Positions 1 to 36,301 of a DNA stretch of 36,301 nucleotides are shown here, piece by piece. Numbering within the stretch: position 1 is the stretch's first letter; each line of letters starts with the position of its first letter. A program made the translations under genes and the position numbers. Source of the DNA: Hydrogenispora sp. (lineage in GTDB: Bacteria; Bacillota; UBA4882; UBA10575); the NCBI GenBank assembly GCA_012837705.1, contig DUQQ01000037.1, forward strand, positions 1-36,301, in the 5' to 3' direction. Below the pieces are notes generated by a model. It did not search any database, was not told the DNA's origin, and saw only the letters and a list, made by a program, of their open reading frames with translations.

Positions 1-18
1 AATTAAGGAGGTAAAAAA

Positions 19-1329
19 ATGAAAAAAGTTTTACTAGTTGTTGTTCTGGTTTTATTGGTTGGTTTTTCTGTTCAGGCTAAAGATTATTATCCAAAGTATA
101 CGGGAAAACCAACGACCATTACCATGTGGGCATGGACCAGTAACGAAAATTATTCGATAGCGGAATTTGAGAAAGTCTATCCCAATATTAAAGTTAATTG
201 GGAGAACTTTGATGTCCATTATGAATAAGTCCAGACCGCCCTGTCGGCTGGCAGTGGACTGCCTGATGTGGTGATGATCGAATACTCTTATGCTCCTCAG
301 TTTATGGATCTTGGTGCGTTCCAACCGATTAATAAGTGGCTTGACGAAAAGACCTTCATTGAATTATACGGGGATGCGGCTTTAGGCTGGTGCGCCGCGG
401 ACGGACAGATCTACGGCACCCCGCAGGATAGTGGCGCCATCGCCATGTTTTACCGGCAAGATCTGTTTGATCAGTATGGACTGACTGTCCCGAAGACCAG
501 AAAAGAATTGATCGAACAAGCCAGAAAGTTTAAGCAAGTAGCACCGTCAAATCTGAAGTATTATGCCCCGCCGATCGGTAACACCATGTGGTGGATTGGC
601 CAGGTTTGGATGGCCGGAGGGAAGCTCTTTGACTACCATGATGGTAACTGGTATATCCATTTTACCAATCCAATTGCGGTTGAAGTCTTTGAGACCTTAG
701 GCGCATGTTTCGACGAGGGTATATTCGATCTCGAAATGTGGTGGAATGCCGACTGGTTTAACTCTTTGAACCAAGGAACGACTGCTGTTGTCGAAAATGG
801 ATCTTGGTTTGCCGAATGGCTTAGATATAATGCTCCGGAATCGGAAGGGAAATGGCGGGTCGCGATTCCGCCGCAATGGAACCCGGCAAAACCGACCAAC
901 GGGATGCTTGGTGGTTCCGGTTTCTATGTGTCATCCCATTCCAAAAACCCGGAAGCAGCCGCGATCTTTGTCAACTGGTTGAACTCCCATCCTAATTCCC
1001 TCAAATGCTTACATAACTACAGTAATTTACCGATCATGGTTTCGACGAGATACGAAGAAGTACTTGACGAGGTTTCTGGGCCCGATGCTTTCTTTGGCGG
1101 TCAGAACATCGTTGAGACTTTATGGGAAGCCCATGAACTGGTTAATACAACCTTTGTGGTCCTGCCAATCATGTCCAATGTTGATGAGAGTCTAAGCCTT
1201 CTTATCCAGGAGTATGTTGACGGTAAAATCAAGCGGTTTGCCGATATTCTCCCCAGGTGGGAAAAGCAAGTTATCAGCACCATGAAGGAGTTTGGTTACT
1301 CCAATATGATTACCGGTAAATTACCGTGA
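19..1329 (+). pseudogene. sugar ABC transporter substrate-binding protein, interrupted by in-frame stop
   Basis: Extracellular solute-binding protein of the CUT1 (carbohydrate uptake) type, family 1. The reading frame opens at ATG 19 behind AAGGAGG and starts with a signal peptide (KK, hydrophobic run, cleavage probably after SVQA, residue 21). It stays in one frame to 1329 (436 codons, normal for the family) except for TAA at 226-228, codon 70. The residues after the stop (VQTALSAGSGLPDVV) are the conserved segment that usually follows a Lys or Gln, so the frame was clearly continuous and one base change (AAA or CAA to TAA) explains it. Downstream it reads as a normal binding protein to its end (ITGKLP). 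Restart at ATG 268 would lose the signal peptide. The two permease genes follow, so this would supply substrate recognition, probably for arabinose- or xylose-containing oligosaccharides given the hydrolases nearby (inference). A sequencing error is the main alternative. Confidence 0.85.
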
Positions 1330-1338
1330 CCGGTTAAA

Positions 1339-1372
1339 GGGGGGAGGATTCTCCCCCCCTGTTTCCTTTTTT
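1339..1372 (+). terminator. hairpin with T-rich tail after the binding-protein gene
   Basis: GGGGGGAG (1339-1346), a GATT loop and CTCCCCCC (1351-1358) form a perfect 8-bp stem followed by a T-rich tract up to 1372. In sugar ABC operons such a hairpin between the binding-protein and permease genes commonly lowers permease expression or protects the upstream mRNA. Which of the two applies here is inference. Confidence 0.6.
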
Positions 1373-1404
1373 CGACCATTAGTTGCATACGGAGGTGGGA
1401 AAAG

Positions 1405-2340
1405 ATGACGGATGAAATGAAGAATATAAAGATGCAAGAAATAATGGGCAAAAAAAAGGTGAGTAAAAGGACGGTTGCCACCATCAAAGCATATCTCTTT
1501 CTTGCCCCCTTTTTACTCCTTTTTTCGACGATGGTGATCTATCCGATTGCATTAGGGGTTAAGCTATCCCTCTACGGACAAAGAGGGGCCAGAATGTGGT
1601 ATATTGGCTTTCAAAACTTCGCCACAATTTTTCAGGATTCGCGGTTTTGGGAATCGTTTCGGATCCCCCTCTTTCTTTTGCTGGTGCAGGTTCCCTTAAT
1701 GATTTTTATCGCGACGCTCATAGCCTTTTCCTATGAAAGACTGCAAAAAAAAGGTGGCGCTTTCTTTCGCTTTGTTTATTACCTTCCCTACACGATACCT
1801 GGGATTGTCACTGGTATTATCTGGTCTTATATTTTCTCCGATGGCATGTCTCCTTTTCGAACAGTAATCGATCTACTGGGTTATTCCGGAACTAAAATTC
1901 TGACCAGACAACACCTGCCTTCGATTCTTCTAGTGATCATCCTATGGGCCTTTACCGGATATACCGCATTTATCATCTATTCATCGTTAATTTCGATTCC
2001 CAAAGAATTTTCGGAACAAGCCCAACTGGACGGGGCTACTTTTTGGCAAATTGCCTTTAAAATTAAAGTACCGCTCCTGAAGGGTGTGTTTATTCCCTTG
2101 TTTATCTTTAATGCAATTGGTGCCATTCAAGTCTTTAATGAACCGTGGATGCTCTCAAAGCTGGTAATTTTACCATCCAATTATACTCCAGCAATGTATA
2201 TCTACAATTCAGCCTTTGCCCAAGGGCGGTTTACCTATGCGGCGGCCATGGGGCTGATCTTGGCTTTCCTGACCTTCCTAATTTCGCTGTATGTTTTACG
2301 TAGTGCGGCTAAGCAGATGCTGGCGGGAGATTCGCAATAA
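1405..2340 (+). CDS. sugar ABC transporter permease, MalF/UgpA type
   Basis: Integral membrane subunit of a CUT1 carbohydrate importer (311 aa). The N-terminus is a charged cytoplasmic stretch (Lys/Met rich, about residues 1-28), followed by a first membrane segment beginning AYLFLAPFLLLF, typical of MalF/UgpA/LacF proteins. The binding-protein-dependent transport domain spans roughly residues 80-300. The EAA loop that contacts the ATPase reads EQAQLDGATFWQIAFKIKVP (near residues 208-227), with the conserved Gly. ATG 1405 is preceded by GGAGGTGGG. It lies 75 bp after the binding-protein gene and before a second permease, so the two should form a heterodimeric channel. No ATPase gene is present in the window. 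A shared MsmK/UgpC-type ATPase encoded elsewhere is the usual solution in Gram-positive bacteria (inference). Confidence 0.93.
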   Translation: MTDEMKNIKMQEIMGKKKVSKRTVATIKAYLFLAPFLLLFSTMVIYPIALGVKLSLYGQRGARMWYIGFQNFATIFQDSRFWESFRIPLFLLLVQVPLMIFIATLIAFSYERLQKKGGAFFRFVYYLPYTIPGIVTGIIWSYIFSDGMSPFRTVIDLLGYSGTKILTRQHLPSILLVIILWAFTGYTAFIIYSSLISIPKEFSEQAQLDGATFWQIAFKIKVPLLKGVFIPLFIFNAIGAIQVFNEPWMLSKLVILPSNYTPAMYIYNSAFAQGRFTYAAAMGLILAFLTFLISLYVLRSAAKQMLAGDSQ

Positions 2341-2381
2341 TGGCAACCGTATGCTCTTTAATAACGGAGCAATTGGGGCGT

Positions 2382-2411
2382 GGAGAACGGAGAACGGAGA
2401 ACGGAGAACGG
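2382..2411 (+). repeat. four tandem copies of heptamer GGAGAAC
   Basis: Four exact head-to-tail copies of GGAGAAC (2382-2409) plus GG sit in the 106-bp gap between the two permease genes. The unit is purine-rich and resembles a Shine-Dalgarno core. The array ends about 35 bases before the TTG start of the next gene, whose own ribosome site (GAGGAGGGG) is separate. Confidence 0.9.
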
Positions 2412-2446
2412 TGTGCCCATTAATTGATTGACGAGGAGGGGTAACT

Positions 2447-3259
2447 TTGCGGAAACGGACGTCTGTTATAATTGTGATGATAATTTTGGCGCTCTTTTTT
2501 ATCTTTCCCTTTTACTGGTTAGTTATTGGTACAACGAAAAATGTTAGTCAGTTATTTCAAAAATCCTTGCTTCCAGGAGTACCGAATCATTTTCTCGAAA
2601 ACGTCACTGGTGTTTTCACCTACGAAAACGGGGTTTTCTTTAACTGGCTAGCTAATTCGTTTTTATATGCTATTCTCGGTGCGTTTGTCGCCATCTTTAT
2701 TGCCTGTATGGCCGGTTTTGCTTTTCGACGGTTTGATTTTTACGGTAAGAAAATCCTTTTTATTTTGATTTTAGGCTTTTCGATGGTTCCGGTTTACGCT
2801 ACCACCTTGCCCCTTTTCATGCTTTTTCGGGATTTAAATTTGATTAATACACGGTTAGCAGTCTTGTTACCAAGCTTTGTTAATGTCTTTAGTGTTTATA
2901 TGATGGTGGCTTACTGGAATCAGGTTCCGGACGAGATTTTTAACGCTGCGCAGATCGATGGGGCTACCGATTTACGCCTCTTTTTCCAGGTTGGGCTGCC
3001 CAATGTGATCCCCGGTTTTATTACCCAGTTTTTGCTTTCCTTTGTCGGGATCTGGAACAATTTCTTCCTGCCGTTGGTTGTGCTCAATAGTAGAGTAAAG
3101 ATGCCGGTAATTCTTGGGATCACAACAATAACTGACCCGCAGGGATTTCCGGTTTATAATTTGACCCTTACTTCCAGCTTTTTTGCAATTCTGCCTTTGC
3201 TGTTCTTGTTTGTAGTTTTACAGAAGTACTTTAAACCGCAATTGTATACCCTCCATTAA
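2447..3259 (+). CDS. sugar ABC transporter permease, MalG/UgpE type
   Basis: Second membrane subunit of the CUT1 importer (270 aa). It begins with TTG at 2447, placed about six bases after GAGGAGGGG, and no ATG near this site fits. The N-terminal membrane segment leads to FPFYWLVIGTTK, a hallmark of MalG-type subunits, and the transport domain covers about residues 65-260. The EAA loop reads EIFNAAQIDGATDLRLFFQV (near 165-185). A C-terminal end near LQKYFKPQLYTLH resembles the usual QKYFVxG tail but lacks the final glycine-rich part. It pairs with the upstream permease. Substrate is not readable from sequence. The hydrolase genes behind it point to arabino- or xylo-oligosaccharides. Confidence 0.93.
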   Translation: MRKRTSVIIVMIILALFFIFPFYWLVIGTTKNVSQLFQKSLLPGVPNHFLENVTGVFTYENGVFFNWLANSFLYAILGAFVAIFIACMAGFAFRRFDFYGKKILFILILGFSMVPVYATTLPLFMLFRDLNLINTRLAVLLPSFVNVFSVYMMVAYWNQVPDEIFNAAQIDGATDLRLFFQVGLPNVIPGFITQFLLSFVGIWNNFFLPLVVLNSRVKMPVILGITTITDPQGFPVYNLTLTSSFFAILPLLFLFVVLQKYFKPQLYTLH

Positions 3260-3357
3260 AACAATAAGAAAAAAGGCTACAAATTGGGGAAATTTCTATA
3301 TTAAACGAGAAAAGCATATAACTTATTATTAATTGACTTAGGATTAGGAGGGCGAGG

Positions 3358-4946
<1,589 letters not shown>

Positions 4947-5009
4947 AATGCTGATCACCGGTGGTTTCTGGAGAACTTTTGCATCATACCATGAAGATAG
5001 GGGAGACAG

Positions 5010-6506
5010 ATGAATAGGTTAATTATCAATGCGGATCGCAAAAAAGGCAGGATTAACCGGAATATTTACGGGCATTTCGCTGAACATCTGGGGAGATGTA
5101 TTTACGAGGGTCTTTGGGTTGGTGAGGACTCCCCGATCCCCAATACGCGGGGGATCAGAAATGATGTGGTGGAAGCTCTCCGGAAGATTAAAGTACCGGT
5201 TCTCCGGTGGCCGGGTGGTTGTTTTGCCGATCATTATCATTGGCAAGATGGAATCGGGCCCCGGGAGAAGCGAAAGAAGATTGTCAATAGCTACTGGGGT
5301 GGGGTTACGGAGAATAACCACTTCGGCACCCATGAGTTTATGGATCTTTGTGCCCAACTAAACGCTGAACCCTACATCTGCGGTAATGTAGGCAGTGGCA
5401 CTGTTTATGAGATGGAACAGTGGATCGAATACCTGACTTTTGACGGCGAATCCCCGATGGCCAGCTTAAGGAAGGAGAATGGCCGGGAAAAACCTTGGAA
5501 ATTAAAGTATTTTGGGATTGGCAATGAAAGCTGGGGTTGTGGCGGGAATATGCGTGCCGAATATTATGCTGATGTCTACCGGAGATACCAGACCTATGTC
5601 AAATCATATGGGGATAATGAGATCTTTAAGATTGCTTCCGGCTCCCACGATGATGATTTTCACTGGACGGAGGTCTTGATGGAGCGGGCTGGCCAGTTTA
5701 TGGATGGTTTGAGCCTACATTATTATACGGTCTCGGGTGAGTGCTGGGAAAAGAAAGGATCGGCCACCGAGTTTGGGCTCGAGGAATACTTCCGTTGTCT
5801 CCAAAAAGCTCTGCTCCTGGATGATTTAATAACGAAACACAGTGCCATTATGGATAAATACGATCCGGAGAAGAGGGTGGCGCTGATTGTGGATGAATGG
5901 GGTGCTTGGCACCGGGTTGAACCTGGGACCCATCCGCGGTTTTTATATCAACAGAATTCCCTGCGTGATGCACTGATTGCCGGGATCAGTCTCAATATTT
6001 TCAATCGCCATTGTGACCGGGTGCGGATGGCCAATCTAGCCCAGATTGTCAATGTGTTGCAGGCTTTGATTCTGACCAGAGGCGAGGAAATGATTTTAAC
6101 GCCCACCTATCATGTTTTCGATCTGTATCAGGTGCACCAGGATGCGGATTTACTCGATTTTCAACTGGACTGTGGCGATTATGAACTGAATGGGGAAAAG
6201 ATCCCGGCGCTCAACGCTTCAGTCTCCAGGGACGAAACAGGGCGGGTGAATGTTACGCTTTGTAATTTACATGCGACGGAAAGGGTTGACTTGGTAGGCT
6301 GCTTTAACAGTGCGGAACTGAAGATCGAAAGGGTCGAGGGAACGGTCATAACCGCCGACCAAGTTAACGCCCATAATACTTTTGAAGAAACGAACAAGGT
6401 TAAACCAGAAGTCTTTAAGGATGTGCAGTTAAAGGAAGCGGGTTTTGCCGCCACCTTGCCCGCGGCTTCCGTTCTGCGTTTAAGTTTAATCTGCGCCCAA
6501 CAATGA
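5010..6506 (+). CDS. alpha-L-arabinofuranosidase, GH51 (second paralogue)
   Basis: A GH51 arabinofuranosidase of 498 aa, clearly related to but distinct from its upstream neighbour. The start [19 protein letters not shown] is the classic GH51 N-terminus. The acid/base lies in [12 protein letters not shown] (Glu173) and the nucleophile in VDEWGAWH (Glu296). The C-terminal beta-sandwich covers roughly residues 385-498. There is no signal peptide, so it acts on imported oligosaccharides. ATG 5010 follows ATAGGGGAGACAG. The GCGGN acid/base loop belongs to a different GH51 subgroup from GNEMDGP in the first paralogue. Subgroups differ in preference for arabinan versus (di)substituted arabinoxylan, but which applies here cannot be told from sequence alone. 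Confidence 0.94.
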
Positions 6507-6606
6507 GGGAGAAGAGAGCCGATGCTTGGCCCGGACAAGGCCGGTACTTTTTAGCAATTTAAGTCGGACGCGTATGGTCCCATTACGATCAAAGGGGGGA
6601 GCAATT

Positions 6607-8553
6607 ATGCCTTACGAGTATCATGTGGCGAAGAATGGTTCGGATTTGGGAAAGGGAACGAAAGAAGATCCTTTTCTGACGATCAATAGGGCGGCTTCCC
6701 TTGCCCAGCCCGGAGACACGGTGATTGTCCATGAGGGGGTGTACCGAGAATGGGTGAAACCCCAGAACAGTGGCTTAAGTAATACCAGGAGGATTACCTA
6801 TCAGGCCGCGGAAGGGGAGAAGGTGATCATTAAAGGGTCTGAGCAGATCCGGGGTTGGGAACAGTTTGAAGGCTCCATCTGGAGAGTCGTACTGCCGAAT
6901 GGTTTTTTCGGGGATTTCAACCCCTACCGTGAAGAGATCTTTGGGGACTGGTTTGCGACGACCAATACCGGGCGCCCCAAACATCTGGGGGATGTTTATT
7001 TGAACGGGATCTCCTTTTATGAGGCGGGGAGTTTAGAGGAGCTCCACAAACCGAAGATTAGGGAGAAAGTGCGTGATGATTGGACCGGCAAGGTGGTTCC
7101 CGTCCATCATCCGGAACAGACAAAATATCTCTGGTATGCCGAGGTTGATGCGGAAACGACCACCATCTATGCCAATTTTCATGCCTATAATCCCAATACG
7201 GAGCTTGTCGAGATCAATGTGAGGAAATGCTGTTTTTACCCCGACCGGATTGGGATTAACTATATTACCGTAAAAGGTTTTGAGCTGGCGCAGGCCGCAA
7301 CGCCCTGGACTCCCCCGACCGCCGATCAGCCGGGATTACTGGGTCCCAACTGGAGTAAAGGCTGGATCATCGAGGACAACATTATCCATGACTCCAAGTG
7401 CAGTGGGATCAGTATTGGGAAAGAAAGATCCACCGGCGATAATTATCGTACAAAACGTAAAGATAAACCGGGTTATAACTATCAAATTGAATCAGTCTTC
7501 AGCGCTACCCACGCGGGTTGGAGCAGAGAGCTGGTTGGCTCCCATATTATCCGTAATAACACCATCTATGATTGTGGGCAAAATGGGATCGTCGGTCATC
7601 TGGGTTGCGTCTTTAGTGAAATCTATAATAATCATATCTACAATATTGCCTTGAAAAGGGAATTCTACGGATATGAAATCGCCGGTATTAAGCTGCATGC
7701 CGCGTTGGATGTTCAGATCCATGATAATTGTATTCATGATTGTTCTTTGGGCATGTGGTTAGACTGGCAGGCACAGGGGACTAGGGTGAGCCGGAATCTT
7801 TTTTACCGTAATAATCGGGATCTCTTCGTTGAAGTAAGTCACGGGCCTTATCTTGTCGACCACAACATTCTTGCCTCCGAATACGCGCTGGATAATTACG
7901 CACAGGGTGGGGCTTATGTAAATAATCTGATCTGTGGAAAGATGGTTCACCAGAAAGTCCTTGACCGGTCAACCCCATATCATCTTCCCCACAGTACAAA
8001 AATTGCGGGGTTCTCGGTTATTCTGGGCGGGGATGACCGCTTCTACAATAACATTTTTGTCGGGAAAGAGGCGCTCGCAGGGGTCGGGACCGCACATTAT
8101 GATGGTTATACCACATCACTGGAGGAATATTTGGAGAAAGTCCATCAGACCCCCGGTGATGTCGAGATCTTTTATGATGTGGGCCAACCGGTCTATATCA
8201 ACAACAATGTATACTTGAATGGGGCGGTTCCTTTCGAGCGAGAAGTTAATAAACTGGTGGCTGCGGAGTTTGACCCCGAAATAAGGATTACGGAAGAGGA
8301 AGATGGGATCTACCTTAACTGTTGCCTTCCGGAAAAGTTTGCTAAAATCCATGGGGAGATCCAAACAACCAAATCCCTAAAGCGGGTAAGGGTGGCCAAT
8401 GCAGATTTTGAGAACCCAGATGGAAGTGAAGTAACACTTGATCGCGACTTTTTTGGGGAAAAAAGAGCAGAAAAGAACGGGGTGGGCCCGTTTGCGGAAC
8501 TGCGTTCGGGAAAAAACCGGATTAAAGTATGGAGTAACTTATGGAGTAACTGA
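6607..8553 (+). CDS. beta-xylosidase, GH120 (right-handed beta-helix)
   Basis: Protein of 648 aa that matches, as I recall the sequence, the GH120 beta-xylosidase XylC of Thermoanaerobacterium saccharolyticum over its whole length. It cleaves xylose from the non-reducing end of xylo-oligosaccharides with retention. The N-terminus (EYHVAKNGSDLGKGTKEDPF) opens a right-handed parallel beta-helix with repeated NNTIYDC/IHDC-type turns through about residue 470. The catalytic pair known in XylC (Asp382 and Glu405) corresponds to Asp386 in MWLDWQAQGTR and Glu409 in LFVEVSHGPY, with identical spacing. ATG 6607 follows AAAGGGGGGAGC. The longer frame from 6526 has no comparable site. No signal peptide is seen. 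It completes the pathway with the GH51 enzymes by trimming de-arabinosylated xylo-oligomers. The last residues (WSNLWSN) come from a 12-bp tandem duplication. Confidence 0.93.
   Translation: MPYEYHVAKNGSDLGKGTKEDPFLTINRAASLAQPGDTVIVHEGVYREWVKPQNSGLSNTRRITYQAAEGEKVIIKGSEQIRGWEQFEGSIWRVVLPNGFFGDFNPYREEIFGDWFATTNTGRPKHLGDVYLNGISFYEAGSLEELHKPKIREKVRDDWTGKVVPVHHPEQTKYLWYAEVDAETTTIYANFHAYNPNTELVEINVRKCCFYPDRIGINYITVKGFELAQAATPWTPPTADQPGLLGPNWSKGWIIEDNIIHDSKCSGISIGKERSTGDNYRTKRKDKPGYNYQIESVFSATHAGWSRELVGSHIIRNNTIYDCGQNGIVGHLGCVFSEIYNNHIYNIALKREFYGYEIAGIKLHAALDVQIHDNCIHDCSLGMWLDWQAQGTRVSRNLFYRNNRDLFVEVSHGPYLVDHNILASEYALDNYAQGGAYVNNLICGKMVHQKVLDRSTPYHLPHSTKIAGFSVILGGDDRFYNNIFVGKEALAGVGTAHYDGYTTSLEEYLEKVHQTPGDVEIFYDVGQPVYINNNVYLNGAVPFEREVNKLVAAEFDPEIRITEEEDGIYLNCCLPEKFAKIHGEIQTTKSLKRVRVANADFENPDGSEVTLDRDFFGEKRAEKNGVGPFAELRSGKNRIKVWSNLWSN
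8528..8551 (+). repeat. 12-bp tandem duplication at the 3' end of the GH120 gene
   Basis: TATGGAGTAACT occurs twice in direct succession (8528-8539 and 8540-8551). It adds four codons (WSNL before WSN) and supplies the T of the TGA stop. The family member I compare with ends near IKVW, so the duplication extends the C-terminus without affecting the helix core. Confidence 0.85.
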
Positions 8554-8564
8554 GGAGGACGAGG

Positions 8565-9563
8565 ATGCCTACGATTAAAGATGTAGCCAAACATGCTGGA
8601 GTTTCCGTCGCAACGGTTTCAGCCGTGATCAACCGGGATTCGGGGGTCAAGGTCAGTAAGGAGCTGACCGAGAAAGTAGAAAAAGCGATCAAAGAGTTGA
8701 ACTACCGTCCTAACCGCATCGCGCGTGCTCTTTCCAGAAAACAGACCCAGACCATCGCTTATGTCGTACCCTCGGTGAGCAATGCCTTTTTTGCGCAAAT
8801 GGCCCAACTAATTGAGGACAAGGCCTTTGCCAAAAGGTATGGTGTTTATCTTTGCAATACCCATAGCAATAGTGACCGGGTCGAGCTGTATAAGGACATT
8901 TTAATCGAGAACAGAGTAGCCGGGGTGATTACGACTCTGACTTGGGATATTATCGAAAAAGGTTTTATTGAGGCGATCCAGGAAGAGAATATCCCCATTA
9001 TCGGACTGGCCGGTGCCCGGGTGGTTGAGGGGATTGATACGATTACCTTTAATGATGTCCGGGGAGCGGAAATCGCCACCAATTATCTCCTGGAAAAAGG
9101 CCATCAAAAAATCGGCTTTATTGGGATTAAGAATAGTAAAACGACAAAACAGCGCCTACAGGGTTACAAAAAAGCGCTCCATGGGGCGAAACTTGAGGTG
9201 GATGAGAGGTATATCGAAAGGGGAAAAAGCTTTAACCGGGAAGAGGGTTACACTTTAGCGCAGAAAATCTATGAAAAGTGTCCGGATCTTACCGCCCTCT
9301 TTGTCTACAATGATGTGATGGCGGCCGGAGTGCTTGATGGCCTTAATGACTTGGGATTAAGGGTACCCAGAGATGTCGCGGTCGTTGGGTATGATAACAG
9401 TGTCGCCAACTATACACGGCCTAAATTGACCACAATGGATCTTTTCAAAGAACAAATGGTTGACGAAGCGATGGACCTGTTATTTAGACGCATTGCCGGT
9501 GAGGAGTTTGCGCCCAGACATGAACAGATCTTACCGCAACTGGTAATTAGGGAATCTTCATAA
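8565..9563 (+). CDS. LacI-family transcriptional regulator
   Basis: Sugar-responsive DNA-binding regulator of 332 aa. The N-terminal helix-turn-helix (about residues 2-22) reads TIKDVAKHAGVSVATVSAV, and the linker YRPNRIARALSRK contains the minor-groove hinge helix. A periplasmic-binding-protein-like effector domain (about residues 62-330) includes the typical VVGYDNS segment and the end QLVIRESS. ATG 8565 follows GAGGAGGACGAGG, 11 bp after the GH120 gene, so it is co-transcribed with it. Its position suggests that it represses or tunes this xylan/arabinan locus and senses a pentose or small oligosaccharide (inference). I could not find a convincing palindromic operator in the intergenic gaps. 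A degraded relative lies at 3358-3417. Confidence 0.94.
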   Translation: MPTIKDVAKHAGVSVATVSAVINRDSGVKVSKELTEKVEKAIKELNYRPNRIARALSRKQTQTIAYVVPSVSNAFFAQMAQLIEDKAFAKRYGVYLCNTHSNSDRVELYKDILIENRVAGVITTLTWDIIEKGFIEAIQEENIPIIGLAGARVVEGIDTITFNDVRGAEIATNYLLEKGHQKIGFIGIKNSKTTKQRLQGYKKALHGAKLEVDERYIERGKSFNREEGYTLAQKIYEKCPDLTALFVYNDVMAAGVLDGLNDLGLRVPRDVAVVGYDNSVANYTRPKLTTMDLFKEQMVDEAMDLLFRRIAGEEFAPRHEQILPQLVIRESS

Positions 9564-9625
9564 GGAGTTTTAAAAGGCTGTTATTGATTTACCTAATGAT
9601 ACCTTGTAACAATTCCAGTATATCC

Positions 9626-9653
9626 TTGACTTAACATTTTTTTGTGCTATGAT
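9626..9653 (+). promoter_or_regulatory. sigma-A type promoter of the SulP-Mrp operon
   Basis: TTGACT (9626-9631), a 16-base spacer and TATGAT (9648-9653) place the transcription start near 9660. That is about 27 bases before the c-di-AMP aptamer. It is the only good promoter seen between lacI and the SulP gene. Confidence 0.75.
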
Positions 9654-9686
9654 TAAATAGTAAGATACTTTAAAAAAATAGTTTAT

Positions 9687-9804
9687 ACTCCGAATTCCTT
9701 GGAGAAGCGGGGGACCCGTCATTAGGGGTGAATCCTGGTAAGGAAGCAAGTTTCCAGGTAGGGCAACTTGGGAGCCCGAACCCGTCAGCTAACCCCGTAG
9801 GAGT
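9687..9804 (+). promoter_or_regulatory. cyclic di-AMP riboswitch (ydaO/yuaA motif)
   Basis: The segment carries the conserved pieces of the ydaO-yuaA aptamer in order: GGGGGACCCGTC, GGGGTGAATCC, a central hairpin (AAGCAAGTTTCC region), GGGAGCCCGAACCCGTCAGC and TAACCCCGTAGG. Its ends close as a P1 stem, ACTCC (9687-9691) with GGAGT (9800-9804). This family binds c-di-AMP and usually turns genes off when the messenger is abundant. It is followed at once by a terminator and then the SulP transporter and antiporter genes, fitting its known role in osmotic and ion homeostasis. Confidence 0.93.
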
Positions 9805-9809
9805 GGTCC

Positions 9810-9851
9810 AAGCGTAGTGTCTTAGTCGTCAAGGCTGGCCTGCGCTTTTTT
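9810..9851 (+). terminator. intrinsic terminator of the c-di-AMP riboswitch
   Basis: AAGCGTAG (9810-9817) pairs with CTGCGCTT (9840-9847), and an inner GTCTT/AAGGC stem is also possible. The hairpin is followed by a T run to 9851. It begins five bases after the aptamer P1 stem, the arrangement expected of the expression platform. The rest of the leader (9852-9946) contains only the SulP ribosome site. Confidence 0.8.
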
Positions 9852-9946
9852 GCGTGCTTTTTTAAGAGAGAAAGACACCTTGACGAAGGGAAATTGCGGA
9901 GGCAATGGACTTAGATGGTGCCACTATTACTTGACGAGGTGATATT

Positions 9947-11461
9947 TTGCAGCAGATGTGGCAGCGGATTCGGGGTGACGTGATCGGTGGTGCGACCGCC
10001 GCTGTGGTTGCTCTTCCCTTGAGCCTGGCCTTTGGGATTGCCAGTGGTGCCGGGGCGGTGGCTGGTCTGTACGGCGCGATCTTCGGTGGTCTGGTGGCAG
10101 CGGTGTTTGGTGGTTGTGGTGTGCAAATCACCGGGCCAACCGGCGCGATGATCGGGGTTTTGGTGGGCGTTGTTAGCCAGCATGGGGTTGGCGGGATGTT
10201 TCTGGCGGGGGTTTTGGCCGGTTTGATGCAGGTGGCCTTTGGTTTGCTGCGGTTGGGTGGGTTTGTCAAATATCTGCCCCAACCGGTGATTGCCGGTTTT
10301 ACGAATGGCGTGGCGATCCTCTTTTTCATGACCGCAATCGACGATGCCTTAGCGACCCTTTCGATAACACTCCTGACGGCGGCGGTGATCATTCTCGCCT
10401 TACGTTTCTTTAAGCAAGTACCGGAATCCCTCTTTGGTCTGGTGGCGGGCTTGGTCGCCAATGAACTGTTCATTCATAGCCCCCATGTGGTGGGTGAGCT
10501 CCCCTTTCACTTGCCCCGCTTGGCGCTGGAAATCATGCCTTTTAGCCAGCTCAGTGCTTTGCTGATGCCCGCGTTCACCATTTGTATGTTGGGTAGTATC
10601 TCCGCGTTGTTATCGGCGGAGGTGACCGATGGAATGCTTGGGGTCCAGCACGACAGTAACCGGGAGTTGATCGGCCAGGGGCTGGGGAATCTGGTGGCGT
10701 CTTTAATCGGTGGTCTGCCCGTATCGGGGGCGGTGGCCCGTTCTGGCGTTAATGTCCATAGTGGGGGGCGGACACGGCTCTCCAGTATCCTGCATGCCAT
10801 CTTTTTACTACTGATGGTTTTGGTTTTTGCCCCTGTAGTCAAGCGGATTCCTTTAGCCTCATTGGCGGCGATTCTGATGATCGCCTCGGTGCGTACCGCC
10901 GCTTGGAAAAGTATGAAGCTGATGCCCCGGGCCCGTTGGCAATATGGCGCCATTATGACGGTAACGACCATCCTGACGGTGGTGAAGGATCTAACGATTG
11001 CGGTGGCGGTCGGGGTGGTTTTAGCAGGGCTGGGCGTCCTGGTTGAGCTGGCCTTTTCGCCTAAGGGAAAGGTGGTTGGTCCGTCTAAGGTGAACGCGGC
11101 GGATTATTCGGTCCCTGCAGATCTTCAAGTGCTTGCCTTTACCGGACCACTGTTCTTTGTCGGGGTTGAGCAGATGCGGCGGCGGATCCGGGCGTTGGCC
11201 CAAAAGCCTATTTTAGTCTTGGATTTTTCGGCAGTAACGAAGGTGGATGAGACAGGTGCCCTTGCCCTGCAGGATTTTGTCCACCGTTTGCAGCGAGAAG
11301 GCAAAAGCGTCTATCTCGGTGGACTGCAACGGGAACCTTTGCGGATGTTGATCCGGATGGGGGTTGTTGATAGTCTGGGTCGGCGGCGCGTCTGTAAACA
11401 CCTGAATAGTGCAATGCGCCGGGCGACGCAGGATTTGGCTCCGGATAGACGCGCGGAATGA
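9947..11461 (+). CDS. SulP-family anion transporter with STAS domain
   Basis: Membrane transporter of 504 aa in the SulP/SLC26 family, whose bacterial members move sulfate, bicarbonate or dicarboxylates, often coupled to Na+ or H+. The transmembrane domain (about residues 8-370) opens with DVIGGATAAVVALPLSLAFGIASGAG and contains the ITGPTGAMIGVL and GFTNGVAILFF signatures. The cytoplasmic STAS domain spans about residues 385-495 (FSAVTKVDETGALAL). The start is TTG 9947 behind GAGGTGAT. The frame gives a typical N-terminus and no ATG further upstream is usable. It is the first gene after the c-di-AMP riboswitch, and the Mrp-type antiporter genes follow in the same direction. That context resembles cyanobacterial BicA-type Na+/bicarbonate uptake paired with a sodium exporter, so bicarbonate is as likely as sulfate (inference). 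Confidence 0.93.
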   Translation: MQQMWQRIRGDVIGGATAAVVALPLSLAFGIASGAGAVAGLYGAIFGGLVAAVFGGCGVQITGPTGAMIGVLVGVVSQHGVGGMFLAGVLAGLMQVAFGLLRLGGFVKYLPQPVIAGFTNGVAILFFMTAIDDALATLSITLLTAAVIILALRFFKQVPESLFGLVAGLVANELFIHSPHVVGELPFHLPRLALEIMPFSQLSALLMPAFTICMLGSISALLSAEVTDGMLGVQHDSNRELIGQGLGNLVASLIGGLPVSGAVARSGVNVHSGGRTRLSSILHAIFLLLMVLVFAPVVKRIPLASLAAILMIASVRTAAWKSMKLMPRARWQYGAIMTVTTILTVVKDLTIAVAVGVVLAGLGVLVELAFSPKGKVVGPSKVNAADYSVPADLQVLAFTGPLFFVGVEQMRRRIRALAQKPILVLDFSAVTKVDETGALALQDFVHRLQREGKSVYLGGLQREPLRMLIRMGVVDSLGRRRVCKHLNSAMRRATQDLAPDRRAE

Positions 11462-11528
11462 GATTAATAAAAAAAGAGTCGATGCTTATTCTGGGATTTG
11501 GGACGGTTTGCGGAAAAGGGGGTTTAGC

Positions 11529-12131
11529 GTGCGTAAACAAGCGGTACTGCTTTTTGCGATCTTGTTGGCCTTTTGGACGGTGTTGGTTGGTGCGGTGAAT
11601 TGGCCGCTCACGTTGGTGGGGACCATGGTGGCTTTGCTCACCGTTTGGTTTTGGCAGGATCTGGGCCCAAGGCTGCCCAGATTGTTACCGTTTCGGGGCT
11701 TGTTGCGTTTGGGTTACGCCCTCGTCTTGATGGTGGGCTGGGTGATTCAAGCCAACTTTACAGTCGCGAAGACATTGTTGTTTTCCCGGCCAGCGGCGAA
11801 ACCGATCTTTTTGTTAATGGAACCGAATCTCCGTACCAACTGGGGACGGGTGCTTTTTGCCACCTGTATTACGATCACGCCAGGGACAGTGACGGTGGAT
11901 GTGGATCCGGAGAGTGGCCGGTTTATTGTGCATGCGCTGAACCATGAAACCGGAATCGACCTTCTGTACTGGCGGCTGGTGGATGAGATTATTTATATGG
12001 AAAACGCTTTAGCGGCGCGGAAGGCGCTTGATGCGGGGGAGGAGGAGAAACATGGGATGGCTACTGGTGGGTCTGATCGTCTTGGTGTTTCTAGTCCTGT
12101 TGCGGGCCATCATCGGTCCCACGGTTCTTGA
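11529..12131 (+). CDS. mnhE: Mrp-type Na+/H+ antiporter subunit E (MnhE/MbhA)
   Basis: Membrane subunit of 200 aa of a multisubunit cation/proton antiporter. Two to three hydrophobic segments fill the first 80 residues, followed by the family signature ATCITITPGTVTVDV and the conserved soluble tail (FIVHALNHETG). GTG 11529 is preceded by AAAAGGGGG. An in-frame start at 11409 would lie inside the SulP gene and is rejected. The usual C-terminus would be near the ENALAARKAL segment, but here the frame continues about 35 residues further and overlaps the first 80 bases of the next gene. It opens a gene order E-F-G-D-E-B-C-D identical to the antiporter half of membrane-bound hydrogenases. Confidence 0.92.
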   Translation: MRKQAVLLFAILLAFWTVLVGAVNWPLTLVGTMVALLTVWFWQDLGPRLPRLLPFRGLLRLGYALVLMVGWVIQANFTVAKTLLFSRPAAKPIFLLMEPNLRTNWGRVLFATCITITPGTVTVDVDPESGRFIVHALNHETGIDLLYWRLVDEIIYMENALAARKALDAGEEEKHGMATGGSDRLGVSSPVAGHHRSHGS

Positions 12132-12363
12132 TCGGCTCATTTCAATAAATGCGATCACCAGTAAGGTCAGTATGATTATTTTATTGATCGCTTTTGTCCG
12201 GGAAGAATACGGTTTTATCGATATCGCCTTCGTCTTTATGTTGTGTGGCTTTGTGAGCGGTCTTTGGATCCTGAAAGCACTTACCCCCGGTGATTGGCAA
12301 CTCCGGCTGCCAGGTGTCAAAGGTTTTGAAGGGGATGAGGAGGGAGAGGTGGCTGATGGTTAG
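12052..12363 (+). CDS. mnhF: Mrp-type antiporter subunit F (MnhF/MbhB)
   Basis: Small subunit of 103 aa with three predicted membrane helices. The conserved block is RAIIGPTVLDRLISINAITSK, typical of MrpF/PhaF, followed by a helix with FIDIAFVFMLCGFVS. ATG 12052 follows a very strong GGGGGAGGAGGAG. Earlier in-frame starts (12028, 12031) would add a basic, non-family extension that includes the ribosome site. It overlaps the end of mnhE by 80 bases and the start of mnhG by 8, so translation of the three is probably coupled. The last 25 residues are an acidic tail not usual in the family. Confidence 0.9.
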   Translation: MGWLLVGLIVLVFLVLLRAIIGPTVLDRLISINAITSKVSMIILLIAFVREEYGFIDIAFVFMLCGFVSGLWILKALTPGDWQLRLPGVKGFEGDEEGEVADG

Positions 12364-12667
12364 AATGCTTGCGAACTTGTGTTTTCTCGGTTCGTTTTTG
12401 GCCTTTGGGTTAGGAACCTTAGGTCTGTTTCGGTTTCCCGATTCATATACCCGCATCCATGCGGTGGGGATGGGGGATACGCTTGGGGTCGGTTTACTCG
12501 GACTGGGGCTCTTTTTACTCAGTCCCAACTGGTTGCTCCGCCTGAAGCTGGGGGCGATTCTCCTCCTGTTTTGGCTGATAAACCCGACCATGTCGCATTT
12601 GGTGGCGAAAGCCGGTCTGATCCACGGGGTTAAGCCGGCGGCTGACACCGGCGTGAGGAAGGGGTGA
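12356..12667 (+). CDS. mnhG: Mrp-type antiporter subunit G (MnhG/MbhC)
   Basis: Subunit of 103 aa with three helices. The MrpG signature is plain: GTLGLFRFPDSYTRIHAVGMGDTLGVG (residues about 20-46), then a helix with LLLFWLINPTMSHLVAKAG. ATG 12356 overlaps mnhF by 8 bases and follows GGGAGAGG. The longer frame from 12290 lies within mnhF and is not supported. MrpG contributes to the small-subunit module that holds the antiporter subunits together, and its order after F is the standard one. Confidence 0.92.
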   Translation: MVRMLANLCFLGSFLAFGLGTLGLFRFPDSYTRIHAVGMGDTLGVGLLGLGLFLLSPNWLLRLKLGAILLLFWLINPTMSHLVAKAGLIHGVKPAADTGVRKG

Positions 12668-12671
12668 GCCG

Positions 12672-12923
12672 ATGCCATATACCGCACTTGACTATTGGAA
12701 TATGGTTTTGATGTTGATTCTGGTGGTGACCGCTTTAGCTATGTATTTCATCAAGGATCTGCTCCATGCCGTGATTGTCTTTGGGGCCTATAGTTTGATG
12801 ATGGCCTTGATTTGGCTGCAGATGAACTCGCCGGACCTGGCAATCACGGAAGCGGCGGCCGGGATCGGGATGACGGTCTTGATGATGGCGGTTATCTTCC
12901 GCACCAGTCGGAAGGGGGAGTAA
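12672..12923 (+). CDS. MbhD-like subunit (DUF4040, MrpA C-terminal part I)
   Basis: An 83-aa membrane protein with three helices. The sequence FGAYSLMMALIWLQMNSPDLAITEAAAGIGMTVLM is the DUF4040/MbhD signature (with the acidic DLAITEA stretch), which in canonical Mrp complexes is part of the C-terminal region of MrpA. Here it is a free-standing subunit, as in archaeal membrane-bound hydrogenase and group-4 complexes. ATG 12672 lies four bases after mnhG and the gene ends three bases before the next start, so it is firmly in the operon. The conserved acidic residues are thought to line the ion path between subunits (family knowledge). Confidence 0.88.
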   Translation: MPYTALDYWNMVLMLILVVTALAMYFIKDLLHAVIVFGAYSLMMALIWLQMNSPDLAITEAAAGIGMTVLMMAVIFRTSRKGE

Positions 12924-12925
12924 CA

Positions 12926-13225
12926 GTGCGTGTCTTTAAGAGCCTTCTTCTTCTATTGTTGGTCCTGCTGGTCGCCTATGCGGTAATTATGACCGTGGCG
13001 GAGCTGCCCCCCTATGGGCAGCCGGACAATCCGGTCCACAATCAAGTAGCCAAACGCTACGTTGACGCAGCGTTAGCAGAGACCGGCACCTTAAATATGG
13101 TGACGTCGATCGTCCTTGATTACCGGGCTTACGATACCATGTTCGAGACCATTGTGTTGTTTACCGCAACCCTCGCGGTGGTCATTACCTTAAAAACAGG
13201 AAAAGGGGAGGGTCGCAGGAAATGA
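12926..13225 (+). CDS. MbhE-like subunit (MrpA C-terminal part II)
   Basis: A 99-aa protein with an N-terminal membrane helix (residues 4-25), an extracellular loop containing ELPPYGQPDNPVHNQVAKRYV and a second helix near FETIVLFTATLAVVI. The TSIVLDYRAYDTMFETIVLF block is the recognisable MbhE signature, corresponding to the end of MrpA. GTG 12926 follows AAGGGGGAG. Longer in-frame starts lie inside the previous gene. Its stop overlaps the ATG of mnhB by four bases (ATGA). With the MbhD-like gene it supplies what MrpA carries as a C-terminal fusion in Bacillus. Confidence 0.87.
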   Translation: MRVFKSLLLLLLVLLVAYAVIMTVAELPPYGQPDNPVHNQVAKRYVDAALAETGTLNMVTSIVLDYRAYDTMFETIVLFTATLAVVITLKTGKGEGRRK

Positions 13226-13647
13226 GAGATTTTATCTTAAAACGGGCGGCGTCGCTGATTTTACCTTTTATCTTTGTCTACGGAATTTATGTAATTCTCC
13301 ACGGTGCCGTCTCACCGGGCGGCTCCTTTGCCGGCGGGATTATTGTCGGACTGAGTTTTATCGCCTTTTCGACGATTTACGGGATCGAACAAGGCCGGGC
13401 CAAATTACCCGAGAAAGTGCTGGTTTGGACCGAGAGTTACGGGACACTGTGGTATGGGTTGATGGGACTGGTCGGTCTGGTGCGGGGGGTCCCGTTTTTA
13501 GCGAATAAATTGGCCGGTGTGGACCTGGGAACACCCGGAACCCTTTCTTCGGGGGGACTGATCCCCCTCATTGGTTTAGGGGTTGGGATCCGCGTCGCCA
13601 GTACCATTGTGACCCTATTCTTTACCATAATGGAGGAGGAGCGATGA
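13222..13647 (+). CDS. mnhB: Mrp-type antiporter subunit B (MnhB/MbhF)
   Basis: A 141-aa subunit with four helices. The motif FIFVYGIYVILHGAVSPGGSFAGGIIVG is diagnostic of MrpB (HG...SPGGGFQGG in most members), followed by a second conserved pair of helices and a C-terminal LIGLGVGIRVASTIVTLFF. ATG 13222 overlaps the previous stop (ATGA), and the gene's own TGA overlaps the ATG of mnhC by four bases, so this stretch is translationally coupled. No departure from family length is seen. Confidence 0.93.
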   Translation: MRDFILKRAASLILPFIFVYGIYVILHGAVSPGGSFAGGIIVGLSFIAFSTIYGIEQGRAKLPEKVLVWTESYGTLWYGLMGLVGLVRGVPFLANKLAGVDLGTPGTLSSGGLIPLIGLGVGIRVASTIVTLFFTIMEEER

Positions 13648-14045
13648 GCGGACTATTGACAAAAGTACTTATAAATTACCCCTATTTGGTAGCGGTGCTC
13701 CTCTTCACCATTGGGACGTTTACGGTTCTTACCCATCCTAACCTGTTCAAAAAACTGTTGGGGATTAATATCATGGAGAGCGCGATCTTTCTGATGTTTG
13801 TCGCTAGCGGCAATATTCGGGGGGGTGTGGCGCCGATCCGCGGTACGACTAACGCGGAGGCGGTGTACATTAATCCGCTGCCTTCCGCTTTAATGTTGAC
13901 TGGGATCGTGGTTAGTGTCAGTGTGACGGCTTTTGCCCTGGCGCTGATTATGCGTTTGTATAAGGCTTATGGGACGACTGATCTGCGGCGGATCGCTGCA
14001 CGGAGAAAAGAGGTGATCAGCGATGACCACCTTGATCAGGGCTAA
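13644..14045 (+). CDS. mnhC: Mrp-type antiporter subunit C (MnhC/MbhG, NuoK-like)
   Basis: A 133-aa subunit homologous to complex I NuoK, with three helices. The conserved segment LFKKLLGINIMESAIFLMFVASG holds the membrane glutamate (in MES) that belongs to the proton path. A second signature NPLPSALMLTGIVVSVSVTAFALALIMR is also complete. ATG 13644 sits after GGAGGAG within the end of mnhB, and the 3' end overlaps mnhD by 23 bases. The order B-C-D is the universal core of Mrp antiporters. Confidence 0.94.
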   Translation: MSGLLTKVLINYPYLVAVLLFTIGTFTVLTHPNLFKKLLGINIMESAIFLMFVASGNIRGGVAPIRGTTNAEAVYINPLPSALMLTGIVVSVSVTAFALALIMRLYKAYGTTDLRRIAARRKEVISDDHLDQG

Positions 14046-15516
14046 CTTACCGGTGTTGGTGGTGATTGCGCCCCTCTTTGTCGCTTTTATCCTTCCCCCG
14101 TTGGCCCGCCGGATCCGCCTCGTGGAAGCCCTGGCGCTCTTGGGGGCGGTTTTGGGGTTAGGGGGAGCCGGGTATCTGGCTTCAATTGTCCTCACGCAAC
14201 AAGAAAATCCCTTCATTTATCAACTTGGGGGCTGGCCCGCACCGTGGGGGATTGAACTGGTGGCGGGTAGTCTGGGCGTCTTTTTCTTGCTGGTGGTGGG
14301 TGTTAGTGTGCCGGTTCTCCTATTTGCCCAGGGTAATCTTGCCGCCGAGGTAGGCGGCGCGGAGCGGGTGACCCGCTTTTATGTGCTCTATCTACTGTTG
14401 GTCGGGGCGATGGCCGGAATGGCCGTTACCAACGACATGTTCAATGTCTATGTTTTGGTGGAGGTGGCCACCCTGAGCTGTTGTGGCTTGGTGAGTGCAC
14501 GGCGGTACCCACGGGCGGCGGAAGCCGCTTTCACCTATTTGATCCTGGCGACGTTGGGCTCCGCCCTTGTGCTCGGGGGGATTGGTTTAATCTATTTGAT
14601 CACGGGCCATTTGAACATGGGATTTGCCGCCCAGGAGTTAAGCCGGGTCTGGTTGGCACGGCCCCATGTCGTCTTGATGGCGGTCAGTTTGATCGTGGTC
14701 GGTTTTGGGGTGAAGGCCGCCCTTTTTCCGTTGCATGTTTGGTTGCCTGACGCCCATTCAACGGCACCATCGCCCGCCAGTGCTATTCTGTCGGGGCTTG
14801 CTGTCAAAGGCTATCTGATCTGCCTTGTGAAGTTTTTGTACGGCGTCTTTGGCCCTACGTTACTGCAGGAGTTTGCGGTCCACCGGATTCTGACGCTCCT
14901 TGGTGGGGTGGGGATCATCACCGGTTCAATCTTGGCCCTTACCCAGGAGGAGCTTAAACGGAGACTGGCTTACTCGACCGTGGCCCAAGTGGGTTATCTG
15001 ATCCTTGGTTTTGGGCTTCTGAACGTGACCGGACTAGCGGGAGCCTTGTTTTATCTGGCCAGCCATGCTGTGATCAAAGCAACCTTGTTTTTAGCGGCGG
15101 GGGCGATGCTGGCGGCGACCGGAAAGCGGAATGTACGTGATTTGGCGGGGGTGGGTCGGAAGATGCCTATTACCATGGCCGCCTTTACCATTGGTAGTCT
15201 CGGCCTGATCGGTCTGCCGCTGTTTTCCGGTTTTATCGGCAAGTGGTATCTGCTTCTAGGTAGCTGGGAAGCAGGATTGATTCTCCCGGCGGTGGCGATT
15301 TTGGCCGGGAGTGTGCTTTGTGCGGCTTACTTGCTGCCGGTGATCCGGGCCGCTTACTTTGCGCCCGCACCGGAGGAAGACTGGCCAGACCCCGGTCGCC
15401 CGCAGAAATTGGCTCTGCTATTGCTGGCGGCGGCGGTCGTAATTTTAGGAGTTAGGCCCGGGCCTTTCCTGGAGTTGGCCCAGAAGGCGGCCGCGGAGTT
15501 GTTGGCCTTCTATTAG
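14023..15516 (+). CDS. mnhD: Mrp-type antiporter subunit D (MnhD/MbhH)
   Basis: Large antiporter-like subunit of 497 aa, homologous to NuoL/M/N of complex I, with about 14 helices. Key proton-path residues are present: Glu147 in the helix-5 motif VYVLVEVATLS and Lys231 in GVKAALFPLHVWLPDAHSTAPSPASAILSG, the strongest signature of the family. A further helix has SHAVIKATLFLAAGA. ATG 14023 follows AGAGGTGATC and lies within the end of mnhC. It is the first of three consecutive subunits of this superfamily and the one that best fits the canonical MrpD position. Confidence 0.92.
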   Translation: MTTLIRANLPVLVVIAPLFVAFILPPLARRIRLVEALALLGAVLGLGGAGYLASIVLTQQENPFIYQLGGWPAPWGIELVAGSLGVFFLLVVGVSVPVLLFAQGNLAAEVGGAERVTRFYVLYLLLVGAMAGMAVTNDMFNVYVLVEVATLSCCGLVSARRYPRAAEAAFTYLILATLGSALVLGGIGLIYLITGHLNMGFAAQELSRVWLARPHVVLMAVSLIVVGFGVKAALFPLHVWLPDAHSTAPSPASAILSGLAVKGYLICLVKFLYGVFGPTLLQEFAVHRILTLLGGVGIITGSILALTQEELKRRLAYSTVAQVGYLILGFGLLNVTGLAGALFYLASHAVIKATLFLAAGAMLAATGKRNVRDLAGVGRKMPITMAAFTIGSLGLIGLPLFSGFIGKWYLLLGSWEAGLILPAVAILAGSVLCAAYLLPVIRAAYFAPAPEEDWPDPGRPQKLALLLLAAAVVILGVRPGPFLELAQKAAAELLAFY

Positions 15517-15530
15517 GGCCCGAGGAGGAG

Positions 15531-16985
15531 ATGGAACAGATGCTTGCACTGGTTTTTGCTTTATCAAGTGGTATTATTGGCGGTCTGCTGGTAGCGGCGC
15601 TCCCTGCGGCCAGGACCCGCCTGCGTAACATGGTTGTGCTCTTTTTTACAGGAAGCGGGATGATTTGCAGCTGGCTAGTGGCCCGCCAGGTGTGGGCGGG
15701 CGAACGGCTGCGTTTCGCGGGGCAGCTTGGTGGACTGACTTTTTGCCTGGACCCGGATCCGCTTGGGATCGTTTTTGGCTTGATCGCGGCCACGCTTTGG
15801 TTTTTTACCGTGGTCTATTCCTTGGGTTATATGGCGGGTAAAGCGCATCAGCGCACCTATTATGCCTTTTTACTCGTGGCCTTCAGTGCAACGCTAGGGG
15901 TGGCCTTCTCCGGTAATCTGGTGGCTTTGTATCTGTTTTACGAGTTACTCACCCTGACCACTTATCCCCTGGTGATCCAGGAGCGCAGTCCGGAAGCGAT
16001 GCAGGCAGGCACCAAGTATCTGCTGTATAATCTGGCGGGGGCTGCGGTCCTCCTCCTGGCGATCGTGCTCACGGCGGCGTGGGGCGGGCGGCTCGATTTT
16101 GTCGGCGGGCCCATCCTGGCTGCCGGGCTGAAAACCGGATTGAACTGGCTTTTGTTTTTATTTACGGTCGGCTTCGGGGTCAAGGCGGCACTCTTGCCGT
16201 TACACCGCTGGTTGCCGGCGGCGATGGTCGCGCCGACTCCGGTGAGTGCCTTGCTGCACGCGGTGGCCGTCGTCTATGCCGGGGTCTATGGCCTTTTGCG
16301 GGTGGTGTATTCGGTCTTCGGAACCACGTTGTTGGGTGAGTTGGGTTTCGCTGCGCTAATACCCTGGGTGGCGGCGGGTACGGTTTTGGTGGGAATTATC
16401 GTCGCCACACAGCAGGATATCTTGAAACGCCGACTGGCTTACCAGACCATTAGCCACCTATCTTATATACTCTTGGGGGCCTTTACCCTGCACCCGTGGG
16501 GTTTAGCCGGGGCAGTGCTGCAGATGATCGGGTACGCGGTACTGAAGACAGCCTTCTTCTTCTGTGCCGGGATCATTGCGGAGCAGACCGGGGTGACCCG
16601 GGTTAGCCAGATGGGCGGGGTTGGTCGGTCCCTCCCCAAGACGATGGTCGCCTTTGCTGTCGTGACCCTAGGGATGATTGGTATGCTACCGCTGGGGACT
16701 TTTTGGGGTAAATTCTATCTGATGAAGGGTAGCGTGGCCGGGGGGAAATGGCCACTGGCTTTGGTTTTGATCGGGAGCGGGATCATTAACGCTGTTTGTT
16801 TCATTCCGGTAGTGGTCAGGGCTTTTCGGGACGAAAATAAACGGTTGTCTATAACGGAACGGGGGGTTCGGGTTACGCTGATGCTGGTGCCAACCATGCT
16901 TTTGGTGGTGGTTGGCCTGGGGATGGGTCTTTTCCCAGGCATGGTCTGGCCGGCGGTACAGGCGGTGGTAGATTGGTTCTTTTAA
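15531..16985 (+). CDS. proton-conducting antiporter-like subunit (MrpD/NuoL superfamily), second copy
   Basis: A 484-aa membrane protein of the proton_antipo_M family. The helix-5 glutamate is Glu138 (LYLFYELLTLTTYPLV) and the helix-7 lysine is Lys218 in GVKAALLPLHRWLPAAMVAPTPVSALLHAV. A helix with AVLKTAFFFCAGI follows. It is clearly divergent from mnhD, so this is an old paralogue. The ribosome site CGAGGAGGAG touches ATG 15531, and ATG 15540 (nine bases further) may be the true start. It follows mnhD by 14 bases. Canonical Mrp clusters contain only MrpA and MrpD as large subunits. This gene is extra relative to the E-F-G-D-E-B-C-D unit and resembles those found in MBH-like and bacterial Mrp-linked respiratory clusters. 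Confidence 0.88.
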   Translation: MEQMLALVFALSSGIIGGLLVAALPAARTRLRNMVVLFFTGSGMICSWLVARQVWAGERLRFAGQLGGLTFCLDPDPLGIVFGLIAATLWFFTVVYSLGYMAGKAHQRTYYAFLLVAFSATLGVAFSGNLVALYLFYELLTLTTYPLVIQERSPEAMQAGTKYLLYNLAGAAVLLLAIVLTAAWGGRLDFVGGPILAAGLKTGLNWLLFLFTVGFGVKAALLPLHRWLPAAMVAPTPVSALLHAVAVVYAGVYGLLRVVYSVFGTTLLGELGFAALIPWVAAGTVLVGIIVATQQDILKRRLAYQTISHLSYILLGAFTLHPWGLAGAVLQMIGYAVLKTAFFFCAGIIAEQTGVTRVSQMGGVGRSLPKTMVAFAVVTLGMIGMLPLGTFWGKFYLMKGSVAGGKWPLALVLIGSGIINAVCFIPVVVRAFRDENKRLSITERGVRVTLMLVPTMLLVVVGLGMGLFPGMVWPAVQAVVDWFF

Positions 16986-16996
16986 AAAGTAAAGCC

Positions 16997-17028
16997 CCGG
17001 GCATGGGACAGGGTTTCATTGTGCCCGG
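16997..17028 (+). other. hairpin in the 184-bp gap between antiporter genes
   Basis: CCGGGCA (16997-17003) and TGCCCGG (17022-17028) form a perfect 7-bp stem with an 18-base loop, 11 bases after the preceding stop codon. No T run follows, so it is not a classic terminator. A processing or mRNA-stability element is possible. The remainder of the gap (17029-17156) is AT-richer and shows no convincing promoter. The next gene has a strong ribosome site at 17157-17162. Confidence 0.4.
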
Positions 17029-17169
17029 TAGGTTGGTTTGAAATAGTTACGTGATTATTAATCATACTTTCTGCTAAGGTTTCCTTGTAAGCCAAGCGGG
17101 GAAGGATGTCATTTATTTACCGAGATTAGGATTATAACATTCCAAGTTCCCTCGAAAGGAGGTCAAAAA

Positions 17170-19068
17170 ATGATGCTGGCAATTTTGCCGATGGTGCCTC
17201 TGATTGGGGCCTGTTTTTTGTGCTCAAAACGTGGTCGAGCGATTAACGGCCCTTTGACTATCAGTACGCTTCTGCTTATTTTGGGCGGGTTTGGCCTTGT
17301 TCGTGTTTTCGCGGGGCAGCCTATTACCTTTCGCCTTCCATTGCCCGGTCCTTACGGGCCAACCTTTTACGCCGATGCGCTCTCTGTCCTCTTTGTGCTG
17401 CTGGCTGTCTTTCTCTGGTTGGTGGTTGCGCTCTATGCTCCGGAATACATGAAACGGGAGGGGGGAGCCGGGCGCTTTGCCCTCTGGACTTTATTGACCT
17501 TATCGGCTGTTTTGGGTGTCTTTTTGGCCGGTGATCTGCTAACCCTCCTCCTTTGCTTTGAGTTGATGACGATCGCCTCCTTTTTCTGGGTGATTCAACG
17601 GGGAGATCGGGAGGCGATCGGTGCCGGTTATTACTATTTATTCTTCAGTATTGTGGGTGGACTATTTCTGGCTTTGGGCATTGTTCTGCTGAGTGTGGCA
17701 ACCGGTGGTTTGCCGACGTTCGGTAACAGCCCGGTTACGCCTTTGTACCCGACTATGTTTGCGTGGAGCGTGGCCTGTTTGTTGATTGGATTCGGGATTA
17801 AGGCGGGGATGGTCCCCCTACATCTTTGGCTACCCCGGGCGCATGCGGTGGCACCAACGCCCGCTAGTGCGCTTTTATCGGGACTCCTGATCAAGGTGGG
17901 GGCTTATGGCCTCATCCGGGTGGGCGCTTTCGCTGGTTGGGGGCAGACCCTGGGGGACGGGATTCGCTGGTTGGGGCCGGTCCTTGCTTTCCTTGGTGTC
18001 GGTACGATGCTGGTTGGTGTTGGGGCTGCTCTCCTCCAAAGCGAGGCAAAACGGCTTTTAGCTTACCATAGCGTAAGTCAGATGGGTTATATCCTCCTCG
18101 GACTAGGTATCGGCCTTGAACTGGGTACGGCCGGAGAGCTCGGCCTCCTTGGTGCGATCTATCATCTTTTTAATCATGCTCTCTTCAAAGCCGCCCTTTT
18201 CCTCGGAGTAGGCGTGATCTACTTGCATACGCGAGAAACTAACCTGTATAAGCTGGGCGGGTTGTGGCGCCGTTTTCCGGTGACGGCTTTCCTGATGTTA
18301 CTGGCGGTGTTGGGGATTACCGGTGCGCCGGGACTGAATGGTTATGCCAGTAAAACCTTGCTCCATCATGCCTTGAGTCAAGCGGTGGCAACCGGCATTC
18401 CTTGGGCGCGCTGGGTGGAACCCCTCTTTTTCCTGGTGGGGGTGGGGACAGCGGCGTCCTTTACGAAACTGTATTATCTGATCTTTCTCGGTAAACCTAC
18501 TCCGGTGAAGACTACTACGGTGCGGTCTACCCGACTCCATCTGGCGATGGTTTTGTTGTCAATCGTGATGGTCGGAAGCGGTCTTGCGCCCGCGTTGTTC
18601 CCAAAGGTGGCGGCCGTCCCGGCGGCCCATGGATTGGGGATGGCGCAGGCGGCTACCGTCCTGGGTGGTTTGGCGTTTTGGAATTTTGCGGATGTCTCCG
18701 GGATGTTCCTCACTTTAATCCTGGGGGCGATCGTTTGCGGGGCGGGTCTGAAGTGGGGCGTCTTTCATTGGCAGGCGCCACGCTGGTTGACGCTGGAGGG
18801 TTTGGTGAAACTGTTTATCAAGGGCGCTTCGGCAATAGGACGGAAAGGGGTGGCGTTTTACCGTTTGGTTGGGGCGGCGGTTGGTAGCTGGGGGCGTAGG
18901 CTTAGTTCCTGTCTGTATCGGGCTTTTACCCGCTTTGACCAGTCCAGAAACGCCACCATCGGCCGGATACGTTTGGTCGGGTTGAGTGCCGATGCGGCTA
19001 TCCTCATGTTGATGCTGACGTTGGTAATTGCCTGCTCCGTGCTGAACAGCTTGGTGCGGATGTTCTAG
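17170..19068 (+). CDS. proton-conducting antiporter-like subunit (MrpA/NuoL-type), third copy with C-terminal extension
   Basis: A 632-aa membrane protein of the NuoL/MrpA superfamily. The antiporter core (about residues 1-480) has Glu131 in LLCFELMTIASFFW and Lys211 in GIKAGMVPLHLWLPRAHAVAPTPASALLSG, plus NHALFKAALFLGVGVIYLHT. After it comes an extra region of about 130 residues: an amphipathic, Arg/Lys-rich stretch (about 540-600) and a last hydrophobic helix (AAILMLMLTLVIACSVL). That resembles the lateral helix and terminal helix of NuoL. ATG 17170 follows AAAGGAGGTC at ideal spacing. The 184-bp gap before it is the widest in the cluster. It may fill the role of MrpA's antiporter domain, with the separate MbhD/MbhE-like genes giving the rest (inference). 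Confidence 0.88.
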   Translation: MMLAILPMVPLIGACFLCSKRGRAINGPLTISTLLLILGGFGLVRVFAGQPITFRLPLPGPYGPTFYADALSVLFVLLAVFLWLVVALYAPEYMKREGGAGRFALWTLLTLSAVLGVFLAGDLLTLLLCFELMTIASFFWVIQRGDREAIGAGYYYLFFSIVGGLFLALGIVLLSVATGGLPTFGNSPVTPLYPTMFAWSVACLLIGFGIKAGMVPLHLWLPRAHAVAPTPASALLSGLLIKVGAYGLIRVGAFAGWGQTLGDGIRWLGPVLAFLGVGTMLVGVGAALLQSEAKRLLAYHSVSQMGYILLGLGIGLELGTAGELGLLGAIYHLFNHALFKAALFLGVGVIYLHTRETNLYKLGGLWRRFPVTAFLMLLAVLGITGAPGLNGYASKTLLHHALSQAVATGIPWARWVEPLFFLVGVGTAASFTKLYYLIFLGKPTPVKTTTVRSTRLHLAMVLLSIVMVGSGLAPALFPKVAAVPAAHGLGMAQAATVLGGLAFWNFADVSGMFLTLILGAIVCGAGLKWGVFHWQAPRWLTLEGLVKLFIKGASAIGRKGVAFYRLVGAAVGSWGRRLSSCLYRAFTRFDQSRNATIGRIRLVGLSADAAILMLMLTLVIACSVLNSLVRMF

Positions 19069-19115
19069 TTTCTTTTCTCTGTCTTCGGTGATAAAAAATT
19101 AAGGGTATAATCGTC

Positions 19116-19149
19116 CAGAAAAACCTCTATCGTGTATAGAGGTTTTCTG
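19116..19149. terminator. bidirectional terminator between convergent genes
   Basis: CAGAAAACCTCTAT-type arm (19116-19130) pairs with ATAGAGGTTTTCTG (19136-19149), leaving a very short loop. T runs follow on the plus strand (TTTTG at 19150 onward) and A runs precede it, so it can serve the antiporter operon and the convergent DUF1848 gene alike. Confidence 0.8.
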
Positions 19150-19194
19150 TTTTGTTGACGGAATTTTTAATTGCTTTCGTGTTGAAACGGTGAA

Positions 19195-20229
19195 TTAGCG
19201 CTCGTCTGATCGAAGAATGGTTTCGGCCTGTACGTCGCTGCGCTGGTAATTTCGGCGGACCAGGTGGGTAGAGTGGTTAGCATAGCAGTATTTGCAAAGG
19301 TGCATACAGGTGTTGTACTGGCCGATATCTTTACTGACAATACAGCCGCAAGCCTTGCGCTGCCCTTTATCCTTTAGGTTGCTTGACCGGTGTTCCTTTT
19401 TTATTATACCGGGAAACAAACCGGGCTGCGCTGTTTCATCCCCAAGGAACTCCATTAAGACCTGGTCATGGGGGAAGAGCTCCCTCAACAATTGATCATC
19501 GATGCATTTGTTGTGAATAATGCCGTAAGCCGAAAGATCAAGATCTTCAGCACAGGTGGCAATCTGGAGACCCCACTTTTGGTTTATTTCCTGCAGACCC
19601 GCGGCGATGGCCCGCATGCTTGCTTGGTCAAATTCGCGGTAGTCGGTAAACCCGCCGGCGATTAGATTATTCTGGACCCGGCGATACTGGGCGATATCGG
19701 CAAAACTGATGATCAACTTCTCGGTATACTCATGGAGCTGCTGACCGACGTTTTCGATCTTGGCCAGCAGCTTTTCAACGGTTAATTGCGGACTGAGGAT
19801 CAAAGGGTCGAAGCGCCAGACCACGCGTTTTTCCCCGATTAATTCGGCGAGCTCTTGAAAGGTTTTAATCCGTGCGGCCAGCCCGGGGAGGTATGGTTCC
19901 AAGCCTTCGGCTTCGTAGTCATTAACCGAAAAGGTAAAGTAGTAATTGAGCCCCATTTTGTCCAGTTGCGGCAGGTGTTTAAAAAAGGGGCGGGCATTCT
20001 TCGTCCAGAAGACAATCGCCCGCGTTTGCTTGAAGGAAACATACTGGGCTTGTTGGTTGAAGGGGTTAATCCACTTTACATAGCCCGCGGCCAACCGGTT
20101 CATAAACCAGTCGCCATAAAAGGCGGGCAAATCTGTCGCCCGGCTGGCCGAGATAATAACCGGCGCAATGGCCGTTTTTAAGCCGGCGGCTGTTTGGATT
20201 TCTACGCGGTCCCATCCCGGAAAGGCCAT
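19195..20229 (-). CDS. DUF1848 family protein with C-terminal CX3CX2C motif
   Basis: A 344-aa soluble protein of the DUF1848 family, whose function is not established to my knowledge. Recognisable family blocks are ISASRATDLPAFYGDWFMNRL near the N-terminus, AIVFWTKNARPF, VVWRFDPLIL, IISFADIAQYRRVQNN and ATCAEDLDL, consistent with a barrel-like fold. Near the C-terminus are CGC (residues 294-296) and CMHLCKYC (308-315). The latter has the CX3CX2C spacing of radical-SAM [4Fe-4S] clusters. I chose the ATG at 20229 because AGGAGAG lies about nine bases before it. The longer frame from 20265 includes that site. It is a single-gene unit, transcribed towards the antiporter cluster and divergent from the DUF2059 gene. 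A DNA-repair (photoproduct-lyase-like) role is a guess from resemblance of the cysteine-rich end. Confidence 0.85.
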   Translation of the reverse strand: MAFPGWDRVEIQTAAGLKTAIAPVIISASRATDLPAFYGDWFMNRLAAGYVKWINPFNQQAQYVSFKQTRAIVFWTKNARPFFKHLPQLDKMGLNYYFTFSVNDYEAEGLEPYLPGLAARIKTFQELAELIGEKRVVWRFDPLILSPQLTVEKLLAKIENVGQQLHEYTEKLIISFADIAQYRRVQNNLIAGGFTDYREFDQASMRAIAAGLQEINQKWGLQIATCAEDLDLSAYGIIHNKCIDDQLLRELFPHDQVLMEFLGDETAQPGLFPGIIKKEHRSSNLKDKGQRKACGCIVSKDIGQYNTCMHLCKYCYANHSTHLVRRNYQRSDVQAETILRSDER

Positions 20230-20347
20230 GGTGACGACTCTCCTCTCTTCACTCCGTGTTGGCATGCGGCATTAATTATAAATACTGGAGCGGAGCGTTA
20301 TCTCCTCCAATGATAAACGACAAAGTACGGAGGACGGGCATTTTGTT

Positions 20348-20377
20348 TTGGAAATTTCGGGTAAAATATGGTACAAT
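20348..20377 (+). promoter_or_regulatory. possible promoter of the DUF2059 gene
   Basis: TACAAT (20372-20377) is a good -10 element with TTGGAA (20348-20353) 18 bases upstream as a weak -35. It sits 46 bases before the start codon. On the other strand, a TATAAT (20275-20280 read in reverse) could serve the divergent DUF1848 gene but lacks a matching -35. Confidence 0.35.
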
Positions 20378-20423
20378 CACTTTGTTTCTATTTCTAAAGA
20401 CCAAAGGGGAGGGGGACAATTTA

Positions 20424-20951
20424 ATGGACAAGGCGAAAATAGGGGCCAAGGTGATTATCATCGGCTTAATCTTTCTGGTCGGCGGTCTCGTCAATGCGAA
20501 TCCAAACGCTGATTCCTATTATGAGTCCGTGGAAGAACTGCTCTTGCTAATGAAGGTCGACGAAAATTTAGCGTATACCTTTGCGCAGCTTCGGCCGATT
20601 CTTCTTGAGCAGTTCCAGGCAATGATGGACGGAGATGTGACGCCCGAACAAGTTCAGATCATGGAGAAATACATGGGTGAAATGTTGGATATGATGGAAG
20701 AAGAGATGAGTTGGGAGAAGATTAAGGACGATTTTATCCATGTTTACATGTCCGTCTATACAGAAGAGGAGATCCAAGAGTTGATTAAGTTTTACCAGAC
20801 GCCGGTGGGGCAAAAAACAATCGAGCAAACACCGATCCTGATGGAACAGTCAATGGAGATCAGCCAAAAGTATCTTTTTGCAACGCTACCGAAGCTTCAA
20901 TCGATTGCGGAAAAGATGGAAGCCGAACTGAAAGCCACTGACAACGAATAG
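20424..20951 (+). CDS. secreted DUF2059 domain protein
   Basis: A 175-aa exported protein. The first 26 residues form a signal peptide (KAK, hydrophobic stretch IIIGLIFLVGGL, cleavage probably after VNA). The rest is helical and acidic. The C-terminal half contains the DUF2059 signature YTEEEIQELIKFYQTPVGQK (about residues 112-131) followed by helices to the end. The first half (about 30-95) has the paired-helix pattern seen in these proteins (LLLLMKVDENLAYTFAQL). ATG 20424 follows GGGGAGGGGG. The longer frame from 20256 has no support. Function is unknown. The family is commonest in bacteria with an outer membrane, which fits the non-lipoprotein binding proteins elsewhere in this window. It is monocistronic, followed by a strong terminator. 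Confidence 0.85.
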   Translation: MDKAKIGAKVIIIGLIFLVGGLVNANPNADSYYESVEELLLLMKVDENLAYTFAQLRPILLEQFQAMMDGDVTPEQVQIMEKYMGEMLDMMEEEMSWEKIKDDFIHVYMSVYTEEEIQELIKFYQTPVGQKTIEQTPILMEQSMEISQKYLFATLPKLQSIAEKMEAELKATDNE

Positions 20952-20994
20952 CAGGACGCCTTAATATCTGGTGGAAGCTGAACGGAAAAAAGTT

Positions 20995-21035
20995 ACGCTC
21001 CCGGCCCCGAAGTGGGGGTGGGAGCGCGTTTTTTT
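20995..21035. terminator. bidirectional terminator
   Basis: ACGCTCCCGGCCCC (20995-21008) pairs with GGGGGTGGGAGCGCGT (21013-21029) around a GAAGT loop, and seven T follow on the plus strand. On the minus strand the same hairpin is followed by TAACTTTTTT, so it can also end the ABC transporter operon that approaches from the right. The 72 bases between it and 21108 hold one more weak hairpin (GAGAAAAGG/CCTTTCTC). Confidence 0.88.
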
Positions 21036-21107
21036 ATGGTTTATTATTCCTTTACCACGGGGACCATGGGACGCGTCGTCTTGACGGAGAAAAGGTGCCG
21101 CCTTTCT

Positions 21108-21905
21108 CTAGCCGTGTAGTAAGATCCGGTCATCGGTTAACTCCCGTCCGCTACGGGCGGTGAACTTGGCGAGCAGGTCGCGAACGGTGATGTTTTCCCG
21201 TTCTGGCCCTTTCAGGTCAAGGATGATTTTCCCCCGGTCCATCATTACCGTACGGTTTCCCATTGCCAGAGCCTGTTTCAAGTCGTGGGTGACCATGAGC
21301 ACGGTTAGTTTGTGCTGTGCCACGATGCGTTTGGTGATCTCCACAATCTGAATGGCGGTCTTCGGATCCAGGGCCGCAGTGTACTCATCCAAGAGCAGAA
21401 TTTGGGGCTGGCCCATGGTCGCCATGAGCAGGGTTAGAGCCTGCCGCTGTCCACCGGAGAGTAGTTTCACGGGGTACTCGAGACGGTCTTCCAAGCCCAG
21501 TTCAAGGAGGGCGAGGAGGCGCTTAAACTCCGCCCGCCGGTTCTTGTTCAACCCCAATCTTAAGCCCCGGCCTTTCCCCCGTTTAACCGCCAGCGAGAGA
21601 TTTTCCTCGATCGTCATTTCGGCGGCGGTTCCCTGCAGTGGATCCTGGAAAACCCGGCCGACCAGGTGAGCCCGCTTATGCACCGGCCAGGCGGTCACAT
21701 CATGCCCGTTGATCTCTACGGTACCCGCTTCCGGAAAGAAGGTCCCGGCGACGAGATTAAGCAGGGTTGACTTGCCGGCCCCATTACTGCCGATGATTGT
21801 AATGAAATCCCCCGTGGGAACCTCCAGGTTAATATCTTTTAAGACGTAGTTTTCGTTGACCTTGCCGTAATTAAAGATCTTGTGCAGATTAGTTAGTTTG
21901 AGCAT
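21108..21905 (-). CDS. ABC transporter ATP-binding protein, TrpZ-like (COG1101)
   Basis: Cytoplasmic ATPase of 265 aa for the importer encoded just upstream. Walker A is GSNGAGKST (residues 39-47), the signature LSGGQRQA lies near 149-156 and Walker B is ILLLDEYTAALD, followed by the switch His in MVTHD. The order binding protein, permease, ATPase, and the characteristic stretch VGRVFQDPLQGTAAEMTIEEN, place it in the family of uncharacterised importers often annotated as tryptophan/tyrosine (TrpXYZ-like) transporters. The gene starts at 21905 and overlaps the end of the permease by 17 bases, indicating coupled translation. Substrate is not readable from the ATPase. Confidence 0.92.
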   Translation of the reverse strand: MLKLTNLHKIFNYGKVNENYVLKDINLEVPTGDFITIIGSNGAGKSTLLNLVAGTFFPEAGTVEINGHDVTAWPVHKRAHLVGRVFQDPLQGTAAEMTIEENLSLAVKRGKGRGLRLGLNKNRRAEFKRLLALLELGLEDRLEYPVKLLSGGQRQALTLLMATMGQPQILLLDEYTAALDPKTAIQIVEITKRIVAQHKLTVLMVTHDLKQALAMGNRTVMMDRGKIILDLKGPERENITVRDLLAKFTARSGRELTDDRILLHG

Positions 21906-22812
21906 CGGAGGCGCTCCTTTCCATTAAACGTTCGGCGAATTCGTCCTGGATCATGAAGTTTCGTAAGGACGGGGCGCCCAGGGCGAGGATGACCAGAATG
22001 GCCGTGACGATCTTCAGATCAGTGGGGGCAAAGCCCAGCTGGAGAGCGATGGCGATCGCCAGACGGTAGATGATGGAACCGATGATCACCCCAAAGGTGG
22101 CAAAGCAGATTTTACTGGTGCGGATCACGACTTCGCCAATGATCACGGAGGCGAGGCCAATCACGATCATGCCGATTCCCATCCCCACATCGGCAAAGCC
22201 TTGATACTGACACGCGAGGGCCCCGGAGAGGGCGACCAGACCATTGGCCAGGCCTAAGCCGAGGATTTTGATGTGGTCCGTGTTCCCGCCTAAGCTCTCG
22301 ATCATGACCGGGCTATCGCCGGTGGCACGGAGAGCCATCCCGATCTCTGTATAAAGGAAATAATCAAGGAGAAGTTTGATCAAGAGGACGATCAGGGTAA
22401 AAACAATTAAGGCCAGGTAACGTTCGGGGAGTCCCCAGCCTTTGATCACCGTGAGAATGGTGGTCTCCCGTAACAAGGGAATGTTGGAACGCCCCATAAT
22501 CCGGAGGTTAATCGAATAAAGGGAGGTCATCGTCAAGATTCCGGCGAGGAGACCGGTAATTTTAAGTTTCGTATTGATAATTCCTGTGATCATGCCAGCT
22601 ACAACTCCGGTCAGCATCGCAATGAAGGTGGCGAGAAAGGGGTTCATTCCGTTAATGATTAAAACAGCACTCACTGCTGCTCCCAACGGGAAGCTGCCTT
22701 CCACCGTTAAATCGGAAAAGTCTAAAATTCGGAAAGGCAGGTAAACACCCATCGCCAGCAGTCCAAAGATCAGACCCTGTTCAATTGTGCCCTGTAGAAT
22801 ATTTAACCACAT
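21889..22812 (-). CDS. ABC transporter permease, TrpY-like (COG4120)
   Basis: Membrane subunit of 307 aa with about eight to nine helices, of the branched-chain-amino-acid/BmpD-like permease superfamily (type like LivH or RbsC). Characteristic segments are MGVYLPFRILDFSDLTVEGSFPLGAA near the N-terminus, then ALRATGDSPVMIESLGGNTDHIKILGLGLANGL (coupling region, near 180-215). The last residues, after NFMIQDEF, form a charged cytoplasmic tail. ATG 22812 lies 139 bp downstream of the binding-protein gene. It overlaps the ATPase gene by 17 bases. With a single permease the channel would be a homodimer. Confidence 0.92.
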   Translation of the reverse strand: MWLNILQGTIEQGLIFGLLAMGVYLPFRILDFSDLTVEGSFPLGAAVSAVLIINGMNPFLATFIAMLTGVVAGMITGIINTKLKITGLLAGILTMTSLYSINLRIMGRSNIPLLRETTILTVIKGWGLPERYLALIVFTLIVLLIKLLLDYFLYTEIGMALRATGDSPVMIESLGGNTDHIKILGLGLANGLVALSGALACQYQGFADVGMGIGMIVIGLASVIIGEVVIRTSKICFATFGVIIGSIIYRLAIAIALQLGFAPTDLKIVTAILVILALGAPSLRNFMIQDEFAERLMERSASDAQTN

Positions 22813-22951
22813 TTAAGTCACTCCATTTATAATTTGCAAAATTTGCTGAGATTCTCGCGGTGTCGTAAAAACCATTTTGACTCGTAAACCAAAGAGCAGA
22901 AAACGCCAGAAACTTTTGTAACAAGGAAATACTCTCTTAAGAAGGAGGTTC

Positions 22952-23935
22952 CTAGCGGTTCCGAACGATGGTGGCTTTTGCCCTTATGGCCGTGGGGAGG
23001 TTAATCCCTAAGGCTTGCGCCACGTCTGCATTGATCACCAGTTCGGTCTCTTTCTGGCTCTCAATGGGCATCGACTCTGGTTTCGCTCCCTCTTCCAGAA
23101 TGCGCAGCGCCATCTCGGCGGTCTGACGGCCGAGGCGATAGTAATTAACCCCAACCGTGGCCAGTGCGCCCTGGGGGACTAAATTCTCCTCTCCAGGAAA
23201 GACCGGAATTCCGTTCTCTTCGGCAACTTTCACGACGGAAGAAAAAGCGGAAACCACCGTGTTATCCGTTGGGACGTAAATAAAATCGACGCGGCCAATG
23301 AAGGATTGGGCAGCTTGGAGAACACCAGCACTGGTATCAACCGTTGCTTCCACCACTTCCAGACCTAGTTGGTCGGCGATCGCTTTTGCCATTTGGACTT
23401 GGGTCACCGAATTGGCCTCGCCGGCGTTGTAGATGATTCCAACCCGCTTGGCACCGGGTACTAACTGTTGGGCCAAGGCAAACTGCTCGGCCAGTGGTTG
23501 TAGATCGTTGGTTCCAGTAACATTGCTACCCGGCCGCTCCGCACTTTCGACCAGTCCGGCCGCGACCGGGTCGGTAACAGCCGTGATTAAGATCGGTTTG
23601 TCTTTGATCAGATTCGCTACCGCTTGGGCGGTTGGGGTGGCGATTGCTAAAATCAGGTCCAACCTTTCATTCTTGAATTTCTGGGCGATGGTATTGGCCG
23701 TTGCCATGTCACCCTGGGCGACTTGGATCTGATAAGTGATCTTTTCGCCTTCAACATACCCGTGCTCTGTGAACTGGTCGATAAAACCTTCCCGGGCGGC
23801 ATCAAGGGCTGGGTGTTCCACAATCTGAATGATTCCAATCTTCAAAGTTTCCGCTGCTGGTTTCCGGAGGAAAAAGAAAACACCAACTACCAGTACAAGG
23901 AGAACCGCTCCCCACAACAATCCTTTCTTCTGCAT
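22952..23935 (-). CDS. ABC transporter substrate-binding protein, TrpX-like (COG2984)
   Basis: A 327-aa binding protein of the ABC_sub_bind family. An N-terminal hydrophobic anchor (about residues 5-25, ending FFFLRKPAA) has no lipobox cysteine, so the protein is probably tethered by an uncleaved helix or cleaved after it. The bilobal domain opens with LKIGIIQIVEHPALDAAREGF and contains AVTDPVAAGLV, GVNYYRLGRQTAEMA and a C-terminal KETELVINADVAQALGI, all typical. ATG at 23935 is preceded by GAGGAGAG at good spacing. The longer frame starts with a TTG that lies within that site. Members of this family bind aromatic amino acids in streptococci, but others may differ, so the substrate is left open. 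The leader upstream carries an attenuator. Confidence 0.9.
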   Translation of the reverse strand: MQKKGLLWGAVLLVLVVGVFFFLRKPAAETLKIGIIQIVEHPALDAAREGFIDQFTEHGYVEGEKITYQIQVAQGDMATANTIAQKFKNERLDLILAIATPTAQAVANLIKDKPILITAVTDPVAAGLVESAERPGSNVTGTNDLQPLAEQFALAQQLVPGAKRVGIIYNAGEANSVTQVQMAKAIADQLGLEVVEATVDTSAGVLQAAQSFIGRVDFIYVPTDNTVVSAFSSVVKVAEENGIPVFPGEENLVPQGALATVGVNYYRLGRQTAEMALRILEEGAKPESMPIESQKETELVINADVAQALGINLPTAIRAKATIVRNR

Positions 23936-23974
23936 CCCGTCCACTCTCCTCAATTCTTTATTCCTTATTTTTAA

Positions 23975-24107
23975 ATAAAAAAGAAAAAACGCCCCGGTAG
24001 GAGCGCGTTTTGACAGTAAAACAGCGATAACCCCATCTAACCATGGGTTATGGCTATTTCCTGTTCCTTTTTATTTCCTACCATCCTACCAAACTACCAC
24101 TATAACT
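23975..24107 (-). promoter_or_regulatory. transcribed leader with terminator and candidate antiterminator, before the TrpX-like operon
   Basis: Read on the minus strand, the leader begins near 24107. It has two GGTAGGA copies (24090-24084 and 24082-24076), a strong hairpin (24055-24023: AGCCATAACCCAT and ATGGGGTTATCGCT), and an intrinsic terminator. The terminator stem is AAAACGC (24011-24005) with GCGTTTT (23992-23986), followed by T runs to about 23975. The terminator loop holds TCCTACC (24002-23996), complementary to either GGTAGGA copy, so an alternative antiterminator fold is possible. No T-box, PreQ1, purine, TPP or fluoride consensus could be recognised. Ligand or trigger is unknown. 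Confidence 0.55.
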
Positions 24108-24114
24108 TAAGGAA

Positions 24115-24143
24115 ATTCTATTATAAACAACGGGGATTGTCAA
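24115..24143 (-). promoter_or_regulatory. promoter of the TrpX-like ABC operon
   Basis: On the minus strand, TTGACA (24143-24138), a 17-base spacer and TAGAAT (24120-24115) place the start near 24107. It is divergent from the ilv-leu promoter, and 122 bases separate the two -35 elements. That gap (24144-24265) shows no other clear element. Confidence 0.8.
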
Positions 24144-24265
24144 GGAGTAGCGCGCGAGGATAGGCGGCGGGCCAGTGGTTGATTACCGCTAGCTAGCGGG
24201 GGGTAGTCCGAAAACGGCGCAGTCTCAATTCACATAGAATTCACAATGGCGGCTGATTAATTTTC

Positions 24266-24294
24266 TTGACACCGGATAAGCCAGCTGATATAAT
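24266..24294 (+). promoter_or_regulatory. promoter of the ilv-leu operon
   Basis: Perfect consensus elements TTGACA (24266-24271) and TATAAT (24289-24294) with a 17-base spacer. The transcript should start near 24301, at the 5' end of the T-box leader. No repressor site is obvious. Confidence 0.92.
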
Positions 24295-24300
24295 TTGGGG

Positions 24301-24592
24301 AAATAACACGAAAATCCAGATCTAAATGCGATGAAGGAGCCTCGTCTTCCGAATCAATTCTTGCAGAGAGCTGATGGGTGGTGTGAATCAGCAGAATTTC
24401 GGGATACGTCTCTCTCCGGAGCAGATCTTCTGAAACTCAGGAGTAAGAGGATACGGGCAGCCCCGTTACAGGTGAAGGTTTGTTGGAACCTCAAGAGGTC
24501 TTTATCGTAAGGTAAAGGCGAATTAGGGTGGTAACACGTGGAGTTAATCCCTCGTCCCTGGCGTAGTAATTCACGCAGGGCGGGGGTTTTTT
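24301..24592 (+). promoter_or_regulatory. T-box leader, leucine specifier
   Basis: The leader has T-box landmarks in order: a long Stem I with AGAGAGC (24365-24371) and GGTGTGAATC, the specifier loop TGAAACTCAGG with CTC (24436-24438), the stem III region, the T-box core AATTAGGGTGGTAACACG (24521-24538) and a terminator. The CUC specifier reads tRNA-Leu, and the T-loop TGGT would pair with ACCA, the expected end (discriminator A) of tRNA-Leu. Uncharged tRNA-Leu should favour antitermination and expression of the downstream operon. The T-box core deviates slightly from the usual GGTGGTACCGCG. Confidence 0.93.
24549..24592 (+). terminator. T-box terminator
   Basis: CCCTCGTCCCTGGCGT (24549-24564) pairs with ACGCAGGGCGGGGG (24573-24586), followed by six T (24587-24592). 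It overlaps the 3' side of the antiterminator region, as expected for a class-I transcriptional T-box. Confidence 0.88.
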
Positions 24593-24854
24593 GCTACATT
24601 CTACTAATACAGAGAAATCCAACGCAATAACGACAGAGGCAAAGATGTTAAGCGCAGGGTCTGCCGCCACACACGGGCGACAGACTTTATAGTAGGGAAA
24701 AAGGAGCATCTCGACCGTTACTTTAACCCGAACATGTTAAAACATAGAAAAATTACAAATTAGATGAAGAAAAGCCAAATATAGGCAATAAATTTAATAT
24801 TAAATAATGTATGTAAATAACCGCGGTTTAGCGAGAAATAAGGGAGGGACAACG
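24593..24854 (+). other. untranslated gap between T-box terminator and ilvN
   Basis: 262 bases without a supported gene. It contains a hairpin (GTCTGCCGCC with GGGCGACAGAC, about 24658-24684) followed by an AT-rich stretch (24720-24830) and the ilvN ribosome site (AGGGAGGG at 24841-24848). A short frame opening at 24807 is only the upstream extension of ilvN. The gap is long for a T-box leader. It may hold an additional regulatory or processing element, but I cannot name one. Confidence 0.5.
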
Positions 24855-25370
24855 ATGAATAGACATGTTCTGTCGGTGCTAGTTGAAAACCAATCCGGTG
24901 TCCTTAGCCGCGTGGCGGGTCTTTTCAGCCGGAGGGGATACAACATTGACAGCTTGTCGGTGGGCGAGACGGAAGACCCCAAGATTTCCCGAATGACCAT
25001 TGTCGTACGGTGTGATGACCAAATCCTTGACCAGATCAAAAAACAGGTCAAAAAGCTGGTCAATGTGCTTACGGTGGTGGAACTGGACCCGGAACGGTCG
25101 GTCTTACGCGAACTGGCGCTGATCAAAGTGAAGACCGATTTGACGACACGAGCCTCGGTCATGGAGGTGGTCGATATTTTTCGCGCCAACACTGTTGACG
25201 TGGCAACCGACTCCCTAACGGTGGCGATGACCGGAGATGAAGCCAAAATCAACGCCTTTATTGAGTTGATGGAGTCTTACGGTATTGTTGAGATTGTCCG
25301 GACTGGACTGACCGCAATCCAGCGCGGTACACAAGCGCTGAAATATTATGAAAAAAGTGAGGAGGAGTAA
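24855..25370 (+). CDS. ilvN: acetolactate synthase small (regulatory) subunit
   Basis: Regulatory subunit (171 aa) of acetohydroxyacid synthase, which condenses two pyruvates or pyruvate with 2-ketobutyrate. The N-terminal ACT domain reads RHVLSVLVENQSGVLSRVAGLFSRRGYNIDSL (residues 2-33), the valine-binding fold that confers feedback inhibition. The second half contains ELALIKVKTD and the C-terminal ACT-like domain. ATG 24855 follows AGGGAGGG. The extension from 24807 is not supported. It is the first gene of the operon, four bases before ilvC, whereas its catalytic partner ilvB is the last gene about 9 kb away, an unusual split. Confidence 0.95.
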   Translation: MNRHVLSVLVENQSGVLSRVAGLFSRRGYNIDSLSVGETEDPKISRMTIVVRCDDQILDQIKKQVKKLVNVLTVVELDPERSVLRELALIKVKTDLTTRASVMEVVDIFRANTVDVATDSLTVAMTGDEAKINAFIELMESYGIVEIVRTGLTAIQRGTQALKYYEKSEEE

Positions 25371-25373
25371 AAA

Positions 25374-26363
25374 ATGGCAAAGATGTATTATGAGCAAGAT
25401 TGTAAAATGGAGCTTTTAAAGGGGAAAACGGTGGCGGTGATTGGTTACGGGAGCCAGGGGCACGCCCACGCTTTGAATCTACACGAGTCGGGGATTGACG
25501 TCGTTGTTGGTCTCTACGAGGGGAGTAAATCCTGGAAAGTGGCGGAAGAAGCCGGCCTCAAGGTAGCAACCGCGGCCGAGGCGGCAAAACAAGCAGACAT
25601 TATTATGATTCTGGTGAACGATGAAAAGCAACCTGGAATCTACGCGGAAAGCATTGCTCCCAACTTGAAAGCCGGAAAAAGCCTGGCCTTTGCCCACGGG
25701 TTCAACATTCACTATGGCCAGATTGTGCCACCGGCGGACGTGAATGTGTTTATGGTCGCACCGAAGGGCCCCGGTCATACGGTCCGTAGCCAGTACCAGG
25801 AAGGAAGAGGGGTTCCGTGTTTGGTCGCGGTCTACCAGGATGCAACCGGTGACGCCATGGATCTCGCTCTGGCCTATGCGGCTGGGATTGGCGGCGCGCG
25901 GGCCGGGATCCTCGAGACCACATTCAAGGAAGAGACCGAGACCGATCTCTTTGGTGAACAGGCGGTACTGTGCGGTGGCATCTGTGAGCTGATGAAGGCC
26001 GGCTTTGAAACACTGGTTGAAGCCGGTTACCAACCGGAAAGCGCCTATTTCGAGTGTGTCCACGAGATGAAGCTCATTGTTGACATGATCTACCAGGGTG
26101 GATTGAGCTTAATGCGCTATTCCATTTCGGATACAGCCGAATATGGCGACTACACAACTGGAAAACGGATTATTACCGAGGAGACCCGGAAGGAGATGAA
26201 AAAGATCCTTCAGGAAGTCCAGGACGGAACCTTTGCCCGGAAATGGCTCCTGGAAAACCAGGTGAACCGGCCTTACTTTAACGCCAAACGCCGGATGGAA
26301 CAGGAAACCCAGATCGAGCAGGTCGGGCGAGAGCTGCGCAAGATGATGAGTTGGAATAAGTAA
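25374..26363 (+). CDS. ilvC: ketol-acid reductoisomerase, class I
   Basis: Converts acetolactate or acetohydroxybutyrate to the dihydroxy acid with NAD(P)H and Mg2+ (329 aa, short class I). The Rossmann motif is [13 protein letters not shown] (residues 24-36). Catalytic and metal-binding regions are [20 protein letters not shown] and the C-terminal [18 protein letters not shown]. The cofactor-selecting loop reads GLYEGSKSW (46-54). The Arg usual after Gly-Leu is replaced by Tyr, followed by Glu, which may shift preference towards NADH (inference). ATG 25374 follows GAGGAG and lies four bases after ilvN. Length and all catalytic residues appear normal. Confidence 0.96.
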
Positions 26364-26427
26364 CCACCAGCGCAGATCGGCGCTAAACAAAGACAGGGAA
26401 GAGCTTTTTTAAGCGGAAAGGAGTATC

Positions 26428-27963
26428 ATGGCCAGACGAGTGTATGTTTTTGACACAACATTACGAGACGGGGAGCAGTCCCCCGGTTGCAGCATGAACA
26501 TTCAGGAAAAGATTGAGATGGCAAAGCAACTGGAACGTCTGAAGGTTGATGTCATTGAGGCTGGCTTTGCCATCGCTTCACCCGGCGATTTTCAAGCGGT
26601 GAAAGCGATCGCCGAGACGATTAAGGACTGCACCGTGGCCAGTCTGGCCCGGGCGCATGAGAAAGATATTGACCGGGCGGCAGAGGCGTTAAAGCAGGCG
26701 GCGGATCCGTTGATTCACACCTTCATCGCCACCTCGGACATTCATATGCAATACAAGTTGAAGATGACGCCGGAAGAAGTTTTGGCGCGCACAAAAGCGA
26801 TGGTGGCTTATGCCCGCAATTACAGCCCGAACGTGGAGTTTTCGGCGGAGGATGCGACCCGCAGTAATCCGGAGTTTCTCTGTCGTGTCTTTGAGACGGC
26901 CATTGCCGCGGGGGCGACCCGGATCAATGTCCCAGATACGGTCGGCTATACGACCCCTGAGGAGTTTACCCGGTTAATCACATATCTCCGGGAGAATGTA
27001 CCCAATATCGACCAAGTTATCCTTTCGGTGCATTGCCATAACGACCTGGGGATGGCCGTGGCCAACTCCCTGGCGGCGGTCCGGGCCGGAGTCAATCAGG
27101 TGGAATGTACCATTAACGGCATCGGGGAGCGGGCCGGTAACGCCGCTTTGGAAGAGATCGTGATGGCGCTGAAGACCCGCACCGACATTTATGACGTGGA
27201 CTTAAGGGTGGAGACAACGCAGCTCTACCGTTCGTCCAAACTGTTGACCAATATCACCGGGGTGGCGGTCCAACCCAATAAGGCCATTGTCGGGGCTAAC
27301 GCCTTTGCCCACGAAGCCGGGATTCACCAGCATGGGGTGCTGGCTAACCGCAGCACCTATGAGATTATGACGCCGGAGTCGATCGGGTTGCACAAGAACA
27401 CGATGGTGTTGGGGAAACATTCCGGACGCCATGCCTTTGAAGAGCACCTGAAGGCGCTGGGCTACACCTTGACCAAGGAAGAGCTGGATGCGGCCTTTGC
27501 CAAGTTCAAGGTTTTGGCCGACAAGAAAAAGGTGGTTCAGGATGCCGACCTGGAGGTTCTGGTCTCCCAGAAGAAAGTGGAGATTCCCGCCGTTTACAAA
27601 CTGGAGCAGTTTGTGATCAATACCGGGAACACCTTTACGGCGACGGCTTTGGTCCGGCTGAGCAAGGGGAACGGCGATCCGCAGGTGCTGGAGGAGGTTT
27701 CCACGGGTGACGGGCCGGTCTACGCCGCTTTTAAGGCGATCGAGAAGATTGTCGGTCATTCCTTTGTTCTTGAAGACTACAAGGTCCGTTCGGTCACCGA
27801 AGGCCAGGATGCCCAGGGAGAAGCTTTTGTCCGGATCCGGCGTAATGGACGGCTCTTTACGGGGAAAGGGGTCAGTACTGATATCTTTGAGGCCAGTGTC
27901 CTCTCGTATATTAACGCAATTAACAAGATGATTTACGAAGAAAAACTAGAAGCGCAGGTCTAA
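26428..27963 (+). CDS. leuA: 2-isopropylmalate synthase
   Basis: First enzyme of leucine synthesis: 2-ketoisovalerate plus acetyl-CoA (511 aa, bacterial long form). The catalytic (beta/alpha)8 barrel begins VYVFDTTLRDGEQSPGCSMN and carries the metal ligands Asp (TTLRDGEQ) and the HCHNDLGMA pair. GIGERAGNA and NAFAHEAGIHQHG are further signatures. The C-terminal leucine-binding allosteric domain covers about residues 390-511 and is present, so feedback inhibition by leucine is likely. ATG 26428 follows GAAAGGAG. The 64-bp gap after ilvC holds a small hairpin (AGCGC/GCGCT) of unclear role. The next gene is a paralogue (cimA). Confidence 0.95.
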   Translation: MARRVYVFDTTLRDGEQSPGCSMNIQEKIEMAKQLERLKVDVIEAGFAIASPGDFQAVKAIAETIKDCTVASLARAHEKDIDRAAEALKQAADPLIHTFIATSDIHMQYKLKMTPEEVLARTKAMVAYARNYSPNVEFSAEDATRSNPEFLCRVFETAIAAGATRINVPDTVGYTTPEEFTRLITYLRENVPNIDQVILSVHCHNDLGMAVANSLAAVRAGVNQVECTINGIGERAGNAALEEIVMALKTRTDIYDVDLRVETTQLYRSSKLLTNITGVAVQPNKAIVGANAFAHEAGIHQHGVLANRSTYEIMTPESIGLHKNTMVLGKHSGRHAFEEHLKALGYTLTKEELDAAFAKFKVLADKKKVVQDADLEVLVSQKKVEIPAVYKLEQFVINTGNTFTATALVRLSKGNGDPQVLEEVSTGDGPVYAAFKAIEKIVGHSFVLEDYKVRSVTEGQDAQGEAFVRIRRNGRLFTGKGVSTDIFEASVLSYINAINKMIYEEKLEAQV

Positions 27964-27980
27964 GAAGAGGGGTGATTGGT

Positions 27981-29570
27981 TTGCGGCCCAAGATTGATAT
28001 TTTCGATTCCACCCTGCGGGATGGAGCACAAGCGGAAGGGATCTCCTTTTCCGTCGAGGATAAACTGAAGATTGTTGCGGCCCTGGATAATCTCGGCGTT
28101 TCCTATATTGAAGCGGGTAATCCCGGCTCCAACCCGAAAGATATGGAGTTTTTCGGGCGGATGCGGGAAAAAACACTGCAGAATGCGAAACTGGTCGCTT
28201 TTGGTAGCACCCGTCGCCGTGATATCGCGGTTGACCAGGATCGGAATGTTTTAGCCCTCTTGAGTGCGGATACGCCCGTGGTCTCGATCTTCGGTAAAAG
28301 CTGGGACTTTCATGTGACGGAGATTATCCGGACTTCGCTGGAAGAGAACCTGCGGATGATCGGTGAAACCATTGCCTTTTTGAAAAAGCGGGGGAAAGAA
28401 GTAATCTACGATGCGGAGCATTTTTTCGACGGTTACAAAAACAACCCGGACTATGCTCTCCAGACCTTGCAGGCCGCTTTTGATGGAGGGGCCGACTGTC
28501 TGGTCCTTTGTGATACCAATGGTGGTTGTTTTCCGGCGGAGATTGCTGAGATTGTTAAGATTGTAACGGATAAATTCAAGACCAAGATCGGGATACACAC
28601 CCATAACGACTGTGGCCTGGCCGTGGCCAACTCGATCATGGCCGTGGAGGCCGGGGCCACCCATGTCCAGGGCACCTACATCGGCTTTGGGGAAAGGTGT
28701 GGCAATGCCAACCTCAGTACGATCATCCCCAACCTTCAGCTGAAACGGGATTATCTGTGTATCCCGGAGGAACAGATGAAGAACCTGACCTATACGGCCC
28801 GGAAGATTGCGGAGGTTGCCAATATCAGTTTGAACAGGCGGGAACCGTATGTTGGTAATTCGGCTTTTGCCCACAAAGGCGGAATGCATATTGATGGGGT
28901 GAGCAAAGCCGCCAACTCCTTTGAGCATATCGACCCCAGCTTGGTCGGGAACAAAAGAAGGTTTCTCATGTCCGAGGTGGCGGGCCGGAAAACGATTGTG
29001 GAAAAGATTAAGGAGATCAATCCACAGATCGACAAAGACTCGCCGGAGACCGAGCAGATCATCCAACGGATCAAAGAGATGGAACACCAGGGTTATCAGT
29101 TTGAAGGGGCGGAAAGCACGTTTGAACTGATCGTCCGCAAGCAACTGGGCAAGTATAAACCCTTTTTCGAACTGGAGAAATTTAAGCTTATGACGGAGCA
29201 ACCCAAGTTGTGTGGCCCCTCGGCCTCGGCCTTGATCAAGGTGAACGTGGACGGGAAATCGGAGATTACCGCGGCTGAAGGGGACGGTCCGGTGCATGCC
29301 CTCGACCGGGCTTTACGCCGGGTTCTGGAGGTGTTCTATCCGGAACTGTCCCGGGTACACCTGACCGACTTTAAGGTCCGGGTTATCGATTCCAACAAGG
29401 CCACCGCCGCTAAGGTCCGGGTCTTGATCGAATCGACCGACGGGGAGTCGGTCTGGACCACCGTCGGGGTCTCCACTGACATCATTGAAGCCAGCTGGAT
29501 TGCCCTTGTTGATTCCATCGAATACAAGCTCCTCAAAGAGTTGGAAAAGAAGATGAAAGTCTATTTATGA
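27981..29570 (+). CDS. cimA: (R)-citramalate synthase
   Basis: Condenses pyruvate with acetyl-CoA to (R)-citramalate, the first step of the threonine-independent route to isoleucine (529 aa). The barrel begins [28 protein letters not shown], where GAQAEG (against GEQSPG in LeuA) and the Asn-Pro-Gly-Ser block [15 protein letters not shown] separate CimA from isopropylmalate synthase. Metal ligands are in TLRDGAQ and HTHNDCGLA. The C-terminal regulatory domain (about 400-529) is intact. I chose TTG 27981 because AGAGGGG is at proper spacing. A GTG at 27972 lies inside that site. The citramalate product is turned into 2-ketobutyrate by LeuCD and LeuB in the same operon, so no ilvA is needed here. 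Confidence 0.93.
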
Positions 29571-29583
29571 TGGAGGAAAGAAA

Positions 29584-30843
29584 ATGGGAATGACCATGTC
29601 ACAAAAGATCCTGGCGGCCCATGCGGGAATGGAACAGGTCCGGCCGGGGCAGTTGATTGAGGCGGATTTGGATTTGGTCCTGGGGAATGACGTGACAACA
29701 CCGGTGGCGGTCCATGAATTTAAAAAGACCGGCTTCACGCAGGTGTTTGACCGGAAAAAGATCGCCATTGTCCCCGATCATTTCACGCCGAATAAAGATA
29801 TTAAAGCGGCCGAGCAGTGCCGCATGATCCGGGTGTTTGCCCACGAGATGGGGATCGAGAACTACTTTGAAGTCGGGGAGATGGGGATCGAACACTGCCT
29901 CATCCCCGAGCGGGGCCTGGCCGTTCCCGGCGACTTAATAATCGGGGCTGATTCCCATACCTGTACCTATGGGGCTCTAGGGGCCTTCTCCACCGGGGTG
30001 GGCAGTACCGATATGGCGGCCGGGATGGCCACCGGTCGCGCTTGGTTCAAAGTCCCTCCGGCGCTGAAGTTTGTCCTCAAAAACAAACCCGGCCCGTGGG
30101 TATCGGGGAAGGATATCATCCTCCATATTATCGGGATGATCGGGGTGGACGGCGCCCGCTATAAATCCATGGAGTTTATGGGGGACGGTCTGGCCGCCCT
30201 GTCCATGGATGACCGGTTTACCATTGCCAACATGGCAGTGGAAGCCGGGGCGAAAAATGGTATCTTTATGGTGGATGAGCAAACCATCGCCTACGTGAAA
30301 GAACATGCGACCAAACCCTATCAGGTTTATGAACCCGATCCGGATGCGGTCTATGATGAAGAGTATGAGATCGACCTCAGTACGATCAAGCCGACGGTGG
30401 CCTTTCCCCACCTGCCCTCGAACACACGGACCATTGATGAAGTGGGGGAGATCGTCATTGACCAGGTAGTGATCGGTTCTTGCACCAACGGGCGGCTCTC
30501 GGACCTCCGCACCGCTGCCGGGATTTTAAAAGGGCGGAAGGTGAAGAAGGGAGTACGGGTCATTGTTTTCCCCGGGACCCAGCGGATTTATCTTGAGGCT
30601 TTGCAGGAAGGGCTCATCGCTGATCTGGTAAAAGCGGGTGCGGTCGTCTCCACTCCGACCTGTGGACCCTGCCTCGGTGGCCATATGGGTATCCTCGCTA
30701 AAGGGGAAAGGGCGGTGGCAACGACAAACCGCAATTTTGTCGGGCGGATGGGGCATCCTGAGTCTGAAGTTTATCTCGCCAGCCCGGCGGTGGCGGCGGC
30801 TTCGGCGGTGACCGGGAAAATCACGGACCCGGCAAAATTATAG
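29584..30843 (+). CDS. leuC: 3-isopropylmalate dehydratase large subunit
   Basis: Large subunit (419 aa) of the [4Fe-4S] isomerase that converts 2- to 3-isopropylmalate and citramalate to 3-methylmalate. It is the short, homoaconitase-like form (LeuC2 type). Substrate and cluster motifs are [21 protein letters not shown] (about residues 122-142), the cluster cysteines in [13 protein letters not shown] and [12 protein letters not shown], and [20 protein letters not shown] near the C-terminus. ATG 29584 follows TGGAGGAAAG. It is followed 37 bp later by its small subunit. Family length is normal. Confidence 0.95.
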
Positions 30844-30880
30844 GCTGGACCCAACGGGGAATTCCTTAAGGAGGTCTATG

Positions 30881-31369
30881 ATGAAAGCGAAAGGTAGAGT
30901 ATTCAAATACCAAGATAATGTTGATACGGATGTGATCATCCCCGCCCGTTACCTTAATACTTTCGACCCTCAGGAGCTGGCGGCCCACTGTCTGGAGGAT
31001 CTGGATCCGGAGTTCAGTAAAAAGGTGAAAACCGGCGATATCATTGTGGCGGGTAAAAACTTCGGGCGTGGTTCCTCGCCGGAGCACGCGCCCCTGGCGA
31101 TCAAGGCGGCGGGCGTCTCCTGTGTGATTGCCGCCACTTTTGCCCGGATCTTTTACCGGAATGCGATCAATATCGGCCTGCCGATTCTGGAGTGTCCGGA
31201 GGCGGTCCAGTGGACGGAAGACGGTGACGAGTTGGTGGTCGACTTTGACCAGGGAAAAATCGTGAATTTGACCAAAAACAAAGAGTTTCAGGCTGAACCC
31301 TTCCCGGAATTCATGAAGCAGATCATGGCGGCGGATGGACTGATCAACCGGGTGAAAACCAGCCGTTAG
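30881..31369 (+). CDS. leuD: 3-isopropylmalate dehydratase small subunit
   Basis: Small (swivel) subunit of 162 aa for LeuC. It contains [19 protein letters not shown], which contributes to the substrate pocket, and [21 protein letters not shown], the typical aconitase C-terminal domain motif. ATG 30881 is six bases after AAGGAGG. The overlapping ATG 30878 is only three bases after it and less favourable, but either gives the same protein plus one residue. The short size belongs to the LeuD type that partners LeuC2. It lies between leuC and leuB. Confidence 0.95.
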
Positions 31370-31445
31370 GTTTGGCGGGAAGCGAAGATTTTAGCTTAAT
31401 TAGTATCATCCCCCAAGGGAGAATGGATGGAAGGAAGGTGGGCCT

Positions 31446-32537
31446 GTGGGCGGAAACTACAAGATTGCGGTGATTCCTGGGGACGGCATCGGCCCCGAGA
31501 TTGTCGGCCAGACTTTACGGGTCTTAGACCAAATCGGTGTTACCTATGGACACCATTTTAAATATGAAGAAATGTTGGCCGGGGGCTGTGCCATTGATGC
31601 TACGGGCGAGCCGTTGCCTGTGGAGACGGTAGCAGGGTGCCAAAAGTGTGATGCGGTGCTTTTGGGGGCGGTCGGCGGCGATAAATGGGATGATCTACCT
31701 GGCCCCAAAAGGCCGGAAATGGCGCTTTTAGGCCTCCGTGGCCAGCTTGGCCTTTATGCCAATTTACGGCCAGCCCTCTTGTACAAACAACTGCGGGACG
31801 CTTGTCCCCTGAAGCCGGAGATCATTGGTGAGAGGATTGATCTGCTGGTTGTCCGGGAGTTAACCGGTGGGATCTACTTTGGTCCTAAAGGCCGTCGTGA
31901 CACGGCCGCGAAGGGGCAGGAAGCCTTTGACACCGAAGTATACAGCGAAGCCGAAGTGGAGCGGATCACCCGGATGGCTTTTGAAATTGCCCGCGGTCGC
32001 CAGCGGCGCGTGACCAATGTGGACAAGGCAAACGTCCTGGAAAGCTCGCGCTTATGGCGGGCGGTGGTGACGCGGGTGGCGGCCGACTACCCGGAGGTTG
32101 CGTTAAACCACATGTATGTGGACAACGCGGCGATGCAACTGGTGCGTGATCCGAAGCAGTTTGACGTCATCGTTACCACCAATATGTTTGGGGATATCTT
32201 GTCCGATGAGGCCAGTATGATTACGGGTTCGATCGGGATGTTGCCTTCGGCCAGTCTGGGCCAGGGGAATTTTGGCCTCTACGAGCCGGTGCATGGTTCA
32301 GCCCCCGATCTGGCCGGACAAGACCGGGCCAACCCGATTGCTACCATTTTGTCGGCGGCGATGATGCTTCGGTACTCCTTTGGCCTTACGCAAGAGGCTG
32401 AGGCCATTGAAAGCGCGGTCGAACGGGTGTTGGAAGCGGGATACCGGACCGGTGACATTATGAGTCCGGGACAGACCCTGGTAGGTACGGAAAAAATGGG
32501 GCAACTTATTTGCGAATATATTGCAAAAGGAGCCTAG
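31446..32537 (+). CDS. leuB: 3-isopropylmalate dehydrogenase
   Basis: NAD-dependent oxidative decarboxylation of 3-isopropylmalate, and of 3-methylmalate in the citramalate route (363 aa). The start is GTG 31446 after GAAGGAAGGTG. Signatures are [46 protein letters not shown] and [15 protein letters not shown], plus the C-terminal metal-binding [28 protein letters not shown], then [14 protein letters not shown]. The single copy probably serves both the leucine and isoleucine branches (inference). Confidence 0.95.
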
Positions 32538-32558
32538 GATAAGGAGAGGGGTGATCCG

Positions 32559-34220
32559 ATGCGGAGTGATTCAGTTAAAGCAGGTTTGGAGCGGGCTCCC
32601 CACCGCTCTCTTTTTAAAGCATTAGGTTTGACGGAGGAAGAGATCAACCGGCCTTTGATCGGAGTTGTCAACGCCAAAAGCCAGATTGTCCCGGGACATA
32701 TGCACCTGGACCAGGTTACGGCGGCGGTCAAGACCGGTGTGGCGATGGCGGGCGGGACGCCCATCGAGTTTCCGGCGATCGGCGTCTGTGACGGAATTGC
32801 CATGGGCCACGTCGGGATGCACTATTCCTTGCCGACCCGGGAACTGATCGCCGATAGCATTGAAGCAATGGCCCTGGCCCACGGTTTTGACGGGCTGGTT
32901 TTGGTCCCGAATTGCGACAAGATCGTACCCGGGATGATGATGGCGGCAGCCCGCCTTAATATCCCGGCGATCGTGGTGAGCGGTGGACCAATGCTCAAAG
33001 GGCGGAGCGGGGAAAAAGAGATCAGCTTGACCGATATGTTTGAAGCGGTCGGTGCTTTTAAGGCGGGGAAGATGGGGGAGCATGAACTGGCCGAGTATGA
33101 GGAACGCTCCTGTCCCAGCTGTGGCTCCTGTTCCGGGATGTTCACGGCCAACAGCATGAACTGCCTCACCGAAGCCCTGGGGATGGCTTTGCCCGGGAAC
33201 GGGACGATTCCGGCCGTGTATTCAGCCCGGATTCGGCTGGCGAAAGCGGCGGGGATGCGCATAATGGAACTGGTCAAAAAGGACATTAAGCCGCGGACGA
33301 TCATGACCGCCGACGCTTTCCATAACGCGCTCTCCGTTGATATGGCATTGGGCTGCAGCACCAACAGTATGTTGCATTTGGCGGCGATTGCCTATGAAGC
33401 AGGGGTCGAGTTTGATCTGGAGAAAGCCAATGCGATCAGTGCCCAGACACCGAATTTATGCCGTCTGGCCCCGGCGGGACCCCATTTCGTCGAAGATTTG
33501 TACGCGGCGGGCGGCGTTCCGGCGGTTATGAAGGAGCTTTCCCGCAAAGGACTGCTGAAGGAGGATTGCCTCACCGTCACCGGCCAAAGCGTCGGTACGA
33601 ACATCGCGGCGGCTGTGAACCTGGATCCCAACGTGATCCGGCCGATCGACAATCCTTATGCGCCAACCGGGGGGATCGCGGTGCTCAAAGGAAACCTGGC
33701 TCCGGACGGCAGCGTCGTTAAGCGGAGCGCCGTGGCGGAGGAGATGTTGGTGCACGAAGGTCCGGCGCGGGTCTTTGATAGTGAAGATGCGGCGGTGCAA
33801 GCAATTCTGGCAGGGGAGATCAAAAAGGGTGATGTGGTTGTCATCCGTTATGAGGGTCCCCGTGGTGGACCGGGGATGCGGGAGATGTTGATGCCCACGT
33901 CGGTGTTGGCCGGGATGGGCTTGGATGCGGAAGTGGCCCTGATTACCGATGGGCGCTTCAGTGGAGCCACCCGGGGGGCTTCTATCGGACATGTTTCGCC
34001 GGAAGCAGCGGAGGGCGGTCCGATCGCCTTTGTCCAGGACGGAGACTTGATTGCCATTGATATGAACAGCGGCACGCTGACCTTGAAAGTTGAGGCGGCG
34101 GAGCTTGAACGGAGAAAAGCCGGGTGGGTATCGCCCCCGCCTAAGATTGGCCAGGGTTATCTGGCCCGGTATGCCCGTTTTGTCTCTTCCGCCAGTGAAG
34201 GAGCAGTTTTGAAAGTATGA
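32559..34220 (+). CDS. ilvD: dihydroxy-acid dehydratase
   Basis: Iron-sulfur dehydratase (553 aa) that makes the 2-keto acid precursors of valine, leucine and isoleucine. The sequence starts [23 protein letters not shown], then [38 protein letters not shown] (cluster Cys in PNCDK), [32 protein letters not shown] and the C-terminal [24 protein letters not shown] 32559 follows GGAGAGGGG. All cluster cysteines are present. It lies 21 bases after leuB. A 105-bp gap with no promoter separates it from ilvB. Confidence 0.96.
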
Positions 34221-34325
34221 GCGGCGACCGCTCCAGGTAATATCGATTTACGGTAAGCGTGGGCGGTTCAGAAAGTAGATGCCAACGATATGCCTGAAAA
34301 CCGGGAGAAAAGGTGGTGTTTTGAA

Positions 34326-36005
34326 ATGCGTTTAACCGGTGCAGACATTTTGGTGGAATGCCTGATCGAACAGGGTGTCGATACAATCTTCGGGTTTCCC
34401 GGGGGTGCGGTTTTAAATATCTATGACTCGTTATATAAATATAAGGATAAGATTAAGCATTATCTGACTTCCCATGAGCAGGGGGCGGCCCATGCCGCCG
34501 ACGGCTATGCGCGGGCTTCGGGGAAGGTCGGTGTTTGCCTGGCCACGTCCGGCCCGGGTGCGACCAACCTGGTGACCGGGATAGCCACTGCTTACATGGA
34601 TTCCATCCCCCTGGTGGCGATCACCGGTAATGTCGCTTTAAACCTGATTGGTAAGGATAGTTTCCAGGAAGTGGACATCACCGGGATTACCATGCCTATT
34701 ACGAAACACAATTTCATGGTCAAAAGGGTTGAGGACTTGGCCGATACGGTCCGCCAGGCCTTTCGGATTGCCCAAGAAGGGCGGCCCGGACCGGTCCTTA
34801 TTGATATCCCCAAAGATATTACGGTCCATGAGTGTGAATATGAGCCGTGCGTTATCAGTCCACCCCAGAACAATACGGTGGTGACCAACGGGGTCATTGC
34901 AAAGGCATTGGCGTTGATTCAAAATGCGGAAAAACCTATGATCTACGCAGGCGGCGGAGTGATCGCCGCCGAGGCGGCCGACGAACTCTATGAACTAGCG
35001 GTGAAGATCAATGCCCCAGTCACCTTAAGCCTCATGGGGATGGGTGCTTTTCCGACCACCCATGAACTGTACACGGGAATGATTGGGATGCACGGAACAA
35101 AGGCTTCTAACCTGGCGGTGACCCAATGCGACCTGTTGATTGCGGTTGGGGCTCGGTTCAGCGACCGGGTGGTCAGTAAGCTGGACCGGTTCGCGCCGAA
35201 GGCCCAGATTTTGCACATCGACATCGACGAGGCCGAGGTCAACAAGAATGTGCGGGCGGCCCATTATATTGTGGGCGATGTCAAGGCGGTACTCGCCAAA
35301 CTCAACCAGGAACTTCAGCCCAGGGACCGTTCCCAATGGCTCGACCAGGTGATGGCCTTAAAAGCCCAGAAGCAGATTCCCGGGAATGGTGAGGAATTAA
35401 CCCCCCGATATATTCTGGAAAAGATTTACGAACTGACCGGCGGGGAGGCGATCATCGCCACCGAAGTGGGGCAGCACCAGATCTGGACCGCCCAGCATTA
35501 CAAGTTTACAAAACCAAGGTCCCTCATCACCTCCGGCGGACTGGGAACAATGGGGTTCGGCTTGGGCGCTTCGATCGGGGCTTCCGTTGCTTTACCGGGG
35601 AAAAGGGTGTTCAATATTGCCGGAGACGGCAGTTTCCGCATGAATTTAAATGAGTTGGCCACGGCGGTGGAGTACAACCTTCCGGTCATTGTGGTGATCA
35701 TGAACAACCATGCACTCGGGATGGTCCGGCAATGGCAGAGTCTATTTTACGATAGCCGTTACTCCCAGACTACCCTGGACCGCCAGACCGACTTCGTGAA
35801 GGTGGCCGAGGCTTTTGGTGCGGTCGGGTTTAACCTGACGGCGCGGGAAGACGTGGAAAAGGTGCTTAAGGAAGCTTTAGCCCTAAACCGTACGGTGGTC
35901 ATCAATTGCGAGATCGACCGTGATCACAAAGTCTGGCCGATGGTCCCACCGGGGGCGGCCCTGGAAGACGTGATCGTCGACGAATCCGATTTGATTAAGA
36001 ATTGA
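34326..36005 (+). CDS. ilvB: acetolactate synthase large (catalytic) subunit, biosynthetic type
   Basis: Thiamine diphosphate enzyme of 559 aa, the catalytic subunit for IlvN at the other end of the operon. The Pyr domain begins MRLTGADILVECLIEQGVDTIFGFPGGAVLNIYD, with the catalytic glutamate Glu51 in SHEQGAAHAADGYARA. The central domain holds the FAD-related segment (about 190-340). The ThDP/Mg2+ motif GDGSFRMNLNELATAVEYNLPV...NNH is near residues 435-465. The C-terminal MVPPGAALEDVI is typical. I chose ATG 34326, preceded by AAAGGTGGTG. The frame from 34290 adds 12 unsupported residues. It is the final gene of the operon. No transaminase gene follows. Confidence 0.95.
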   Translation: MRLTGADILVECLIEQGVDTIFGFPGGAVLNIYDSLYKYKDKIKHYLTSHEQGAAHAADGYARASGKVGVCLATSGPGATNLVTGIATAYMDSIPLVAITGNVALNLIGKDSFQEVDITGITMPITKHNFMVKRVEDLADTVRQAFRIAQEGRPGPVLIDIPKDITVHECEYEPCVISPPQNNTVVTNGVIAKALALIQNAEKPMIYAGGGVIAAEAADELYELAVKINAPVTLSLMGMGAFPTTHELYTGMIGMHGTKASNLAVTQCDLLIAVGARFSDRVVSKLDRFAPKAQILHIDIDEAEVNKNVRAAHYIVGDVKAVLAKLNQELQPRDRSQWLDQVMALKAQKQIPGNGEELTPRYILEKIYELTGGEAIIATEVGQHQIWTAQHYKFTKPRSLITSGGLGTMGFGLGASIGASVALPGKRVFNIAGDGSFRMNLNELATAVEYNLPVIVVIMNNHALGMVRQWQSLFYDSRYSQTTLDRQTDFVKVAEAFGAVGFNLTAREDVEKVLKEALALNRTVVINCEIDRDHKVWPMVPPGAALEDVIVDESDLIKN

Positions 36006-36035
36006 GTATTTGAGTATTTAAGTATTTAAGTATTT
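36004..36035 (+). repeat. four tandem octamers (GAGTATTT/AAGTATTT)
   Basis: Two copies of GAGTATTT (36004-36019) followed by two of AAGTATTT (36020-36035). The array starts within the ilvB stop codon (TGA 36003-36005), so it is the beginning of the 3' untranslated region. Confidence 0.9.
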
Positions 36036-36086
36036 AAGAAGGCAGAGCATCCTTTGGTTGATGATAATTCCACAAAGGGGGGTGGG

Positions 36087-36115
36087 TTGACGAACCAAAG
36101 GGCTCGTTCTATAAT
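36087..36115 (+). promoter_or_regulatory. promoter of the cobalamin-riboswitch transcript
   Basis: TTGACG (36087-36092), a 17-base spacer and TATAAT (36110-36115) place transcription start near 36122, 20 bases before the aptamer P1 stem. The 50 bases between the octamer repeat and this promoter include CCTTTG/CAAAGG inverted arms but no T run, so no clear terminator for the ilv operon is seen. Confidence 0.88.
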
Positions 36116-36141
36116 GAACCTAACAATTGCATAGTTTACCT

Positions 36142-36291
36142 CTTAAGGTGCCATCACGGCTTAATAGGGAAACAGGTGCAAATCCTGTACGGTCCCGCCA
36201 CTGTGAGAGGGGAGCTTTTTGCCAGTCGCCACTGGTTGAGCTGGGAAGGTGGCAAGAAGCGATGAACCCGAGTCAGGAGACCTGCCTTAAG
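36142..36291 (+). promoter_or_regulatory. cobalamin riboswitch
   Basis: Complete B12 aptamer: P1 arm CTTAAGG (36142-36148) with CCTTAAG (36285-36291), the core AGGGAAACAGGTGCAAATCC (about 36166-36184), then GTACGGTCCCGCCACTGTGA, and the 3' part GATGAACCCGAGTCAGGAGA followed by CCTGCC. These are the B12-box elements of the family. The controlled gene lies beyond the window. Such riboswitches sit before cobalamin synthesis or transport genes and before B12-independent isozymes, usually repressing them when B12 is abundant. Confidence 0.94.
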
Positions 36292-36301
36292 TTGTAGTCA
36301 C

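Follow-up and report, generated by a model that had tools for sequence, protein, structure and literature searches.

A c-di-AMP riboswitch leader conserved upstream of genes for a SulP anion transporter and a stand-alone Mrp antiporter

In a clade of uncultured anaerobes, genes for a SulP anion transporter and for an Mrp antiporter of the stand-alone group 3 kind are headed by a c-di-AMP riboswitch, which probably attenuates the transcription of the whole set as one operon. That operon would serve turgor control by handling ions and pH. The anatomy of the leader and operon is as listed below, and both are conserved among relatives. Known targets of c-di-AMP riboswitches are mainly genes for K+ uptake, osmolytes and the cell wall; a SulP anion transporter and an entire Mrp antiporter would now join them. 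None of the three components, riboswitch class, SulP or stand-alone Mrp, is new in itself; it is their linkage that appears to represent a new set of targets, with a leader design that may turn out to work as an ON switch. No report of a c-di-AMP riboswitch linked to either SulP or Mrp was found in the literature searched; the gene list of Nelson et al. 2013 lies outside that literature, and may hold an unremarked listing.

The leader and the genes behind it

The window, meaning the whole stretch of DNA analysed, is a 36-kb contig (36,301 nt) from a genome assembly of 2.41 Mb that is 97% complete. The following features were marked in it.

9626-9653, + strand: promoter, TTGACT-16 nt-TATGAT with TG before the -10 (10/12 matches; a motif-like prediction)
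9678-9819, + strand: c-di-AMP (ydaO/yuaA) riboswitch aptamer, RF00379 (93.9 bits, E=4.3e-21)
9767-9771, + strand: pseudoknot loop strand CUUGG, covarying with the strand at 9808-9812
9796-9801, + strand: aptamer closing strand CGUAGG, complementary to the right arm of the terminator at 9839-9844
9808-9812, + strand: pseudoknot 3' strand CCAAG, common to the base of the terminator stem
9810-9851, + strand: intrinsic terminator AAGCGUAG...CUGCGCUU with a U-run, conserved in the leaders
9947-11461, + strand: SulP/SLC26 anion transporter with STAS domain, 504 aa (PF00916 1.7e-59 plus STAS)
11529-12131, + strand: MnhE / MrpE (PF01899 1.1e-22)
12052-12363, + strand: MnhF / MrpF (PF04066 3.3e-8; start chosen by ribosome site)
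12356-12667, + strand: MnhG / MrpG (PF03334 2.2e-20; start tentative)
12672-12923, + strand: MbhD-like (DUF4040) subunit (PF13244 5.5e-18)
12926-13225, + strand: MbhE-like subunit (PF20501 1e-8; GTG start tentative)
13222-13647, + strand: MnhB / MbhF (PF04039 1.9e-22)
13644-14045, + strand: MnhC / MbhG (PF00420 4.9e-22)
14023-15516, + strand: large antiporter subunit D1, MnhD / MbhH type (PF00361 2.1e-58; nearest solved chain MbsH 6u8y_H)
15531-16985, + strand: large antiporter subunit D2 (PF00361 6e-52; nearest solved chain MbhH 6cfw_H)
17170-19068, + strand: large antiporter subunit D3, HyfB-like, with a long C-terminal extension (PF00361 2.7e-52)
19120-19146, + strand: likely end-of-operon terminator (hairpin prediction)
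19195-20265, - strand: DUF1848 protein, the next gene after D3, convergent with the operon

An earlier note on this DNA had placed one promoter, a ydaO-type aptamer and a terminator before SulP and ten antiporter genes running in the same direction, and both its coordinates and its gene order proved right. The aptamer begins 24 nt past the promoter, and the same promoter motif aligns 5' of the aptamer in most relatives; promoter-like sites in the window are no more frequent than in shuffled sequence. The aptamer scores far above the RF00379 gathering cut-off of 38 bits and is the only copy in the genome, which also encodes a diadenylate cyclase domain; the RNA presumably binds c-di-AMP. It shares with its class the aptamer sequence and structure, a pseudoknot between loop and 3' tail, a target in osmotic or ion transport and an expression platform downstream, here the conserved terminator (stem 9810-9847, T-run 9846-9851, computed dG about -17 kcal/mol). 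The pseudoknot covaries class-wide, the pairs being CUUGG/CCAAG in the window and CUUUC/GAAAG, CUCUU/AAGAG or CUAUC/GAUAG elsewhere. SulP has a TTG start, with a ribosome site (GAGGTGA) at 9936-9942. Directly 5' of the riboswitch, at 5010-9563, are genes for an arabinofuranosidase, a GH120-like beta-helix protein and a LacI-type regulator; the LacI-type gene keeps its place beside the riboswitch only within the genus.

A search of related genomes for the riboswitch-SulP-Mrp arrangement, which the earlier note had proposed, found the order of promoter, aptamer, terminator, SulP and Mrp, as far as each contig reaches, in 19 distinct genomes or contigs (G000, G004, G005, G006, G011, G012, G017, L033, L034, L035, L036, L038, G172, G251, G269, G336, G381, G307 and G406) from at least six families (f1, f3, f21, f53, f66 and f141, as labelled in the search output); a chance arrangement is thus excluded. 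Scanning GTDB contigs with SulP provided eight relatives, and whole-genome searches provided the further ones. An aptamer above the cut-off was detected in six of the eight. The other two are L037, which was left out of the leader comparison because its contig starts 107 nt before SulP, and a second SulP copy in G006 (L032; L091, G006:C22, 6388-7887), 80% identical, which has no aptamer and lies away from the Mrp cluster. Promoter, aptamer and terminator can be aligned across the SulP/Mrp leader set.

Sign of the switch

Unlike that of most other RF00379 leaders examined, the terminator in the window overlaps the pseudoknot strand and matches the aptamer closing strand. Of the 19 SulP/Mrp leaders, 17 have a terminator stem that includes some of the pseudoknot strand; among the 21 other c-di-AMP leaders examined, only 2 do, and terminators mostly start 30-89 nt further downstream. 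When aptamer and pseudoknot were enforced in computed folds, the stability of the terminator was lowered in SulP/Mrp leaders and mostly raised in the others, with median changes of +3.2 and -1.2 kcal/mol respectively (Mann-Whitney p=1.3e-5, or p=3e-5 with genus means; both values overstate independence, as the leaders are phylogenetically related). Across 18 leaders, 105/108 positions of the terminator's right arm can pair with the aptamer strand CGUAGG, whereas 78/108 can pair with the local left arm; the six-nucleotide match to the aptamer strand is perfect in 15 of the leaders, compared with 7.5% of shuffled arms. The L033 terminator incorporates the aptamer strand directly; L034 and L035 have no such terminator, and there the aptamer strand covers the ribosome site of SulP by base pairing (p=0.001 and 0.013 respectively, versus shuffles). 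Sequestration of the ribosome site was rejected as a general mechanism, since only these last two leaders beat shuffles.

These pairings point to competition between aptamer and terminator for the same strands, which is the layout of an ON switch. With no ligand bound, the aptamer closing and pseudoknot strands would be free to join the terminator stem or, in two of the relatives, to block the ribosome site; on binding of c-di-AMP, the aptamer would hold those strands and the operon would be read through. That the leaders of this clade are genetically ON c-di-AMP riboswitches is a tentative proposal, to which we give slightly less than an even chance; for the operon in the window itself we lean slightly towards ON, at about evens. 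The lean is only slight because the window terminator survives aptamer folding (it still forms, at -7.9 kcal/mol, with the aptamer enforced, so that the computed effect is modest), because the pairing between aptamer strand and right arm could be that of an antiterminator, and because OFF is the sign of those class members that have been tested in the literature found.

The conventional alternative, to which we assign a probability not far below one half, is that c-di-AMP promotes termination, and that falling c-di-AMP under osmotic stress induces Na+ extrusion and anion transport. All c-di-AMP riboswitches with a tested sign in the literature found are OFF (PMC6488665, PMC9337991), amongst them the ablA leader of Dehalobacter (PMC9337991) and the kdpFABC leader of B. 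thuringiensis, even though the latter has a terminator reported to follow its aptamer immediately (PMC6488665); this example speaks against the use of terminator proximity alone as evidence for an ON switch, which was accordingly dropped. The compatibility of the window terminator with a folded aptamer is also consistent with an OFF switch, as is the predominance of osmolyte and K+ genes amongst the other sampled targets. In an OFF switch, the pairing of the aptamer strand with the right arm would act as the antiterminator; however, ligand-free folds up to the U-run show no such structure. The placement of the terminator unlike that of other c-di-AMP leaders, the recruitment of the aptamer strand into the terminator of L033 and its covering of the ribosome site in L034 and L035 likewise speak against an OFF switch.

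By analogy with known c-di-AMP targets, Mrp would exchange Na+ or K+ for H+ at the expense of the proton-motive force, and SulP would move the accompanying anion. Were the switch ON, high c-di-AMP would turn on the operon, and cations and anions would be shed at high turgor; were it OFF, the operon would be induced under salt stress. An ON switch would parallel, at the level of genes, the activation of the CpaA-type K+ antiporter by c-di-AMP. The operon offers a natural test of whether c-di-AMP can, via RNA, activate efflux or pH genes as well as repress uptake genes, and, as the conserved leaders differ in switching, sign and mechanism could be tested directly with short RNAs. It would fit the ion and turgor regulon suggested by the other c-di-AMP leaders sampled, which precede genes named, by reading of translations rather than by HMM, as encoding lysine 2,3-aminomutase, DapB, KimA-like permeases, a glycine-betaine-type ABC system and cell-wall hydrolases.

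Another leader (L108 in G035, aptamer 11048-11176, - strand) has the CCAAG pseudoknot seen in the window and an adjoining terminator, and lies before an apparent CPA2-type cation/proton antiporter, making this a second antiporter target of this style of riboswitch. An unusual target, an ABC transporter with fused membrane and ATPase domains, follows a c-di-AMP aptamer with an adjoining terminator in L045 (G012:C40, core near 7251).

The anion transporter and the extent of the transcription unit

The product of the first gene has the Sulfate_transp and STAS domains of the SulP / SLC26 family. In linking the riboswitch to an Mrp/Mbh-type module and a SulP transporter, the earlier note had proposed Na+-driven uptake of bicarbonate or sulfate; the linkage and the single-operon layout stood, but the mode of uptake did not. 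This model, in which a Na+ gradient made by Mrp powers Na+-coupled uptake by SulP in the manner of cyanobacterial BicA, draws on BicA (6ki1) being the nearest solved structure, with a shared SulP fold and STAS domain, and on the pairing with a Na+/H+ antiporter proposed in cyanobacteria, the Mrp complexes of which are thought to support Na+/bicarbonate symport (PMC4390856, PMC13249358). However, of the residues that bind Na+ in BicA (Asp258, Thr262, Gly300 and Thr302; PMC13249358), those at 258, 262 and 302 are replaced by Ser, Ser (Ala in one sequence) and Val in an alignment of the window protein with 14 orthologues, and an Arg two residues past the Val is invariant in all 15. All of these sequences also lack the acidic residue that SLC26Dg has in TM8, and no Sat-type ATP-sulfurylase was found in the genome, the search having been for the Sat type, with the CysDN type outside it. 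Given the replaced Na+ ligands and the lack of a Sat enzyme, neither Na+-coupled bicarbonate uptake nor sulfate assimilation by this SulP is supported, and we consider the model unlikely. The window system further differs from BicA in that its host is an anaerobe and a c-di-AMP riboswitch is in control. Against the NCBIfam BicA equivalog the protein scores 263 bits, where the cut-off is 880; as in a DauA / Rv1739c-type SulP, the DauA score is better than that for BicA, yet the protein falls below the curated cut-off of every SulP equivalog, missing those of both DauA and BicA by far.

The interpretation of SulP and the ten antiporter genes, behind one promoter, aptamer and terminator, as a single operon is well supported by the conservation of this layout, and the two sets are presumably cotranscribed. 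That the riboswitch governs SulP alone, with the antiporter genes having their own promoter, seems very unlikely. An aptamer and SulP do occur with no Mrp at the locus in G010 and in G013, the latter with just the aptamer core at its contig end, and an aptamer directly precedes a SulP that is about 40% identical, with no Mrp nearby, in G218 (L126, 2060-2203, + strand) and G132 (L127, 13579-13724, - strand). On the other hand, the gap between SulP and mnhE, 67 nt in the window, is just 8 nt in two congeners, and a motif scan of the window revealed no promoter-like site on the + strand within it. Furthermore, in G044 (L089) and G361 (L133, the leader of which is partly a run of N) SulP has decayed to a fragment, whilst the leader and Mrp are retained, such that the leader still heads mnhE. 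In the L126 and L127 leaders, the pseudoknot strand is the A-tract of the terminator.

At the other end of the predicted operon, D3 is preceded by a gap of 185 nt in the window; relatives from beyond the genus have a gap of only some 21 nt there, hence D3 belongs to the antiporter set. A weak promoter-like site in this gap (17038-17065) was discounted, such sites being no commoner than in shuffled sequences and the gap being so short in relatives.

The stand-alone antiporter

The antiporter is an ordinary stand-alone group 3 Mrp, the common form in the phylum. MnhE, F, G, B, C and D are all encoded, and MrpA is split, with PF13244, PF20501 and PF00361 on separate genes. Pfam domains confirmed the earlier reading of the order E-F-G-D-E-B-C-D as that of the antiporter half of MBH, followed by two extra large subunits. 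The TM5 Glu and the TM7 and TM12 Lys residues are visible in the translations of all three large subunits, and the complex is predicted to catalyse Na+(K+)/H+ antiport.

As previously noted, no hydrogenase or dehydrogenase subunit adjoins the cluster in the window, and the [NiFe] large and small hydrogenase subunits of an MBH are missing from the cluster. PF00346 (complex I 49 kDa / group-4 hydrogenase large subunit) is absent from the whole 97% complete genome, and no PF00361 proteins were found in it beyond the three of the operon; on these grounds, the antiporter would work without a PF00346-type redox partner. A partner oxidoreductase from another locus of the genome, for which the MBH-like gene order might speak, was rejected as scarcely credible in view of these absences and of the full trio of large subunits here, as in stand-alone clusters.

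Nor is the missing oxidoreductase the anomaly it had been taken for, as the phylum usually has its Mrp in this form, stand-alone and with three large subunits. A search with MnhB covered 398 genomes of the phylum and exhibited a break in identity: matches of at least 61% all fall in this clade, where an aptamer is present in the leader wherever sequence is available, and those of 54% or less all fall outside it. Nearly all of 22 outside clusters have the order E-F-G-MbhD-MbhE-B-C plus two or three large subunits, and not one of the 22 has an adjoining SulP or a c-di-AMP aptamer in the stretch fetched (which for L093 and L141 included almost no upstream sequence). It is the riboswitch and SulP, on this comparison of gene content, that set the clade apart, and not the layout of its antiporter.

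A stand-alone group 3 Mrp has been described in Pyrococcus furiosus (mrpEFGBB'CD; PMC8415708), which the window cluster resembles in its E-F-G-B-B'-C-D order and its lack of a redox module. However, the P. furiosus complex has one large subunit, whilst the window has three, as do around 20 other clusters of the phylum, and MbhD and MbhE are fused in the former but encoded by separate genes in the latter. The subunits and their order are likewise those of the antiporter portions of the MBH and MBS complexes of Thermococcales, from which come the nearest solved chains, MbhH and MbsH, although the window lacks any hydrogenase or sulfane reductase module.

Further riboswitches are found elsewhere in the window. 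A T-box leader (24322-24562) lies 5' of a branched-chain amino-acid operon that encodes the acetolactate synthase small subunit, two adjacent LeuA-like proteins and IlvD, and a cobalamin riboswitch (36129-36301) occupies the very end of the contig, with its gene beyond the window.
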